The notes under the pieces: generated by a model
What the model was told of the DNA's origin: nothing
Database searches by the model: none
Seen by the model: only the letters and a program-made list of their open reading frames with translations
Source: Candidatus Neomarinimicrobiota bacterium
Lineage (GTDB): Bacteria; Fidelibacterota; Fidelibacteria; Fidelibacterales; Fidelibacteraceae
Direction of reading: 5' to 3'
Length of the DNA: 64,000 nucleotides
Assembly (NCBI GenBank): GCA_021157965.1
Contig: JAGGVO010000004.1
Location: 1-64,000, forward strand
Position numbers and translations under genes: made by a program
Shown: positions 1 through 64,000 of the stretch, piece after piece
Layout of the letters: the number at the start of each line of letters is the position of its first letter
Numbering within the stretch: the first letter of the stretch is position 1

Positions 1-465
1 GTTTATTTACTTAGTCCATCTTGTTTGAATCATAACGAACGAAAACCCTTTTACATTCAACAGAGAGAATCCGCTAAGAAGGAGTGATTAAGGGGGTGTT
101 TTTATATCTTTGTTTATTATATCCATTGTATTTGTTATTATCAAGGCTATTTTAATCATATTAATTATACAAAATTAATAACCAGAAAATATTATCTCAG
201 AGTATTACGGAGTATCCGGAATTGATAGTCGACAGCCATGAGTTACAGTTGATAGTCGATTGAATAGCAAGGAGCGAAGAGAGGATGCGCAATGTAATGT
301 ATTTAGTATTTTTTCTTTCTCCGCGTCTCTGCGAACCCGGCGGGAGGAATTTTCTCCCTCGTTCCCTCGAAAGAATTCTATCTTATCCTCTCCATATTTA
401 CTAAATTACTCCGTTAAATCAGCAGACAAATGATATTGAAGCATGTTGAAAGAAAAGGTTGAAAT
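1..465. other. gene-free leader upstream of the polysaccharide operon
   Basis: I see no convincing coding region here. The stretch is AT-rich to about position 200. It then holds an 11-base direct repeat (222-232 and 249-259) and a segment around 322-345 whose core reads CCGCGTCTCTGCG, of the kind often found as dispersed intergenic repeats in environmental genomes. No clear promoter could be fixed. The last 40 bases before the first gene repeat the motif ATGTTGAA. The promoter of the operon starting at 466 may lie here or further upstream. Confidence 0.5.
222..259. repeat. short direct repeat TTGATAGTCGA x2
   Basis: TTGATAGTCGA occurs at 222-232 and again at 249-259, a period of 27 bases. 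It lies in non-coding DNA close to the CCGCGTCTCTGCG segment. The function is unknown. It resembles the degenerate intergenic repeats seen again at about 3290, 3950 and 58650 in this window. Confidence 0.55.
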
Positions 466-1488
466 ATGTTGAATATTGCCCTTATCGGTTGCGGACGGAT
501 TTCTAAAAACCATTTTGCGTCCATTAAACACTTTCCGGATGATTTAAAGCTGGTAGCCGTGTGTGATATTGTGAAAGAACAGGCAGAAACGGCGGGAAAA
601 GAGCAGGGGGTGGACTGGTACACAGATTATTCTGAAATGCTGAACCGGGGGGATATTGATGTGGTGTCCGTCTGTACACCCAGCGGCCTCCATCCGGCAC
701 ATGGTATTCAGGCGGCAAAGGCAGGCTGTCATGTAATTACGGAAAAACCCATGGGCATTACTCTGCCTTCCGTGGATGAGTTGATTCATACCTGCGATCA
801 TGAGGGAGTCAACCTGTTTGTCGTGAAACAAAACCGCCTGAACACGACCATGCAACTGCTGAAACGGGCTCTGGACAAAGACCGGTTCGGACAGATTTAT
901 ATGGTCCAGAGCAATGTGTTCTGGATGCGTCCCCAGGAATACTATGATATGGCCAAGTGGCGGGGGACCTGGGAATTTGACGGCGGCGCCTTTATGAACC
1001 AGGCCTCCCACTATGTGGATGCCCTTCAGTGGCTTATCGGTCCCGTGGACCACGTGATGGCTGAAACAGCTACCCTGGCCCGCCATATTGAAGCTGAAGA
1101 CACAGGTTCTGCCATCCTCCGTTTCCGCAATGGCGTGATTGGTAATATGAATGTAACCATGTTGACGTATCCGAAAAATTTTGAGGGATCAATAACGGTG
1201 ATCGGTGAAAAAGGAACCGTAAAAGTTGGGGGTATAGCCATAAATAAAATCGAGAAATGGGACTTTGCCGAATATGATGACGATGATGCCATTATTGAAA
1301 AAAGCAATTACAATCCACCCAATGTGTACGGGTTCGGGCACATTCCCTATTATGAAAATGTGATCAAGGTCCTGAAAGGGGAGAGCGAACCCAATACAGA
1401 CGGCCGTAGCGGACGAAAATCCCTGGAACTTATCCTGGCTATTTATCAATCCGCCAAAACCGGTAAACGGGTCAGCCTGCCTCTCTGA
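466..1488 (+). CDS. wbpB: Gfo/Idh/MocA oxidoreductase, WbpB/WlbA-like
   Basis: Probable NAD-dependent UDP-N-acetylglucosaminuronate 3-dehydrogenase. It would oxidise C3 of UDP-GlcNAcA before transamination by the WbpE-like enzyme at 6515. The 340-residue protein opens with a Rossmann fold (GCGRIS, residues 9-13 region) and has the family motif EKPMG at residues 93-97. The C-terminal half is the usual Gfo/Idh/MocA alpha/beta substrate domain. The length is normal. The acetyltransferase gene follows after 13 bases, and the epimerase and aminotransferase lie further along the operon, which is the main reason for the WbpB reading over other sugar oxidoreductases. The family call is firm; the exact substrate is inferred from context. 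Confidence 0.85.
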
Positions 1489-1501
1489 ATACGGAGCATG
1501 T

Positions 1502-2092
1502 ATGCCTGAAGATAAAAAATATTTTGTTCATAAATCATCTTATGTGGATGAAGGGGTTGAAATCGGTGAAGGGACAAAGATCTGGCACTTTTCCCATATT
1601 CAGAAAGGGGCGAAAATCGGTCCGGGATGCACCCTGGGACAAAATGTGAACGTTGCCAATAATGTGGTTATCGGGAAATATGTAAAAATTCAGAATAATG
1701 TGAGTGTATATGAAGGGGTGGAACTGGAGGATTATGTTTTCTGCGGTCCTTCCATGGTCTTTACCAATGTACTCGATCCCCGGAGTGAATTTCCCCAGCG
1801 GGGTTCACAATTCTATCATAAAACCCTGGTAAAAAAATCAGCCTCTATCGGGGCCAATGCCACCATCGTCTGTGGCATTACTATCGGCCGCTATGCCTTT
1901 ATCGGTGCCGGATCGGTGATTACCAAAGATGTTCCCGATCATGCCCTCATGGTGGGTATTCCCGCCCGGCGCATCGGTTGGGTGTGTGAATGCGCCAAGC
2001 GGCTTACATTTGATGAAAAGGGTAAGGCAATATGTTCAAGCTGCGGTAAAACCTATCATCTCTCCGAAAATAAAGTGACCCGTCTTTCATGA
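1502..2092 (+). CDS. wbpD: hexapeptide-repeat N-acetyltransferase, WbpD-like
   Basis: Probable acetyl-CoA-dependent acyltransferase that acetylates the 3-amino group of UDP-GlcNAc(3NH2)A. The 196-residue protein is a left-handed beta helix built from hexapeptide repeats (IGEGTKI, IGPGCTL, IGANATI, IGAGSVI and others). It ends in a small Cys-rich tail, CEC near residue 160 and CSSC near 180, as is usual for WbpD/WlbB relatives and likely a metal knuckle. The start ATG is 13 bases after the oxidoreductase gene. The stop overlaps the next start (ATGA), so the two are translationally coupled. Confidence 0.86.
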
Positions 2093-3297
2093 ATTTATCC
2101 CCCCACGTCTTAATTCTTACCCAGTATTTTCCTCCGGAAGCCGGCGCTGCTGCATCCCGGATGAGTGATTACGCACTTTTATTAAAGGATGCAGGCTTTA
2201 AGGTCAGCGTGGTGTGTGAACGCCCGGCCTACTTTATCCGCCGGAATGTGAAAAGCAAAAATGTGGAGATCTGGAACGGGATCAACGTATACCGGTCCTG
2301 GGTGATGGTAAATAAACGCTCTACCAATAAAGACCGGTCTTTTTTTTACCTTTCATTCATGCTCTCGGGAATCTGGCGCTCTTTATGGATTGATAAACCG
2401 GATGTGATCTGGGTGACTTCGCCGCCGTTAACCACGGCTGTGGCAGGGCGGATCATCTCCCGGCTCCGGCGAATACCCTATATTCTGGATGTGCGGGATC
2501 TGTGGCCTGATTCGGTGATTGAACTGGATGCCATGAAGAACCGGTTTTTTATCCGTATCCTGGAAGGACTGGAACGGTGGGTTTACAAGGGCGCGAAAGT
2601 TATATCTCTGGCTGTTCCCGGTTTCAGGGAACGGATAACGGGTAAAATAAAACAGGAACCGGATTTTGTAGATCTTCCCAACGGGGTGCCGGATTTTATG
2701 CTCACCGAACCTGCCCGGCCGGTTTTTTTTCAAAATGCCATCGAAGGAAAATTTGTGGTCCTCTTCAGCGGGAATATGGGTATTGCCCAGGGACTGGACC
2801 GGATTATCGATGCGGCAAAATTGCTGAAGTCCAATGAAGAGATTATGTTTGTTTTTGTGGGGGATGGGGTTAAAAAGGCCGAACTGGAACAAGAAGCACA
2901 AAAGAATCAATTGAAAAATGTCATTTTTGTGGAATCCCAGGCACGGTCTGAAATGCCCTCTATCATCAGTGCCGCCCATATTGGACTCGTACCGCTGAAG
3001 AATGTGGATCTGTTTACCAATGCCCTTCCCAGCAAAATGTTTGAATACCTGGCCCGGAAAGTGCCATTGGTGACCAACATTCCCGGTGAGGCGGCGGATT
3101 TTATCACGAATCATCAATGCGGTGTGGTTTTACCTCCCGATCATAATGCGCACGATCTGGCCAGGACCCTGAGCAATCTGGCGGCCGACCGGGAAAAGTG
3201 CAAGGCCATGGGCAAGGCAGGCTATGCTGTGATCCGGGAATCCTTTACGCGGAAATATTTTGTACAGCGATTAATTGAAAAATTCCAGAAGAGTTGA
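2089..3297 (+). CDS. family 4 glycosyltransferase (WbuB-like)
   Basis: Cytoplasmic, probably membrane-associated GT-B glycosyltransferase that adds a nucleotide-activated sugar to a lipid-linked repeat unit. It has 402 residues. The N-terminal acceptor domain begins with [14 protein letters not shown], typical of the WbuB branch. [10 protein letters not shown] motif lies near residue 138, and the C-terminal donor domain carries the FSGNMG and FVGDG segments. Donor and acceptor cannot be read from sequence. The gene overlaps the acetyltransferase by 4 bases. Its TGA stop (3295-3297) lies inside the short repeat that bounds the S23 pseudogene, so its C-terminus may have been trimmed or reset by that insertion. 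Confidence 0.85.
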
Positions 3298-3301
3298 GAG
3301 T
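3289..3301 (+). repeat. left boundary repeat of S23 cassette
   Basis: AAGAGTTGAGAGT is an exact 13-base inverted match to ACTCTCAACTCTT at 3950-3962. It opens a GA-rich, partly tandem stretch (about 3289-3350, built from GAGTTGAGAG, GAGAGTGATGAG and GAGTTTTGAG units). The mirror-image stretch is at about 3905-3962. Together they bracket the four-helix-bundle pseudogene. Confidence 0.7.
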
Positions 3302-3378
3302 GGAGAGTGATGAGTTGTGAGTCCAAGTTGAGAGTTTTGAGTTTGGTTTATTGCGTTTAAAACGGTTTTAATTTTTGG

Positions 3379-3750
3379 CTATGTTTTTGGGGTGGAATGA
3401 TTGAGGCGGCTTTTTGATGTGAGAATGATGGATCTCAAGATTTTTATGATCTCATGGCAGGGATTTTCCAGGTTTGATATGATTTCATGATTGTAATCCG
3501 TCCGTTTTAATATTTAAATCCAATAGAAGGCTTCATTGGCTTCTTTTAAAGCAAGGGTCATTTTATGAATAAAATCTTTCCGGGATGAAGCATTCAGAGC
3601 TTCTGATACATTGGCTCCAATAGATGTTCCGGCTCTTTTAAGTTGACGAGATATATCATATTCATACTTTTCCTGATTTAAAAATTGGGATGCCTTGACA
3701 ACATTCACCGAGAAATCCAACGTCTTTTCAGCAATAATACTTTTAGCCAT
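3379..3750 (-). pseudogene. S23/IVP-type four-helix-bundle protein, broken by an in-frame stop
   Basis: From the ATG at 3750 the frame reads 78 residues of a clear S23-family (23S rRNA intervening-sequence) four-helix-bundle protein, including RAGTSIGANVSEALNASS and LALKEANEAFYW. It then meets TAA at 3516-3514. The same frame continues after that single stop with ILKRTDYN, HEIIKILRSII and more, as far as TAG at 3381-3379. The total is about 122 residues, the normal family length, and the continuation matches the expected C-terminal helix. The simplest reading is one nonsense change, for example GAA to TAA. The gene sits antisense inside the polysaccharide operon, bracketed by GA-rich inverted repeats. 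Function of free-standing members is poorly understood. Confidence 0.8.
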
Positions 3751-3756
3751 GAAATT

Positions 3757-3785
3757 AAGATAATTAATCTAAGACACAGATTCAA
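3757..3785 (-). promoter_or_regulatory. putative promoter of the S23 pseudogene, leaderless layout
   Basis: On the minus strand TTGAAT (3785-3780) is followed after exactly 17 bases by TATCTT (3762-3757). The -10 ends six bases before the ATG at 3750, so transcription would start at or next to the start codon. No Shine-Dalgarno sequence is visible, which fits a leaderless message. The same TATCTT hexamer with a 17-base spacer recurs at 11533 and 59983. Confidence 0.4.
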
Positions 3786-3949
3786 AATAATATTAAATAT
3801 CATATATTCAATGATGGCAATAAAAGGTCTTCTTCAAATGTTAATACTTATCCCGTAAAATATCTTGTAAAGTATATAATCAAAAACACAACGAACAAAC
3901 TTAGCCCAACTCTCAACTCAAAACTCTAACTCACTACTCTCCACTCATC

Positions 3950-3962
3950 ACTCTCAACTCTT
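3950..3962 (-). repeat. right boundary repeat of S23 cassette
   Basis: ACTCTCAACTCTT is the exact inverted partner of 3289-3301. It ends a CT-rich stretch from about 3905 made of the same units as the left side in opposite orientation. The match between the two sides is of shared tandem units rather than one long perfect repeat. Confidence 0.7.
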
Positions 3963-3985
3963 AAAGTTTTGGTACAAAACTTTAA
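3961..3985. repeat. perfect 10-bp-arm hairpin before the epimerase gene
   Basis: TTAAAGTTTT (3961-3970) and AAAACTTTAA (3976-3985) are perfect inverted repeats around a 5-base loop GGTAC. The structure touches the right edge of the S23 cassette and lies 43 bases before the epimerase ATG. It could be a weak terminator, an mRNA end structure or a remnant of the insertion. The stem is AT-rich and has no clear U tract. Confidence 0.5.
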
Positions 3986-4028
3986 ATCACAGTATATTCT
4001 CCATTGTATTGAAAGAGACAATCATTCT

Positions 4029-5111
4029 ATGACATATACCATTGCGACAATTATCGGCGCCAGACCTCAGTTCATTAAAGAAGCTCCCCTGGCACTGGCT
4101 CTCCGGAAATATTTTAAAGAAATAATCATCCATACCGGCCAGCACTACGACCGGAATATGTCCCGTGTATTTTTTGAAGACATGGGCATCCCTGAACCGG
4201 ATTATCATCTGAATATCGGTTCGGGACGCCACGGCGAACAAACCGGCAGGATGCTGGCTGCCATTGAAGAGGTTTTGATAAAAGAAAAGCCGGATTATGT
4301 TCTGGTTTACGGTGATACCAATTCCACCATTGCCGGAGCTTTGGCCGCGGTAAAACTTCAAATTCCGGTGGGGCATATTGAAGCCGGACTTCGTTCATTT
4401 AACCGGTCCATGCCGGAAGAAATTAACCGTATCGCCACCGACCGCATTGCCGACCACCTTTTTTGTCCTACGGAACATGCCGTGTCACTTCTGAGTAAAG
4501 AAGGTATGACATCAAATACTTATCTCACCGGCGACGTGATGTACGATGCCTGTCTGCATTTTTTGCCCCTTTCGGAACAGAAATCGGATATTGTCCGTTC
4601 ATTGGGACTGGCCAATAAAGAGTTTCTATTATTGACTATTCACCGTCCCTCCAATACAGATGATCCCGAAACGTTCTTATCCATCCTGAAATCTGTAGCC
4701 GGGAGTCCATGGCCTGTGGTTTTTCCATGCCATCCCCGAACCAAAAAAGTGATGAATCATCCTGAAAGCCGGCATATTTTGTCCAAAGCAAAACACCTGA
4801 AAATTATAGAACCGGTGGGTTTCCTGGATATGCTCCAATTGGAAAACCATGCATTGAAAATTCTCACCGATTCCGGAGGTGTACAAAAAGAAGCTTTTTT
4901 CATGGGCAAACCCTGTATCACCCTCCGGACTGAGACGGAATGGCTTGAAACGGTGGAAGCCGGGTATAACGTGATTACCGGCGCCGATCCGGATAAAATT
5001 ACCCGGGCGATCCACTCATTCCACCCGGATCATGAAAGGGAGCATTATTACGGGGACGGTCAGGCCGCCCAAAAAATAACGGAACAAATAAAAAAGGTTT
5101 TGATATCATGA
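4029..5111 (+). CDS. wbpI: UDP-sugar 2-epimerase, WbpI/WecB family
   Basis: Non-hydrolysing UDP-N-acetylglucosamine 2-epimerase-type enzyme. It probably converts UDP-GlcNAc(3NAc)A to the manno isomer, given the WbpB, WbpD and WbpE homologues around it. The 360-residue protein starts with TIIGARPQFIK, characteristic of the WbpI-like branch, where WecB has FGTRPEAIK. It carries the family signatures HTGQHYD, GDTNST, HIEAGLRS and DSGGVQKEA. An in-frame ATG at 3969 would add 20 residues running back into the cassette boundary, so I prefer 4029, where the conserved fold begins. The stop overlaps the next gene by 4 bases. WecB activity on plain UDP-GlcNAc is the main alternative. Confidence 0.86.
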   Translation: MTYTIATIIGARPQFIKEAPLALALRKYFKEIIIHTGQHYDRNMSRVFFEDMGIPEPDYHLNIGSGRHGEQTGRMLAAIEEVLIKEKPDYVLVYGDTNSTIAGALAAVKLQIPVGHIEAGLRSFNRSMPEEINRIATDRIADHLFCPTEHAVSLLSKEGMTSNTYLTGDVMYDACLHFLPLSEQKSDIVRSLGLANKEFLLLTIHRPSNTDDPETFLSILKSVAGSPWPVVFPCHPRTKKVMNHPESRHILSKAKHLKIIEPVGFLDMLQLENHALKILTDSGGVQKEAFFMGKPCITLRTETEWLETVEAGYNVITGADPDKITRAIHSFHPDHEREHYYGDGQAAQKITEQIKKVLIS

Positions 5112-6505
5112 GAAAATCCCGGCTGGTCATCAATACCATGCTTTCTGACTTCCTTGCTTCCGTGGCTGCACTCTATATCACATATCTGTTCCGCTTTAAA
5201 CTGAATCTTTTTAACAGTCCCATCGAGCTTTATACCACAGATCTGATTCTGCCGGCAACCGTGCTCTACCTTTACTGGCTTATTATCTTTCTCTGGAATG
5301 GCCTTTACAGTTTTCCTCTGGCACCGTCCCGGACCGATGAAAATTTCCGGGTCTTTAAAACAATATTCTTTGGGATGATCGTTCTCTTTCTGATTACTTT
5401 CGATTTGAACCACCCCATTGTTTCCACCCGTCTGACCCTGCTGATTTACTGGTTCCTCTTATCCATTCTTACATCCCTGGGAAGGATTTTTTTTATCACC
5501 CTCCAAAGAAAACGCTTTGAGCGGGGGATTGGGCTCACACCGACACTGATTGTGGGTTATAATGATTTCGGTTTTAACATTTATGACAAAATCAAGCAAT
5601 ACCCTGCTCTTGGCTATAAAATTGTCGGTTTTGTGACACTGAACCCTGACAATATCGGAAAGACCTACAAAAATGTGGAGGTGATCGGGGATTTGGAAGA
5701 ACTGCCTGATCTTATCCGGAGCCGGCATATCGGTGAGTTGGTGATTGCTTTCGATACGGGGAATCATGAGCGGCTGCTGGATGTGGTGGATAAAGTGGGA
5801 CGCATGGATGTGGGACTAAAAATCATCCCGGATATGTACGACATCATTTCCGGTCAGGCCCGGACAAACCAGATTTACGGATTTCCCCTCATCGATATTT
5901 TCCCTCAGCTTATGCCCCAATGGGAAAAGGCTTTCAAGCGCCTGCTTGATGTGGTGGTTTCTTCCATAACACTGTTAATTCTCCTTCCGTTTTTTCCTCT
6001 GATTGTTCTGGCTATATATATTGATTCGCCAGGCCCTGTTTTTTACCGGCAGGAACGGGTGGGAAAAAACGGAAAAATCTTTAAAATGATCAAATTCCGC
6101 ACCATGATCCCTGATGCAGAAAAAGAAACGGGGCCTGTCTGGTCTCAGAAAAAGGATCCCCGGATTACCCGTGTGGGATATTTTCTCAGGAAGACCCGCT
6201 TGGATGAAATCCCCCAGTTTATTAATGTGTTGCAGGGAGATATGAGTCTTGTAGGCCCCAGACCCGAACGGCCTGTTTTTGTGGATCAGTTCATTAAAAC
6301 CATTCCCCTCTATCGCCACCGGCTGAAAATGAAACCGGGGATTACAGGCTGGGCCCAAACCATGCATAAATACGACGAATCCTTCGAGGATGTGAAAAAA
6401 AAGCTGGAATATGATCTCTACTATCTGGAAAATATGTCCCTGAAACTGGATTTTAAAATTATCATGAATACCTTTGCCACCGTCTTTACGGCAAAGGGAC
6501 AATAA
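5108..6505 (+). CDS. undecaprenyl-phosphate sugar phosphotransferase (WcaJ/WbaP type)
   Basis: Inner-membrane polyprenyl glycosylphosphotransferase that loads the first sugar-1-phosphate onto undecaprenyl phosphate and so starts the repeat unit. The 465-residue protein has four to five N-terminal hydrophobic segments (to about residue 130) and a central Rossmann-like CoA-binding-3 domain beginning TLIVGYND. A further membrane segment follows near residue 285, then the catalytic bacterial sugar transferase domain with KRLLDVVVS, PGPVFYRQERVGKNG and KFRTM. The C-terminal part contains SLVGPRPE and KPGITGWAQ. It is coupled to the epimerase gene by ATGA. The sugar cannot be told from sequence. 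Confidence 0.9.
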   Translation: MRKSRLVINTMLSDFLASVAALYITYLFRFKLNLFNSPIELYTTDLILPATVLYLYWLIIFLWNGLYSFPLAPSRTDENFRVFKTIFFGMIVLFLITFDLNHPIVSTRLTLLIYWFLLSILTSLGRIFFITLQRKRFERGIGLTPTLIVGYNDFGFNIYDKIKQYPALGYKIVGFVTLNPDNIGKTYKNVEVIGDLEELPDLIRSRHIGELVIAFDTGNHERLLDVVDKVGRMDVGLKIIPDMYDIISGQARTNQIYGFPLIDIFPQLMPQWEKAFKRLLDVVVSSITLLILLPFFPLIVLAIYIDSPGPVFYRQERVGKNGKIFKMIKFRTMIPDAEKETGPVWSQKKDPRITRVGYFLRKTRLDEIPQFINVLQGDMSLVGPRPERPVFVDQFIKTIPLYRHRLKMKPGITGWAQTMHKYDESFEDVKKKLEYDLYYLENMSLKLDFKIIMNTFATVFTAKGQ

Positions 6506-6514
6506 GAGGTGTCT

Positions 6515-7627
6515 ATGTCACGGAATATCCCCCTGCTGGATTTGCAAAAAGAATTTAAAACATTGAAACCGGAACTCATGCCGGCCCTGGAAGAGGTGCT
6601 GACTTCAGCTCGCTTTATTATGGGACCCCAACTGGATGAATTGAGCGGCCATATTCAGTCCCTTTTGGGTGTGAAACACCACATTCCCTGTGCCAACGGG
6701 ACCGATGCTCTGCTGATTGCTTTGAAAGCCCTGGGTATCAAGGCTGGAGATGAAGTGATAACCACGCCCTTTACCTTTGTGGCTACGGCGGAAACCATTG
6801 CCTTTACCGGTGCTGTGCCCGTTTTTACCGATATCCGTTCCGATACATGTCTGATGGATACGGACCTCATTGAAGAACGGATCACGGAGAAAACAAAGGC
6901 GATTATTCCTGTCCACCTCTTCGGACAGATGGTTCCCATGGAACCGGTGATGAAAATCGCAGAAAAATACGGTTTGAAAGTCATCGAGGATACAGCCCAG
7001 GCTATCGGAGCTGCTCAAAATGGACATTTTGCCGGGACCGTTGGAGATATTGGCACGATTTCCTATTTTCCCAGTAAAAATCTGGGAGCTTATGGTGATG
7101 CCGGCGGACTGATTACCCATGATGACTCCCTTGCGGAAACCTGTGCTCTGATTGCCAATCACGGTCAGGCCCATAAGTATGAGCATCACCTCATCGGTCT
7201 CAACAGCCGGATGGATTCTTTGCAGGCGGCTATCCTGAATGTAAAAATCAAATATCTGAAAGGGTGGAACAAGCTGCGGGCGGAAAGAGCAATGTGGTAT
7301 AAAAAATACCTTGATCCCTCGGTGGAAACACCGGTGACTGTCCCCGGAAATACCCATATCTATCATCAATATACCATCAAAACAGATCACCGGAATGCTC
7401 TCAAAGATTACCTGGCTGAACAGGGCATTGCCACGGCTGTCCATTATCCCATTCCTCTGAATAAACAGCCTGCGATTGTAGCACTCAAGCTTCACGGATT
7501 TCCTACACCTGTAGCCGCCGAAACCGCACAACGGGTCCTTTCACTGCCCATGAACCAGTACCTGAGCGAGGATGATATCCGGTATGTCGCTGATAAAGTG
7601 AACACCTTTCTGAAAACAAAGCGATAA
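6515..7627 (+). CDS. wbpE: DegT/DnrJ/EryC1 aminotransferase, WbpE-like
   Basis: PLP-dependent sugar aminotransferase expected to place the 3-amino group on UDP-3-keto-GlcNAcA, the step between the WbpB and WbpD homologues. The 370-residue protein has the family hallmarks ANGTDALLIALKALG, EDTAQAIGA and the Schiff-base lysine in YFPSKNLGAYGD. The start is placed at ATG 6515, five bases after AGAGG. A GTG at 6509 would overlap that Shine-Dalgarno sequence. It is the last gene of the operon. The following 145 bases are AT-rich and contain a short direct repeat TTCCTTAAATT (about 7730) but no strong terminator. Confidence 0.88.
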   Translation: MSRNIPLLDLQKEFKTLKPELMPALEEVLTSARFIMGPQLDELSGHIQSLLGVKHHIPCANGTDALLIALKALGIKAGDEVITTPFTFVATAETIAFTGAVPVFTDIRSDTCLMDTDLIEERITEKTKAIIPVHLFGQMVPMEPVMKIAEKYGLKVIEDTAQAIGAAQNGHFAGTVGDIGTISYFPSKNLGAYGDAGGLITHDDSLAETCALIANHGQAHKYEHHLIGLNSRMDSLQAAILNVKIKYLKGWNKLRAERAMWYKKYLDPSVETPVTVPGNTHIYHQYTIKTDHRNALKDYLAEQGIATAVHYPIPLNKQPAIVALKLHGFPTPVAAETAQRVLSLPMNQYLSEDDIRYVADKVNTFLKTKR

Positions 7628-7772
7628 AAAGCATTTTAAAATCCTTTTACGGGATTTCCGGTTAAATCAAAAAATAAAGTAAAGTATAAAATTGTTATTT
7701 GTATTTTTAACTTTCGTCTGTGATTCCTTAAATTATTCCTTAAATTTGTAAAATTGAAAAAGTGAGGAATGC

Positions 7773-9038
7773 ATGCTGGATATTCATGTGATCAGGGCGG
7801 AACCGGAACGGATTGCAGAAGCCCTTCGCAAAAAAAATGTGGACGCCGATCTGAAAACCCTTCTGGAAAAAGACAGACATCACCGGGAATTGAGTAAAGA
7901 AACCGATGATCTTAAACACCTGAGAAATACGGTTACACGACAGATTAATGATAAAAAGCGGCAGAAACTGGATGCGTCTGCTGAAATTCAGGAAATGCGC
8001 AAGGTCAGTGCCCGAATCAAGGAAAACGATCAGCGGATTATGGAATTGCAGGAAGAAATCCGTGATCACCTGATCCGTCTGCCTAATACTCCCCATGAAT
8101 CAGTCCCCGTGGGACAGACGGAAAAGGATAATGTGGAAATCCGCCGCTGGGGAACTTTTCGGAACTTTTCCTTTAAACCTAAAGACCATCTGACATTGGG
8201 GGAATCCCTGGGGCTTTTTGATTTTCACCGGGGAGCCAAAATCAGCGGGAGCGGATTTCCCTTATATACTGGCAAAGGTGCACGGCTGGAACGGGCTTTG
8301 TTGAATTTTATGCTCGACGTGCATACACAGGAGCATGGCTATACGGAAATCTATCCTCCGTTTCTGGTCAATTCCGCCAGTGCCACCGGGACAGGGCAGT
8401 TACCGAAAATGGCAGATGACATGTATTATCTGGAGGATGATGACCTGTGGTTGATTCCCACGGCTGAGGTGCCGGTCACAAACATTCACCGGGAAGAAAT
8501 TATCCCCCTGGAAAACCTTCCCGTCAAATATACCGCTTATTCGGGATGTTTCCGCCGTGAAGCCGGATCTTATGGCAAGGATACACGGGGCTTTCAGCGC
8601 CTGCATCAGTTTAATAAGGTTGAACTGGTCCAGTTTTGCCATCCTGACGAGTCCTATGAAACACTGGAAAAGATTGTGGAACATGCCGAAGTGATTTTAC
8701 AAAGACTCGAACTGCCGTACCGGGTGGTGGAATTGTGCTCCGCCGACCTGAGTTTTGCCGCCGCAAAGTGCTATGATATCGAGCTCTGGTCCCCGGCGGA
8801 AGAAAAATGGCTTGAGGTTTCCAGTTGCAGCAATTTCGAGGATTTTCAGGCCCGAAGAAGTCAGATCCGCTTCAAGGATACTGACGGCAAGAATCATTTT
8901 GTTCATACCCTGAACGGTTCGGGTGTGGCTACTCCGCGGCTCCTCATTGGAATCCTGGAAAATTATCAGAACAAAGACGGGAGCATTCGCATTCCGGAAG
9001 CTCTAAAAAACTATACCGGCTTTGACACCATCGCATAG
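7773..9038 (+). CDS. serS: seryl-tRNA synthetase
   Basis: Class II aminoacyl-tRNA synthetase charging tRNA-Ser (and tRNA-Sec where present). At 421 residues it has normal length. The N-terminal coiled-coil arm covers about residues 30-105. Motif 2 is seen in YSGCFRREAGSYGKDTRG and motif 3 in NGSGVATPRLLIGILE near the C-terminus. The ATG is preceded by GTGAGG. The stop is just before the acyltransferase gene. It appears to open a new transcription unit after the polysaccharide operon. I see no T-box in the short leader. Confidence 0.97.
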   Translation: MLDIHVIRAEPERIAEALRKKNVDADLKTLLEKDRHHRELSKETDDLKHLRNTVTRQINDKKRQKLDASAEIQEMRKVSARIKENDQRIMELQEEIRDHLIRLPNTPHESVPVGQTEKDNVEIRRWGTFRNFSFKPKDHLTLGESLGLFDFHRGAKISGSGFPLYTGKGARLERALLNFMLDVHTQEHGYTEIYPPFLVNSASATGTGQLPKMADDMYYLEDDDLWLIPTAEVPVTNIHREEIIPLENLPVKYTAYSGCFRREAGSYGKDTRGFQRLHQFNKVELVQFCHPDESYETLEKIVEHAEVILQRLELPYRVVELCSADLSFAAAKCYDIELWSPAEEKWLEVSSCSNFEDFQARRSQIRFKDTDGKNHFVHTLNGSGVATPRLLIGILENYQNKDGSIRIPEALKNYTGFDTIA

Positions 9039-9066
9039 ATTCGACACACGCCAAGCCGGAGATGCT

Positions 9067-9804
9067 ATGATACTCCGTTTCCTCACCATTTTACGGTCCC
9101 TGTGGTCTGTCACCAATCTGCTTGTTTCAACCCTCTTTTGCGGACTGGCATCCCTTGTTATCATTCCCTTTCCTTTTAAACATCCCGTCTTTAACAGAAT
9201 TGTCCGTTTTTGGGCCCGGTGGAATCTCCTGACGGCAGGAATCCGGGTGAAAATCCACGGCCGGGAGAATATCCGCGAATCCTCCTATATTATTGTCAGT
9301 AACCACGAAAGTGCTCTGGATGTGTTTGTTATCTTTGCCAAAATCCCCCTCAATTTCCGAATGGTCTCCAAAATCGGCATGCTGAAATTACCCCTGGTGG
9401 GATTCGTCATGAAAAAACTTCTCTTTCCTTTTGTGGATCGGACCAAAAGCGATGAAGCCATTGAATCCATGAATTCCACCTTTGTCAAACTTCGGCAACA
9501 CGGCCTTTCCATCTGTGTATTTCCCGAGGGAACCCGCCACGGTGGAAAAAAAATTCTCCCCTTTAAAAAGGGGGCTTTTGTCCTGGCATTGGAACATCAA
9601 CTTCCCATCCTGCCGGTTATTCTCCGGGGGGCAGGGGATATGACACCTGTCGGATCCCTGTGGGTCCGGCCGGGAAGGATCCTTATGGATATTTTACCTC
9701 CCCTGGAGACAAGGAACCTCTCTGTTGAGGACCGGGATGAGCTTCTGCAGCAAACAGAGACACTCTTTAAGGAATTTTTGAGAAAACAGAACTATCTGCC
9801 GTGA
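9067..9804 (+). CDS. plsC: 1-acyl-sn-glycerol-3-phosphate acyltransferase
   Basis: Membrane lysophosphatidate acyltransferase of phospholipid synthesis. It has 245 residues with one or two N-terminal membrane segments (about 1-45). The catalytic HX4D motif is in SNHESALD near residue 80, and the substrate motif FPEGTRHGG lies near residue 155. The chosen ATG has GGAG eight bases upstream. An earlier ATG at 9022 would overlap serS and lacks such a site. The last codon overlaps the next gene's GTG start. Confidence 0.9.
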   Translation: MILRFLTILRSLWSVTNLLVSTLFCGLASLVIIPFPFKHPVFNRIVRFWARWNLLTAGIRVKIHGRENIRESSYIIVSNHESALDVFVIFAKIPLNFRMVSKIGMLKLPLVGFVMKKLLFPFVDRTKSDEAIESMNSTFVKLRQHGLSICVFPEGTRHGGKKILPFKKGAFVLALEHQLPILPVILRGAGDMTPVGSLWVRPGRILMDILPPLETRNLSVEDRDELLQQTETLFKEFLRKQNYLP

Positions 9805-11033
9805 AATTTGAATTGTATTCCCAGTTGTTTGAACCGGACCGGGTATATATTTCTGAGCAAAGACTTCAGAAGCTTTGGGTGACATCATTATGGAAACAAA
9901 AGCTGGAGACTCTCGACGGCGATCTGATTCAGGTTGTCAGTCCCGGGAGCTGGAACCGCCATGAAGGCCCGGATTTCAGAGATGCCCTGCTTTTTATCGG
10001 AGACGCAATCCGGGAGGGGGATATTGAAATCCATTACCAAAACGGGGACTGGTATCATCATGGGCATCACCGGGATCCGGCCTACAACCGGGTTGTGCTC
10101 CATGTGATTTTTTCCCGGATAGACCATTCCCGGGTTGTCGTGAACAGCCGGGGAGAACAGATCCCGATATGTTTGGCAGACTATGAGACATTGAGTGATA
10201 TCCCCTTTGAATCCGTCTGTAATCCTTTCCGGAAAAATCAGGAGGAATTTTTCAGGATTCTGCAAAGATTTGGTTTTAAACGGCTGAATCTTAAGGTGGA
10301 TTATATCCGGCGGCGCCGGACCCGTTTCAGTCTGGATCTGCTTTGCTGGTGGGGACTCTTTCAGTCTTCCGGATTAAAAGCCAACCGCTCTTCCTTTAAC
10401 CGGCTCTTTTTATCCTTTCCCTGGGAGGATTATTTATCAGGAAGAATGGGTAAGGGAGAGATTGATCCCCTGCTGAAATACCTGGCAGGATTCAATGATG
10501 CGAATCACTTGAGCGACAGATATTCGCATCTGCAGGTACCACAAGAGCTCCGGTGGGTCCGCCTGGGCGTTCGGCCTGCCTCGTACCCTGAAAATCGACT
10601 GGCATGGCTGGCGGCTTTTTTGAAAAAATTGTATGGGAAATCCATCTTTTCATATTGTATGGAACAGCTCGGGAAAAAAGGCGTTTCCAAACGTTTCTGG
10701 CACTGCTTTTTCCAGTCCGGGTCTGCTGATTGCCGGGAACCGGGAGAGACTCTTTCCGTTGAACTTGCCATGAATGCCCTGATCCCGGTGTTGCTGGCAT
10801 CCATAGAGCCGAATGCCGGCATCCGGGATGCAATCCTGAAGTGGATTGAAACAGTATCTGTCGGTGAATACAGACTCTCCCGGCGTTTCTATAATCGGCA
10901 TGGCGTGGATAAAAAAAATTCACTACGGAGAAAGTGGGTAAACCAGCAGGGAATTCTGTATATTTATGAACGTTTTTGTTCACAGGATCTGGCAGATCTG
11001 TGTCCCCTGTGCAATCAGAAGGAGGATGTGTGA
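9801..11033 (+). CDS. DUF2851 family protein
   Basis: A 410-residue protein of the DUF2851 family, whose function is not established. The recognisable core is N-terminal: GPDFRDA at 56-62, GDIEIH at 73-78 and the His-rich DWYHHGHHRDPAYN at 83-96, followed by LHV at 100-102. The pattern of acidic and His residues resembles a nuclease-like metal site, but that is only an impression. The C-terminal third has CxxC (LCPLC) close to the end. GTG is the start, overlapping plsC by 4 bases, and the stop overlaps the rfaE2 start, so it is part of a tight four-gene unit with lipid and LPS precursor genes. Confidence 0.8.
   Translation: MKFELYSQLFEPDRVYISEQRLQKLWVTSLWKQKLETLDGDLIQVVSPGSWNRHEGPDFRDALLFIGDAIREGDIEIHYQNGDWYHHGHHRDPAYNRVVLHVIFSRIDHSRVVVNSRGEQIPICLADYETLSDIPFESVCNPFRKNQEEFFRILQRFGFKRLNLKVDYIRRRRTRFSLDLLCWWGLFQSSGLKANRSSFNRLFLSFPWEDYLSGRMGKGEIDPLLKYLAGFNDANHLSDRYSHLQVPQELRWVRLGVRPASYPENRLAWLAAFLKKLYGKSIFSYCMEQLGKKGVSKRFWHCFFQSGSADCREPGETLSVELAMNALIPVLLASIEPNAGIRDAILKWIETVSVGEYRLSRRFYNRHGVDKKNSLRRKWVNQQGILYIYERFCSQDLADLCPLCNQKEDV
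11019..11025 (+). promoter_or_regulatory. ribosome binding site fixing the rfaE2 start
   Basis: AAGGAGG lies four bases before GTG at 11030. It supports GTG 11030 rather than an upstream in-frame ATG (10976) that would add 18 residues overlapping the DUF2851 gene and unlike the family. Confidence 0.7.
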
Positions 11034-11500
11034 TTCCCGAAGAACTGAAAGATATCTGGACTAATGCCCGTGAGCAGGTTCGTGCCTGGCAGCAAAACGG
11101 GCAGACGGTTGTTTTTACCAACGGGTGTTTTGACATTCTTCATGTGGGGCACATCCGCTATCTGACCGCTGCCGCTGCTCTTGGGGATCATTTGGTCATC
11201 GGTCTCAATACGGATGCATCCGTGCGGAAACTGAAAGGTCCCGGCCGGCCGGTCCAGAATGAAAATGACCGGGCTGAAATCCTTTTGGCTCTTTCGGCGG
11301 TGGATTTGGTGGTTCCCTTTTCACAGGAAACCCCTCTTGAAATTATCACCTGGTTAAAACCGGATATTCTCGTCAAAGGCGGGGATTATACACCGGATAC
11401 CATCGTCGGTGCCCGGGAAGTTGTCAGCTGGGGCGGAAAAGTGTTGACACTACCCTATTATGAGGGGAAATCCACCACCGGCATTCTGAAAAAAATGTAA
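11030..11500 (+). CDS. rfaE2: D-glycero-beta-D-manno-heptose 1-phosphate adenylyltransferase
   Basis: Cytoplasmic nucleotidyltransferase making ADP-heptose for the LPS inner core. It corresponds to the C-terminal half of HldE. The 156-residue protein has the cytidylyltransferase signature NGCFDILHVGH at 31-41 and later GLNTDASVRKLKG, KGGDY and GKSTT, all typical of stand-alone RfaE2. The kinase domain is absent here and must be a separate gene elsewhere. It starts with GTG overlapping the DUF2851 stop (GTGA). With Lnt in the same window it argues for an LPS-bearing outer membrane. Confidence 0.93.
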   Translation: MIPEELKDIWTNAREQVRAWQQNGQTVVFTNGCFDILHVGHIRYLTAAAALGDHLVIGLNTDASVRKLKGPGRPVQNENDRAEILLALSAVDLVVPFSQETPLEIITWLKPDILVKGGDYTPDTIVGAREVVSWGGKVLTLPYYEGKSTTGILKKM

Positions 11501-11532
11501 GAAAAAGAATGACAGGTCGTCGCCCATAATCG

Positions 11533-11561
11533 TTGACTTTCTGAGTAGTTACAGGTATCTT
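11533..11561 (+). promoter_or_regulatory. sigma-70-like promoter before the lytic transglycosylase gene
   Basis: TTGACT (11533-11538) and TATCTT (11556-11561) are separated by exactly 17 bases. The start codon at 11585 would leave a leader of about 15-17 bases containing a GAGG ribosome binding site. This marks a new transcription unit after rfaE2. Confidence 0.6.
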
Positions 11562-11584
11562 CCTTTGCTGAAATATGAGGTATT

Positions 11585-13393
11585 ATGAAGACGTTTTCGA
11601 AATTGATCCTGAGTATATGTGTCCCGGTTTTTGTTTTTGCCCACGCGTATGCTACCCATGAAGTCCTGGACGATCCTATTGAAAAACCTGTTGTAGCAGT
11701 GGAATCTGTTGATTCAGTTTATACCGATACTACGGTTCTGGCTGAAACGTTCTATGAAGCAGACCGTTTTGAAGCCCTCTTTAATGAGGCGAAAATTCAT
11801 TTCGCAAACGCCCTGATTGCCGAGCATTTTGCCGATACCTTTGAAGTTCAGCTTCAACTTAAACTTACCTTTGAAGCTCTGTCCGATATCGAAGTCTTCA
11901 ATAACCTTGATCCCATCCAATATGAGGAAATGACCCATTTCACGGAACGATTGATTCATGATTTTCATGATTTTGCACCGGAAGCGGTCTCTCTTCACGA
12001 CCAGTTTTCCGTAAGTGACCTCAGGGAATCCATGGAATATCTGGCTGAAGATATGAACATTGAAAATTTCAAGGTCATTGACGACCGGGACGGGCACATT
12101 CCCATCATTTCCAATTCCCGGGTGGAAAGCCTGATTCGTTTTTTCCAGAATCAGGGCCGGGAAAGTTTTCAGGCCTGGTTGAACCGGATGGGTGAATATG
12201 AAATTCTTTTCAAACAGATTTTAAAGCAATATGACCTGCCGGAGGAACTCATTTACCTGAGCATGATTGAGAGCGGTTTTAAGACCAATGCTTATTCCTA
12301 TGCCCGGGCCATGGGTTTGTGGCAGTTTATGTATTCCACGGGGAAGTTATATGGTTTGAAGAGGGATTACTGGGTGGATGAACGCCGGGATCCGGTTAAA
12401 GCCACCGATGCAGCTGCACGTCATTTGAAAGACCTGTACAATGAATTCGGAGATTGGTATCTGGTTATGGCAGCATACAATGCAGGATCGGGACGGATTC
12501 ACCGGGCAATTCAGCGGGACCGGACCCGGGATTTCTGGAAAATGTACAGCCTGCCCAAACAAACCCGGAACTATGTCCCCACCTTTCTGGCTGCGGCCAT
12601 CATTTCCCGGGATCCGCAGGCTTATGGGTTTACCGTCCCTCAAACCCAACCCAATTACTGGACCTATGACACCCTGTCCATTGATAAAAGCGTTGAACTG
12701 GAAAGTATAGCCCGCGTGGCAGGGATCAAATATCAGGAACTGAAAGAGTTAAATCCTGATCTTCGCCGTCATTCCACTCCCAACTACAGCTATACCATTC
12801 GTTTGCCGAAAGGAAAACGGGAAACGGTCAGCAATGCACTGGAATCTTTTAATACGGTCCACACGGTCCAGTATTCGACTCATGTTGTCCGTCGGGGTGA
12901 TACATTGACCCGCATCAGCCGTTTGTATAATGTGCCGATCCGGGATATTATGACAGCCAACCGGCTCAGGAACAATCAGCCCATTATTATCGGACAACGC
13001 CTGACCATTCCAAATCCCGGGTACAGCGAAACAGTTGCTTCATCCCAGTCCCTGCCGGATTATTCTTCAAATAACGAAAAAATTATTTACACTGTACGTA
13101 AGAACGATACTCTGGGACACATTGCCGAACGCTATGGGACCCGTGCTTCCAATATCCGGCATTGGAACGGTCTTCGCTACGGGCAATATATCTATCCCGG
13201 ACAAAAACTGGTCTTATGGATTCCCAGGAGTAACATTGCCCGGGCCGGTAGTGATATTTATACAGTGCAGCGAGGGGATTCCCTCCACCGGATTTCACGG
13301 AAGACAGGTGTTTCCGTAAACCGGTTAAAGCAATTAAACCCGGGGATTAACCCGTCCCGTATATATCCCGGAGATAAAATCAAACTGCGATGA
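11585..13393 (+). CDS. MltD-like lytic transglycosylase with three LysM domains
   Basis: Secreted or periplasmic murein lytic transglycosylase. The 602-residue protein has an N-terminal signal peptide (about 1-23, ending AHAYA). A variable helical region is followed by an SLT domain with catalytic Glu229 in MIESGF and the downstream AMGLWQFM and AYNAGSGRI motifs. Three LysM domains bind peptidoglycan at about 433-476, 501-545 and 558-601; each opens with a motif like RRGDTL, RKNDTL or QRGDSL. A fourth, degenerate LysM-like stretch may lie at about 365-410. The stop overlaps sppA by ATGA. Confidence 0.92.
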   Translation: MKTFSKLILSICVPVFVFAHAYATHEVLDDPIEKPVVAVESVDSVYTDTTVLAETFYEADRFEALFNEAKIHFANALIAEHFADTFEVQLQLKLTFEALSDIEVFNNLDPIQYEEMTHFTERLIHDFHDFAPEAVSLHDQFSVSDLRESMEYLAEDMNIENFKVIDDRDGHIPIISNSRVESLIRFFQNQGRESFQAWLNRMGEYEILFKQILKQYDLPEELIYLSMIESGFKTNAYSYARAMGLWQFMYSTGKLYGLKRDYWVDERRDPVKATDAAARHLKDLYNEFGDWYLVMAAYNAGSGRIHRAIQRDRTRDFWKMYSLPKQTRNYVPTFLAAAIISRDPQAYGFTVPQTQPNYWTYDTLSIDKSVELESIARVAGIKYQELKELNPDLRRHSTPNYSYTIRLPKGKRETVSNALESFNTVHTVQYSTHVVRRGDTLTRISRLYNVPIRDIMTANRLRNNQPIIIGQRLTIPNPGYSETVASSQSLPDYSSNNEKIIYTVRKNDTLGHIAERYGTRASNIRHWNGLRYGQYIYPGQKLVLWIPRSNIARAGSDIYTVQRGDSLHRISRKTGVSVNRLKQLNPGINPSRIYPGDKIKLR

Positions 13394-14256
13394 AACGAAG
13401 TGACTGGATTATTACAGCGCTGCTCTTTATTGCTGCGGTATTGATGTTCAATACCTTTGTCCGTCACGACAGGACGAGAGTTTCCCTCACACGGGGCAAC
13501 CTGATTGGTATTGTTAAGATTCAGGGAGCCATCCTGAACGCAGAACCAATCCTTGAAGATTTGGAGGAAATCAGCTCCATCCGTGATCTGAAAGCCCTTA
13601 TTCTCCATATTAACAGTCCCGGCGGCGGAACGGCTCCATCCCAGGAACTCTACTATGCCGTAAAACGCATTAAAGAAGAATACGGTTACCCCGTTATCTC
13701 CGTCCTTAGTTCTTTGGGTGCCAGCGGCGGGTATTATGTTGCCCTGGCGACGGATTCCATTTATGCTTTGCCGGGAACCCTGACCGGAAGTATCGGGGTA
13801 ATCATGGATTTTCCCCAGTGGACGGAGGTTATGGATAAAATCGGTGTGGATATGCATGTGGTGAAAAGCGGTGAATACAAGGATACCGGTTCACCCTACC
13901 GGGATTTTACAACAGAGGACAGGCGTTATTATCAGGAACTGGTGAATGATGTGTATGACCAGTTTATATCTGCTGTTGCCGATGCGAGGTCTATGGACAA
14001 GGAAACAGTGAAAAAACTTTCCGACGGCAAGGTTTATACCGGCCGCCAGGCTTTGGAACTTGGACTTATAGACCATCTGGGCACCGTGGAGGATGGAATT
14101 GAAGATCTGACCCGGCAGTTAAACCTGAAAGATAAGCCGTCCATTATTCGCCCAAAAAAGGAAAAGATTACATTTTACGATGTGGTCTTTGGTGATATAA
14201 GCCGGTGGATCGGTTCCTTGGTACCGTCCCCGTCACCTCAGATGATATATAAATAA
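13390..14256 (+). CDS. sppA: signal peptide peptidase SppA, short form
   Basis: Membrane-bound serine protease of the S49 family that degrades cleaved signal peptides. The 288-residue protein has one N-terminal membrane segment (about 7-23). Probable nucleophile is Ser112 in SLGASGGYY and the general base Lys159 in VVKSGEYK; GTLTGSIGVI between them is typical. It is the short, single-domain form, as in Bacillus, rather than the double-length E. coli type. It is coupled to the lytic transglycosylase gene and followed after 13 bases by an HU-family gene. Confidence 0.93.
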   Translation: MKRSDWIITALLFIAAVLMFNTFVRHDRTRVSLTRGNLIGIVKIQGAILNAEPILEDLEEISSIRDLKALILHINSPGGGTAPSQELYYAVKRIKEEYGYPVISVLSSLGASGGYYVALATDSIYALPGTLTGSIGVIMDFPQWTEVMDKIGVDMHVVKSGEYKDTGSPYRDFTTEDRRYYQELVNDVYDQFISAVADARSMDKETVKKLSDGKVYTGRQALELGLIDHLGTVEDGIEDLTRQLNLKDKPSIIRPKKEKITFYDVVFGDISRWIGSLVPSPSPQMIYK

Positions 14257-14269
14257 GAGGGGTTGTATC

Positions 14270-14563
14270 ATGACGAAAGCGGATATTGTCGATATCATTT
14301 CTATGGCGACCGGCCTGACAAAAGTCGAAACGGAAGCTGTCATCAACGGATTTCTGTCCACCGTTTCCGATGCCCTGATGGAAGGAAAACGAGTGGATTT
14401 CAGAGGATTTGGAAGTTTCAGTGTGAAAAAACGGGCATCCAAAATCGGGCAAAATCCCGGAACCGGAGAAGCGGTTCCGGTGCCTGAGCGCTATGTGCCT
14501 GTCTTTAAACCCTCAAAAATGCTGAAAGAAGCAGTCGACAAAAACATGAAACATTCAAGATAA
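14270..14563 (+). CDS. HU/IHF family DNA-binding protein
   Basis: Small nucleoid-associated protein of 97 residues that binds and bends DNA as a dimer. The helical N-terminus (MTKADIVDIIS) and the beta-arm region with GFGSFSV and NPGTGEAVPVP are diagnostic. The VPERYVPVFKPSK tail is the usual C-terminus. It follows sppA closely and precedes a tiny basic-protein gene by 12 bases. A second member of the family is at 30089. Confidence 0.93.
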   Translation: MTKADIVDIISMATGLTKVETEAVINGFLSTVSDALMEGKRVDFRGFGSFSVKKRASKIGQNPGTGEAVPVPERYVPVFKPSKMLKEAVDKNMKHSR

Positions 14564-14575
14564 GGAGAACGATTC

Positions 14576-14671
14576 GTGCCTTGTGGAAAAAAACGCAAAA
14601 AAAGGAAGATCCGTAATCATAAACGGAAAAAGCGTCTCAGAAAAAATCGTCATAAAAAACGTAAGAACTGA
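14576..14671 (+). CDS. 31-residue COX24/AURKAIP1-like basic protein
   Basis: A GTG-initiated reading frame of 31 residues with AAGGAGA seven bases upstream. The product begins MPCGKKRKK and continues with HKRKKRLRKNRHK, so over half of it is Lys or Arg. This closely resembles the small AURKAIP1/COX24-domain proteins of Bacteroidetes and relatives, which are thought to be ribosome-associated (related to mitoribosomal mS38). The clear ribosome binding site and conserved HKRKKRLRKNRHK core support a real gene despite its size. Confidence 0.8.
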   Translation: MPCGKKRKKRKIRNHKRKKRLRKNRHKKRKN

Positions 14672-14736
14672 TGAATCATGCCGGATATCCGATGGGTCCC
14701 GGCACATTTTTCCGATTCAGACATGACGAAGAGCGT

Positions 14737-14780
14737 GCAGCACTTTTTCGGATATTCAGCCCAGAGGTGCTGCCTTTGTT
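14737..14780 (+). terminator. possible weak terminator before xseA
   Basis: GCAGCAC (14737-14743) pairs with GTGCTGC (14767-14773) across a 23-base loop and is followed by CTTTGTTTT. The stem is short and the loop long, so this is only a candidate. It would end the transglycosylase-sppA-HU unit just before the xseA start. Confidence 0.3.
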
Positions 14781-14783
14781 TTG

Positions 14784-15971
14784 ATGGATAAAATTTATAC
14801 CATATCAGACATAACCCAGCTTATCAAAGTCCGCCTGGAATCTATGGGGTTTTTTACCCTGGAAGGTGAAATATCCGAGATTAAATATCATGGAAGCGGT
14901 CATATCTATTTTACCCTGAAAGATGAAGGGGCTGTGCTTCCCTGTGTGATGTGGCGGACTTATACCCGTTCTCTGAAATTTCGTCCCGATGTGGGAAATC
15001 ATGTAGTGGTTTCCGGCCGCCTGAGTGTTTATCCGCCCCATGGACGTTATCAAATGTCTGTGGACAGCATGCAGCCCGCCGGCGTGGGAAATTTGTATGA
15101 ACAGTTTGAAGCCCTGAAAAAACAGTTGCGCAAAGAGGGCCTTTTTGATGAAGAACATAAAAAGCCAATCCCTCTGTACCCCCGGAATCTTGCCATTATT
15201 TCCAGCGAAACGGCGGCAGGCCTCCAGGATGCCGAACGGATATTTCTGCAGTATGCTCCTCATGTGAACCGGTGGCTGGTACCTGCCCGCATGCAGGGTA
15301 ATGGAACGGCAGAATCTGTCATCCAGGCGTTGAAAAAGATTCTTCTCATGCAGGATGTGGATTTGGTGTTGATCATCCGGGGGGGAGGTTCCATGGAAGA
15401 TCTGTGGGAATTCAACCAGGAAATGTTAGCACGCTATATCTATAATTATCCCATACCCGTCATTTCGGGTATCGGTCATGAAACGGATTTTACCATCCTG
15501 GATTTTGTGGCGGATTACCGGGCCAGCACACCAACGAATGCCGCTGAAATTGCCTGCAGGGGTTGGAAGGAAATTATTTTGTACCTGAATCAGGCTGAAG
15601 CACGCCTGACAGGCGCTGCCGAAAATGTCCTACGCCAGGCGGAAGATCGCCTTCATTATCTATCCGACCGCTATACCACACGCCTGCCCGGTACAACCAT
15701 TAACCGGTATGCCGAAAAAATAGACGGATTGACACGCCGACTGAGACATGAAACCAACCGGGCTTTCACTGAAATCCGGCATCGTTGGCAACATCTGGAT
15801 ACAACCCTCCGACTCACCCATCCTAAAGAAGTCATGAAAAAAGGGTATGCTGTGATAAAAGGTCCTGATGGCAAAGCATATACATCTAAAAATGATGCCC
15901 GTCCCGGAGACCGTTTCACCGTGGTGATGCACGACGGTGATTTCCGGGGGGAAGTCCTTAATTCGGAGTGA
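14784..15971 (+). CDS. xseA: exodeoxyribonuclease VII large subunit
   Basis: Catalytic subunit of exonuclease VII, which degrades single-stranded DNA into oligonucleotides in complex with XseB. The 395-residue protein has an N-terminal OB-fold (about 5-100, ending near PPHGRYQMSVDSM) and the exonuclease VII core with IIRGGGSMEDLWEFN and PVISGIGHETDFTI. Beyond about residue 255 comes a long helical segment, and then GYAVIKGPDGKA near the end. ATG 14784 is preferred over TTG 14781. It overlaps or abuts xseB. Confidence 0.95.
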   Translation: MDKIYTISDITQLIKVRLESMGFFTLEGEISEIKYHGSGHIYFTLKDEGAVLPCVMWRTYTRSLKFRPDVGNHVVVSGRLSVYPPHGRYQMSVDSMQPAGVGNLYEQFEALKKQLRKEGLFDEEHKKPIPLYPRNLAIISSETAAGLQDAERIFLQYAPHVNRWLVPARMQGNGTAESVIQALKKILLMQDVDLVLIIRGGGSMEDLWEFNQEMLARYIYNYPIPVISGIGHETDFTILDFVADYRASTPTNAAEIACRGWKEIILYLNQAEARLTGAAENVLRQAEDRLHYLSDRYTTRLPGTTINRYAEKIDGLTRRLRHETNRAFTEIRHRWQHLDTTLRLTHPKEVMKKGYAVIKGPDGKAYTSKNDARPGDRFTVVMHDGDFRGEVLNSE

Positions 15972-15973
15972 TT

Positions 15974-16195
15974 ATGACGGAAAAGAAAGAAAGTTTTGAA
16001 GCATCCCTGGCTAAACTGGAAGCGATTCTGAAGCGGCTTGAAACGGAGGATGTCCCTCTGGAAGAGATGCTTACGCTCTACGAGGAAGGGGTATCCCTGA
16101 GTCAAACTTGCCGGAAAGTCCTGGAGGATGCCCGGAAAAAACTGCAGGTGATATCGGAACAAATGAGCGAAGAAAAGGAAAAAAACCTTGAATAA
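15974..16195 (+). CDS. xseB: exodeoxyribonuclease VII small subunit
   Basis: Small helical partner of XseA, 73 residues, with the typical SFEASLAKLEAILKRLE start and LYEEGVSLSQTCRKVLEDA core. ATG 15974 has GGAG five bases upstream. A GTG at 15968 is in frame but overlaps that site. Its last codons overlap nadK by 8 bases. Confidence 0.93.
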   Translation: MTEKKESFEASLAKLEAILKRLETEDVPLEEMLTLYEEGVSLSQTCRKVLEDARKKLQVISEQMSEEKEKNLE

Positions 16196-17060
16196 ATTCT
16201 CACATTTCGGGTTGGTGGCAAACAGCCGGAAAATCCGGGATATTTGTCCTATCCTGAAAGAATTTTGTGCCTATCTTGACTCAAAAGGGGTTGAATTTAC
16301 TCTGGATGAGGAGATTGTTCAAAACATCCCGGCACTTTCTTCTTACAGGCATTCACCCCAAGAAAAACTATTGGCAATGTCCCAGGCCATTATCACCTTC
16401 GGCGGAGACGGAACTATCCTGGATGCGGCTCGGCGTATCGGTCAGCGTGAAATTCCCATTCTGGGTTTTCACATGGGTGAACTGGGTTTCCTGGCGGAAT
16501 TGTCCCGTCATGATTACCGGGAAAAAATGGACAAAATCCTTCAGGGGGAAATGCTTTTGGATGATCGGATGGTGCTGGATGGTGAAATCCGCAATGGTAA
16601 AGGGTGTACCTGCGAATATGCACTCAATGATATAGTCTTGTTCAAAGGACTTTCTCCCCGAATGATGACAGTGAAAGTGGAAATTGACGGGGATTTTATG
16701 AACAGTTACCTGTCGGATGGTTTGATTATTTCCACCCCGACAGGATCCACGGCATATTCTCTTTCCAGCAACGGACCAATTCTCACACCTGATGTGCCCG
16801 CCATTATCATCAATCCCATTTGTCCCCACACCCTGAGCCAAAGGCCCATGGTTATTGATGCCGGGCGGACAATTCGGATTACCTTTGAGGAAGTCCCCCA
16901 GGGTGCCTATCTGACAGCCGATGGTCAGCATGTGGAACGTCTGAGCAAAACCGGAGAGATCATTATTCGGAAAGCAAACCATAAAATCAGGCTCATCCGG
17001 TGTTCGGATTACAGCTATTTCAATGTGTTACGACAGAAACTGAACTGGGGAAAACGATGA
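16188..17060 (+). CDS. nadK: NAD kinase
   Basis: ATP-dependent NAD kinase producing NADP. The 290-residue protein carries the diagnostic TFGGDGTILDAAR near residue 70, then ALNDIVLFKG (the NE/ND motif) near 145, and STPTGSTAYSLSSNGPI near 185. The start codon is TTG inside the end of xseB. The stop overlaps folB by ATGA. Confidence 0.95.
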   Translation: MNKFSHFGLVANSRKIRDICPILKEFCAYLDSKGVEFTLDEEIVQNIPALSSYRHSPQEKLLAMSQAIITFGGDGTILDAARRIGQREIPILGFHMGELGFLAELSRHDYREKMDKILQGEMLLDDRMVLDGEIRNGKGCTCEYALNDIVLFKGLSPRMMTVKVEIDGDFMNSYLSDGLIISTPTGSTAYSLSSNGPILTPDVPAIIINPICPHTLSQRPMVIDAGRTIRITFEEVPQGAYLTADGQHVERLSKTGEIIIRKANHKIRLIRCSDYSYFNVLRQKLNWGKR

Positions 17061-17413
17061 ACGATATAATTCGTTTGAAAAATATGGTATTTTATGGATT
17101 TCACGGGGTGGAAGCCTATGAAAAAGAGTGGGGGGGACGCTTTGAAGTGGATCTGGAACTGGCCTGTGATTTACAGGATGCCATCAAAACGGATAAACTC
17201 CATGATACCGTGAATTATGAATCCATTTATAACCTGATTTATGACCTGGTGACATCCAGGAAATATTATCTGATTGAGGCCCTGGCGGGTGAGATGTGTA
17301 AATCCATTAAGGAGAAATATCCGAAAGTGCTGAAAGTAACGGCCCGGATTCGCAAGCCGAATGTGCCGATCAAAGGGGTTTTGGATACAGTGGAAGTTGA
17401 AATTACACGATGA
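17057..17413 (+). CDS. folB: dihydroneopterin aldolase
   Basis: Folate-pathway enzyme converting dihydroneopterin to 6-hydroxymethyl-dihydropterin. It has 118 residues, with FYGFHGVEAYEKEWGGRFEVD at the N-terminus (HG-x-E motif) and VNYESIYNLI and LIEALAGEM in the middle. The C-terminal RKPNVPIKGVLDTVEVEI strand is typical. The start overlaps the nadK stop and the stop overlaps folK, giving consecutive folate steps in order. Confidence 0.92.
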   Translation: MNDIIRLKNMVFYGFHGVEAYEKEWGGRFEVDLELACDLQDAIKTDKLHDTVNYESIYNLIYDLVTSRKYYLIEALAGEMCKSIKEKYPKVLKVTARIRKPNVPIKGVLDTVEVEITR

Positions 17414-17910
17414 GATTATCTGATAGCCATGTTTTTCTGGGATTTGGCGGAAATTTAGGTGATGTGCGAAAGACCATTCAACAGGCCATAGAGGCATTGA
17501 CATCCCGGGATGGTATCTCTCTGATTCAAATGAGTTCTTTTTACCGGACGGAACCGTTGTATGATGCAAATCAGCCCGATTTTATCAATGCCGTAGCCCG
17601 GTTTGCCGTCCGCTTGTCTCCCCGGGTCCTTCTAAGAATCATCCACCAGACAGAAGAAACATTCGGACGTGTCCGGAATTCAAAACGACGTTATGCTCCC
17701 CGCACTCTGGATATTGATATTTTATTTTGGGGCGATGAAACAATCTGTCAGAAAAATCTGATAGTTCCCCACAGGGAGTTTGCAGAACGGAAATTTGTAT
17801 TAGAGCCTATGGGGGAAATTGCTTTAAATTATACCGTACCGGGGACGGAAAAAACAATTCGGGACTTTTTAAACGAGTGTCCTGATCAATCACGAGTGGA
17901 GAAAATCTGA
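17410..17910 (+). CDS. folK: 2-amino-4-hydroxy-6-hydroxymethyldihydropteridine pyrophosphokinase
   Basis: HPPK, which pyrophosphorylates 6-hydroxymethyl-dihydropterin directly after the FolB step. The 166-residue protein has the N-terminal FLGFGGNLGD loop, SSFYRTEP near residue 40 and the signature RYAPRTLDIDILFWG near 95. VPHREFAERKFVLEPM follows. The dihydropteroate synthase gene (folP) is not adjacent. Confidence 0.94.
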   Translation: MRLSDSHVFLGFGGNLGDVRKTIQQAIEALTSRDGISLIQMSSFYRTEPLYDANQPDFINAVARFAVRLSPRVLLRIIHQTEETFGRVRNSKRRYAPRTLDIDILFWGDETICQKNLIVPHREFAERKFVLEPMGEIALNYTVPGTEKTIRDFLNECPDQSRVEKI

Positions 17911-18558
17911 ATGCAAAGACCTGCCTATTATATTGCTATTGAAGGGGTTATCGGTGTTGGTAAAACCAGTCTTGCAAGAATTCTTGCACAACGCCTTAAT
18001 GCACGCCTGATATTGGAGAAATTTGAGGATAATCCCTTTCTCAGTGATTTTTATAACGACAGGGACCGGTATGCTTTTCAGACACAGATTTTTTTTCTGT
18101 TAAGCCGGTATCGTCAACAGATGGAACTTTTTCAGACGGAGCTCTTTCATAAAAATCTGGTAACAGATTATATGTTCATTAAGGATAAGCTCTTTGCCTA
18201 TCTCAATCTGAACGAAAAGGAGCTCATGCTGTATGATCAGATGCTGAATCTTCTGATCCGGCAAATTCCCAAACCGGACCTCGTTATCTACCTCCAGGCG
18301 GATACGGAACGCCTGATGAAAAATATTGCCAAACGGGGACGGGATTTTGAAAAAAACATAGATGAGGAGTATATTGAAGCACTGAATCAGATGTATAATC
18401 AGTTTTTTTTCAGATATAATGAAACTCCCCTGCTTATCATTAATACAACAGATATAGACTTCGTCCATAATGAGGACGATTTAGCGGAAATCTTGAAAAC
18501 CATTCAAAAACCACCGGCGGGAACCAAATTATACCGGCCGGTGAGGAAACCGTCATGA
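17911..18558 (+). CDS. deoxynucleoside kinase (dGK/dAK family)
   Basis: Cytoplasmic salvage kinase phosphorylating deoxyribonucleosides. It has 215 residues. The P-loop is IEGVIGVGKTSLAR at about 10-23. FLLSRYRQ near residue 65 and the LID region KRGRDFEKNID near 145 are family traits. Substrate preference (dG, dA or dC) cannot be read with certainty. The ATG abuts the folK stop. Confidence 0.88.
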   Translation: MQRPAYYIAIEGVIGVGKTSLARILAQRLNARLILEKFEDNPFLSDFYNDRDRYAFQTQIFFLLSRYRQQMELFQTELFHKNLVTDYMFIKDKLFAYLNLNEKELMLYDQMLNLLIRQIPKPDLVIYLQADTERLMKNIAKRGRDFEKNIDEEYIEALNQMYNQFFFRYNETPLLIINTTDIDFVHNEDDLAEILKTIQKPPAGTKLYRPVRKPS

Positions 18559-18761
18559 CACGACTTCTTGGATATATTATCGCCATCTATGTGATGGTCA
18601 TTGTCTACCGGCGCTGGATCAGGCCCGACCTGATTCGATGGCTGGAAAAACATCAGAAAAATCCATCTATCCGGTGTCGGAAATCGGAGCAGGATCCATA
18701 CCGGAATGATATCCCGAAAGAGGATATCGTGGATGTGGACTATAAAGAAGAGGAAAAGTAA
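18555..18761 (+). CDS. small single-span membrane protein, unknown
   Basis: A 68-residue protein I do not recognise. Residues 4-20 (LLGYIIAIYVMVIVYRR) form one membrane segment; the rest is highly charged and ends in KEEEK, so it probably faces the cytoplasm. The start overlaps the deoxynucleoside kinase stop by ATGA, so translation is coupled. It is the last gene of this plus-strand run and lies about 190 bases before the terminator at 18955. Confidence 0.65.
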   Translation: MTRLLGYIIAIYVMVIVYRRWIRPDLIRWLEKHQKNPSIRCRKSEQDPYRNDIPKEDIVDVDYKEEEK

Positions 18762-19054
18762 TCGGACGAAACATCCTCCGGATATTCGTGTCAACCCGCC
18801 TGAAGCGCTCTCTGAATAGCTGAATCATGCCGTACATTGAGGATTGTTTAAATGATTTACAGATGCCGAGGGAAGATTTGAAGAAACTCAAATTATCATT
18901 TTTTTCAATCGTCTTTGATGTTGTGTTTTTTGTGCAGGAAAGAACAATATATTGAAAAGCCCCGTGCAAAATACTTCGCGGGGCTTTTTATTTATTTTTT
19001 CAGAGGTCTTCGGAGAATGTATGATTCAACTGATTTTGAGATGAAATGTATCGG
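18762..19054. other. convergent intergenic region
   Basis: This spans the gap between the converging kinase and frr operons. It holds the hairpin terminator at 18955-18990. An ATG at 18829 opens a 42-codon frame with no ribosome binding site and no recognisable product, which I do not call. Nothing else is seen. Confidence 0.6.
18955..18990 (+). terminator. Rho-independent terminator between convergent operons
   Basis: AAAAGCCCCG (18955-18964) pairs with CGGGGCTTTT (18979-18988) around a 14-base loop and runs into TTTTTATTTATTTTTT on the plus strand. On the minus strand the same hairpin is followed by TTTTCAATATATT, so it may also stop the frr operon. Confidence 0.8.
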
Positions 19055-19618
19055 TCAAATATGGTCTTCCAGGATTTCTTTTTCTTTCATTTCGAAAATT
19101 TGATCAATTTTAGCAATATGTTCATCTGTGATTTTCTGAATTTCATCCAGTCCGTCTGCAGCATTGTCTTTTGAAATATCGCCATCTTTTTCCATTTTCT
19201 TGATATGTTCGTTGAATTCCCGGCGGACATTCCGGATGCTGATCCGTCCTTCTTCGGCTATCTTGCTCACAACACGGGAGAGATCTTTCCGCCGTTCATC
19301 AGACATGGGGGGAATGGGGAGGCGGATAACCTGTCCGTCATTTGCAGGCGTGAGTCCAAGGGAACTGGCCAGAATCGCTTTTTCAATTATGGGAAGCATG
19401 TTCTTCTCCCAAGGTTGAATCACCAGGAGTCTTGCTTCGGGGACTGTAATATTGGCAACCTGGTTCAGGGGAGTGGGATTGCCGTAATATTCCACCTTGA
19501 TTCCGTCCAGTAAGGCTGTTGAAGCCCGACCTGTCCGGATGGATGCCAGCTCATGACGAATCACTTCAACGGATTTATCCATTTTGGTTTTGCATTTCTT
19601 GTACAATGATTCCAGCAT
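19055..19618 (-). CDS. frr: ribosome recycling factor
   Basis: RRF, which together with EF-G splits the post-termination ribosome. The 187-residue protein has the usual three-helix-bundle and hinge signature: IRTGRASTALLDGIKVEYYG, TPLNQVANITVPEARLL and NVRREFNEHIKKMEKDGDIS. A strong AGGAGG precedes the ATG. It is the last gene of the minus-strand translation operon, two bases after pyrH. Confidence 0.97.
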   Translation of the reverse strand: MLESLYKKCKTKMDKSVEVIRHELASIRTGRASTALLDGIKVEYYGNPTPLNQVANITVPEARLLVIQPWEKNMLPIIEKAILASSLGLTPANDGQVIRLPIPPMSDERRKDLSRVVSKIAEEGRISIRNVRREFNEHIKKMEKDGDISKDNAADGLDEIQKITDEHIAKIDQIFEMKEKEILEDHI

Positions 19619-19620
19619 TC

Positions 19621-20334
19621 TTAACCTCCTAAGATTGTTCCGATTGGTTCACCCTTGATGACTCTGAGTAAATGTCCCGGTTTTTTGAAATTAAAAACAA
19701 TAATAGGGATTTTATTTTCACGGCAAAGGGCGATGGCACTCAGATCCATGACTTTCAAATTCCGTTCAATAGCTTCTTCATAGCTGATAGTTGTATAATG
19801 TACGGCATCTGAATGGGTTACAGGGTCCTTGTCATAGATGCCATCTACCTTTGTTCCTTTCAACAGGGCATCTACATTCATTTCGGCAGCACGTAGAGCT
19901 GCAGCCGAATCCGTAGTAAAAAAAGGATTCCCTGTCCCTGCGGCAAAAATCAGCACCCGTCCTTTTTCCAAATGACGCAGGGCCCTCCGGCGAATGAAAG
20001 GTTCGGCAACCTGTGTAATACTGATGGCCGTCTGAACCCGGGTCGGGATACCGGATTTTTCCAGGGCGTCCTGAATCGCCAGAGCATTGATTACAGTTCC
20101 CAGCATTCCCATGTAATCGCCGGCCACCCTTTCAATATTCCGGGTGTTGGCGCCGCCTCTGAAAATATTTCCCCCGCCGATAACCAGGCAGACTTCAAGG
20201 CCTTCGTCGACAACTGTTTTGATCTCTCTGGCAAAATAGGAGACAACAGAGGGATCGATCCCTGTCCCGTTTTCACCGGCAAGGATCTCTCCACTCAACT
20301 TTAATAAAATCCGTTGGTAAGGAAGGTCTGACAC
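19621..20334 (-). CDS. pyrH: uridylate kinase (UMP kinase)
   Basis: Hexameric UMP kinase of the amino-acid kinase fold in pyrimidine nucleotide synthesis. The 237-residue protein has LLKLSGEILAG at the N-terminus, VIGGGNIFRG near 50, and GTGNPFFTTDSAAALRAAE with DGIYDKDP beyond it. The start is GTG, six bases after AAAGGAG. Its position between tsf and frr is the widespread bacterial order. Confidence 0.97.
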   Translation of the reverse strand: MSDLPYQRILLKLSGEILAGENGTGIDPSVVSYFAREIKTVVDEGLEVCLVIGGGNIFRGGANTRNIERVAGDYMGMLGTVINALAIQDALEKSGIPTRVQTAISITQVAEPFIRRRALRHLEKGRVLIFAAGTGNPFFTTDSAAALRAAEMNVDALLKGTKVDGIYDKDPVTHSDAVHYTTISYEEAIERNLKVMDLSAIALCRENKIPIIVFNFKKPGHLLRVIKGEPIGTILGG

Positions 20335-20363
20335 AACAGACTCCTTTACTTATGTGAGATGAA

Positions 20364-20963
20364 TTAGTTGTTTTCTCCCAAAACAAACCGTGAAAAACGG
20401 GCGATCTGAATGTTTTCACCCAGTTTGCCAATGGTCTCTTTCAGATATGTCTCAACTGTTTTTTCAGGATCTTTGAAAAAGGGCTGTTCAAGGAGGACAT
20501 TTTCTTTATAGAATTTTTCCAGTTTACCTGTGACTATCTTTTCGGCGATATGTTCCGGTTTTCCCTGATTGATCACCTGTTCCTTGTAGATGGCTTTTTC
20601 CCGCTCAATCACTGCAGGGGCCACATCTTCCCGGGTAACGGCCAGGGGGGCGGAAGCGGCAATCTGCATTGCCACATTTTTTACGAAATTCTGAAATTCC
20701 GGGGTATTTGCCACAAAATCAGTCTCGCAATTGACTTCGACCAATGTCCCCAGTTTGCTGCCCTGATGAATATAGGCATGGATCAACCCCTCGTTTACGG
20801 CGCGGGAAGCTTTCTTTTCAGCTTTGGCGATTCCCTGCGCACGAAGATAATCAACAGCTTTCTCAAGGTCACCATCTGTTTTATTTAAAGCTTTTTTGCA
20901 ATCCATCATTCCGGCACCGGTTTTATCCCGAAGCTCTTTTACCATTGCGGCTGTTATGGTCAT
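20364..20963 (-). CDS. tsf: elongation factor Ts, short form
   Basis: Guanine-nucleotide exchange factor for EF-Tu. At 199 residues this is the short form, with the N-terminal UBA-like module (VKELRDKTGAGMMDCKKAL) and the core motif VEVNCETDFVANTPEF. It lacks the longer central duplication of E. coli EF-Ts. A good ribosome binding site (AAAGGAG) precedes the ATG. It is co-transcribed with rpsB, 15 bases upstream. Confidence 0.97.
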   Translation of the reverse strand: MTITAAMVKELRDKTGAGMMDCKKALNKTDGDLEKAVDYLRAQGIAKAEKKASRAVNEGLIHAYIHQGSKLGTLVEVNCETDFVANTPEFQNFVKNVAMQIAASAPLAVTREDVAPAVIEREKAIYKEQVINQGKPEHIAEKIVTGKLEKFYKENVLLEQPFFKDPEKTVETYLKETIGKLGENIQIARFSRFVLGENN

Positions 20964-20978
20964 ATTCGCGACTCCTTT

Positions 20979-21788
20979 TTATTCAACTTCTTCCACATCT
21001 GCTACCGTTTCTTTTTCTACGTTAGCTTCAACAGGTTTCTGATGTCTTTTTTTTGGGGCTGTTTCAATCTTTTTTTCTGCTTTTTCTTCAGCTTTCTCTT
21101 TTTTGCTGCTTTTTCCTTCCAGGGCGGCGTCGGCCAGGCGACGGGTAATCAGCTGAATGGTCCGGATGGAATCATCATTGGCCGGGATGGGATAATCAAT
21201 GACCGACGGATCGGCATTGGTATCAATCAGGGCAATAATGGGGATATCCAGTTTCCGGGCTTCTGCGACGGCAATCTTTTCATGAACCGTGTCCACAATG
21301 AAAAGAGCATCGGGAAGTTTCTTCATATCCTTGATTCCCCGGTGCAGGGATTCCAGCTTCTCCTTTTCCCGCATCAGTCCCAAAATCTCTTTTTTCGTCA
21401 GATTGGCCCATGCCTCTTCATTTTCACTGTCCCGTTGAAGCTGCATCATCCTCCGGATGGACCGCTTGATGGTGATAAAATTGGTGAGAGTCCCGCCAAG
21501 CCAGCGTTCGGTGATATAATGATTCTTGCAGCGGATGGCTTCATCTTCAATGACAGAACGGGCTTGCTTCTTGGTCCCGACAAAGAGGATCTCGCCTCCC
21601 TGGCGGGAAAGGTTGCTGACAAATTCAGCCGCTTCTTCCATAGCCTGAATGGTTTTTTTTAAATCAATTATATGAATCCCGTTCTTTTCCATGAAGATAT
21701 AATCTTTCATGGCAGGATTCCATTTTGAAGCCAGGTGACCAAAATGGGCACCGGTTCCTAATAATGTTTCAATGGTAATTGTATTCAT
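20979..21788 (-). CDS. rpsB: 30S ribosomal protein S2
   Basis: Small-subunit protein uS2, 269 residues. [31 protein letters not shown] and [14 protein letters not shown] are diagnostic. The last 50 residues are a Lys/Glu-rich low-complexity tail longer than in E. coli, as often seen in FCB-type bacteria. The gene follows rpsI by 18 bases, linking the rplM-rpsI pair to rpsB-tsf. Confidence 0.97.
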
Positions 21789-21806
21789 GAGATCTCCAAA
21801 AGACGG

Positions 21807-22199
21807 TTAACGTTTCGAGAACTGGAATGCACGGCGGGCGCCACGCAGACCGTATTTCTTCCGTTCAACACGACGCGGATCACGGGTCAGAAAACCTGCG
21901 GATTTTAATACCGGCCGTGCTTCGGGATTCACAAGTGTCAAAGCTCTGCTCAGTCCGTGACGGACCGCGCCGGCTTGTCCAGTGGGACCTCCACCCTGAA
22001 CGGTGACAATGATATCATAAGCGTTCCCGAATTTGATTAACTCCAACGGCTGCCTTACAATCATCTGGGATGTTTCACGTCCGAAATACTCTTCAAGAGG
22101 CCGTTTGTTGACTGTGATTTTACCGGTACCGGGACGAAGCCGTACCCTGGCAACTGCTGATTTTCTGCGTCCAACGGCAATATATTCGTTCTTAAGCAT
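21807..22199 (-). CDS. rpsI: 30S ribosomal protein S9
   Basis: Small-subunit protein uS9 of about 130 residues, with [19 protein letters not shown] at the start, [19 protein letters not shown] in the middle and the basic end [17 protein letters not shown] whose tail reaches the P site. ATG 22199 lies ten bases after AAGGAG. A GTG at 22205 is four bases from it and would add two residues; both are possible. The gene start overlaps or abuts the rplM stop. Confidence 0.97.
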
Positions 22200-22644
22200 T
22201 GTCACTCAACTCCTTTTTTAAATTCAGGGTTTCGGGCATTTGCGCCTGATGCGGGTGCTCAGGCCCGCTGTATACCTTCAGCTTCTTGATCAGCTGACGG
22301 CCCAGACGGTTGTGGGGAAGCATGCCCCTGACGGCACGGGTGATGATCTCTTCAGGATGGCTTGAACGCAACACCTTCAGAGATGTATACCGGGTACCTC
22401 CCGGATATCCTGTATGACGAAAATATTGCTTGTACGACTCCTTGTTTCCTGTTAATCGTACCTTTTCCGCATTGATGATAATGACAAAATCCCCCGTATC
22501 CATGTGGGGGGTGAATGTGGGTTTGTGTTTGCCCCTCAATATCTGGGCAACCTCACTGGATAAGCGACCCAAAACCAGATCCGTGGCATCAACAATAAAC
22601 CACTTTCGTTCGATCTCTGACGGTTTTGCCGTATACGTTTTCAA
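22192..22644 (-). CDS. rplM: 50S ribosomal protein L13
   Basis: Large-subunit protein uL13, 150 residues from the chosen start. [19 protein letters not shown] is the canonical N-terminus and begins right after a TTG codon at 22644. [18 protein letters not shown] and [13 protein letters not shown] follow. TTG has GGAGG eight bases upstream, whereas an in-frame ATG at 22677 would add 11 residues not found in the family and would translate through that site. It opens the six-gene operon rplM-rpsI-rpsB-tsf-pyrH-frr. Confidence 0.93.
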
Positions 22645-22652
22645 ATCGAATT

Positions 22653-22657
22653 CCTCC
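22653..22657 (-). promoter_or_regulatory. ribosome binding site supporting the TTG start of rplM
   Basis: On the minus strand GGAGG (22657-22653) lies eight bases before TTG 22644, where the conserved L13 sequence begins. Confidence 0.75.
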
Positions 22658-22781
22658 GTTTGTGTGACTCTCTTCACCCGGAGCCACCGTGATTGTGCTC
22701 AAAACATTTCCGGGACTGCGTTTCAAGCTTGAAAATTTAATAATGGAATAAATCATTTACCAACATCTTTTTCTTTTATTA

Positions 22782-22810
22782 TTAGTAGCTTCGCCCGTAT
22801 TATTTGACAA
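22782..22810 (-). promoter_or_regulatory. putative promoter of the rplM operon
   Basis: On the minus strand TTGTCA (22810-22805) and TACTAA (22787-22782) are 17 bases apart. The match in the -10 is moderate. The same position read on the plus strand gives TTGACA (22804-22809), but the nearest -10-like GATAAA for yicC is 20 bases away, so a yicC promoter is not proven. The region lies between two divergent operons, where promoters are required. Confidence 0.35.
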
Positions 22811-22915
22811 ATTTTCCGGCAGGTCCCGGGATAAATCATTAAAAAACAAATGAATTCCGTTTCCTGGTAACGGAAAAATACTTAACTTTCTGCCCCAAAA
22901 GACGGAGACCCGGAT

Positions 22916-23791
22916 ATGCTCAGTATGACAGGTTTCGGAAAAGCAGAAGGTACCTATCACAGCATCCGGTTCACGGTGGAAGTGAAATCCGTGAACAGCC
23001 GGTATCTGGATGTCGTTACCGTGATTCCCCGAAAAGTCGCGTTCCTTGAAAATCCCATCCGGGACTATCTGACGAAAAGACTGAAACGAGGCAAAATTCT
23101 TTTTATCCTGAATCTGACGGGGGATACCGGTGAAATCAGTTACTTTCAATTGAATGAGAAACTCCTCCGAAACCTTCTGGATCTGAAAAGTATCCTCAAA
23201 GAAAAATTTGATGTGGAGGGTACACTCACCGTCACCGATATTCTCTCCCGGGAGGATGTGGTGGAACTGATGGATACAGCCGTGGAAGAAGAAGCACTGG
23301 CTAAAGCAATCCTGAATACAACCGATACGGCCATGGCCCATCTGGAAGCCATGCAAAGACAGGAAGGGGAATACCTGAAAGAACAGTTTGAACGGGACCT
23401 GCAAAGTATGTCCCGTGAAATCGATAAGATTGATTCACTCCGGCAGATCAATCTGGACCAACATGTAACTGCCATGGAGGAGCGGGTGGCAAAGCTGATG
23501 AATCAGTACACCCTGGATGAAGCCCGGATGTATCAGGAGATTGCCCTTCTCGCTGATAAACTGGATGTTTCTGAAGAGATCCAGCGTTTTAAAAGCCATT
23601 TGCTCCAATTCAAAGCATACCTGAATGAACAGGATTCCGTGGGGAAAAGGTGTAATTTTCTCCTTCAGGAAATGCATCGCGAGGTGAATACCCTGGGGAA
23701 TAAGGTAGCTAATGCCGATATTTCCCAGCGGGTAGTGGAAATTAAAAACCGGATCGAAATAATTCGTGAGCAGGTTCAGAATATCCAATGA
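22916..23791 (+). CDS. yicC: YicC family endoribonuclease
   Basis: YicC/YloC-family protein; the E. coli member has endoribonuclease activity and affects the turnover of a small RNA. It has 291 residues, with the invariant start MLSMTGFGKAEG, VEVKSVNSRYLD near 23 and the conserved C-terminal block EMHREVNTLGNKVANADIS and VVEIKNRIEIIREQVQNIQ. GGAG is eight bases before the ATG. It is coupled to gmk by ATGA, a common arrangement. Confidence 0.93.
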   Translation: MLSMTGFGKAEGTYHSIRFTVEVKSVNSRYLDVVTVIPRKVAFLENPIRDYLTKRLKRGKILFILNLTGDTGEISYFQLNEKLLRNLLDLKSILKEKFDVEGTLTVTDILSREDVVELMDTAVEEEALAKAILNTTDTAMAHLEAMQRQEGEYLKEQFERDLQSMSREIDKIDSLRQINLDQHVTAMEERVAKLMNQYTLDEARMYQEIALLADKLDVSEEIQRFKSHLLQFKAYLNEQDSVGKRCNFLLQEMHREVNTLGNKVANADISQRVVEIKNRIEIIREQVQNIQ

Positions 23792-24357
23792 AACAAGGTG
23801 TACTCATTCTTTTTGCCGCTCACAGCGGTGCAGGCAAGACAACCATCATTCGGGAACTCTTGCGACGTCATCCTGACTGGTTTTTTTCTGTTTCGGCAAC
23901 AACCCGCCGACCCCGGACAGGGGAAGTGGACGGACAAGATTATCACTTTGTGTCAAGGGATGTTTTTCAGAACATGATCCGTGAAAAGAAACTGCTCGAA
24001 TTTGAAGAGGTCCACGGTGAATATTACGGTACCCCGGCAGAACCGGTTCGTCAGGCTCTGGAAGATGGGAAGGTGTGCATTTTTGACCTGGATGTCAAAG
24101 GTGCCATGAGTATTAAGAAACAATATCCGGAACAATCCCTCTCCATCTTTATTGAAGTCCCGGATGTGAATCTATTAAGGGAAAGACTCATAAACCGGAA
24201 AACCGAAACGCCGGAACAGATAGAAAAACGTCTTTCCAGGATCTCCCTGGAAACAGCGATGAAGGATGCATTTGATGAAGTCGTTATCAACGAACGGCTT
24301 GAAAAGGCAGTCCATAAAACAGAAACATTGATCAAACAGATAAAGGAAAGGTGCTAA
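23788..24357 (+). CDS. gmk: guanylate kinase
   Basis: GMP kinase, 189 residues. The P-loop reads AAHSGAGKTTI, slightly unlike the more common GPSGAGKST. SVSATTRRPRTGEVDGQDYHF is the GMP-binding segment, and LEFEEVHGEYYGTP follows. It lies between yicC and rpoZ with overlap and zero spacing, a common bacterial unit. Confidence 0.95.
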   Translation: MKQGVLILFAAHSGAGKTTIIRELLRRHPDWFFSVSATTRRPRTGEVDGQDYHFVSRDVFQNMIREKKLLEFEEVHGEYYGTPAEPVRQALEDGKVCIFDLDVKGAMSIKKQYPEQSLSIFIEVPDVNLLRERLINRKTETPEQIEKRLSRISLETAMKDAFDEVVINERLEKAVHKTETLIKQIKERC

Positions 24358-24687
24358 ATGTCAAAAGATGGATTCAAATACGAAGGTGACAGACCCGAAG
24401 ATATCTTTGAAGCAATCATTGTTATGGCAAAACGGGCGCGTCAGATCAACCAGCGGCGAGCTGATAAATTCACACTCCGTCCCTATCAGGTATCTGAAGG
24501 GGAAGAAGAAGTTGAACAGGAAGCTTTGTACGATGATTTCGACTTCGACAGCCTGGAAAAGCCAACAACCATGGCTATGCGTCAGTATGCCGATCAGGAA
24601 ATTGAATATGAATACAGTGATCCTGATGAAGGGTATGAAGATTTGGAAGACGAAACCATGTTTGATATGGATGATCATCTGATTTAA
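24358..24687 (+). CDS. rpoZ: RNA polymerase omega subunit with acidic tail
   Basis: Omega subunit, which helps assemble beta-prime into RNA polymerase. The recognisable part is FEAIIVMAKRARQINQRR at about 17-34 and EKPTTMAMRQYADQEIEYEY at about 68-87. Residues 46-66 and 88-109 are strongly acidic; the protein ends in a run dominated by Asp and Glu. At 109 residues it is at the long end for omega. The ATG directly abuts the gmk stop, and its stop shares one base with coaBC. Confidence 0.85.
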   Translation: MSKDGFKYEGDRPEDIFEAIIVMAKRARQINQRRADKFTLRPYQVSEGEEEVEQEALYDDFDFDSLEKPTTMAMRQYADQEIEYEYSDPDEGYEDLEDETMFDMDDHLI

Positions 24688-25886
24688 TGGATGCCCTGAG
24701 AGAAAAAAGGATTCTTGTGGGAATAACGGGCGGGATCGCCGTATACAAGGCGGCATCCCTCGTCCGCAGACTCACACACGATTATGCCTGTAATGTACAG
24801 GTGGTCATGACGGAACATGCCCTGGAATTTATGACTCCTTTGACCTTCGAGACCTTTACCGACAAACCGGTTCTTACCAGTATGTGGAAATCGGGAGGAA
24901 AGGTGTCAACTCGCCATATTGATCTTGTCGCTGCTGCAGACATGCTTTTGATTGTCCCCGCCACGGCCAATATTGTGGGTAAAGCCGCTTCAGGCATTGG
25001 GGACGACTTGTTAAGTACTATGATTCTGGCGGTTGCTCCTGAAAAATGCTTTTTTGCCCTGGCGATGAATACCCGTATGTATGAGAATCCCTTTTTCCGG
25101 AAAAACCGGAAAGCGCTCCTCGATGCCGGTTACGGGATTATTGAACCGGAAACCGGTCCTCTTGCTTCCCGGACTGAAGGAGAAGGGAAAGGGCGACTGG
25201 CGGATGAAAAGGAAATTCTTGCTGAAATGAACGACTATTTTACCTTCAGGGGAATGCTGAAGGGAAAAAAGGTTTTAGTCAGCGGGGGACCTACCCGGGA
25301 ATACCTGGATGATATTCGTTTCATCTCAAATCCTTCCTCAGGAAAAATGGGGATAGCCCTGGCCCGGGCTGCTGCCCTGGCCGGAGCCGAGGTGACATTG
25401 GTTCTGGGGCCGGGCAATATTGAAGCTGAAGGTCCGTATACGACAATCCGGGTGAATACGGCCGATGAAATGGCCCATGAACTGTTGTCCCGTTATGAAA
25501 AAGCTCACCTGGTGATGATGGCTGCGGCAGTGGAAGATATCCGCCCGGAAAAACAGGAAGGAAAAGTTAAAAAACAAGCTATTCCTTCGCAGATCAAGCT
25601 ATCTGCCACTACTGATATCCTCCGGGAGATGGGAAAAAGAAAAACAGATCAGATTCTGGTGGGATTCAGTGTGGAAATCAAAGATGAAGAGGCAGCATCC
25701 CTCCGCAAACTGAAAGAAAAAAACCTGGATTTTATTGTAATCAATAACCCCATAAAAAAAGGCGCAGCCTTCGGACATGATACCAATGAGTGTATCATAC
25801 TGGGAAAGGATGGCTTGCGTGTTGAAATACCATTAATGTCTAAACGGAAACTGGCAAAGAAAATTCTTTCATTGATTGCCGGATAA
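24687..25886 (+). CDS. coaBC: bifunctional phosphopantothenoylcysteine decarboxylase/synthase
   Basis: Coenzyme A synthesis from 4-phosphopantothenate in one polypeptide of 399 residues. The N-terminal flavoprotein (CoaC) domain has GITGGIAVYKAASLVRRL, the catalytic His in TRHIDLVAAAD near 76, and MNTRMYENP. The C-terminal CoaB domain begins SGGPTREYLDDIRFISN near 193 and includes SSGKMGIALARAA. The start overlaps the rpoZ stop (TAATG). Confidence 0.95.
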   Translation: MDALREKRILVGITGGIAVYKAASLVRRLTHDYACNVQVVMTEHALEFMTPLTFETFTDKPVLTSMWKSGGKVSTRHIDLVAAADMLLIVPATANIVGKAASGIGDDLLSTMILAVAPEKCFFALAMNTRMYENPFFRKNRKALLDAGYGIIEPETGPLASRTEGEGKGRLADEKEILAEMNDYFTFRGMLKGKKVLVSGGPTREYLDDIRFISNPSSGKMGIALARAAALAGAEVTLVLGPGNIEAEGPYTTIRVNTADEMAHELLSRYEKAHLVMMAAAVEDIRPEKQEGKVKKQAIPSQIKLSATTDILREMGKRKTDQILVGFSVEIKDEEAASLRKLKEKNLDFIVINNPIKKGAAFGHDTNECIILGKDGLRVEIPLMSKRKLAKKILSLIAG

Positions 25887-25891
25887 TAATT

Positions 25892-26545
25892 ATGGATCCA
25901 AAAAGTCCTCAAAAAAGAATACGTTCATACCTGACGTATGTTCGGGATGTATTCGGAGCAGAACTTTTGGTAAACAGAGATAAAAAGATGACTGAACTGG
26001 ACCTGTATCGCCAATCCATTGAGCAGTGTACGAAATGTGCTTTATCCCAAACCCGGAAACATTTTGTTTTTGGGGACGGCTCTCCTGACGCGGACATTTT
26101 ATTTGTTGGTGAAGCACCGGGGGCTGTGGAAGATGAAACTGGAATTCCTTTTGTCGGCCGGGCAGGTAAACTGTTGGATAAAGCCCTGCACCATATTGGT
26201 CTGGACCGGGACAGGATTTTTATCACCAATGTACTGAAGTGCCGCCCGCCGGGGAACCGGGATCCTCTTCCTGATGAGATCGCTTTATGCGAGCCGTATC
26301 TTCATCGTCAGATTGAATTGCTGAACCCCCGGGTGATTGTAGCTTTGGGACGGATTGCCGCCAGAACCCTGCTTCGGCTTCCGTCCGATACATCTCTCAC
26401 ATCCATGCGAAAACAATCATTCGAATACCATGGTGTTCCTCTGTGTGCCTTTTATCATCCCGCGGCAATTCTCCGGAATGCCGGCCTGGAAGGAGAGTAT
26501 TTCCGTGATTTTGAGAAACTGAAAGAAATGTATTTAAAGGATTAA
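25892..26545 (+). CDS. type 4 uracil-DNA glycosylase (4Fe-4S)
   Basis: DNA repair glycosylase removing uracil from DNA. The 217-residue protein has a basic N-terminal extension of about 45 residues. Motif A is GEAPGAVEDETGIPFVGRAG and motif B HPAAILRN. Four cysteines consistent with the iron-sulfur cluster are seen: CTKC near 48 and the pair in LKCRPPGNRDPLPDEIALC. The gene sits five bases after coaBC and one base before dnaB. Confidence 0.92.
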   Translation: MDPKSPQKRIRSYLTYVRDVFGAELLVNRDKKMTELDLYRQSIEQCTKCALSQTRKHFVFGDGSPDADILFVGEAPGAVEDETGIPFVGRAGKLLDKALHHIGLDRDRIFITNVLKCRPPGNRDPLPDEIALCEPYLHRQIELLNPRVIVALGRIAARTLLRLPSDTSLTSMRKQSFEYHGVPLCAFYHPAAILRNAGLEGEYFRDFEKLKEMYLKD

Positions 26546-26546
26546 C

Positions 26547-27908
26547 ATGGCTCAGGAAAATGTAACACGTATCCCTCCACAGTCCATTGAATCGGAAATG
26601 GCTGTTTTGGGGGCTATGATGCTGGATGATGCCGCTGCAAACCGGGGTATTGAACTGCTCTCTGAAGATGATTTTTACCGGGAATCTCACCAGTTGATTT
26701 TTCATGCCATGGTGATTCTGTACAATGAAAGCAAACCCATTGATCAGCTTACCGTTACGGAGAAACTCTCTCAGTTGAAGCACCTGGAAAAATGCGGCGG
26801 TGCCTATTATGTTTCCAACCTGGCGGAAGCCATGCCCACGGCAGCTAATATTGATTATTATGCTTCTATTGTAAAAAACAAATCCATCCTGCGCCATATT
26901 ATCTCTGTCTCGACCCGGATGGTGACCGATGCCTACAATGAAGAAGAAGAAGCGGAAGCGATTCTGGATCAGGCCCAGCAGGAAATCTATAAACTGAAAT
27001 CCCAGTCTGCTCCGTCTGATTTTGTTGGCATTCATCAGATTATCCATGGCACTATCGATCATATTGAGAGTCTGAAAAATCATGATCAGGATGTAATCGG
27101 ACTCCACACCGGTTTTATCGGTCTGGATAAAATGACATCCGGGTTTCAGCCGTCGGATCTGATTATCATCGCCGGCCGACCTTCCATGGGTAAAACTGCC
27201 ATCAGTTTAAGCATGATGCGTCGCATGGCTGTGGATTATAAGAAAAAAGTGGGTTTTTTCTCCCTCGAGATGTCTAATGAACAGCTTGTGTTGCGTCTTT
27301 TAAGTATGCAAAGCAGTATTGACCACCAGAAACTCCGGAAGGGTCGTATTCCCAATGAAATGTGGAGCACTCTCATTGAGGCAGCGTCCAAATTACATGA
27401 ATCTGAAATTTATGTGGATGATACACCCAGTCTGAGCATCATGGATATCCGCAGCCGGGCCCGACGCCTGAAAATGGAAAAGGGACTCGATATTGTGTTT
27501 GTGGATTACCTTCAGATTGCCCGGGGCATTACAAGCCGTTCCTCTACCCGGGAACAGGAAATTTCCTCCATTAGTCAGGGACTCAAGGCAATGGCCAAGG
27601 AGCTTCATATCCCCGTTATAGCTGTTGCCCAGCTGAACCGTGCCGTGGATTCCCGGTCCGGTGATCACAGACCCCACCTGTCCGATTTGCGGGAATCCGG
27701 AGCCATTGAGCAGGATGCCGATGTTGTAATGTTCGTTTACCGGGAAGAAGTCTATTCCAAAGACCCGGAACATGAAGGCAAAGCGGAACTTATCATATCC
27801 AAACAGCGTAATGGCCCGATCGGAAGAATTCCCCTCACCTTTGAAAAACATCTCACCCGTTTTGAAAATGCACCGGCTGGGGATTATGATATTGATGAGG
27901 CATTCTGA
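26547..27908 (+). CDS. dnaB: replicative DNA helicase
   Basis: Hexameric replicative helicase, 453 residues. The N-terminal domain starts PPQSIESEMAVLGAMMLD. The RecA-like motor has Walker A in AGRPSMGKTAIS near residue 210 and Walker B around VFVDYLQIA near 320, followed by the RDSRSGDHRP-like DR-loop (AVDSRSGDHRPHLSDLRESG). There is no intein. It overlaps the next start by one base (TGATG). Confidence 0.96.
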   Translation: MAQENVTRIPPQSIESEMAVLGAMMLDDAAANRGIELLSEDDFYRESHQLIFHAMVILYNESKPIDQLTVTEKLSQLKHLEKCGGAYYVSNLAEAMPTAANIDYYASIVKNKSILRHIISVSTRMVTDAYNEEEEAEAILDQAQQEIYKLKSQSAPSDFVGIHQIIHGTIDHIESLKNHDQDVIGLHTGFIGLDKMTSGFQPSDLIIIAGRPSMGKTAISLSMMRRMAVDYKKKVGFFSLEMSNEQLVLRLLSMQSSIDHQKLRKGRIPNEMWSTLIEAASKLHESEIYVDDTPSLSIMDIRSRARRLKMEKGLDIVFVDYLQIARGITSRSSTREQEISSISQGLKAMAKELHIPVIAVAQLNRAVDSRSGDHRPHLSDLRESGAIEQDADVVMFVYREEVYSKDPEHEGKAELIISKQRNGPIGRIPLTFEKHLTRFENAPAGDYDIDEAF

Positions 27909-30079
27909 TGACATGGACCCTGACAGAAGCGGACCCTGAAAATTATCCCAAGAAGTTTTTGGTGCTTCTGGATGCTGTCAGGAAATATAATGATAATATC
28001 GATAACGATATCCCCCTCCTCTGGAAAGCTTATCAATTTGCCCAAAATGCCCACATGGGACAGTTCAGGCGTTCCGGTGAACCGTACTTCGAACATGTCT
28101 ACAATACAGCCCTGATTCTGACGGATCTATCTATGGATACCATTACCTTGTGTGCCGCCTTGTTGCACGATGTGGTGGAGGATACAGCCATTTCCGAGGA
28201 AATTATTGCCGAAGAATTTTCTCCCACCATTGCTTTTTTAGTGAAAGGCGTCACCAAAATCGGGGGTATCAAGTTCAACAGCGAACAGGAGCAGCAGGCT
28301 GAAAATTTCCGGAAAATGCTTCTGGGTGTGGCAGAAGATATCCGGGTGCTCATTATCAAATTTGCAGACAGGCTTCATAATATGCGCACCCTGGGATCTC
28401 TGCCCCTGGTCAAGCAACGGCGTATTGCCATTGAAACCCGCGATGTCTACGCACCTTTAGCCCACCGTTTGGGAATGTACCGCCTGAAAATGGAAATGGA
28501 AGATCTGGCCCTGAAATATCTGGAACCCCGGATTTTTAAATTCCTGGAAAAGAAAGTCAGTGCCAAACGGGAAGAACTGGAAGCCTATATCAATAATTTT
28601 ACCGGACTTATCGATAAAAAACTCCGGGAAAACGGAATCGAAGCCGTCATCTTTGGACGCCTGAAGCATTTTTACTCCATCTACAACAAGATGAAAAAAC
28701 AGAACAAGCCCTTTGAGGAAATTTATGATGTTCTGGCGATCCGTGTAATTGTAAACACTGTGGCGGAATGTTACGGTTCCCTGGGGTATATCCATCAGTT
28801 ATTTAAACCGATCCCCGAGCGTTTCCGCGATTTTATCGCCAATGCCAAATCCAATGGGTATCAATCCGTTCATTCAACGGTTATCGGTCCGGGAGGAAAA
28901 CTGATTGAAATTCAGATCCGGACCCATGAGATGCACAAAAAGGCGGAAGTGGGTATTGCGGCACACTGGAAGTACAAAGAATCCAAGGAAAATGATGACA
29001 GTCTGGATAAACATATTCAGTGGCTCAGAGATCTTGTTGACATGCTTAAATCCGATTCAGCCAATGAGTCGGATTTTATGGAAACCCTGAAGATCGACCT
29101 TTTCAAGGATGAAATTTTTGTTTTTACGCCCAAGGGGGACCTGATCAGTCTTCCCAAAGGATCCACAGCCCTTGATTTTGCCTTTGCCGTTCATACGGAA
29201 ATCGGTCTGCGGTGCATCGGTGCCAAGGTCAATGCCAAAATTGTTCCTCTGAATACCGAATTGAGCAGTGGTGATCAGATAGAAATTATTACATCCGCCA
29301 ACCACAGCCCAAGCTATAACTGGCTGAAATACGTCCGTACCAATAAAGCCCGTTCCCGAATCCGCAAATGGCTTCAGCGGAATGAATTTGAACAGAGTGT
29401 TAAGCTGGGTGAAGAAATCCTGGAAAAGGGACTCCGGCGGCTGAAGAAATCGGATAAGATCAAAGAGGTGAGGGAACGATATCAGGAAATGGGTTATCAA
29501 ACCCTGGATCTGTTTCACCAGGCTCTGGGAAAGGGGGATCTGACACTCAGGGATGTGGTAAATACCCTGTTGGATGATTCGGGAAAACCCGGTGATAGTG
29601 AATTTACCGTGGCAAAAATCCTCCGTCCCTTTACCCGGACAACCCAGGGGGTGACCGTTCAGGGCCTGGACAATGTGATGGTCCAGTTTGCCAAATGTTG
29701 TAATCCCATCCCCGGTGATGATATTGTCGGCTTTATTACCCGGGGGCGGGGCATTACGGTCCATCGCAGCAACTGCAAAAACATTCCGAAAATTGAGTCT
29801 GAACAGGATCGGCTGATTGACGTTACCTGGGATTTGAAAAGCGGGCGAACTTTTATTGTCCGGCTCAATATCATTTGTGAAGACCGTAAGAACATGATGT
29901 ATGATATTGTGGCAGTAATTCGTGAAATGAATACCAATATGTTGTCCGTAAATTTTGATGTGGAAGGTAAACTGGCCAGGGGACAGGTGGCCATAATGGT
30001 GGAAAATGTCCGTCATGCCGGACGGATTATAGCAAAGATCAAGAAAATTCCCGGGATTCTCTCGGTTGAACGTATTTAG
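27908..30079 (+). CDS. RelA/SpoT (p)ppGpp synthetase/hydrolase
   Basis: Long-form stringent-response enzyme, 723 residues. The hydrolase domain keeps its HD pair (FEHVYNTALIL and ALLHDVVEDT, near 60-85), so hydrolysis is likely intact. The synthetase domain has YDVLAIRVIV, KSNGYQSVHSTVIG and EIQIRTHEMHKKAEVGIAAHW. A TGS domain (IFVFTPKGDLISLPKGSTALDFAF) and a C-terminal ACT domain follow. Both catalytic halves look complete, so a bifunctional Rel/SpoT is the best reading. Confidence 0.95.
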   Translation: MTWTLTEADPENYPKKFLVLLDAVRKYNDNIDNDIPLLWKAYQFAQNAHMGQFRRSGEPYFEHVYNTALILTDLSMDTITLCAALLHDVVEDTAISEEIIAEEFSPTIAFLVKGVTKIGGIKFNSEQEQQAENFRKMLLGVAEDIRVLIIKFADRLHNMRTLGSLPLVKQRRIAIETRDVYAPLAHRLGMYRLKMEMEDLALKYLEPRIFKFLEKKVSAKREELEAYINNFTGLIDKKLRENGIEAVIFGRLKHFYSIYNKMKKQNKPFEEIYDVLAIRVIVNTVAECYGSLGYIHQLFKPIPERFRDFIANAKSNGYQSVHSTVIGPGGKLIEIQIRTHEMHKKAEVGIAAHWKYKESKENDDSLDKHIQWLRDLVDMLKSDSANESDFMETLKIDLFKDEIFVFTPKGDLISLPKGSTALDFAFAVHTEIGLRCIGAKVNAKIVPLNTELSSGDQIEIITSANHSPSYNWLKYVRTNKARSRIRKWLQRNEFEQSVKLGEEILEKGLRRLKKSDKIKEVRERYQEMGYQTLDLFHQALGKGDLTLRDVVNTLLDDSGKPGDSEFTVAKILRPFTRTTQGVTVQGLDNVMVQFAKCCNPIPGDDIVGFITRGRGITVHRSNCKNIPKIESEQDRLIDVTWDLKSGRTFIVRLNIICEDRKNMMYDIVAVIREMNTNMLSVNFDVEGKLARGQVAIMVENVRHAGRIIAKIKKIPGILSVERI

Positions 30080-30088
30080 GAAGGGATT

Positions 30089-30412
30089 ATGACTGAAATA
30101 ACGTACACAAAAAAAGACGTTGCCGTAAAATTGCAGAACCTGATGGATTTAAACCTCTATGTTGCAGAAGAGATGGTGGACGGACTTTTTTCTGTCCTCC
30201 GGGAGCTGCTGATGGACGAAACGGCGGAGAAAGTCCGCATTGAAATCAGGAATTTTGGCGTGTTTGAAGTGAAACCCACCCAGGCGAAACCCATGGCACG
30301 GAACCCGCGAACCAATGAAATTGTCCACGTACCCCCCCGAAGGAAGACCCATTTCAAACCGGGAAAAATTCTCAAAGAATATCTGAAAACCCCGTTGAAT
30401 AGCCATGAGTAG
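30089..30412 (+). CDS. HU/IHF family DNA-binding protein (second copy)
   Basis: A 107-residue relative of HU/IHF. The beta-arm region is clear: RNFGVFEVKPTQAKPMARNPRTNE, then VPPRRKTHFKPGKILKEYL. It shares the family layout with the protein at 14270 but is more IHF-like in this arm. It lies nine bases after rel and overlaps ruvX. Confidence 0.92.
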   Translation: MTEITYTKKDVAVKLQNLMDLNLYVAEEMVDGLFSVLRELLMDETAEKVRIEIRNFGVFEVKPTQAKPMARNPRTNEIVHVPPRRKTHFKPGKILKEYLKTPLNSHE

Positions 30413-30824
30413 AATTCTGGCCGTGGATTATGGTCATAAAAGGGTGGGACTTGCCCTTTCAGATCCGCTCAATGTTGTGGCAACCCCGCTGGATACTCTG
30501 CAGGTGGATGAGGAGGATTTGCTGTTACAGGCACTTGAAAATCTTATCGTAAAATGGGATGTAAGCCAGGTACTGGTGGGATATCCCCTGGGACTCCGGG
30601 GGGTTAAAACCCGTCAAACCCTGGAAGTGGACCGCTTTGTTGAGGCCCTGAAAAAGCGTATCTCCGTCCCCGTAACTCTATGGGATGAACGCTTTACCAG
30701 TGTCGAAGCAAAAAATATCCTCCGTCAGAAAGGGCTCAAACCTTCGGAAAACAAGGGCCTTGTTGATCAAATGTCTGCACGGATCATTTTACAGGAATAT
30801 CTTGATTACGGATTGAAACGATGA
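30405..30824 (+). CDS. ruvX: YqgF/RuvX RNase H-fold nuclease
   Basis: Putative pre-16S rRNA nuclease or Holliday-junction resolvase-like protein, 139 residues. AVDYGHKRVGLALSD carries the first acidic residue, WDERFTSVEA the second, and VDQMSARIILQEYLD the third. It overlaps the HU gene by 8 bases and lnt by 4. Confidence 0.92.
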   Translation: MSRILAVDYGHKRVGLALSDPLNVVATPLDTLQVDEEDLLLQALENLIVKWDVSQVLVGYPLGLRGVKTRQTLEVDRFVEALKKRISVPVTLWDERFTSVEAKNILRQKGLKPSENKGLVDQMSARIILQEYLDYGLKR

Positions 30825-32347
30825 AAGGCACCCTGAAAAACAAAATCCTGATTCTTGTATCAGCCCTGGCCTTGGCCATGACCTTTCCACCGGTCAATGC
30901 CTGGATCCTGGGATATTTTGCCCTGCTTCCCCTCCTGTATGTCTTTTACATGGAGCCGGAAAAAGGCTTTGCCCGGGGCTATTTTTTCGGTTTTATCTAT
31001 TCATTGGTTCTGGTCCACTGGCTTGCTTTTAACAGCGGGGCTTCTGTATGGCTTGTCACCCTGTCTGCCTTGATGGCCGCCGCCTTTCTTGCTTTGAATT
31101 ACGGAGTGATGGGCTGGATAACTGTCCTGTATATCCGTCGCCATGGAGGATTAGGCCTTTTTGTCTTTCCTATTGTGTGGACTGTTGTGGAATTTATCCG
31201 CTCATTTGGAGCCCTGGGCTTTCAATGGGTCCTTGTGGCGAATGGTCAAACGGCCAACCTTCCCTTTATTCAGATGGCTGATCTGGGGGGACCCTTTCTC
31301 ATTTCCTTTCTTCTGGTATCTGTGAACACCCTTTTGTTCTGTCTTTTGATGAAGGTCCCGGCATACCGGGGAATCCGGCAAATTTTTTATGTCCTTTTGG
31401 GAATTTTCCTGATTGTCCCCTATACCTATGGTATTTTTCGGCTGTATCAACAGAACGAGCCTGCTAAATCCCATGTTTTTCGGCTGGTACAGCCGGATTA
31501 TGATTCTCACGAAAAATGGGAAAGAGAAAGGCGGGATGAAATTTTTGATACCATGATATCCCTCAGCCGGGCACCGGGGGTGGATAGTGTGGATATCATC
31601 GTCTGGCCTGAAAGCGCCACTCCCGTCTATATCCGGACTCAGATTAAGTACCGATCCATGCTGGAAGAATTAAGCCGGGAAACAGGCTGTGTTTTGATTT
31701 CCGGGGTCCCCGACTATTTTGTCCGGAACGGCAAGGTCTATGTAACAAACAGCCTGTATGTATTTGAACCTCAACAGGGGATTAGTGGAAAATATAACAA
31801 ACAAAAACTGGTTCCGTTCGGGGAGTATATCCCCCTGTCCGATGTATTTCCCCGCTTATCCCGTTTGAATCTGGGACAGGGGAATTTTACTGCCGGAAAA
31901 AACGAACCGTTGCTGAGAGTTGATTCTCTGGATGTTACCCTGGCTCCCATGATTTGCTATGAATCGGTATTTTCCCGGGAGGCCTTGATAAAAATCCGGA
32001 ACGGAGGTGAATATCACATCCTGGTGACCAATGACAGCTGGTTTGGAGATTCCTGGGGACCTTATCAGCATGCCTCTCAGGCAATTTTTCGTGCCGTTGA
32101 AACCCGAAGACCCGTCATCCGCTGTGCCAATACCGGCGTTTCCATGGCCATCGACCATACGGGACGCATCCTGAAAGAACTTCCCCTGAATACCCGTGGC
32201 ATCCTGGATGTCCGAATGACGGTCCCTGACATGCAAAGCCCTTATGTGAAGTCCGGAAATACTTTTGCCTTTATCCTGTGCGGAGTTCTGATGGGGGTTT
32301 TGCTCACTCCCCTGTGGCCGGTAAAAAGGAATCGCAATGACCCGTAA
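30821..32347 (+). CDS. lnt: apolipoprotein N-acyltransferase
   Basis: Inner-membrane enzyme adding the third acyl chain to lipoproteins. The 508-residue protein has about seven hydrophobic segments in the first 210 residues. The periplasmic nitrilase-like domain keeps its catalytic triad motifs: Glu in WPESATPV, Lys in YNKQKLVPFGEYIP and Cys in APMICYESVFS. A final membrane segment lies at 475-495. It implies triacylated lipoproteins and an outer membrane. Confidence 0.94.
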   Translation: MKGTLKNKILILVSALALAMTFPPVNAWILGYFALLPLLYVFYMEPEKGFARGYFFGFIYSLVLVHWLAFNSGASVWLVTLSALMAAAFLALNYGVMGWITVLYIRRHGGLGLFVFPIVWTVVEFIRSFGALGFQWVLVANGQTANLPFIQMADLGGPFLISFLLVSVNTLLFCLLMKVPAYRGIRQIFYVLLGIFLIVPYTYGIFRLYQQNEPAKSHVFRLVQPDYDSHEKWERERRDEIFDTMISLSRAPGVDSVDIIVWPESATPVYIRTQIKYRSMLEELSRETGCVLISGVPDYFVRNGKVYVTNSLYVFEPQQGISGKYNKQKLVPFGEYIPLSDVFPRLSRLNLGQGNFTAGKNEPLLRVDSLDVTLAPMICYESVFSREALIKIRNGGEYHILVTNDSWFGDSWGPYQHASQAIFRAVETRRPVIRCANTGVSMAIDHTGRILKELPLNTRGILDVRMTVPDMQSPYVKSGNTFAFILCGVLMGVLLTPLWPVKRNRNDP

Positions 32348-32714
32348 GATGCTTTTAGGTATGCTTTTGGCAATTTCTCTGCTTTTTGCCGCAGATGAGA
32401 AGGAGCGGGTTTACTTCCCGCCCGATACACCATATCTTGAAAAGGTCTGCAAAACATTGAATGAACAGGATTATTTGCTGGTGGAAGACTCTACGGCAGC
32501 AGACTGGAAAGGTTCTCTGATGATGACGGATTTGTCCGATTCCATCCGGTATGAAATTCTTTTGGAAAATAAATCCGGAGGTCCGGTCTTAGCCGGCGTT
32601 TTTTATCTGAAACCTGTCGCCGGAAAAATCGTTCTTAAACAGATCCGGAATTTTTCACTGTGGTTTGCAGTGACCAATCTGGTGATTCTGGGTTTGTTTT
32701 TCATCCGCTTTTAA
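32337..32714 (+). CDS. hypothetical exported or membrane protein, 125 aa
   Basis: I do not recognise this protein. It has a signal-like N-terminus (MTRKMLLGMLLAISLLFAA), about 80 soluble residues and a C-terminal hydrophobic segment (FSLWFAVTNLVILGLFFIRF), so it is probably anchored with a short periplasmic domain. It overlaps the end of lnt by 11 bases and is followed after 19 bases by another small exported protein. Confidence 0.7.
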   Translation: MTRKMLLGMLLAISLLFAADEKERVYFPPDTPYLEKVCKTLNEQDYLLVEDSTAADWKGSLMMTDLSDSIRYEILLENKSGGPVLAGVFYLKPVAGKIVLKQIRNFSLWFAVTNLVILGLFFIRF

Positions 32715-32733
32715 ATAAAGAAGTGAGGATTCC

Positions 32734-33327
32734 GTGAAAATTTTCAAAAAGTGTCTCTTTCTCTTTTTCATGTTGATGAGTATTGTCCACGCATCAGATA
32801 ATAGGGCCATATTAAAAAGTCTGATCCTTCCCGGTTGGGGTGAACATAGTCTGGACGCATCCCGCAGAGGGCGGGGATTCATAATTGCTGAAGCTGCACT
32901 CTGGGTCTCCTATGCCGGTTTGTATCTGTACAGGGATGTGCAGCATGACGATATGGTTCATTATGCCGAAGCCCATTCCGGTGCGGCATCTTTTTATGGA
33001 AGTTCCCAGTATTGGGTGGATATGGGCAGTTACCTGAGTTGGGAGGATCACCGGGAAGAGATGCTTGAAAACAGGATGCCTGATAAAATCTATGATGAAC
33101 AGTATGCCTGGAATTGGGAATCTTTGGATCATGCCAACACATTCAGGGATATCCGGATCCGGAAAGACAGGACAGACCACCGGATGACCTTTTTGATTGG
33201 CGGGATGATATTCAATCGTCTTGTGAGTGTGTTGGATGTTGCCTATCTGAGCCGTTCCATGGAATCCTCTTTACAAATAACCCCGGAAGAAACCTCAATC
33301 AACCTGTCCATTGTCCTGAACCCATGA
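32734..33327 (+). CDS. DUF5683-like exported membrane protein
   Basis: A 197-residue protein with a signal peptide (cleavage near VHA-SD, about residue 21) and the segment ILPGWGEHSLDASRRGRGF, then a hydrophobic stretch. This layout resembles the DUF5683 family and similar FCB proteins with a PGWGQ-type motif, of unknown function. GTG is the start. The stop overlaps the ecfT-like gene by ATGA. Confidence 0.6.
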   Translation: MKIFKKCLFLFFMLMSIVHASDNRAILKSLILPGWGEHSLDASRRGRGFIIAEAALWVSYAGLYLYRDVQHDDMVHYAEAHSGAASFYGSSQYWVDMGSYLSWEDHREEMLENRMPDKIYDEQYAWNWESLDHANTFRDIRIRKDRTDHRMTFLIGGMIFNRLVSVLDVAYLSRSMESSLQITPEETSINLSIVLNP

Positions 33328-33974
33328 AGAAACCGACAAAGTATAAAAATATGTATTCTCTTCTCTTTCTTGCCATGTTAATCGCCGTATGGTTTCCGGG
33401 AGTTATTTACCAGATGATTTTCAGTTTGATGCTCATTCCCCTGATTATTTTTGCTCCCAATCCCAGCCGAATCGGCCGTTTTCTCATATCCATGTCTCCC
33501 TTTCTTTTAATCACCCTTGGTGTTCATCTTTTTTTCCGGATCGGAGTTGGTGATTACTGGGGTGCTTTCAGGGAAAAGCAGTTGTGGTCTGTAGCCGGAT
33601 ATTTTACGCTCCGTAACCTGAATGTCATGGGAGTGGTGGCCCTGATGTTCAATTATAATCCCCTTTCCGATATGGATGGATTGTCCGCCAGGTTGCAAAA
33701 CCGTTTGTTGAAGAGGGACGGGAAACAGCATCCTTTTTCTGCCGGACTTTTTATCGGAATGCAGTATTTTCGGGTTATTCGTGACGAGTACCGGTCACTG
33801 ATCCAGGTCCACAGGATTCTGGGGATTAAAAAAGAGAAGGGCCTTCTGAAACAGGTTCGTTATTACATATCTCTTATTATTCCCCTCTTTATAGGATCTT
33901 TTGAACGTGTGGATCAATTGTCGGTGGCTTTAACCACCCGCGGGTTCGGCAGGAGCGGAGAATATGGCTCTTAA
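33324..33974 (+). CDS. ecfT: energy-coupling factor transporter T component (EcfT/CbiQ-like)
   Basis: Probable transmembrane scaffold of an ECF vitamin or metal transporter, which couples two ATPases to a substrate-binding S protein. The 216-residue protein has about five hydrophobic segments, a charged cytoplasmic region after residue 125 and the family end motif ALTTRGFG. No EcfA ATPase or S component is next to it. The ATG overlaps the preceding stop. Upstream frames extending to 33114 are in the coding region of the previous gene and are not likely starts. Confidence 0.68.
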   Translation: MKKPTKYKNMYSLLFLAMLIAVWFPGVIYQMIFSLMLIPLIIFAPNPSRIGRFLISMSPFLLITLGVHLFFRIGVGDYWGAFREKQLWSVAGYFTLRNLNVMGVVALMFNYNPLSDMDGLSARLQNRLLKRDGKQHPFSAGLFIGMQYFRVIRDEYRSLIQVHRILGIKKEKGLLKQVRYYISLIIPLFIGSFERVDQLSVALTTRGFGRSGEYGS

Positions 33975-34734
33975 ACGTTTTGCCTTTCGCACGGAATATG
34001 AAGGGACCGCCTATTGCGGGTTTCAGCTTCAACCGGATCAGCCCACCATTCAGGAGGCCATTGAAAAAGCTTTTCTTGCCCTTTATCAACTGGATATACG
34101 TATTGTTGGCAGCGGACGGACGGATTCTGGAGTCCATGCAGCAGGACAAATCTTTCATGCCGATCTGCCGGATAAAATTCCTTGCCATAAACTGGGGATG
34201 GCTTTAAACAGCTATTTGCCGGAAGATATTCGCATCATAGGGGTTTCCCGGGTGGACGATACCTTTCATGCCCGTTTTGATGCTGTTTCACGGCGATATA
34301 CTTATAGGATATTCAACGGAATTACGGTTTTAAAACGCCGTTTTGCCTGGCAGATCTATCAATCTCTTGATGTATCTGCCATGAAACAGTGCCTGCCTGT
34401 CATATCCGGTGAACATGATTTTACATCCTTTTGCCTGAGTCAGACAGAAACAGAAAACAAAAAATGTGATATTCAGACTGCCGGATGGCACGTTATAGGT
34501 TCGGAACTGTTTTTCACAGTGCAGGCGAACCGGTTTCTTCATTCCATGGTCCGCTCTCTTGCCGGCACCATGGTAGAAGTGGGGAAGGGGCGATACACGG
34601 TTGAAGATTTTGAAAACATTCTGAAGAAGCATAACCATGGCTCAGGGGCTGTTACGGCCCCTGCCCGGGGATTAGTGCTTGAGGAAGTCATTTATAATCC
34701 GCAGATTACATGGCAATGGTCAGGAGTATCATAA
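33964..34734 (+). CDS. truA: tRNA pseudouridine(38-40) synthase
   Basis: TruA modifies positions 38-40 of the anticodon stem-loop. The 256-residue protein has the catalytic Asp in GSGRTDSGVHAAGQ near residue 55, YEGTAYCGFQ at the start and RRYTYRIFNG in the middle. FLHSMVRSLAGTMVEVGKGR is the typical later motif. It overlaps the ecfT-like gene by 11 bases and htrA by one base. Confidence 0.95.
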   Translation: MALKRFAFRTEYEGTAYCGFQLQPDQPTIQEAIEKAFLALYQLDIRIVGSGRTDSGVHAAGQIFHADLPDKIPCHKLGMALNSYLPEDIRIIGVSRVDDTFHARFDAVSRRYTYRIFNGITVLKRRFAWQIYQSLDVSAMKQCLPVISGEHDFTSFCLSQTETENKKCDIQTAGWHVIGSELFFTVQANRFLHSMVRSLAGTMVEVGKGRYTVEDFENILKKHNHGSGAVTAPARGLVLEEVIYNPQITWQWSGVS

Positions 34735-35879
34735 TGCTGAAAGATAAAAGGCTCATTTGTATAACCCTTATTCTGATGACTGTGATATCAGCTCCGGCGC
34801 AATTTATCGGTCCGCAAAAGTCGGACAATCTGAATCAACAGGTAACGGAAAGCCGCCGGAATGCCATCACGAATGCCATTGAAAAGTGTGTACCGGCAGT
34901 AGTCGGTATTCATGTGACGGAAATCAGGGCTCTATCGCCCGGAACAGTCCATAATGATCCGTTGTGGAATCTGCTTTTTCCCGGACAGCTTTATAAACGG
35001 GAAGTGAAAAGTATGGGAAGCGGGGTAATTATCAGTGACGACGGATACATCATTACAAATGCCCATGTGGTGGGAAAGAATGCCGTAAAGGTGATTGTCA
35101 CTCTTAGTGGTGGTGCCCGTTATCCTGCAGAGGTTGTAGGTGTAGATGACTTGACCGATATTTCCCTTTTGAAAATTGAGGCTAAGGACCTTCCAAACAT
35201 TGAAATTGGTGACAGTGATGACGTGATCATCGGGGAATGGGTGGTGGCTTTGGGAAATCCTTTCGGACTTTTTGATATAAGCAATCAGCCCACGGCAACC
35301 ATTGGTATTGTCAGTTCGAAAAATGTCAATTTCGGAGAACAGGCCGGTGGAAGGGTCTATCAGGAAATGATCCAAACTGATGCCAGTATTAATTCGGGTA
35401 ATAGCGGAGGTGCCCTTGTGAATGTCCACGGCGAGATGATCGGCATTAATACCTTTATTTTTACAGGAGGAAGTCAGGTTGGAGGATCTGTCGGTGTAGG
35501 CTTCGCCATCCCTGTAAACAGAATGAAAACCGTCGTGGATGAATTGATCCGTAGTGGATATGTAGAAAGGGGATTTGAAACCGGTCTCAGCGTGCAAACC
35601 CTGGATCAATATATAGCAGCCTATTTGAATTTACCCTTTAAACAGGGTGTCATTGTGACGGATGTCCGGAAAAACAGTTCCGCCCATAAGGCCGGCCTGA
35701 AAGTCGGAGATATTATCCGGAAAGTCAATGATATACCTATTACGAATACACGGGATATTTACCGGGTTATCAATGAAAATTACCTGAAAACCGGAGATGT
35801 GATCCATCTGGAAATCTGGCGGAATCAAAAAATAATCAACAGCGAACTTGTCCTGGCCAAGCCTTCAGGCAGAAAATAA
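34734..35879 (+). CDS. HtrA/DegP-like periplasmic serine protease, one PDZ domain
   Basis: Exported trypsin-fold quality-control protease, 381 residues. It has a signal peptide (about 1-21, ending SAPA). The catalytic triad is complete: His111 in TNAHVV, Asp142 in DLTDISLL and Ser224 in SGNSGGALV. A single PDZ domain covers about 275-375, so it is DegS-like in architecture but with a cleavable-looking signal. The start overlaps the truA stop (TAATG) with GGAG seven bases upstream. Confidence 0.92.
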   Translation: MLKDKRLICITLILMTVISAPAQFIGPQKSDNLNQQVTESRRNAITNAIEKCVPAVVGIHVTEIRALSPGTVHNDPLWNLLFPGQLYKREVKSMGSGVIISDDGYIITNAHVVGKNAVKVIVTLSGGARYPAEVVGVDDLTDISLLKIEAKDLPNIEIGDSDDVIIGEWVVALGNPFGLFDISNQPTATIGIVSSKNVNFGEQAGGRVYQEMIQTDASINSGNSGGALVNVHGEMIGINTFIFTGGSQVGGSVGVGFAIPVNRMKTVVDELIRSGYVERGFETGLSVQTLDQYIAAYLNLPFKQGVIVTDVRKNSSAHKAGLKVGDIIRKVNDIPITNTRDIYRVINENYLKTGDVIHLEIWRNQKIINSELVLAKPSGRK

Positions 35880-35913
35880 ATCAGCAGAAGTTTTCAAAAG
35901 GTAAGGTAAGCGT

Positions 35914-36513
35914 ATGGAAAAAATCGGTATACTGAAATATCCGGGCGCCAGCGGAGATCACGACCTGTACTGGGCTGTCCGGAATTGTTGCGGTCAGAAA
36001 GCGGTGTTTCTGGAAAGCGGGAACTGGAACCCCGATGAAATCTCGGCACTCCTCATACCCGGCGGATTATATGTTCCCGGGTATTCCGATGTAAAGGACA
36101 GTCATCTGATCGCCCACGTCATAAGGAATTATAAACCGGTTTTAGCCATTGCCGAAGGATATTATTTTATTAAAGCAAGCCAGGGACTTACCGCGGATCT
36201 CATTCCTCTCAAGGACAAAAAAAGGCCTTCGGCCGGCTCTTCCATTATTACCGATAATACTAATTTCTGGCTTACCCGGTATGATATAAATGAAGAGGTG
36301 AGCTGGCCTGAATCCTATAGATTTCATTCATTTTCCCGGGATGATACCATAAATTCCATCGTGGTTTCCAAAGCAGACGAGCGGATTTTGGGAGTAGGAT
36401 TCAAGAAATATCCGGTTGCAGCTTTTCTTTTGCATCCTGAAAGGGTTGTTGATGAGGTTATCGGTGATATTTCCGGAGCAAACTTATTCAATGTGTTGAG
36501 GACAGATCAATGA
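35914..36513 (+). CDS. PurQ-like class I glutamine amidotransferase without its catalytic Cys
   Basis: A 199-residue protein matching the layout of PurQ-type glutaminase subunits: LIPGGLYVPGY near 47-57, PVLAIAEGYYFI at 75-86 and LLHPERVVDE at 172-181. In active class I amidotransferases the second block reads like GICNGFQ with the nucleophile Cys; here residue 80 is Ala. The His-Pro-Glu pair at 174-176 is kept. The usual HGEGRF block is replaced by RFHSFSRDD. It may therefore bind but not hydrolyse glutamine, or have another role. No purine genes are adjacent; the neighbours are htrA and a DUF4321 gene. Confidence 0.65.
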   Translation: MEKIGILKYPGASGDHDLYWAVRNCCGQKAVFLESGNWNPDEISALLIPGGLYVPGYSDVKDSHLIAHVIRNYKPVLAIAEGYYFIKASQGLTADLIPLKDKKRPSAGSSIITDNTNFWLTRYDINEEVSWPESYRFHSFSRDDTINSIVVSKADERILGVGFKKYPVAAFLLHPERVVDEVIGDISGANLFNVLRTDQ

Positions 36514-36779
36514 AACAAAAATTTTCGGTTGGAAAAGCATTGGGAATTATCTTGTTGGGTGCCATCATCGGCGGTATACTTGGTGAATTGTTCGGAATGA
36601 TTCTGCCCGAGAGTGTGGTAAGGGAATTCCTTTTGAAGAAATATGCTTTTGGTTTTACAAATCCCCTGACCATTGATCTGAGTATCATTGAATTCAGTTT
36701 TTCTCTCATACTTCGGATGAATGTGGTGAGTCTTTTGGGGATTGTATTTGGGTTTTATATCTTAAAATATACACGATGA
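36510..36779 (+). CDS. DUF4321-type small membrane protein
   Basis: An 89-residue protein with two hydrophobic segments (about 9-30, rich in Gly, and 64-84). It resembles the DUF4321 family of small membrane proteins of unknown function. The start overlaps the PurQ-like stop by ATGA, and tatA follows after 13 bases. Confidence 0.65.
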
Positions 36780-36792
36780 AAGTGAGGTTACA

Positions 36793-37023
36793 ATGAATTT
36801 CGGTCCATGGGAACTCATTATTATCCTGGTGATCATTCTATTGATTTTCGGTCCGAAAAAACTCCCTGAATTGGCCAAAGGACTTGGAAAGGGCCTTCGG
36901 GAGTTTAAAAAAGCGGCACATGACGTAAAGGACGAACTGGAAAATGTCGGGGATGATGAAGAGGAGAATAAGGCGGAAAAGTCCGCTGGACAGGACAGTC
37001 GTAAAGAAGAGAAAAAGGGTTAA
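36793..37023 (+). CDS. tatA: twin-arginine translocase subunit TatA/E
   Basis: Pore-forming component of Tat protein export. The 76-residue protein has the short N-terminal helix ([20 protein letters not shown]), the FGPKKLPEL hinge and the amphipathic helix [12 protein letters not shown] charged Glu/Lys-rich tail follows. TatC is not in this neighbourhood. GTGAGG precedes the ATG. Confidence 0.94.
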
Positions 37024-37038
37024 GAAAACCGGGGATTT

Positions 37039-38403
37039 ATGAAACGTTCAGCAGAGGATCACATTTACGAATTGGTTGAGGCGGTAAGCCAGTCCGACAA
37101 TCCCATATTTGTCACCGTGGATAAAGCGTGGCTTCGGAAACATCTTGAAGAACAGGCGGCTATTCAGGGCCCGTTATCAGGGAAAATCATTGCAGTCAAA
37201 GACAACATCAATGTGCATGGTTTGCCAACTACATGTGCAAGCAGGATTTTAAAGACATTCCGTTCCCCTTATGATGCCACGGTGATTGAAAAAATCCGGG
37301 CTGCCGGAGGAGTCATTTTTGGTAAGACAAACATGGATGAATTTGCTATGGGGTCTTCCAATGAGTATTCCGCCGAAGGAGCCGTAAAAAATCCTGTTGA
37401 CGAAACACGTGTTCCGGGAGGCTCCAGTGGCGGCTCGGCTGCTGCAGTGGCATCAGGGCTCGTAGATTATGCTCTGGGATCGGATACAGGGGGATCAATC
37501 CGCCAGCCGGCGGCGTTTACGGGCACGGTGGGACTCAAACCCACATACGGTCGGGTATCCCGTTATGGTCTCACGGCCTTTGCATCCTCCTTTGACCAGA
37601 TCGGTCCCATTACCCGGACAGTCCGACAGTCTGCGGAACTCCTGGAAGTTATTGCGGGGAAAGATCCCCGGGATTCCACATCTGCCGACGTTCCTGTCGG
37701 GAATTATGTTCGTGCATTGGATGAGGGAGTGAACGGACTGACTCTGGGCATTCCCTGGCATTTGCTTGAAAAAGGAGTGAATCCGGATGTGATGGATTCC
37801 TTTCGGGATGCGGTGGAAACTCTGGAAAAAGCCGGAGTCATGTTTCGGGAAATTGAATTGAAATATGCCGATTATGCCATTGCCGTCTATTATATCCTGG
37901 CAACGGCCGAGGCATCCAGTAATCTGGCCCGGTTTGACGGAATTCGGTATGGCGTGAATCAGAAGACAGGCACCGATGACCTTTTTTCCTGTTATGCCGA
38001 AAACCGCTCAAAGGGATTCGGTTCGGAAGTTAAACGGCGGATTATGCTGGGAACCTACGTTCTTTCATCCGGCTATTATGAGGCTTATTATGCCCGGGGA
38101 CAGAAGGTCCGTACTTTAATCGCCCGGGAATTTGCCACGCTGCTGAATGATTTGGACGGAATCATGCTCCCCACAACACCGACAACGGCTTTTAAACTGG
38201 GTGAGAATATCAACGATCCACTCAGAATGTATTTAAGCGATATATTTACTGTTTCTGTAAATATTGCCGGTCTGCCTGCTCTGAGTGTTCCCGGAAAGCC
38301 TGGAAAAGGGGGACTGCCTGTAGGATGTCAGATAATTGGCAGAGCCTATGATGAAGGAACTATTTTGCGTTTAGGTCATACGATTGAAATGTCCCGGAAT
38401 TGA
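37039..38403 (+). CDS. gatA: aspartyl/glutamyl-tRNA amidotransferase subunit A
   Basis: Amidase subunit of GatCAB, which converts Glu-tRNA-Gln or Asp-tRNA-Asn to the correct product. The 454-residue protein has the Ser-cisSer-Lys triad motifs: Lys in IAVKDNINV, the GSSGGSAAAVASG block with cis-Ser, and SDTGGSIRQPAAFTG with the nucleophile Ser. YGRVSRYGL supports GatA over other amidases. gatB and gatC are not adjacent. Confidence 0.93.
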   Translation: MKRSAEDHIYELVEAVSQSDNPIFVTVDKAWLRKHLEEQAAIQGPLSGKIIAVKDNINVHGLPTTCASRILKTFRSPYDATVIEKIRAAGGVIFGKTNMDEFAMGSSNEYSAEGAVKNPVDETRVPGGSSGGSAAAVASGLVDYALGSDTGGSIRQPAAFTGTVGLKPTYGRVSRYGLTAFASSFDQIGPITRTVRQSAELLEVIAGKDPRDSTSADVPVGNYVRALDEGVNGLTLGIPWHLLEKGVNPDVMDSFRDAVETLEKAGVMFREIELKYADYAIAVYYILATAEASSNLARFDGIRYGVNQKTGTDDLFSCYAENRSKGFGSEVKRRIMLGTYVLSSGYYEAYYARGQKVRTLIAREFATLLNDLDGIMLPTTPTTAFKLGENINDPLRMYLSDIFTVSVNIAGLPALSVPGKPGKGGLPVGCQIIGRAYDEGTILRLGHTIEMSRN

Positions 38404-38418
38404 CCGGAACAGTGAATC

Positions 38419-38436
38419 AATCCTCACCTGAGGATT
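38419..38436. repeat. intercistronic palindrome between gatA and batA
   Basis: AATCCTCA (38419-38426) and TGAGGATT (38429-38436) are perfect inverted arms around CC. No U tract follows, so it is not an obvious terminator. It may be an operator or mRNA-processing hairpin at the head of the bat operon. Confidence 0.45.
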
Positions 38437-38468
38437 TGTATGGTGGATAATAACGATTCAAGGAAAAT

Positions 38469-39458
38469 ATGTTCAGATTTCAGAATCCGGAAATTTTCTT
38501 TTCTCTGCTGCTTCTGATACCATTGATTATAACGGAATTCCGTCGTCGTTTTTCAAGGCGCTTTACCCTTCGTATCGGAACTCTGGTCTCACTCCGAAAA
38601 TTTGCCCCCGGGTATCCTATAAAACTCCTAATTCCCCTGATTTTAAAATATGCGGCTTTTATCCTGATGATTGTGGCTCTGGCACGGCCGCAACGAGGGA
38701 ATGTAACCCGTGAATTGACCCAGCCCGGGATAGATATCATGATCACGTTGGATATTTCCGGTTCCATGCGGGCTGTGGATTTTAAGCCCAACAGACTTGA
38801 AGCCGCAAAGCAGGTTGCCATGGATTTTGTCCGGGGACGTACCACAGACCGCATCGGGCTGGTTGTTTTTGCAGCTGAAGCCTTTCTCCAGTGTCCCCTC
38901 ACGGTGGATTATGATGTTTTAAACGGGATGATTGAGGATGTACAGATCATTCCGGAAAACCTGGACGGGACGGCTATCGGGCTGGCTATTGCCAATGGTG
39001 TAAACCGGTTGAGGGATTCGGATGCAAAAAGCAAAATCATCATTCTTCTCAGCGACGGGGATAACAATGCCGGGGAAATTGATCCGCTGACGGCAGCGGA
39101 TTTTGCCCGGGAATTTGATATTAAAATCTATACCATCGCCATGGGTATGCATGGACAGGTGAGGATGCCGGTGGATGATCCCCTCTTTGGCCACCGGATG
39201 ATACCGGTCCAAATTGAAGTCAATGAGGAACTTTTAACGGAAGTTGCCGAAAAAACCGGCGGAACCTTCTTCCGGGCCGATACGGAAGATAAATTAAATC
39301 AGATCTGGCAGGATATTTCCGAAATGGAAAAGACAGAGATAAAAGTTTCACAATTTACTGACTGGGAGGAACTCTTTTACCGCTTTTTGATACCGGCATT
39401 GATTCTCTTTATTCTTGGGTGGATTTTGGGTCGTGTATTGTGGAGGGTGCGGCCATGA
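38469..39458 (+). CDS. batA: BatA-like von Willebrand factor A membrane protein
   Basis: Bat-system VWA protein, 329 residues, linked in Bacteroides to aerotolerance or envelope stress. Two N-terminal membrane segments (about 8-24 and 55-75) precede the VWA domain, whose MIDAS starts DISGSMRAVD near 95. A C-terminal membrane segment follows at about 308-325. The motif FKPNRLEAAKQVAMDF is typical. It opens the batA-batE run. The MoxR ATPase and DUF58 genes that usually precede batA are absent; gatA is upstream. Confidence 0.9.
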   Translation: MFRFQNPEIFFSLLLLIPLIITEFRRRFSRRFTLRIGTLVSLRKFAPGYPIKLLIPLILKYAAFILMIVALARPQRGNVTRELTQPGIDIMITLDISGSMRAVDFKPNRLEAAKQVAMDFVRGRTTDRIGLVVFAAEAFLQCPLTVDYDVLNGMIEDVQIIPENLDGTAIGLAIANGVNRLRDSDAKSKIIILLSDGDNNAGEIDPLTAADFAREFDIKIYTIAMGMHGQVRMPVDDPLFGHRMIPVQIEVNEELLTEVAEKTGGTFFRADTEDKLNQIWQDISEMEKTEIKVSQFTDWEELFYRFLIPALILFILGWILGRVLWRVRP

Positions 39459-40474
39459 TTGAACTGACACATCCCCAGGCATTGTGGCTTCTATTACTGA
39501 TTCCCTTTCTTATGATGATCCGGTCGGTGGATACGTCGCGCTGGAAACGGCATAGAAAAGTTTTTTTCCATTCAAAAACTTATCCACGCATTATTCATAT
39601 TAATCCGACCCGCCGGAAAATGATTTATTTTCTGGAATATACAGGATTGGCATTGTGTATTTTTGCCCTGACCGGACCGGGTGTAGGGACGGAAATCCGG
39701 GAAGTTCAGCGGGAAGGAGTGGATATTCTTGTTGTCCTGGATTTGAGTCAGAGTATGAGTGCGGCCGATGTGAAACCCTCCCGGCTTGAAAGAGCAAAAC
39801 TTGAGATTGTCAAAATGTTTTCTGTTTTAAAAGGGGACCGGGTAGGTCTGGTGGGATTTGCCGGTGTGGCCCACCTTCAGTGCCCGTTGACTCTGGACCA
39901 CCGGGCCGCCCGCATGCTTCTGGATGTGATGGATGTAAACCTGCTGCCTGTCCAGGGCTCGGCTATTGCCGATGCCATTACCGTTGCAACCGGTGCTTTT
40001 CCCGAAAAAGATGATAAGCACAAAGTCCTGATACTGATCAGTGACGGTGAGGATCACGAAAAACAAATTGAAGAAGCAGTGAAACAAGCAGCCGGTAAGG
40101 GTGTGATCATCTATTCGGTCGGTGTGGGAACCCTTGAAGGGGCCCCCATCCCGGTATATAAAAACGGTCAACTGGCAGATTATAAACGGGACAAATCGGG
40201 CAAAGTGATTATCACACAACTGAACGAGGATGCCCTCTGGCAAATGGCCCATGCCACCGGCGGGGAATACCTGCGTCTTACGGATGTGGAAAATCCCCTG
40301 CTTCAGATTTACAACGATATTTCCAAACTCGATAAAAAAGTATTTCAAACCCATGAATATGGTCAGTTTAAACAACTGTTTCAGATCTTTTTAGGTCTGG
40401 CATTACTTTTATTTCTTGTGAGTGGACTAATACCGGAAAACGGAAAAAGGAATGATGCAGACACAACGATGTAA
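39455..40474 (+). CDS. batB: BatB-like von Willebrand factor A membrane protein
   Basis: Paralogue of BatA, 339 residues. It begins MIELTHPQALWLLLLIPF, has a second membrane segment near 60, and carries the VWA MIDAS DLSQSMSAADVKPSRLE near 95. A C-terminal membrane segment is near 310-328. ATG 39455 overlaps the batA stop and has GGAGGG upstream; a longer frame would run into batA. BatA and BatB probably form a complex via their VWA domains. Confidence 0.9.
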   Translation: MIELTHPQALWLLLLIPFLMMIRSVDTSRWKRHRKVFFHSKTYPRIIHINPTRRKMIYFLEYTGLALCIFALTGPGVGTEIREVQREGVDILVVLDLSQSMSAADVKPSRLERAKLEIVKMFSVLKGDRVGLVGFAGVAHLQCPLTLDHRAARMLLDVMDVNLLPVQGSAIADAITVATGAFPEKDDKHKVLILISDGEDHEKQIEEAVKQAAGKGVIIYSVGVGTLEGAPIPVYKNGQLADYKRDKSGKVIITQLNEDALWQMAHATGGEYLRLTDVENPLLQIYNDISKLDKKVFQTHEYGQFKQLFQIFLGLALLLFLVSGLIPENGKRNDADTTM

Positions 40475-41216
40475 ATATTTCGTGGTGATACAGCTTTTCC
40501 TGGCAACAGTCCTTTGGGGAGCCGATCCGGGATTGAATGCATTTTATGAAGGAAAGTACGATACCTCTCTCGCCTATTATTTGAAAAGACTTGAGGATGA
40601 GCCGGACAATAAGGTATTACACTACAATGCAGGGACATCTGCCCTGAAGGCCGGTCGCTCGGACCTGGCAGCCACTCATTTTGACAAGACAATGCGATAT
40701 TCGGAAGATCCTGAGTTCCTGGCAAAAACCTGGTATAACCGGGGACACCTGAAGGCAAAGGAGGGAAAGCTTGATGAAGCATTAAAAGCCTTTGAACAGG
40801 CTATTCTCCTCAATCCCCGGGATATCAACAGCAAAGTGATGTACGAGCTTATCAAGGCTCAGCTCCAGCAACAGCAGGATCAACAATCCAACCGCCAGGA
40901 TCAGAAGGAGAAAGAAAAACAGGAAAAAGAAAAGGAACAAAAATCCCCGGACGAAGAAAATCAACAAGATTCGCAAAAGAGTGAAGATAAAGAAAATCAA
41001 AACCAGCAGGAAAAAAAGGGCAAGGATCAGGCAGAGCCGGAAGAATCTCAACCCCGGCAACAAGAATCCCGGCCGGAGCAAAAAGAAGAGGAACTCACCC
41101 GTCAACAAATGGTAAATTTACTGGATGCCATGCGGGAAAAAGAAAAAGAAGCCATGAAAGAAATTCTCAGATACCGGTACCAAAAGTCAAAGATTGAAAG
41201 AGAGAAAGACTGGTGA
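40452..41216 (+). CDS. batC: BatC-like TPR protein with charged low-complexity tail
   Basis: A 254-residue exported or anchored TPR protein. An N-terminal signal segment (about 9-24) is followed by two to three TPR units (about 28-130, including WYNRGHLKAKEGKLDEALKA). A very Gln/Glu/Lys-rich stretch (about 135-225) then gives a low-complexity, probably coiled region. ATG 40455 is an equally good start. It overlaps batB and is coupled to batD by GTGA. Confidence 0.85.
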   Translation: MMQTQRCKYFVVIQLFLATVLWGADPGLNAFYEGKYDTSLAYYLKRLEDEPDNKVLHYNAGTSALKAGRSDLAATHFDKTMRYSEDPEFLAKTWYNRGHLKAKEGKLDEALKAFEQAILLNPRDINSKVMYELIKAQLQQQQDQQSNRQDQKEKEKQEKEKEQKSPDEENQQDSQKSEDKENQNQQEKKGKDQAEPEESQPRQQESRPEQKEEELTRQQMVNLLDAMREKEKEAMKEILRYRYQKSKIEREKDW

Positions 41217-43009
41217 GCAGGGCTATTTTAAAAAAAGAACTGTTTTTATTATGTATCAGGGTTTTTGCAGGGCTTCTGATAGGAGTCATGGGAACAGGAA
41301 TTCTTGTCGCTGCCACCCCCCGTGTGAGTGTCTCTGTTTCAGAAAATGAAATCTCTCTGAAAGAACGGTTCCTGTTGACATTCACCTTTGAGAACTTTTC
41401 CGGCAATCCCGACCCGGATGTTTCCCGCCTTAAAGATTTTAGCGTCATATCCGGTCCGTCAAAATCAAACCAGTATTCCTGGATTAACGGGCAGTCCATG
41501 AAAGTGTATTCTGTGACTTATACCCTGGCTCCTTTGAAAACGGGCCGGCTGACCATCCCATCCTACACATTTCAGAATAAGCGGCAGTCCTTTCAAACTG
41601 AACCGGTGACTATCAGGGTCCGGGAGCCAGAAGGCATTCCTGATACCCGGGCCGATCAGACTCGTTTGAAACCATTCTATTTTGAGCTCCTTCCCTCAAC
41701 CCGCACCCCTTATGTAGGGGAGCCCTTTGTCTTATCTTATAAAATTTATTTTCGTGAAAATATCCGGAATTACCACGTGGATAAAACCCTGTTTACAGGA
41801 TATCTGACCGATTTCCTGCCGGTTCCGCGAAATCCTGTAGTCAGGACTGAAACAGTGCAGGGAGTATCCTACCAGACGGCGGTTTTGCAGCAGGTGATTC
41901 TCACACCGGCTATCAGCGGCAAAGACACTATCCCGTCCCAGGTTATTCGCCTGGAAGTGGAAAGTCCCCGCCAGGGCAGGCGCTCCATTTTTGATGACCC
42001 TTTTGGCATGGGTATCCAATTGAGAAATGTGGATGTGGTATCACCTGAGCTGATCCTGAATATCCGTCCCCTGCCGTCTGATCCGCCGGCTTCTTTTACG
42101 GGAGCCGTGGGGTCGTTTACCCTGAATGCTGCTTTTGATACAGTACAAACTGAAGAAAATCAAGCTGTTACTTTAAAGATTGAAGTGAAAGGAAAGGGGA
42201 ATTTTAAGAATTTTACATTTCCCAAGCCGGAATTTCCGGACCAGTTCATGGTTTTTGAGCCGGAGAATCAGGAAAAGGTCCGCCTGACCGATCAGGGATA
42301 TACCGGCAGCAAAACATGGGAGTATGTGATCATTCCCAATTATCAGGGGACCTATTATTTTGAACCGGTTGAATTTTCCTATTTTTCTCCGGAAGACGGA
42401 AAATATAAGAAGCAGATGGTTTCCGACCTGATTTTAACGGTAACGCCCAATACCCATCTGATACGGGAAAAACAGCAGGGGCTCAGCCGCCGGGAAGTGG
42501 AACTTTTGTCTCAGGATATCCGTTTTATTCAGCTCAAGGAAGGGCGGATTATCTCTGAAGATTCCCGTAATACTATTCGTGCTGTGGATTGGACCGGTTA
42601 CGTTATATCTTTTCTGATTTGCCTTGTATGGGCCATTTTTTCCTGTACGAAGAAATTCCTTGAAAGAAATCCGGCTTATGTGAGAAAAAAAGCGGCTTAC
42701 AGAATCCTGGAAGCCGCTGTCCGGGAATTACCGGAGAATGCCGAAGAGATCATCATGATGCTTCCGAAACTTTTTGCCCGGTATGTGGCAGATAAAAAAG
42801 GCCACAGTCGGCAAAATCTGACCCGAAGTGACGTGATGGCATACTGCCGCAAAAAAATCGATGATGATACCCTTTTGCAGCGGTTTGACAACTGGTGGAA
42901 AGAGGTGGAATTTTTGAATTATTTACCGTCTGAAACAGAAATTACGAAAGCACATCAATTGAAAAAGGAAATGCTGGCTTTGATTCGTCTTCTGGAGAAA
43001 AAGAGATGA
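41213..43009 (+). CDS. batD: BatD-like oxygen-tolerance protein
   Basis: BatD family protein, 598 residues. It has a signal peptide or anchor (about 8-33) and a large periplasmic beta-rich region of Ig-like repeats, with VSVSENEISLKERFLLTF and SYTFQNKRQSFQTEPVTI blocks. One membrane segment near 462-480 precedes a cytoplasmic C-terminal domain with YVADKKGHSRQNLTRSDV. GTG is the start. Periplasmic partner of BatA/B. Confidence 0.88.
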   Translation: MSRAILKKELFLLCIRVFAGLLIGVMGTGILVAATPRVSVSVSENEISLKERFLLTFTFENFSGNPDPDVSRLKDFSVISGPSKSNQYSWINGQSMKVYSVTYTLAPLKTGRLTIPSYTFQNKRQSFQTEPVTIRVREPEGIPDTRADQTRLKPFYFELLPSTRTPYVGEPFVLSYKIYFRENIRNYHVDKTLFTGYLTDFLPVPRNPVVRTETVQGVSYQTAVLQQVILTPAISGKDTIPSQVIRLEVESPRQGRRSIFDDPFGMGIQLRNVDVVSPELILNIRPLPSDPPASFTGAVGSFTLNAAFDTVQTEENQAVTLKIEVKGKGNFKNFTFPKPEFPDQFMVFEPENQEKVRLTDQGYTGSKTWEYVIIPNYQGTYYFEPVEFSYFSPEDGKYKKQMVSDLILTVTPNTHLIREKQQGLSRREVELLSQDIRFIQLKEGRIISEDSRNTIRAVDWTGYVISFLICLVWAIFSCTKKFLERNPAYVRKKAAYRILEAAVRELPENAEEIIMMLPKLFARYVADKKGHSRQNLTRSDVMAYCRKKIDDDTLLQRFDNWWKEVEFLNYLPSETEITKAHQLKKEMLALIRLLEKKR

Positions 43010-43776
43010 GGTTGCATATCAAATATCTGATTTTGCTGATTCTCATCCCCTTGACCCTGTTTGCACAGGAGGAAGAGCGTGAACGTCTTTTTGTGAAGGC
43101 TAATTCATATTATTCATCAGAACAGTATAGTTTGGCTCTGGACCTTTATGAAGAAATTGCCGAAACAGGCCGGATAAGCTTTGAACTTTACTACAATATG
43201 GGAAATTGTTATTACAGGCTTGGTCAGACCGGACAAGCTATCCGGTATTGGGAAAAAGCAAAACGAATCCGGCCGAGAGACACACAGGTGAATCACAACC
43301 TGGCTCTGGCAAGGCTCCGGATTACGGATAAAATGGTGCTTCCTGAGGCATTTTTCCCTATCCAACTCTGGTGGGATCTGAGGGATATGCTGGGGGCATC
43401 CTTCAGTTTTCGATTGTCCGGATATTTTTTAATGAGCGGCCTTATCCTCTTTTTTATTTCCCGGAAACTTTATAAAAAACGTTGGTTGAAACGCCTTTCA
43501 AATCCCCTGATCCTCTTAATCTCAATCCTGTTTATCATCAGCCTGTCCCTTTCCTTACATACACGTCATTATGATAAAACCCACCATTTTGGTATTCTTT
43601 TAAACAAAGAGGTTGAAGTGAAAAGTGCTCCACAGGAAGCGGCCAATACCCTGTTTATGCTCCATGAGGGATCGAAGGTGCGTATTCTGGACAAAGCAGG
43701 GACTGATTGGGTGGAAGTCTCTTATTATGATGACAAGGTAGGCTGGATTAAACAAAACCAGATTGGAGATATTTGA
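43006..43776 (+). CDS. batE: BatE-like TPR and SH3 membrane protein
   Basis: A 256-residue protein with signal peptide (about 1-20), two TPR units (LFVKANSYYSSEQYSLALDL and YNMGNCYYRLGQTGQAIRYW), two membrane segments (about 133-150 and 165-182) and a C-terminal bacterial SH3 domain (about 195-252, WVEVSYYDDKVGWIKQNQI). This is the normal BatE layout. It overlaps the genes on both sides. Confidence 0.88.
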   Translation: MRLHIKYLILLILIPLTLFAQEEERERLFVKANSYYSSEQYSLALDLYEEIAETGRISFELYYNMGNCYYRLGQTGQAIRYWEKAKRIRPRDTQVNHNLALARLRITDKMVLPEAFFPIQLWWDLRDMLGASFSFRLSGYFLMSGLILFFISRKLYKKRWLKRLSNPLILLISILFIISLSLSLHTRHYDKTHHFGILLNKEVEVKSAPQEAANTLFMLHEGSKVRILDKAGTDWVEVSYYDDKVGWIKQNQIGDI

Positions 43777-44234
43777 TGGGTCGATTGAGTATTATCCTTT
43801 TGCTGATAATAAAGGTTGCCTTTGCGCAGGTCAGGCAGAATGAATGGATTGATCCTGAAACCCTGAAAGATAACCGGGTTTTTTCCTATCAGACTGTTCA
43901 GGCTTCGGATTCAACCATCATCGATTATATCCGGGATACAACAGGCCTGAATATTGAGGATTCCGTCACCGTCCGGAGAGGATATCGCGTTCAGATTGTA
44001 TCCACCCAGGATGTGAATCAGGCAGAAAATGTGGCGGACAGAGCCGTGGAATTTTTCAACCAGCCCGTTTATATCGTGTTTGAATCCCCCTATTATAAAG
44101 TGAGAGTCGGGGATTTTCTCAGAGATCTTGATGCCATGGATGTCGAACGTAAAGCCCGTCAAAACGGGTATCCCGGTGCCTGGATTGTGCCCAGCGATGT
44201 GAATGTCCCCAATCCGAACCGGCGTTATAAATGA
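43776..44234 (+). CDS. SPOR domain exported protein
   Basis: A 152-residue protein with a signal peptide (ending near FAQVRQ) and a C-terminal SPOR domain (about 68-140; YRVQIVSTQDVNQAENVADR and YYKVRVGDFL). SPOR domains bind denuded septal peptidoglycan. ATG 43776 overlaps the batE stop (TGATG). Its coupling suggests a link between the Bat complex and the cell wall, which is inference. Confidence 0.78.
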   Translation: MGRLSIILLLIIKVAFAQVRQNEWIDPETLKDNRVFSYQTVQASDSTIIDYIRDTTGLNIEDSVTVRRGYRVQIVSTQDVNQAENVADRAVEFFNQPVYIVFESPYYKVRVGDFLRDLDAMDVERKARQNGYPGAWIVPSDVNVPNPNRRYK

Positions 44235-45346
44235 GCCGGAAAATCCGTACACTAACCGTTCTGGCTCTTTTTTTTGCTTTACTGCCCTGCCACATGTTGG
44301 CTGACAGTCTTTTAGTAAAAGGTGTTCATGATATACAGAATTATCAGTTTTCCAAAGGTCAATCTCTGTTCAGAAAAGCAGACGTCCCCGAACCTGTGAG
44401 GATATTTTACCTTTTGAATTCAGAATATATGAAGCTGAAAATCAACGGTCAGTATCGGGAAGCAAATGAGTTTCTCATGAATGGGGTTGAAGAGGCAAAA
44501 AGTGTATTTGATAAAGCACTGGATAAAAAAAATCCGGAATATGCCGATATTCTCATGTATTACGGAGCATTGTTGGGACTTAAATCACAGGTATATATGG
44601 CCGGGAATAAATATTTACAGGGATATTATCACGGTTACAGGGGAATCGAGAAGGTTAAAACGGCGTACGGACTGGATACTACATTGACGGATGCTCTTAT
44701 CGCCATGGGGACATACGAGTTTTACAGCGGTATTATGGCACAGCATTATTCTGTGGTCGGAGCGGTGATTGATGCTGAAGAAGCTATCCGGAGAGGACTC
44801 GGTTATTTTTGGCAGACCTGGAATCGGGGTGAACGTTCAAAAGCCGAAGCGGGTCACCTGCTTCTGTTGATTTATACCTATGAAATGTGTGATTATCCGA
44901 AAGCCCTCACAATAGGTGAGGAGCTGCTGAAAGAGTACCCCGGGAATCTTGAAAACCGCTCTTTGTATGCCGAAGCCCTGATTCTGTCAGGCCACTTTGA
45001 CCCGGCTGATGAAGTCCTCGGGGATTTTGACAAATATACAACCTGGCTTAGTGAGGGGGGAAAAAGGGTATGGGGACTGAGAAAAAAATATGTCCAGGCG
45101 GTATATGCTATGGAGAAAGGCGATTTTCAAAAGGCTGAATCACTGTTTCAGGCAGTCATAAAAAATTATTGTTTTGAATATCAATGGCAGAAAAACCGGT
45201 CTCTTTTGAAAATCGGACAAATGGCTGATCTTCAGGGGAATCGTAAAAAAGCCCTTAGGTATTATCAGCGGGTTATGGATTCCAAAGAGACAACCCGGGC
45301 TGTCCTGGAAGCAGAAAAATATCTGAAGAAACCCTATTTACCATGA
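44231..45346 (+). CDS. exported TPR-like repeat protein, unknown
   Basis: A 371-residue protein with a signal peptide (about 7-24, LLPCHMLA) and helical repeats that look like divergent TPRs, clearest at FDPADEVLGDFDKY, AMEKGDFQKAESLFQAVI and NRKKALRYYQRVMDS. I do not recognise a catalytic domain. It may scaffold an envelope complex with the Bat proteins, as it is coupled by ATGA on both sides. Confidence 0.68.
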   Translation: MSRKIRTLTVLALFFALLPCHMLADSLLVKGVHDIQNYQFSKGQSLFRKADVPEPVRIFYLLNSEYMKLKINGQYREANEFLMNGVEEAKSVFDKALDKKNPEYADILMYYGALLGLKSQVYMAGNKYLQGYYHGYRGIEKVKTAYGLDTTLTDALIAMGTYEFYSGIMAQHYSVVGAVIDAEEAIRRGLGYFWQTWNRGERSKAEAGHLLLLIYTYEMCDYPKALTIGEELLKEYPGNLENRSLYAEALILSGHFDPADEVLGDFDKYTTWLSEGGKRVWGLRKKYVQAVYAMEKGDFQKAESLFQAVIKNYCFEYQWQKNRSLLKIGQMADLQGNRKKALRYYQRVMDSKETTRAVLEAEKYLKKPYLP

Positions 45347-46374
45347 ATTCAACTCTTTCCTTTCCTAAATCTCTAACCCTTGTTCCGGTGCGGGAAAATC
45401 ATATATCTTTAATATGGAACATGCGAAAAACCCATCCGGCATGGAAGCACATAAGCAGGGAACACATTAAGAAAGCAGTTGTAGATAAATGGTCCGGATC
45501 CCCGACATCCCGATGGCTGATAACCATACAGGACAGACTATATGGTGAAATCGGATGGAAATCCTATACTCCGGGAGAATACCTGTATCTTGATTTGATT
45601 GTATACCGGAAAGAACTATACCGGTTGGACCTTGCCACTCATTGTATTGTCCCTTTTGTTCGCATTTTATCCCGAAATTTTAGAATCCATAAGGTCCGGT
45701 GCTCTGTTTTACGACCGGATATGATGCTGGAAAAATTTTTAGGGTCCATGAACTTCAGACAGATATCGGTCCGCCATGTGCCGGCAAGAGATATTTTTCC
45801 CGGAGGTTTGATGGCCTCTTATGAGGTGGAATGTGATCACCTGATTCATAAATTCAGCAAGGTACCGAAAATCCGTTGGAAATCCCTTCAACTGATCCCC
45901 TTTAAATTGCTGGATACAGATTCGGCACCTCTTGATTTCCCCGAATCTCTGAAAACATTTCCCCATATAAAAAAACTTGTTTCATTGAAAAGCAGAAAAG
46001 ATCTGGTTTATTATTACAGCTCTTTACCCCACTCATTGGACGTGAAAACGGTTTTGTATACCGGTGGGGGAGAAGTCAGAAAGATCGGGGCAGCCGTACT
46101 CAGTGAAGATTTTCCGGATAGTATTATCTGGTATCCTCCATTTCACGCTTCGGGTTTGGAAGAAAATCTTTTTGCCTGTATCCTTGATTCACTTAGAAGT
46201 CATTCTGTAATCCGTTCAGGGCATGTCCATAAAGCCGAAGTGGAAAAAATCCGTCTGATGAAAACTTTTAACTTCATTCAGGATACCTTTGGTTCGGATG
46301 GGTATAGCTCCTGGCATCTGGAAACAGTGGCCCTTCCGGAGCGGGATTTGCTGCTAAACAGGGATAAGATATGA
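45343..46374 (+). CDS. GNAT-like acetyltransferase-related protein
   Basis: A 343-residue protein whose first half (about 10-170) has the pattern of a RimJ/GNAT acetyltransferase: LTLVPVRENHISLIWNMR, a GEIGW beta strand, and NFRIHKVRCSVLRPDMM with LEKFLGSMNFRQ. The second half (about 175-343) may be a second, diverged GNAT-like module. The acetyl-CoA loop is not clear, so the enzyme call is tentative. Last gene of the plus-strand run that began at 22916. Confidence 0.5.
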   Translation: MNSTLSFPKSLTLVPVRENHISLIWNMRKTHPAWKHISREHIKKAVVDKWSGSPTSRWLITIQDRLYGEIGWKSYTPGEYLYLDLIVYRKELYRLDLATHCIVPFVRILSRNFRIHKVRCSVLRPDMMLEKFLGSMNFRQISVRHVPARDIFPGGLMASYEVECDHLIHKFSKVPKIRWKSLQLIPFKLLDTDSAPLDFPESLKTFPHIKKLVSLKSRKDLVYYYSSLPHSLDVKTVLYTGGGEVRKIGAAVLSEDFPDSIIWYPPFHASGLEENLFACILDSLRSHSVIRSGHVHKAEVEKIRLMKTFNFIQDTFGSDGYSSWHLETVALPERDLLLNRDKI

Positions 46375-46409
46375 AATATATATTTAATATGTGATGATTA
46401 TGTAAAATA

Positions 46410-46438
46410 TTGGGAATTATCCTGTCGTTTTATATAAA
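46410..46438 (+). promoter_or_regulatory. putative promoter of the sensor kinase gene
   Basis: TTGGGA (46410-46415) and TATAAA (46433-46438) are 17 bases apart, 33 bases before the kinase ATG. The stretch is AT-rich and is the first gap of about 100 bases in several kilobases, so a new unit is expected here. Confidence 0.5.
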
Positions 46439-46471
46439 TTTCCCTTAAAAATAACCGAAAGGCATTCCTCA

Positions 46472-48064
46472 ATGATTGTACAGCTTATTTTCAATGCCGC
46501 TTTATTGATTGCTTTATCTTCGCTTTATAGTGTAGTTGTACATTATCGCCGGGATGGGTCCATTGGAAATAAACTGTTAAAAGGACTGTTATTTGGCATT
46601 ATATCCGTGGCCGGAATGAATCTGCCGGTTCATTATCAGTCGGGGATTTTCTATGATGGACGATCCATTGTGCTTGTACTGGCCGGATTGTTCGGTGGAG
46701 GATATACTTCCCTGGTATCTGTGCTGATTGCCGCCACATACCGGACACTTATTGGTGGCCCGGGAACCATGGCAGGAATCGCAACAATCATTACCAGTGC
46801 CGGTACCGGCCTGATATTTCGCAAACTCTGGCATAATGATCCTCTCAAAATGGGTCCATGGACTTTATTGCGCGTTGGAATTGTTGCCCACATATTCATG
46901 CTTGCCAGCCAGCTCCTTCTGCCCTGGGAAGTGGCATTGAACACCATTGCCTGTATCTGGAAACCGGTGATGCTTGTATTTCCGGTGGCAACCCTGTTGA
47001 TGGGGCTCTTACTTGGAAATGAAGAACGGCGTGTACTGATGGAAAAACGCCTCAGGGAGAGCAAAACTTCGCTCCATATTGCCCAGGAAATTGCCCGTAT
47101 GGGAAGCTGGGAATATGATTTGAAAAGCGATAAGGCTTCGTGGTCGGAAAACACCCCCATTGTTTTTGGTCTCTCCCGGCAATCTGAAACGCTGAAATAT
47201 GAGAATTTTGTCCATGTTGTCCATCCTGAAGACAAGCATTTGCTTCTGGCGACTGTGGAGACTATCAAAAAGAAGAAAGCCCCTGTTGAAGTCGAATTAA
47301 GGATTGTGGTTCCCGGAGGATACATCCGTTATATACACAACAAACTGATTCCGGTCCTTGAAAATGGTGAAGTGGTTATTATAAAAGGAGTCAGTATGGA
47401 TACCACCGAACTCCGGACAGTGGATATCCAATTAAAAAATAATCTGAAAGAAAAAGAGATTCTCCTGAAGGAAATTCACCATCGGGTTAAGAATAATCTG
47501 AATGTGATCATCAGCCTTCTGAATATGCAAAGGCGGTATATCCGGACGAAAGAGGACGCATTGAAAGCCGTTGATGAAATCCGCAACCGGATTTTTTCCA
47601 TGAGTCTGGTCCATGCAAAGCTCTATAAATCCGATAATTTTTCCCGGATAGACATGAAAGATTATATTGAAACTATTATCCGGCACTATTTACAGGCAAC
47701 TAACCTGGAAAAGAATATCCAGGCGGATATTCAGGTGGATTCGGTCTACCTGGATATTAATACGGCAATCCCCTGTGGATTAATCATCAATGAATTAGTG
47801 ACCAATATTTTAAAACACGCTTTTCCAAATCGCAACAAGGGTAAAATTCATATATTTTTTCACCCGTTGGAAGACTCAAAATTGGAACTTGTCATCGGAG
47901 ACGACGGTATAGGGTTGAATCATGATGTCAACGTATTACAGTCTGACACTCTGGGGCTACGTATTGTCCATCTGTTGGCAGCCCAGATTCATGGGGAGGT
48001 TCACATTTTCAATGAAAAGGGGACGACTTTCACTATCGTTTTTCCCAATAAAAAATTGTCATAA
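46472..48064 (+). CDS. 5TM-LYT / PAS / HisKA_2 sensor histidine kinase
   Basis: Membrane sensor kinase, 530 residues. The N-terminus (about 1-175) is a five-helix 5TMR-LYT-type sensor with GLFGGGYTSLVSVLIAA and IATIITSAGTGLI. A PAS domain follows (about 190-310; WEYDLKSDKASWSE). The dimerisation domain is of the HisKA_2 type, EIHHRVKNNLNVI, with phospho-acceptor at His336/His337. The ATPase domain has NELVTNILKHAF and DDGIGL. No response regulator gene is adjacent, so it is an orphan. The sensed signal is unknown. Confidence 0.9.
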   Translation: MIVQLIFNAALLIALSSLYSVVVHYRRDGSIGNKLLKGLLFGIISVAGMNLPVHYQSGIFYDGRSIVLVLAGLFGGGYTSLVSVLIAATYRTLIGGPGTMAGIATIITSAGTGLIFRKLWHNDPLKMGPWTLLRVGIVAHIFMLASQLLLPWEVALNTIACIWKPVMLVFPVATLLMGLLLGNEERRVLMEKRLRESKTSLHIAQEIARMGSWEYDLKSDKASWSENTPIVFGLSRQSETLKYENFVHVVHPEDKHLLLATVETIKKKKAPVEVELRIVVPGGYIRYIHNKLIPVLENGEVVIIKGVSMDTTELRTVDIQLKNNLKEKEILLKEIHHRVKNNLNVIISLLNMQRRYIRTKEDALKAVDEIRNRIFSMSLVHAKLYKSDNFSRIDMKDYIETIIRHYLQATNLEKNIQADIQVDSVYLDINTAIPCGLIINELVTNILKHAFPNRNKGKIHIFFHPLEDSKLELVIGDDGIGLNHDVNVLQSDTLGLRIVHLLAAQIHGEVHIFNEKGTTFTIVFPNKKLS

Positions 48065-48071
48065 AGGAGGT

Positions 48072-48275
48072 ATGATGAACGTGAGAAAAATTCTTGTGTA
48101 TTTTGCCGGAATTTTCACGGTAACTTTTATTGTTAATGTTATTGTGACATTTTTCTACAGTTGGATTACTCATGGCACGGCGATGGCCGAATGGGGAATC
48201 TCTTTTTGCCTGGCTCTCACCCTGGGTTTTGTCATGACATGGGTTCATGCCAGGGATCATGTGCAGCACAAATAA
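48072..48275 (+). CDS. small two-span membrane protein
   Basis: A 67-residue protein I do not recognise. Two hydrophobic segments (about 7-29 and 40-58) are joined by a short loop; the C-terminus is HARDHVQHK. A strong AAGGAGG sits directly upstream of the ATG, seven bases after the kinase stop. It is likely co-transcribed with the kinase and could modulate its membrane sensor, which is inference. Confidence 0.68.
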   Translation: MMNVRKILVYFAGIFTVTFIVNVIVTFFYSWITHGTAMAEWGISFCLALTLGFVMTWVHARDHVQHK

Positions 48276-48299
48276 ATGAAGTATCCCGGAGAGGTTATA

Positions 48300-49073
48300 G
48301 TGAAAAATTGGACTATTTGGATAATGATATTGCTTGTTTATGCCGGATGTACGGCATCTAAACAAGACAAAGCACTGGTATACAGCCATGGTGCTGTTAC
48401 ACGGACTGACACCAGTCAGAAACAAATCCATCTGGTATTTACGGGCGATGAGTATGCCGACGGTGGACCGGTTATTCGTGAAGTTTTGGACAAATATGGC
48501 ATTAAAGCCTCTTTTTTTCTGACGGGCAATTTCTATAGGAACCCTGATTTCCAGCCCATCATTGAGGGATTGCGGGAGGATGGCCATTACCTGGGAGCTC
48601 ATTCTGACAGGCACTTGTTATATGCCAGCTGGGAAAATCGCGATTCCACCCTGGTCAGCCGGGAAGAATTTGAAAGGGATGTGCTGAACAATTACCGGGA
48701 GATGTTCCGCTTTGGCATCCAAAAAGAAGAGGCACCTTATTATCTGCCGTCTTATGAATGGTATAACGAAGAAATTGCCCGCTGGACAAAGGAATTAGGA
48801 CTTGTTCTGGTCAATTTCAGTCCAGGCACCTATTCAAATGCCGATTATACCATCCCGGACATGGGAAACCGTTATATCCCGTCGGATACCATCTTTGAAC
48901 GGATTCTAAATTATGAGGAAGACAACGGGTTGAACGGGTTTATATTACTTTTACATATTGGTGTTCATCCTGAAAGGCCCGACCCCTTTTATTATCAACT
49001 GGATTCTTTGATACAGGTATTGAAAAAGCGGGGGTACACTTTCAACCTTCTGGACAAAGCTATTCCATCCTGA
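48300..49073 (+). CDS. polysaccharide deacetylase-like lipoprotein
   Basis: NodB-fold carbohydrate esterase relative, 257 residues. The GTG at 48300 has GGAGAGG five bases upstream; an ATG at 48276 would abut the previous stop. From this start the N-terminus is lipoprotein-like, with Cys after LLVYAG. Motif 1 reads HLVFTGDEYADGG, so the usual Asp-Asp pair of TFDD is changed to Gly-Asp. The metal-binding HSDRH motif and the SFFLTGNF strand are kept. Such FTGDE-type proteins are known from Bacteroidetes, and their substrate is unclear. It may be a cell-envelope lipoprotein. Confidence 0.7.
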   Translation: MKNWTIWIMILLVYAGCTASKQDKALVYSHGAVTRTDTSQKQIHLVFTGDEYADGGPVIREVLDKYGIKASFFLTGNFYRNPDFQPIIEGLREDGHYLGAHSDRHLLYASWENRDSTLVSREEFERDVLNNYREMFRFGIQKEEAPYYLPSYEWYNEEIARWTKELGLVLVNFSPGTYSNADYTIPDMGNRYIPSDTIFERILNYEEDNGLNGFILLLHIGVHPERPDPFYYQLDSLIQVLKKRGYTFNLLDKAIPS

Positions 49074-49101
49074 ATAAAAATGAATGAATAATTTCTATTT
49101 T

Positions 49102-49833
49102 TTAATCGTCCGGGTCGTCGTCTGGATTATCGACATATAAAAAGGCGATACGGACCTTTTCGGACCGGTCTTTTATGGGAACAAACTTGAATTTAAGTTC
49201 CAGGGAGGAATTCCTGATTGGCAGCTCCAGCGTGGCTGTAAATTCTTTGACCTGGGCATCCTTCAGGGCCGCCAGTAAGAATTGCCGAAAAAAACGTTCA
49301 TTATTAGGTTGTTTTTCAATCACATTAAAGCTGAATATATCCTGTTCAACACCAAAAGCTTGCTGAAGGGGTTTTGTAAATTTGAAAACCGATTTGTCAA
49401 AATCAGCCATAATTATTTTCCGGCTTGCCCGTCTGAAAAGGACTTCCAGAGCCCGGAGACTCAGGGCTGTTCGGTCTGCCCGTAATGTGTCGTACGTTTC
49501 CAAATGTTCTGCCACCTTGGTTGCCAGATTTGTAATCAGAGTTATCTCGTCGTCTATCCAGGAAATATCGTGTATACCTGTGGAAAAATCTCCGGATAGA
49601 AGACGACGAAAATAATTGACAAGTCGCTTATTAAACCGGAAAATGCGAAGAGTTAAGTATATCCAAAAGCCGATATATAAAAGAGTAATAACGAGTACAA
49701 AGAAAAACAAGGAAAAGGTATCAACCAGATAAATGGCTGCAATCAATCCTCCTAAACCTGTCAACCCCGGAAAGAACCAGAGAATCTTCAAAGGCAGTTT
49801 AAAACTCCTGTCTCTTTCCTTTTTTTTCTTCAT
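49102..49833 (-). CDS. membrane protein with PAS-like domain in the Trk operon
   Basis: A 243-residue protein of unknown function. Two membrane segments (about 18-40 and 44-66) are followed by a HAMP-like linker (about 70-125) and a mixed alpha/beta C-terminal region resembling a PAS fold (about 135-235). It ends in an acidic tail (NPDDDPDD). It is the third gene after trkH and trkA, separated by only two bases, so it is likely a regulatory partner of potassium uptake. I see no kinase or cyclase motif. Confidence 0.65.
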   Translation of the reverse strand: MKKKKERDRSFKLPLKILWFFPGLTGLGGLIAAIYLVDTFSLFFFVLVITLLYIGFWIYLTLRIFRFNKRLVNYFRRLLSGDFSTGIHDISWIDDEITLITNLATKVAEHLETYDTLRADRTALSLRALEVLFRRASRKIIMADFDKSVFKFTKPLQQAFGVEQDIFSFNVIEKQPNNERFFRQFLLAALKDAQVKEFTATLELPIRNSSLELKFKFVPIKDRSEKVRIAFLYVDNPDDDPDD

Positions 49834-49835
49834 GG

Positions 49836-50522
49836 TTAATCCTTTGCGAATTTTTCAATATTCCCATCTGAACCGGCAACAAGAAGGATATCACCTTCCT
49901 GTAGTTTTTCCGTAGGTAATGGGACATCATTGTATTCCTCCCGAAAAGTTCTGTCTCCTTCTTCGGTAATATCCGGTATATAGCGTTTGATACCTACAAT
50001 GTTCACATTGTAATTTTTCCGGGGATTCATCTGCACCAGCGTTTTTCCGATATATTTATCGGGTATTTTCACTTCGGCAATGCTATGGCCTTCGGATATA
50101 GGGATAAATTTCGTTACATTGCTTGATATGAGTCCCCGGGCAATTGTTTTCCCCATTTGTTCTTCAATGCTGACAATCTCATCGATATCCATGATTCGGA
50201 GGATTTCCCGCTGAAGGTCATTGATCGCCCGGGCCCAGATTTTTTTAATACCCATTTTTTTCAGCAGGAGTGTCGTGAGCAGATTGGCTTCCACGTCATC
50301 TCCGATGCAGACAACGGCCAGATCCACATCTTTAATGGCGATACCCTCCAGGGCTGTTCTGTCCATGGAATTCAAAGCAACGGCATAGGTAACCGATTCT
50401 TTCACGGCTTCGATTTGATCCTTATTAATGTCAATGGCAATCACCTGAGCACCATGTTCTGTCAGTTCCAGTGCCAAGGTTCTTCCAAAGGTCCCCAAAC
50501 CGATGACTGCTATACTTCGCAT
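49836..50522 (-). CDS. trkA: Trk/Ktr potassium uptake NAD-binding protein
   Basis: Cytoplasmic RCK subunit gating the TrkH/KtrB channel in response to nucleotides. The 228-residue protein has the N-terminal Rossmann motif VIGLGTFGRTLALELTEHGAQVI and D(32)INKD-like acidic residue for NAD, then an RCK_C domain (about 140-220). Single-RCK length indicates the KtrA type. It lies 24 bases downstream of trkH. Confidence 0.93.
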   Translation of the reverse strand: MRSIAVIGLGTFGRTLALELTEHGAQVIAIDINKDQIEAVKESVTYAVALNSMDRTALEGIAIKDVDLAVVCIGDDVEANLLTTLLLKKMGIKKIWARAINDLQREILRIMDIDEIVSIEEQMGKTIARGLISSNVTKFIPISEGHSIAEVKIPDKYIGKTLVQMNPRKNYNVNIVGIKRYIPDITEEGDRTFREEYNDVPLPTEKLQEGDILLVAGSDGNIEKFAKD

Positions 50523-50546
50523 AATCTTACTCCAGTTTTAAAAACT

Positions 50547-52250
50547 CTATCCAATCATAATGTGTTCTTCGGCATAGGTATAATTTTGAGGTTTATTGCC
50601 GAAGACCAGGGCATATCCGATGGTCAGGGGACCCAGCCGTCCGATAAACATCAGAATCATTATCAAAATTTTACCGGTATTGGATAAATCCCCGGTAATT
50701 CCGGTGGATAGTCCCACTGTTCCTACGGCGCTGATGGTTTCGAATAGAATATCCATGAAAGGAAAAGGTTCTACATAGACCAGTGCCAGGAGAAGGACTC
50801 CGATAAAAACCAAATAGAATAAAAGGACTGTCAGTGCTTTTTGAATGGTATCGGCAGAGATGGTCCGTTTCATGACTTCCAGATTGTTTTTGGACGTCAC
50901 TCCCCGGATCATGGTCAGCCATAAAACGGCAAAGGTAGTGGTTTTTAATCCGCCGCCTGTGGAGCCGGGAGATGCGCCGATAAACATGAGAAAAATCATA
51001 AGGAGCAGGGTAGGTGAAGACATAGTGGAGATTAGTGCCGTATTAAAGCCGGCGGTTCGTGTCGTTACGGATTGGAAAAAGGAGAGCAGCAGGGCATTTC
51101 GTGTGGAGTCTGTCCCGAAATGCTGTCTTTCAAAAAGGTAAATTCCTGCCATACCTGCTACAATCAGAATAAAGGTAACTCGAAGGACAATTCGGGTTTG
51201 TACTTTCAAACGGGGGATGCGGCTTTTCTTCCCGGAAAACAATTTTTGAAAAGCGGTGGTTATATTTCTCAAAGCCAAAAAGCCAAGTCCACCAATGATA
51301 ATCAGGCCGGCTATAATAAAATTTGTCGCCAGATCAAACCGATGAGGCATCAAGCTGTCTGTATTTGTCGAAAATCCGGCGTTGCAAAAAGCAGATACGG
51401 AGTGAAAGACGGAATGATAGATGGTTTGCCCCCAGGTGGGGTAAAAATCCCGCCAGGCAAAAACAAGTCCAACAGCCCCGATAAACTCTACAATAAATGT
51501 CAGTTTAATGATAAAAAAGATGATTCGAAAAGCGTCAGAAAGCGTATCATTATCCAGAACATTCTGGACCAGTGTTCTGTCCTTGATGCTCATCCTTTTA
51601 CCCCCGACAAGAGCTAAAAATACGGAAAAGGTCATGATTCCCAACCCGCCGAGTTGAATAAGAATAGCTATGACGCTTTGACCGATGGTATTAAACCACG
51701 TGGCGGTATCCCGGACAATCAATCCCGTGACGCATATAGCCGATGTAGAGGTAAACATGGCATCCACAAGAGGTGTTTGAACGCCGGATGTAGTAACTAT
51801 GGGGAGCGTCAGAACTACGGCGCCGGCACAGATAGTCAGAAAAAAGGAGAGAATCATAAGCCGAGCGGGGTGAAGGCCCAGATTGCTGATAAGACTCCTG
51901 GCTTTCCGCAAACGAGAAAAAATCATGACGATGATGATGATCTGTTTCAGGATGATTGACAAGGCGTCATCATGGATGAAAGGATAATGCTGAAACAGGG
52001 GGATAAAAACAATGAAATCGTACCAATTTCCTTTTATGTGCTGAAATTTATTTTTTGAAATGAGAATTTTAATGATGACATCGCTGATAAACAGAATCAG
52101 GATTCCGGCATTTAATTTATTGAAAAAGAGTAAATATGGTGCCGCATAATGTGTTCTTTCAAACATCAGGCTGAAAAGGGCAAAAATGGCTGTAATTCCA
52201 ACCACTTTATTCAAAAATGAAACAAGGGATTTGTAACGATCTTTAATCAT
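50547..52250 (-). CDS. trkH: TrkH/KtrB-family potassium channel subunit
   Basis: Inner-membrane potassium translocating subunit, 567 residues. The first 120 residues hold three to four extra hydrophobic segments. The four-fold M1-P-M2 repeat follows with selectivity-filter-like segments SAICVTGL, SAFCNAGFS, TTRTAGFNT and SAVGTVGLS. Long N-terminal versions are common outside the Firmicutes KtrB. No clear Shine-Dalgarno sequence is seen at this ATG, so the start is less certain than the family call. Confidence 0.92.
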   Translation of the reverse strand: MIKDRYKSLVSFLNKVVGITAIFALFSLMFERTHYAAPYLLFFNKLNAGILILFISDVIIKILISKNKFQHIKGNWYDFIVFIPLFQHYPFIHDDALSIILKQIIIIVMIFSRLRKARSLISNLGLHPARLMILSFFLTICAGAVVLTLPIVTTSGVQTPLVDAMFTSTSAICVTGLIVRDTATWFNTIGQSVIAILIQLGGLGIMTFSVFLALVGGKRMSIKDRTLVQNVLDNDTLSDAFRIIFFIIKLTFIVEFIGAVGLVFAWRDFYPTWGQTIYHSVFHSVSAFCNAGFSTNTDSLMPHRFDLATNFIIAGLIIIGGLGFLALRNITTAFQKLFSGKKSRIPRLKVQTRIVLRVTFILIVAGMAGIYLFERQHFGTDSTRNALLLSFFQSVTTRTAGFNTALISTMSSPTLLLMIFLMFIGASPGSTGGGLKTTTFAVLWLTMIRGVTSKNNLEVMKRTISADTIQKALTVLLFYLVFIGVLLLALVYVEPFPFMDILFETISAVGTVGLSTGITGDLSNTGKILIMILMFIGRLGPLTIGYALVFGNKPQNYTYAEEHIMIG

Positions 52251-52287
52251 TTATTTAATTTAAATCAATCTGAGATTCAAAAAAAGA

Positions 52288-52317
52288 AGTATAGAATCTA
52301 AAATATCACATTGATAA
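52288..52317 (-). promoter_or_regulatory. putative promoter of the trk operon
   Basis: On the minus strand TTATCA (52317-52312) and TATACT (52293-52288) are 18 bases apart; the -10 matches the consensus at five of six positions. AGATTC and GAATCT form inverted arms around the -10 (52274-52299). The start codon is 37 bases further on. Confidence 0.45.
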
Positions 52318-52324
52318 ATATCAT

Positions 52325-53482
52325 TTAGAGCTTGATTCTGATTTTATACCGGGTAAGCAAGTGAGTTATTAGCAATATAAAAGCTGTAAAGAGAAAGGCT
52401 CTGATGATACCCACACCGGCATGGATATGCCCCCATTGAAAATACGGAATCGCCAGGGTATCAAAAAGAATATAGAAAACAGCCGGAAGCAAATAGGCTG
52501 TGAGGGGATTTTGTGCCGAAGGTTGAAGGGGTTTGCCCCATTTTTTCAGGCCTTTTACATCGGTGACAAGATAAATCAGCAGAAAAATCAAGACGCACAG
52601 GGCTGCGCTCCAGAGTCCCCACACAGGAGTTGCCTGAATTTTAGAAACGATGTACACCTTGTGCAATAACCAGCCGGCAAGCCATAATCCGAAGGCTTCA
52701 CCCGGCAAATGTTTCAGGATAATACCCTGTCCCTTTTTCAGTTGCAAGCCGGCATAGAGTCCTGCCAGAACAATCAGCACATGGGTCCCGATAAATTTCC
52801 CCGGGTGAATAAAATCCACAAGGGGCTGAAGGGCATCGAACCGGCCGGATACTTCACCAATGAAAAGAAGGATGCAAAACCCCATGCTGAGGATGATGAT
52901 GTCTTCACGGTCTTTAAAAAACAGATAAATCAGGGAAGCCACGGCATAAGCCCATCCAATGAGTCCCAATATACCCCACCAGCCTGTCCGGAGCCATTGG
53001 CTGTTGGCTATATCGCCCCGGCGGTAGGTTATGGCAAGGAAAAGGAGCAGAATCCATCCGATTTTTGGAATATATTGTTTTACTTTGGGTCTGTCTTCCC
53101 AGATGTTCCAAATCATAAAAAAGGAAGTATACATCAGCAGTTGCCAGAGTGTTTTGGGGAGCAGGGCAATATGAGGATTATACGCACCGGAATTCAGCAT
53201 CATAACCCCCATAATGATTAAAGCCAGGCTTCGTTCGCCGATATGTCTGATTGAGGGAATAATGCCATGAGACATTCGTTTTTCAAGGGCTATAGGTATA
53301 ACCATCCCTACAATAAAGAGAAAGGCGGGGAATACCAGATCCGGCAAGGTCATCCCATCGGTATTGGCACCTGCATGATGCAGCCATCCCGGTGCATCCG
53401 GCACGGAAGCCACATCATTTACAAAGATCATCAGGGCTATAGTAAGTCCGCGGAAAAGATCAATACTGATCACTCGTTTCAT
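52325..53482 (-). CDS. HGSNAT/NagX-like membrane acyltransferase (DUF5009)
   Basis: Multi-pass membrane protein of 385 residues with about 11 hydrophobic segments. The N-terminus RVISIDLFRGLTIALMIFVND and the following PDLVFPAFLFIVG match bacterial homologues of heparan-alpha-glucosaminide N-acetyltransferase (DUF5009/NagX). Homologues acetylate amino sugars across the membrane from acetyl-CoA. It lies downstream of a SIS protein, sugar permease and ROK kinase, which fits an amino-sugar role. A strong terminator-like hairpin ends only a few bases before its ribosome binding site (AAAGGGGG), so its expression may depend on read-through. Confidence 0.82.
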   Translation of the reverse strand: MKRVISIDLFRGLTIALMIFVNDVASVPDAPGWLHHAGANTDGMTLPDLVFPAFLFIVGMVIPIALEKRMSHGIIPSIRHIGERSLALIIMGVMMLNSGAYNPHIALLPKTLWQLLMYTSFFMIWNIWEDRPKVKQYIPKIGWILLLFLAITYRRGDIANSQWLRTGWWGILGLIGWAYAVASLIYLFFKDREDIIILSMGFCILLFIGEVSGRFDALQPLVDFIHPGKFIGTHVLIVLAGLYAGLQLKKGQGIILKHLPGEAFGLWLAGWLLHKVYIVSKIQATPVWGLWSAALCVLIFLLIYLVTDVKGLKKWGKPLQPSAQNPLTAYLLPAVFYILFDTLAIPYFQWGHIHAGVGIIRAFLFTAFILLITHLLTRYKIRIKL

Positions 53483-53494
53483 GGAAATCCCCCT

Positions 53495-53557
53495 TTAATA
53501 AAAAAGTGCTGAGACTGCCTTATGGTTTGGGGGGAGGGGATAAGACAGCCTCAACAC
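53495..53557 (-). terminator. strong hairpin terminator or attenuator before the HGSNAT-like gene
   Basis: On the minus strand the arms 53557-53540 and 53523-53506 pair over 18 positions with three G-U wobbles and no mismatch, around a 16-base C-rich loop. TTTTTTATT follows at 53505-53497. This is the strongest Rho-independent terminator in the window. It ends the ROK-MFS-SIS operon, but lies directly against the Shine-Dalgarno sequence of the next gene. Confidence 0.88.
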
Positions 53558-53576
53558 AAAGAATTTCAATGGGGCG

Positions 53577-54335
53577 TCAAACGCCAACAATCCGTTTTTT
53601 ATATTCTTTCAGGGCTTCATTCAGCCTGTCATGAGCCCCGGGATCACCCACGTTATGACTTGGGTGAATATACAATTTTACGCCCCTGTCTGCCAATATT
53701 TCTGCAACCGTTGTGATGGTCATCCATACAGCCGTGACGAATGCGATTGTAGAAACGGGTCCGATTTTGTCCGGATGGTTTTTCAGCGGGACGGTTGCAT
53801 CTTCACCGGGGGCACAGGAATCAACTACAATATCCGCCAATTCAAACATGGTTTTTCCGCAGGAATGTTTGGTTGTCCGTCCTTCAGCCGCTTTTTGTGC
53901 TCCATAGACAATCAGTTTCATTCCCTTCTCCTTGGCTTTCAGGGCAACATCAATGTTCACGGCATTCACGCCGGAATGGGAAAATATCCACATGCAATCC
54001 CGTGAATCAAAATTGTAGCCTTCCATGATCTGGGTGCCGTAACCTTCCACCCGTTCCAGAAAAACAAATTGGTGTACACCCATATCTCCCACAATATGGG
54101 TAAAAAAGGAGAGAGGAAGTTCAATAATGGGATGGAATCCCACAAATCCTCCGATACGGGGGTACATTTCCTCGATGGGCAGGGTTGCATGCCCACATCC
54201 GAATGTGTGGACCCAACGTCCTGCTTCGATGGTATCGGCCATGGCTTCGGCTGCTTTCCGGATGGCATCCATCTGGGTATTCTCAATAGCATTCATCACT
54301 TCATACGCATTTTTTAACCATTCTTTTGCTAACAT
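53577..54335 (-). CDS. SIS-domain sugar isomerase-like protein (COG4821 type)
   Basis: A 252-residue SIS-fold protein that probably binds or isomerises a phosphosugar. HTFGCGHATLPIEEMYPRIGG near residue 42 and IFSHSGVNAVNIDVALKAKEKGM near 115 are the phosphosugar-binding segments. Relatives (COG4821) are found next to sugar permeases and kinases. The start is placed at ATG 54335 after AAAAGGAAC; an ATG at 54386 would lie inside the MFS gene. It directly follows that gene. Confidence 0.82.
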   Translation of the reverse strand: MLAKEWLKNAYEVMNAIENTQMDAIRKAAEAMADTIEAGRWVHTFGCGHATLPIEEMYPRIGGFVGFHPIIELPLSFFTHIVGDMGVHQFVFLERVEGYGTQIMEGYNFDSRDCMWIFSHSGVNAVNIDVALKAKEKGMKLIVYGAQKAAEGRTTKHSCGKTMFELADIVVDSCAPGEDATVPLKNHPDKIGPVSTIAFVTAVWMTITTVAEILADRGVKLYIHPSHNVGDPGAHDRLNEALKEYKKRIVGV

Positions 54336-54336
54336 A

Positions 54337-55518
54337 TCACTGTTCCTTTTTTGTTTGAACGTTAAAAATTCCAATGGCAAGACCAAACATGATGATCACA
54401 CTGAGTATCAGCATGAGCGGATAATAAGTAAGTCCGAAAGAATTGGTGAGTATTCCAGTCAAATAATTCAGAAGGATGTTTCCCAACAGGGCAATTACCA
54501 GGACAAAACTGAAAGCGGATCCGCTTAATTCGGGATACCGTTCGCCTACTTTCGCCAAGATTACCGGAAATCCGGCAGAAAACCCCAGTCCTAACAGAAT
54601 CAGTGAAAAAGCAGCCGTAACTGCCGGGGCAGAATAGAGTATGGCCGATCCGGTAAACTGAAGTCCGATACTGCCGAAGAGAATAAGGGTAAAACAAATA
54701 TAGAGAACTTTCACCGGGGATAATTTCCGGAGGGCCCAGCCCAGGATCAGCCGTCCGGCGGTAATGGATGCCACCAGAAAGGTGAGAAACATAACGGCAT
54801 TTGTCCGGGAAAGTCCTACCTGATCATGAGTCAGATATGCAGCAGACCAGTTATTGGCCATGCCTTCCAAAGCACTTTCAAAAAACAGAATAAATCCCAA
54901 CCCGATCAGAATACCATCCCTGAAAAAGGATTTCAGCCGGGATACGGGAAGTTTATCCGTGTGTTTAGGCGGGGGAAAGGGGATGATCAGAAAGTAGATG
55001 ACAGGAATGATGAGAAAGAGTGCCACAAAGCGGATGATCTGTGCGAGACTCCAAATTTTCATCAGGAGGCCGGTTAATAAAGGCATCCCCAGAGCTCCGA
55101 TTCCATAAAAGACACCCAAAAGGCTCAAGGCAGAACTTTTATTTTCTGTGTTGATATCGGAAACCATGGCATTGGTCCCTCCGTTGATGGCACCGCCGCC
55201 CAATCCGATAAGAAAGAATGCTGCCTGGACAGGTAAAAGAGTTTCCGTGGCAACCATCATCCAAAACCCTGCAGATACCAGAAGGGTGCTGATGATCAGC
55301 AGATACTTATATCCGAAGCGGTCGGCAAAGGGACCAAAAACAAGGCTTCCCAAAAGGATACCGGCCGGCAATAAGGCAGCCAGGCTTCCCAGTTGAGCAT
55401 TTGTCAGACCGAATTGTTCAGATAGAAAGGTATTCACCGTTCCTAAGGATATCATCACAATACCAAATAGAAGCATTCCCGCATACGCTGCCAGAATTTG
55501 CAGCATGGATTTTTTCAT
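54337..55518 (-). CDS. MFS sugar permease (FHS/FucP-like)
   Basis: A 393-residue, 12-span major facilitator. The first half carries PFADRFGYKYLL between helices 2 and 3 and a Gly-rich helix 5 start (LGGGAINGGTNAM), features of fucose/GlcNAc (FHS) permeases. The position between a ROK kinase and a SIS protein supports monosaccharide or amino-sugar import. The substrate is not determined. Its ATG overlaps the ROK stop. Confidence 0.83.
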   Translation of the reverse strand: MKKSMLQILAAYAGMLLFGIVMISLGTVNTFLSEQFGLTNAQLGSLAALLPAGILLGSLVFGPFADRFGYKYLLIISTLLVSAGFWMMVATETLLPVQAAFFLIGLGGGAINGGTNAMVSDINTENKSSALSLLGVFYGIGALGMPLLTGLLMKIWSLAQIIRFVALFLIIPVIYFLIIPFPPPKHTDKLPVSRLKSFFRDGILIGLGFILFFESALEGMANNWSAAYLTHDQVGLSRTNAVMFLTFLVASITAGRLILGWALRKLSPVKVLYICFTLILFGSIGLQFTGSAILYSAPAVTAAFSLILLGLGFSAGFPVILAKVGERYPELSGSAFSFVLVIALLGNILLNYLTGILTNSFGLTYYPLMLILSVIIMFGLAIGIFNVQTKKEQ

Positions 55519-56483
55519 GATTGGTTCTCCTTTATGTTTTTATCAAAGGGGAGGGCAGCAGCACCATATAAGGCTGCATTTCCCTCCAGGGCGGAAGCTT
55601 TGAGTGTAACCTGCTGAATGGCAATGGGTTGTGCCCACTTTTTTGCTTCCTTTAAAATATCCGGCAGAAAGCGGACAGCGGGGCCGAAAACCCCGCCGCC
55701 GAAAATGATGATTTCCGGATTGAAAAGGCTTACGTAATTGGCAACTGCCATCCCCCAGAGTTCTATGGCCTGATTCAGAACAAAGCGGCTTAGTGAATCA
55801 CCGGAATCATAGTGTGCAAAGATATCCTCTGATTTGGGCGGAGCGTCCTGATATCTGAAATATCCCTGATATTCCGGATTTTTTTCCATGTATTCTTTGC
55901 CGCTTCGTGAAAGTCCGTCTCCCGAAGCGTAGTATTCAAAACATCCCATCGCTTTGAATTTATCCTTGTAAGGACGTTCCAGAGCCATCCAGCCGGTTGC
56001 GCCTGATATGGCACTAAAACCGCTTAATACGTGACCATCCACCATGATGCCTGCACCAATACCTGTTCCAACAGTGATAAATACAGCATTGCGGGTTCCG
56101 GCGGCATTCCCGTGCATTGCCTCTCCCCGAAGACAACATGTCCTGTCGCCATCGGCAAAAACCGGGGTATCTTTCAAAGCCGGATATTTTTTTAACAGAG
56201 ATACCAGGGGAAGTTCATCCCATCCGGGGATATTGGGAGCCCATACTGTTTCCCGGTATGGACCTGCAATACCGGGAACGCAAACACCTACGCCGGCCAG
56301 ATCACCATCTTTTATATTGATACGATCTGTCAGTCGCTGAATGGTCTGCCTGATAAGGTCCACAACTTCTTCACCAGAGCGACCGGCCAGCAATTCATAA
56401 TGTTCGGACAGTATTTTTCCCTCTTCGTCTATCAGGGCGCCTTTGACTTTTGTCCCCCCCAGATCAACGCCAATGGATTTCAT
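55515..56483 (-). CDS. ROK family sugar kinase
   Basis: Probable ATP-dependent hexose or amino-sugar kinase, 322 residues. The phosphate loop VDLGGTKVKGALID is intact at 5-18, and TVGTGIGAGIMVDG near 140 is the second ATP motif. The catalytic Asp region reads FADGDRTCCLRGE. The ROK zinc motif CxCGxxGC is absent; where it would lie the protein reads FKAMGCFEYYASG. It is thus a divergent, zinc-less ROK. It shares WAPNIPGW and NQAI(E/Q)-(L/F)WGMA blocks with the protein at 58882. First gene of a three-gene minus-strand operon. Confidence 0.85.
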   Translation of the reverse strand: MKSIGVDLGGTKVKGALIDEEGKILSEHYELLAGRSGEEVVDLIRQTIQRLTDRINIKDGDLAGVGVCVPGIAGPYRETVWAPNIPGWDELPLVSLLKKYPALKDTPVFADGDRTCCLRGEAMHGNAAGTRNAVFITVGTGIGAGIMVDGHVLSGFSAISGATGWMALERPYKDKFKAMGCFEYYASGDGLSRSGKEYMEKNPEYQGYFRYQDAPPKSEDIFAHYDSGDSLSRFVLNQAIELWGMAVANYVSLFNPEIIIFGGGVFGPAVRFLPDILKEAKKWAQPIAIQQVTLKASALEGNAALYGAAALPFDKNIKENQS

Positions 56484-56834
56484 TATTTCCCTTTCTCTGA
56501 ATCTTCAGATTAACGATAAAACTCTCCGGAAACTTCCGGACCCCGCAACTTTTTTAAACCGGAAAGGATAAGTAAGTGTTTTTGTTTCTCGGAATTAACA
56601 CAGGGTCTATGAAAATTCCGTTAAAGCTAAATTATTCACAATGCCCCAATCTGTCAAGTAAAATGTCCCTGCCGATCCTTACGGTTTTGCTGACGAATAA
56701 AATTGTGTGGAAAGGATGGACTGATGGTTATATATTCAACGGCAATCTTCAGTTAATGATTTTCCATCGTCCTGAAACGGGTTCAGTGCTATTTGAGCCA
56801 TTTCGTAAATAATGTTAAAAAAAGAGGGTTTCTC
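56484..56834. other. divergent regulatory region between ROK operon and GH9 gene
   Basis: This 350-base gap separates divergently transcribed genes and must hold both promoters. A 16-base palindrome at 56525-56540 lies 42-57 bases before the ROK ATG. A 78-codon frame at 56576-56812 has no good start context or recognisable product and is not called. No canonical -35/-10 pair could be fixed on either strand. Confidence 0.5.
56525..56540. promoter_or_regulatory. palindromic operator candidate
   Basis: TCCGGAA and TTCCGGA are perfect inverted arms around AC. The position just upstream of the ROK-MFS-SIS operon suits a dimeric repressor, for example a LacI- or GntR-type sugar regulator, none of which is encoded nearby. 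TCCGGA words are common in this genome's coding DNA, which lowers the weight of the match. Confidence 0.4.
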
Positions 56835-58643
56835 ATGAAACGCATATTACATCTTTCTTTGATGCTTGCCATATTTCTGGTGAGCCTGAAGGGGGCTTCA
56901 GGGCCTGAGGTTTATTTTCGGATTAATCAACTGGGATATCATGCGGAAGGGTTAAAGACTGCCATCCTCTTTTCGAAAGAAGATTTGTCGGGGCGGGCGG
57001 TGGAAATCAAAACGAAAAAGCTTTTTCAGAAAACAGTATTAAAAAGACAAGTAACGGAAAATAAAGGGGCTTTTGGACAATTTCCTTTTCATTACAGAAT
57101 AGATTTTTCCACGCTGCAGGAACCGGGAGAATATTGGATTGAACTGGCAGGGACGGATATTCGCTCCCATACATTTTCCATAAAGGAATCGGGGATCTAT
57201 TCAGAAGCCCGTGAAAAGATGCTGGGATATATCCGACAGCAGCGATGCGGGTATAATCCTTTTCTGGATGAAGTCTGCCACACAAAAGACGGGCGGACTG
57301 CCTACGGTCCTATGTCGGACGGGACCTTTGTTTATGTCTTTGGCGGCTGGCACGACGCGGCAGACCTTTTGCAGTACATGATGACCAGCGGCAATACGAT
57401 TGGCAGACTCTTACTGGCCTATAGTGAAACAGAGGTCCGGTTTAATGATAAGGTAAACGCTTTGGGACAGCCTTTTCCGAACGGTATTCCGGATATACTT
57501 GATGAAGCGAAGTGGGGGTTGGACTGGATGCTGAGAATGCACCCCGAACCGGATCAACTTTTTCATCAGATTGCCGATGACCGGGATCATATCGGTTTTA
57601 AGTATCCATACAAGGATTCATCGGATTACGGGTGGGGACCCGAGAGTTACCGGGTTGTCTATTATGCCACCGGCAAGCCCCAGGGACTGGGGAGATTTAT
57701 CAATACTTCCACGGGACTGGCAAATTTAGCAGGCCGGTATGCTGCTGTTATGGCCAGGGCGGCCCGTATCTGGAAAGAAGACCTGAATCAGCCGGGGCAG
57801 GCTGAGATATTTTTAAAAGCCGGAAAAGAAGTCTACCTCATGGGGCAAAAACAACCCGGCAGCCAGGAAGGAGTACCCCATAAGGCCGGCTATCGCTATC
57901 ATGAAAGCACATGGGCCGACGATATGGAATGGGGCGCTGCAGAATTGTACCTGACAACCGGGGATTCCACTTATCTTGAAGAAGCGAAGAATTATGCCCT
58001 GCAGGCGGGAACCGACTCCTGGTTTGGAAAGGATACAGCCCGGCATTATGAATACTACCCATTCATGAATGTGGGCCATTATGTGCTTCACGGATGTGTT
58101 GATGAGGGTTTTCAGGATATTCTGGAGGATTTTTACCGCAAAGAACTAAGTGCGGTTCATAAGCGTGCGGAAATGTACCCCTGGAATGTGGGACACCCAT
58201 TTATCTGGTGCTCCAATAATCTGGCCTCAGCATTGGTTGTTGAATCCATCCTGTATGAACGGATGACCGGTGACACACGGTTTCGTCAACTGGCGGCCGA
58301 TACACGGGACTGGATATTCGGGAAAAATCCCTGGGGGGTGAGTCAGGTGATTGATGTAGGAATTGTCACGCCACAGAATGCACATGGTTCCATGTTAAGC
58401 CTGGAAGGAATTAAAACACCGGGCGGACTCCTGGATGGACCTCTCTATTTATCTACCCATAAATTGCATCACGCATATATCCAAATACCGGATGAGGAGC
58501 CCTATAAAGACTTTCAGAGTAAGATAGTGGTATACCATGACCTGATTGGGGATTATGCCACGAACGAACCGACTCTTGACGGAACGGCTGAAGCATTATT
58601 CATGATCTGCCTCTCGGATGAGGGAGGCGGAGTGAGGGAATGA
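56835..58643 (+). CDS. secreted glycoside hydrolase family 9 enzyme
   Basis: A 602-residue exported beta-glycosidase with a signal peptide (about 1-21). The N-terminal Ig-like cellulase domain (RINQLGYHAEGLKTAILF, about 25-120) is followed by the GH9 barrel. GGWHDAADLLQYM holds the Asp pair at 174 and 177, and the acid Glu578 is in ATNEPTLDGTAEA. NPWGVSQV and HRHXX-like HAYIQIP blocks complete the fold. There is no dockerin or carbohydrate-binding module. GH9 includes endoglucanases, cellodextrinases and exo-beta-glucosaminidases; the surrounding genes make the last plausible. The start has AAAGAGGG seven bases upstream. Confidence 0.9.
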   Translation: MKRILHLSLMLAIFLVSLKGASGPEVYFRINQLGYHAEGLKTAILFSKEDLSGRAVEIKTKKLFQKTVLKRQVTENKGAFGQFPFHYRIDFSTLQEPGEYWIELAGTDIRSHTFSIKESGIYSEAREKMLGYIRQQRCGYNPFLDEVCHTKDGRTAYGPMSDGTFVYVFGGWHDAADLLQYMMTSGNTIGRLLLAYSETEVRFNDKVNALGQPFPNGIPDILDEAKWGLDWMLRMHPEPDQLFHQIADDRDHIGFKYPYKDSSDYGWGPESYRVVYYATGKPQGLGRFINTSTGLANLAGRYAAVMARAARIWKEDLNQPGQAEIFLKAGKEVYLMGQKQPGSQEGVPHKAGYRYHESTWADDMEWGAAELYLTTGDSTYLEEAKNYALQAGTDSWFGKDTARHYEYYPFMNVGHYVLHGCVDEGFQDILEDFYRKELSAVHKRAEMYPWNVGHPFIWCSNNLASALVVESILYERMTGDTRFRQLAADTRDWIFGKNPWGVSQVIDVGIVTPQNAHGSMLSLEGIKTPGGLLDGPLYLSTHKLHHAYIQIPDEEPYKDFQSKIVVYHDLIGDYATNEPTLDGTAEALFMICLSDEGGGVRE

Positions 58644-58881
58644 TGGAGAAAGGGGGAGACGGTGAGTTGAGGAGAAAGATTGCACCGGATTTAAGTCCGG
58701 AGAGATAAGAGTACGAAAGCACGAAGAGATAAAAACACAATATATTAAAAATAATATAAACTTGCATTTGATTGCGGTCGGGATTATTTTATCCCCGGGG
58801 GGATATACGTATAAACATCTTCCTATATAGTGAGATAAGAATTTTATAAATGCCTGTGTTCTAACCCAACCCGCAACCCTC
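58644..58881. other. convergent gap with degenerate repeats
   Basis: No gene is seen. The gap begins with GA-rich repeat units (GGTGAGTTGAGGAG, about 58660) and ends with their inverted counterpart (CCCTCTCAACG, about 58877). It contains CGAAAGCACGAAGAGAT (about 58713) and a 16-base palindrome at 58790. The layout resembles the DNA around the S23 pseudogene, but without a coding remnant. Confidence 0.45.
58790..58805. repeat. 16-base GC palindrome
   Basis: TATCCCC (58790-58796) and GGGGATA (58799-58805) are perfect inverted arms around GG in an otherwise AT-rich gap, followed by ATACGTAT-like symmetry. It could act as an operator or a hairpin in the 3' end of the GH9 transcript. Confidence 0.4.
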
Positions 58882-59859
58882 TCAACGTTTTAACGTCTCA
58901 TCTTCCATACTCTCAATAAATGCCAGTCGGGCGGCACCGATAAGGCTTCCTGACCCGCCCAGGGTAGTCGGTTCCAGACTGACACTTTTCAGGCAGTAAG
59001 GTTGGGACCATTTGGCCATTTCCTCCCGGATGCGGCTGATAAACTGGGTAGCTGGCCCAAAAAGGCTCCCACCGATGATGACTTTCTCAGGGTTCAGCAG
59101 ACTGATCATATTGGCAATTGCCATTCCCCAGAACTGTATAGCCTGGTTTATGATGCTGATGGCTATAGTATCCCGTTCCTTGTAGGCATTGAAAACATCC
59201 TGCATATTGAATTGTTCACCTTTGGATAAAAGGACTCCTTCATAGCCTGGAGCATTGTTGATGAGATCTTTGGCAATTTTCACGAGTCCGTTCCCCGAGG
59301 CATGATATTCGAGGAATCCCCTTGTCCGGTATTCGGGATGAAAAGAAGGAGACAGGGCAGTCCACCCTGCGGCCCCGGCAATATGATCATTGCCCCGGAG
59401 GATTTGTCCGTCCACGAGCAATCCGGCATAAATGCCGGCACCAATGTGCAGGTAAACCAGGTTTTTGATGCCCTTGGCATTCCCCTGCCAGGTTTCCCCT
59501 AAGATGCAACAACATCGGTCCGCCATAATGTGAATGGAAGTTTTTGGAGGAAAAAGGTCAATCAACTTTTCCCGAATAGGAAATTTGCGCCATCCGGGAA
59601 TATTGGGTGCCCAGATTTCTCCGCTAACATCATTATAGATACCGGGGACCGAGATACCGGCATAACGGATTGCAATTCCGGCTTCCCTGGCCTGCTCATA
59701 AACAATAGCAATCTGATCCCCGATGCAAGACAAAACCTGAAGTCCTGTCCGTTCGGAATAATGCTTTTTCCGCCTGAAATACCATTTCCCCTCTTTGTTG
59801 ACAACAGAGACGGATACGGCATCTGAACGGATGTCCACAGCCAAAACATGGTCAATCAT
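58882..59859 (-). CDS. ROK-like protein with degenerate ATP site
   Basis: A 325-residue paralogue of the ROK kinase at 55515. It shares WAPNIPGW, GNAKGIKNLVYLHIGAGIYAG and NQAIQFWGMAIANMISLLNPEKVIIGG. The phosphate loop that should read DLGGTK is DIRSDA, and the second motif TGIGAG is AGIYAG; the zinc motif CxCGxxGC is also missing. It is probably not an ordinary kinase, and there is no DNA-binding helix-turn-helix, so it is not a normal ROK repressor either. ATG 59859 has AGGA six bases upstream; a TTG at 59865 is the alternative. Confidence 0.8.
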   Translation of the reverse strand: MIDHVLAVDIRSDAVSVSVVNKEGKWYFRRKKHYSERTGLQVLSCIGDQIAIVYEQAREAGIAIRYAGISVPGIYNDVSGEIWAPNIPGWRKFPIREKLIDLFPPKTSIHIMADRCCCILGETWQGNAKGIKNLVYLHIGAGIYAGLLVDGQILRGNDHIAGAAGWTALSPSFHPEYRTRGFLEYHASGNGLVKIAKDLINNAPGYEGVLLSKGEQFNMQDVFNAYKERDTIAISIINQAIQFWGMAIANMISLLNPEKVIIGGSLFGPATQFISRIREEMAKWSQPYCLKSVSLEPTTLGGSGSLIGAARLAFIESMEDETLKR

Positions 59860-59865
59860 GATCAA

Positions 59866-60196
59866 TCCTGAATTTGTGCGTCAAGGTAGGACTTAACAGC
59901 GAATTAATCAATTATTATTTATGAAGAGAACCGTGGATATCCGACATGGAAAAAATAATTCAACGGCTTTTAAAATTAGCTGTTGACACAATGGGGAAAT
60001 CCAAGTATCTTAAATAAGATCAGCTTCAATCCTTTTGTTGCCGGTCACAATTCAAAAAAATCCAACTAAACACACAGATAGTACCGGAAAACGCAACTTT
60101 GCTGTCTGGAAATGTTTCAGGGCCATTATCATGTAACTGAAGATTGCATGAGATGTGATCATTGACAATAAATAATCAATGAGAATTGGAGTATGT
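59866..60196. other. divergent region upstream of the TonB receptor gene
   Basis: This gap separates the minus-strand ROK-like gene from the plus-strand receptor gene. It contains a near-consensus promoter at 59983-60011 and a leader of about 180 bases without an obvious riboswitch or reading frame. A small inverted repeat (CATTGA 60160-60165, TCAATG 60176-60181) lies just before the ribosome binding site. Confidence 0.5.
59983..60011 (+). promoter_or_regulatory. near-consensus sigma-70 promoter of the TonB receptor gene
   Basis: TTGACA (59983-59988) and TATCTT (60006-60011) are exactly 17 bases apart. The predicted transcript start near 60018 leaves a leader of about 180 bases before ATG 60197, unusually long for this compact genome. 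Confidence 0.65.
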
Positions 60197-63100
60197 ATGA
60201 AACGTAAAAGTCGTAGTACAGTGTACCTGTTTCTGTTTGGTATCTTCCTTGCCGGTATTTTACATGCCGCATCGGGTAAGATAACAGGCAGGGTGTATGA
60301 CAGACAGACGGGTGAACCCTTGCCGGGCGTCAATGTGATAATAACCCATCAGGAACTCAATGATAAGATGGTTCCACTGGATGATGTTCTCGGAGCAGCA
60401 TCAGGGGAAGATGGCATCTATTTTATCCTGAATGTCCCCCCCGGGACCTATACGATTTCGGCCCGAATGGTCGGGTATACCGAATTGAAAAAAGAGGGTG
60501 TCCGGGTAAATATGGACAGGACCATCACGGTTGATTTTCCTCTGGACCAGACGGTTCTGGAAATGCAATCGGTAACGGTCATGGCCGAGAGGGACGTGGT
60601 CCGGGCTGATGTGGCTTCCAGTCAGGAAATTGTGGATGCCGACAGGATTGACGCCATGCCGGTCATGCGGATGGATGAATTTATCGGCAGTATGAAAGGA
60701 ATTGAATTGGTTGCCGGTGATGAAGGAACCGGCCTGAGTATTCGGGGTGGTGATATTCGCGAGACAGATGTTCAGATTGACGGCATCAGTTCCCGGGATC
60801 CCCGGTCCGGTAATGCCTATCTCGCCATTAACGCCTCTTCTGTGGAGGAAATGCAGGTGATGACCGGGGGATTTGAGGCTAAATACGGTGGTTTCCGAAG
60901 CGGACTCGTAAATATTGTGACGAAAGATGGCTCGCGGGAACGCTATTCCTTTGCCGGGAATTTTAATTACACCCCGGCAGGCCAAAAACGTTACTTTGGT
61001 CAAAACCCGTGGGATGAGGATTTTCTGATTTACCGGATTTTTGCCGATACAACTGAAAACGGATGGGCGTATATCGGTACACGGAATGACACCAGTGGAC
61101 TCATCCCCAATGAATTTCAATCCTTCAGAGGTTGGGATAACACCCGGGAAGGACGAGCTAATTATGAGATTATCGGATTGGATGCCAAACTGACACCGGA
61201 ACAAAAACGTCAGTTGTGGCTTCTCCAGCATCCGACCAATGAAATTTACAACAAGCCGGACTTCTATATGGAAGGAACCTTAACCGGACCTGTCCCGGGT
61301 GCCTGGATTCCTTTTCTGGGAGAAATTTTTGAACGGTCAACGTTTATGCTGGCCGGAAAATATGAACAATCCCAGTTTGCTTATCCTTTAGGTCCCCGGG
61401 ATGCATACCGGGACTGGAACACTCATCTCAAAATTACTACCCGGTTGACGGAAAAAACGAAAATCTCTGTGAATGCCATGTATGCGCGGGTGGAAAGTAA
61501 CAGCAGCAGCAGACCATCTACAGCCGGCGGCGTGCTGCAGGATAATACTCTCAGATATGGTTTTCTTAATAACAATAACCAGTCCACGTATCAACAGGCC
61601 CGGATTCTGGGTGGCAATCTGGAGAATATGTTTAACCGGAGTCGTCTGATGTATATTGATCAGGACTGGTTCCTCGGTGGTTTTAAAATCAACCATACCC
61701 TCTCTCCCCGGGCTTTCTTTACTCTCGAAGCCCAGGCTACCTATCAGGACCACAATGTGTACAGTATGAGTGCCGATACCTCTCTGAACAAATCCTGGGT
61801 TAAACTGGATTCGGGACTGTATATCCTGAATTATCCCAAAATCGGTACTCCTTATGCTTCCACAAACTGGGGTAAAGATATTACGGACTATTTCTGGATT
61901 TATGGCGGCTTGCAGAATGTGGATTCGTCTTATTCCGTCAACTCATCGTTAAAAGGTGATCTGAAAGTACAAATCGGCAGAAACCATGAGGTGGAAACAG
62001 GGTTCGTTTTCAACTATACCCATTCTAAAGTCTATGCCGGAACCTGGCTCCAGTCTAAAAAAATGTTTACTCCGGATACCTGGCAGTACTATACCATTAA
62101 TCCCATTGAAGCAGCCTTGTATATTCAGGATAAAATGGAATTTGAGGGACTGATCGCCATGATCGGACTCAGGGGGGATTATTTTAACCCCATGCGAAAA
62201 TCCTATAAACTCTCCCATCCCTTTGATTCCCATTATGCTGCATTTTATAACCTTGTGTATGAATATATCCCCGGCGATTGGGGCTCCTTTGAACGATGGA
62301 AAGTCTTCAGGGATATGCTGGAAGAACCGCCCGGATGGCCTACAAAGGGTGTGGAATCTCAGTTCAAACTCTCTCCACGCCTGGGCGTTTCTTACCCCAT
62401 TGCCGTGGGCAGCAAAATGTACTTCAATTACGGACATTTTTATCAAAGACCGTCCTACTCTTTCCTCTATAATCAATCCATTGCCGTGGACTATGCCAAC
62501 ATTCCTTCACCCGGACTCCCCTTTGGTAAAACGGTGTCCTATGAATTTGGATACGAACAGCAGCTCTTACGACAGTACCTTTTCAATATTGTTCTCTATT
62601 ACAAAGATGTGAAAAATGATCCGTTACCCCGGACATATGTGAACTACTGGGAAGATTATGCCATCACCAAATATTTTCCTGATGCCTTTTCCGATGTCAG
62701 AGGAATTGAACTCCGTTTTGAAAAGAATTACGGGAAATGGTTTACCTTCTGGGCTAATTTGGATTATATGCTGAAAAGCTGGGGACAAAGTGGTTTACGT
62801 TATGTCTATGAAAACCAGGTGACGGCTGGTGAGGCAAGCCGAACAGCCAATATTTCCACAGTGGAATCCTATCCCAAGGCGGATATCAGTCTGACATTTC
62901 ATTCTCCGGAAAAATTCGGTTTCCCCATGATGGGTATTTATCCCCTGGGCGGATGGCATCTGAATTTCCGCGGAAACTGGGATGATCGCGGAGAAATTGT
63001 TATCAAGCAGGATATGGTTACAGGTGAACAGTTTAAGGCGGATGTGGTGGATTATACCAATGTAGACACCAAACTGACCAAAGATATCAATATTAACGGA

Positions 63101-63349
63101 TTGACCTGCGAAATTGGTGTGACGGTCTTTAATCTGCTTAATCAGAAACGCCTCTATATCGGCGGCATGAATACAGCCCAGTATTCCCGGTATCAGGAAT
63201 CTCTCAAATTTCCCTTTGAAGAGGGAGAAGAACACGGCGATGATAAATGGGGCGAATGGGATAAGGATCATATCGACACCGGCTGGTTCGATGCACCTAT
63301 ATTCCTGAATCCCCGCCGGATTGTGGCTAATATTTCATTCAGTTTTTAA
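60197..63349 (+). CDS. TonB-dependent receptor with carboxypeptidase-regulatory N-terminus
   Basis: Outer-membrane active transporter, 1050 residues. A signal peptide (about 1-27, ending LHAAS) is followed by a carboxypeptidase-regulatory-like beta domain (about 30-120; GKITGRVYDRQTGEPLPGVN). The plug domain (about 130-235) contains RGGDIRETDVQIDGIS and GGFEAKYGGFRSGLVNIVTK. The remainder is a large beta barrel ending FLNPRRIVANISFSF, with the C-terminal Phe needed for Bam assembly. GGAG lies five bases before ATG 60197; an upstream ATG at 60179 is unlikely. Position after GH9 and ROK genes suggests oligosaccharide uptake, not proven. Confidence 0.9.
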   Translation: MKRKSRSTVYLFLFGIFLAGILHAASGKITGRVYDRQTGEPLPGVNVIITHQELNDKMVPLDDVLGAASGEDGIYFILNVPPGTYTISARMVGYTELKKEGVRVNMDRTITVDFPLDQTVLEMQSVTVMAERDVVRADVASSQEIVDADRIDAMPVMRMDEFIGSMKGIELVAGDEGTGLSIRGGDIRETDVQIDGISSRDPRSGNAYLAINASSVEEMQVMTGGFEAKYGGFRSGLVNIVTKDGSRERYSFAGNFNYTPAGQKRYFGQNPWDEDFLIYRIFADTTENGWAYIGTRNDTSGLIPNEFQSFRGWDNTREGRANYEIIGLDAKLTPEQKRQLWLLQHPTNEIYNKPDFYMEGTLTGPVPGAWIPFLGEIFERSTFMLAGKYEQSQFAYPLGPRDAYRDWNTHLKITTRLTEKTKISVNAMYARVESNSSSRPSTAGGVLQDNTLRYGFLNNNNQSTYQQARILGGNLENMFNRSRLMYIDQDWFLGGFKINHTLSPRAFFTLEAQATYQDHNVYSMSADTSLNKSWVKLDSGLYILNYPKIGTPYASTNWGKDITDYFWIYGGLQNVDSSYSVNSSLKGDLKVQIGRNHEVETGFVFNYTHSKVYAGTWLQSKKMFTPDTWQYYTINPIEAALYIQDKMEFEGLIAMIGLRGDYFNPMRKSYKLSHPFDSHYAAFYNLVYEYIPGDWGSFERWKVFRDMLEEPPGWPTKGVESQFKLSPRLGVSYPIAVGSKMYFNYGHFYQRPSYSFLYNQSIAVDYANIPSPGLPFGKTVSYEFGYEQQLLRQYLFNIVLYYKDVKNDPLPRTYVNYWEDYAITKYFPDAFSDVRGIELRFEKNYGKWFTFWANLDYMLKSWGQSGLRYVYENQVTAGEASRTANISTVESYPKADISLTFHSPEKFGFPMMGIYPLGGWHLNFRGNWDDRGEIVIKQDMVTGEQFKADVVDYTNVDTKLTKDININGLTCEIGVTVFNLLNQKRLYIGGMNTAQYSRYQESLKFPFEEGEEHGDDKWGEWDKDHIDTGWFDAPIFLNPRRIVANISFSF

Positions 63350-63364
63350 ATAATCGGGGGTCAT

Positions 63365-64000
63365 ATGAAACACATATTTATAAAGTATACCTATTCTTTC
63401 CTTTCCCTGCTCCTGGTATTGCTTTTTCTGGCACCTGATCTGAATGCCCAGAAAAATTTTACCGGACCTCCCATGTTCATCAATGTCAATAAGATCAACC
63501 TGACGATGAACAAGGTGAATGGGGAGGGACAGTTTACAAATCAGTATAGCTGGATGCTGACCGGCACCGGCCCGGAACAGACGGAGGAATGGTACTATCC
63601 TGCGGATAACTGGCATTCCCAGATGTTGTACCAGATATTTAATCCTGTCTGTCCTGACGATAACGGCTTTACCGATGAGACGGGTCAGCATAAAATCATT
63701 CCCTACAAATGCGTGAATAAGGGAAAAAATGACTACTCCTGGGAGAAAAGGCGCTACCGGACCCCTTATGTAACTGTCGATGGTGTCCGCCAGAATCAGG
63801 ATTACACATGGGATGTGGATCCGGATTTAAATGCCGATATTGTGGCTGAATGGGAGGATATCCTGAGAGCCTACGGCATTCGGAGTAAAGTGCAGGTCTA
63901 TGCATTCAGTAATCCCAATCATCAGGACTACATCATCTACAAGGCCACGTATAAATTCACCGGCGAAACCATGCGACCCATTGAGAATCCTGACTCTTCC
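63365..64000 (+). CDS. secreted protein, partial at window end, unknown
   Basis: The first 212 codons are open to the end of the window. A signal peptide (about 8-29, LLVLLFLAPDLNA) leads into an extracellular sequence rich in Trp, Tyr and Asn with segments such as YPADNWHSQMLYQIFNP and DYTWDVDPDLNADIVAEW. I do not recognise the family. The ATG follows GGGGG by five bases and lies 16 bases after the receptor gene, so it is probably co-transcribed and may be the surface partner of that receptor, as SusD-like proteins are in Bacteroidetes; it shows no SusD motif that I can see. Confidence 0.7.
   Translation, partial: MKHIFIKYTYSFLSLLLVLLFLAPDLNAQKNFTGPPMFINVNKINLTMNKVNGEGQFTNQYSWMLTGTGPEQTEEWYYPADNWHSQMLYQIFNPVCPDDNGFTDETGQHKIIPYKCVNKGKNDYSWEKRRYRTPYVTVDGVRQNQDYTWDVDPDLNADIVAEWEDILRAYGIRSKVQVYAFSNPNHQDYIIYKATYKFTGETMRPIENPDSS

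Follow-up and report, generated by a model that had tools for sequence, protein, structure and literature searches.

Gene content of the locus

The window, by which we mean the whole 64,000-base stretch of DNA analysed here, is the first 64000 bases of an 81,821-base contig in a 2.3 Mb draft genome of a Candidatus Neomarinimicrobiota bacterium (GCA_021157965.1). All the genes that the first-pass annotation had named towards its end are present: those for a NagX/HGSNAT-like protein, a SIS-fold protein, an MFS permease, two ROK-family proteins (ROK1 and ROK2), a GH9 hydrolase, a TonB-dependent receptor and the receptor's secreted partner (SEC). The locus is larger than was first stated. A polysaccharide deacetylase gene (DAC) lies upstream, separated from the remainder of the locus by a potassium-uptake operon. 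Downstream of position 64000, the contig carries the rest of SEC and, after it, two genes whose products belong to the PorV family and to the NagA deacetylase family. The features are listed below; the starts given for SIS, GH9 and ROK2 are ATG codons internal to the listed open reading frames.

48276–49073, + strand: DAC, NodB-fold polysaccharide deacetylase, probable lipoprotein (PF01522; PdaA 1ny1, E 1e-10)
52325–53482, − strand: NagX/HGSNAT-like membrane protein (DUF5009), proposed periplasmic glucosamine N-acetyltransferase (PF16401; human HGSNAT structures, E 1e-7)
53577–54335, − strand: SIS-fold sugar-phosphate enzyme, UPF0309/NagS group (NF002805, 226 bits; NagS 9eol)
54337–55518, − strand: MFS permease (PF07690)
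55515–56483, − strand: ROK1 sugar kinase with altered sugar pocket (PF00480; motif table of ~65 ROK1 proteins)
56742–56755, + strand: GCAATCTTCAGTTA element in the ROK1/GH9 divergent gap (genome search, at most one mismatch)
56835–58643, + strand: GH9 hydrolase with CelD_N Ig-like domain and signal-peptide-like N terminus (PF00759, 227 bits; PF02927)
58882–59859, − strand: ROK2, probable pseudokinase sensor (PF00480 only)
60134–60147, − strand: second copy of GCAATCTTCAGTTA, in the ROK2/TonB divergent gap (genome search, at most one mismatch)
60179–63349, + strand: TonB-dependent outer-membrane receptor (CarboxypepD_reg and Plug domain profile matches)
63365–64000, continuing to contig position 65515, + strand: SEC, secreted partner, 716 aa (no Pfam family)
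contig 65532–66566, beyond the window: PorV/PorQ-family protein (NF033709, 136 bits, cut-off 90)
contig 66615–67739, beyond the window: NagA-family deacetylase (TIGR00221, 233.6, cut-off 225.65)

An Rfam search of positions 48000–64000 found no RNA element.

Conservation and linkage

The genes are linked in relatives of the organism, which disposes of one objection that had been anticipated to the amino-sugar interpretation. In a set of 80 related loci taken from named genomes of Bacteroidota, Ignavibacteriota and Marinimicrobia, the ROK1, MFS and SIS clusters have members in 71, 74 and 79 loci respectively, and in most loci the three genes adjoin one another. Other members of the locus also recur beside SIS: NagA in 21 of the 80 loci, GH9 in 15, the deacetylase in 10 and NagX in 7. 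For a gene present twice in a 3.5 Mb genome, chance alone predicts about 0.7 loci, a comparison whose significance is only indicative as the loci are related by descent. The linkage is far above chance.

The ROK1-MFS-SIS module occurs in hundreds of genome stretches in these three groups. In other families of the phylum it is divergent to a TonB-SEC-PorV set, usually together with GH9 or NagA, and one Ignavibacteria locus (L108) contains the complete set of PorV, SEC, TonB, ROK2, ROK1, MFS, SIS, NagA, NagX, deacetylase and GH9 genes. Within the phylum, the GH9 clade is present in 13 of the 14 genomes that have SIS, compared with 7 of 47 others. In other phyla, genes for NagX, NagA, GH9, GH18, YdjC and the deacetylase recur beside the module. 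YdjC adjoins GH9 in L034, L053 and L189. We also noted a creatininase-family amidohydrolase gene directly 3' of SIS in different Bacteroidota (L103:10846-11655 and L104:3217-3987), which may encode a further enzyme of the pathway, and a phosphoribosyltransferase-like open reading frame of 172 aa at L002:10638-11156, a possible pseudogene (the frame at the same position in L024 has 473 aa).

ROK proteins and shared promoter elements

The first-pass annotation listed a second ROK-like protein beside the ROK kinase. The ATP phosphate loop (GGTK) is lost from ROK2 in all nine orthologs, which form one clade, so judging by its sequence ROK2 is probably a pseudokinase. Its sole family match is to PF00480, with no helix-turn-helix or DNA-binding domain found, and we infer a sensor role for it. 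A LacI regulator takes its place in other families. In one genome (G010), two separate frames make up ROK2, and the ROK1 gene is short (L031:6856-7861 and 5741-6541), reflecting either gene decay or an assembly error.

ROK1 keeps both the GGTK loop and the catalytic aspartate in a motif table of ~65 proteins. Its ExGH motif is replaced by AxGW, or by SxGW in some of the set. In known ROK kinases, the ExGH residues contact ring hydroxyls of the sugar; these contacts are kept in the known glucose and GlcNAc kinases. The best NCBIfam and PDB matches of ROK1 are glucokinases, with scores below the curated cut-offs for both glucokinase and NagK.

The element GCAATCTTCAGTTA is common to both divergent gaps of the locus in the window's genus, and a search of the entire genome, allowing one mismatch, finds it just twice, both times within the locus. 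The two gaps also have in common the 9-base word CGCAACTTT. Where LacI replaces ROK2, we found instead the palindrome TGTTATCGATAACA, which in one genome (G044) occurs in both gaps of the locus and nowhere else at one mismatch. In two others (G033 and G050), it occurs in the locus and at a few other sites, mostly inside unrelated genes or by another ROK-LacI cluster. A guessed palindrome in the window was dropped, having matches at chance level. Because the gaps share elements, the GH9/ROK1 and TonB/ROK2 units are probably one regulon.

The SIS enzyme

SIS matches the UPF0309/PRK02947 family above its cut-off, and its closest relatives are labelled Candidatus Neomarinimicrobiota or Marinimicrobia. 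It resembles the Streptomyces GlcNAc-6-phosphate dehydratase NagS (SCO4393) in its SIS/UPF0309 fold and in keeping residues H53, R64, E94, D179 and N228, the first four of which are essential in NagS; both proteins also have a tie to NagA, which for NagS is functional (PMC12680351). The two differ in setting, SIS being in a catabolic operon with a kinase and a permease, and in the sugar pocket, where S54 is replaced by A and S91 by V. Membership of NagS requires both serines and at least 58.7% identity to a known NagS, and at 28% identity we rejected SIS as NagS proper. Distant NagS homologs that were assayed were inactive (PMC12680351).

Two other assignments were rejected. SIS is not a stand-in for a missing NagB: proteins of the NagB family PF01182, which also includes 6-phosphogluconolactonases, are present in 32 of 32 genomes, and the window's own genome has a clear NagB, unlinked to the locus. 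Nor is it a stand-in for MurQ, found elsewhere at full score in 29 of 33 genomes. The locus NagA, which passes the equivalog cut-off of TIGR00221 narrowly, is itself a diverged second copy, with a canonical NagA elsewhere in the genome. Since carriers of SIS have NagB-family proteins and, nearly always, MurQ elsewhere, and the window's own genome has its canonical NagA, SIS would add a reaction and replace none that is known. Tentatively, ROK1, MFS and SIS may form an undescribed amino-sugar pathway parallel to the NagA-NagB route, in which ROK1 would phosphorylate a modified amino sugar and SIS would catalyze an elimination at C3 of the NagS/MurQ kind, a step that the diverged NagA would either precede or follow.

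GH9 hydrolase and deacetylase

The GH9 protein has the catalytic motifs HDAAD and NEP (HDAxD and NEPT are kept across the alignment). The motif PHxR of the aligned cellulases is absent from the locus clade, which has PHSS or similar instead, as well as clade-specific insertions. Loops that close the pocket beyond subsite −1 mark the GH9 exo-beta-glucosaminidase subgroup; our structure model is of moderate quality in the loops formed by the insertions. By both sequence and fold, its nearest solved relatives are the endoglucanases 3x17, J30 and CelD and the xyloglucanase BoGH9A. The earlier idea that this GH9 belongs with exo-beta-glucosaminidases fared poorly, because the Vibrio and Photobacterium enzymes score far lower: profile scores are 192 bits for 3x17 and 56–64 bits for VC0615, PBPRA0520 and VP2484 (a comparison of scores, not a tree), and the Vibrionaceae exo-glucosaminidases rank 17–23 in the fold search. 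A grouping with cellulases had been named as evidence against amino-sugar use, and it finds weak support in the solved endoglucanases, but the fusions described below point the other way. From its sequence, the protein is best called a member of an uncharacterised GH9 clade and no ordinary cellulase.

We found at least 10 proteins, of ~830–930 residues, in which GH9 is fused to a C-terminal deacetylase domain. Flagellimonas and other Bacteroidota have them, as do sister Marinimicrobia, the window's own family among these. DAC is homologous to the fused deacetylase domains of Bacteroidota (49–59% identity), and although it is a separate gene in the window, it is linked to the locus in relatives within the genus. 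This fusion to a deacetylase is our best argument for a de-N-acetylated amino sugar as the substrate of GH9. The GH9 glucosaminidase of Vibrio cholerae hydrolyzes the dimer of GlcN and leaves that of GlcNAc uncut (PMC6096475). The nearest solved relative of DAC is PdaA, a peptidoglycan enzyme.

Membrane proteins and uptake

The NagX-like protein matches DUF5009 and HGSNAT structures, but not PF07786. It has the sequence His-His-Ala before a DLVFP motif, not squarely aligned with the HGSNAT histidine. The role of NagX is derived from fitness data (PMC9007349). The permease, previously described as FHS-like, has a general match to MFS_1 and matches to unrelated subfamily models, none of them near its cut-off; no fucose/GlcNAc (FHS) model matched it, and no relative was found in the PDB.

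Compared with other families of the phylum, the TonB receptor keeps ~50–60% identity, and SEC, the more conserved of the two, ~61–68%. SEC is unusually conserved (51–84% identity over 12 members), but its predicted structure (pLDDT 56) was too poor for a structure search. In profile searches, no SusC model matched the receptor and no SusD model matched SEC, whereas true SusD neighbors do occur in Bacteroidota loci. Because the window's genome contains more TonB-SEC-PorV sets (L132, G000:C57:22000-41999, and L129, G000:C36:60001-75000), the triplet may serve more generally in this phylum, for uptake or for secretion.

Proposed route and substrate

We consider it rather probable that the locus is a single regulon for uptake and degradation of beta-linked amino-sugar oligosaccharides, most likely fragments of chitin. 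The general interpretation made at first pass, of an amino-sugar oligosaccharide locus that lacks SusC/D and PTS genes, is supported by the NagA gene downstream, the recurrence of NagX, NagA, GH9, GH18, YdjC and deacetylase genes, the linkage and the shared promoter elements. What has held is the type of locus and the linkage of its genes; the FHS permease, the GH9 grouping and the heparan-like substrate have not, and the second ROK-like protein is probably no kinase. For heparan, a non-systematic look at the loci examined noticed no lyase, sulfatase or uronidase.

In the route that we propose, a secreted chitinase encoded elsewhere would yield oligosaccharides, which the TonB receptor, SEC and the PorV-like protein would carry into the periplasm. 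The deacetylase would then take off one acetyl group, GH9 would release glucosamine, and NagX would re-acetylate it in the periplasm. The MFS permease would import the sugar and ROK1 would phosphorylate it, leaving the sugar phosphate to be handled by NagA, SIS or both, with the unlinked NagB acting last. Gene content, conservation, the GH9-deacetylase fusion and the common promoter elements are observed; we infer every substrate, every location and the order of the steps.

Several observations connect the locus with chitin. In L033, the LacI-controlled TonB operon has, between TonB and SEC, a gene for a GH18 chitinase that carries a type IX sorting tail, and GH18 genes lie near the ROK-MFS-SIS module in L097 and L104. 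The window's own genome encodes a secreted GH18 protein 36% identical to that of L033, two further GH18 matches and two GH20 proteins. Several features count against this reading: the closeness of GH9 to endoglucanases, the divergence of the locus NagA, the relationship of DAC to PdaA, the loss from ROK1 of the ExGH sugar contacts, and single relatives with AnmK or muramic-acid-type genes nearby.

The locus might instead salvage peptidoglycan sugars (MurNAc, anhydroMurNAc or GlcNAc-MurNAc): the deacetylase would be PdaA-like, ROK1 would phosphorylate MurNAc or another 3-O-substituted sugar, and SIS would act as an etherase-like lyase. PdaA is the closest solved deacetylase, SIS keeps NagS/MurQ-type catalytic residues, and ROK1 lacks the residues that touch ring hydroxyls in known ROK kinases. 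Two loci also point this way: AnmK, deacetylase and GH9 genes lie in one row at L197:2654-6452 (genome G161), and at L107:7594-17312 the ROK-MFS-SIS module is followed by a muramic-acid-like set of BadF-type kinase, GHL10, SusC/D and GH3. We nevertheless regard this source as unlikely, and favor chitin over it. Of 33 genomes, 29 already encode a full-score MurQ elsewhere and so have no need of another etherase; AnmK and the muramic-acid genes were each seen once, whereas GH18 chitinases co-occur in three loci; and TonB uptake with a secreted GH18 fits chitin better.

The same gene logic could also serve to degrade a different amino-sugar glycan, for instance biofilm poly-GlcNAc that is partly deacetylated or an amino-sugar exopolysaccharide, and the gene-level evidence is compatible with any beta-linked GlcNAc/GlcN glycan. 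We rate this slightly lower than peptidoglycan. The GH18 chitinases that several related loci contain or adjoin, and the secreted GH18 of the window's own genome, speak against it. Least probable is the degradation of beta-glucans (cellulose or xyloglucan fragments) by a GH9 cellulase and a ROK1 glucokinase, with the amino-sugar genes incidental. The best solved GH9 relatives (endoglucanases and BoGH9A) and the best ROK1 matches in NCBIfam and the PDB (glucokinases) agree with it, but ROK1 is under the glucokinase cut-off and without ExGH, GH9 is without PHxR, has clade-specific insertions and is fused to a deacetylase in relatives, and NagA, NagX and deacetylase genes recur at the loci.

Comparison with known systems

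The chitin route that we favor resembles the ChiA/Dac/GlmA system of Thermococcus kodakarensis, in which an oligosaccharide is deacetylated before an exo-beta-glucosaminidase frees glucosamine (PMC6566704). It differs in that the hydrolase is GH9 rather than GH35, the deacetylase has a NodB fold, the enzymes would be exported and uptake would be by TonB, relatives have GH9 and deacetylase in one fused protein, and NagX and NagA are added. The Vibrionaceae proteins VC0615 and PBPRA0520, from chitin operons, share with the locus a GH9 domain, an N-terminal beta-sandwich domain and an amino-sugar context (PMC6096475), but the locus GH9 is of a different clade, with lower profile and fold scores against them. 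The proposal for the Vibrio GH9 is that it works on sugars already imported by a PTS, whereas no PTS gene was seen at this locus.

NagX/NagP/NagA regulons for GlcNAc in Shewanella and Bacteroidota similarly bring together a NagX-type acetyltransferase, a permease, a kinase and NagA (PMC9007349). Here the permease is without a NagP-type match, SIS is extra, NagB is unlinked and there is a TonB-SEC-PorV triplet. A genome-based proposal for Chitinispirillum alkaliphilum likewise has periplasmic deacetylases followed by a GH9 chitobiase, but the passages on this route do not present the genes as a single locus, and they assign the GH9 enzymes to the cytoplasm (PMC4814513).

In outline, then, the locus is an ordinary one for the use of amino-sugar oligosaccharides; the combination of genes is new, with the SIS enzyme family at its core. 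That family, whose distant members were inactive on GlcNAc-6-phosphate when tested, gains a catabolic setting, and substrates that can be tested are now available for the uncharacterised GH9 clade, whose fusion with a deacetylase would be a self-contained chitin-oligosaccharide enzyme. The TonB, SEC and PorV proteins add a candidate SusC/D-independent uptake triplet in a phylum with few cultures.
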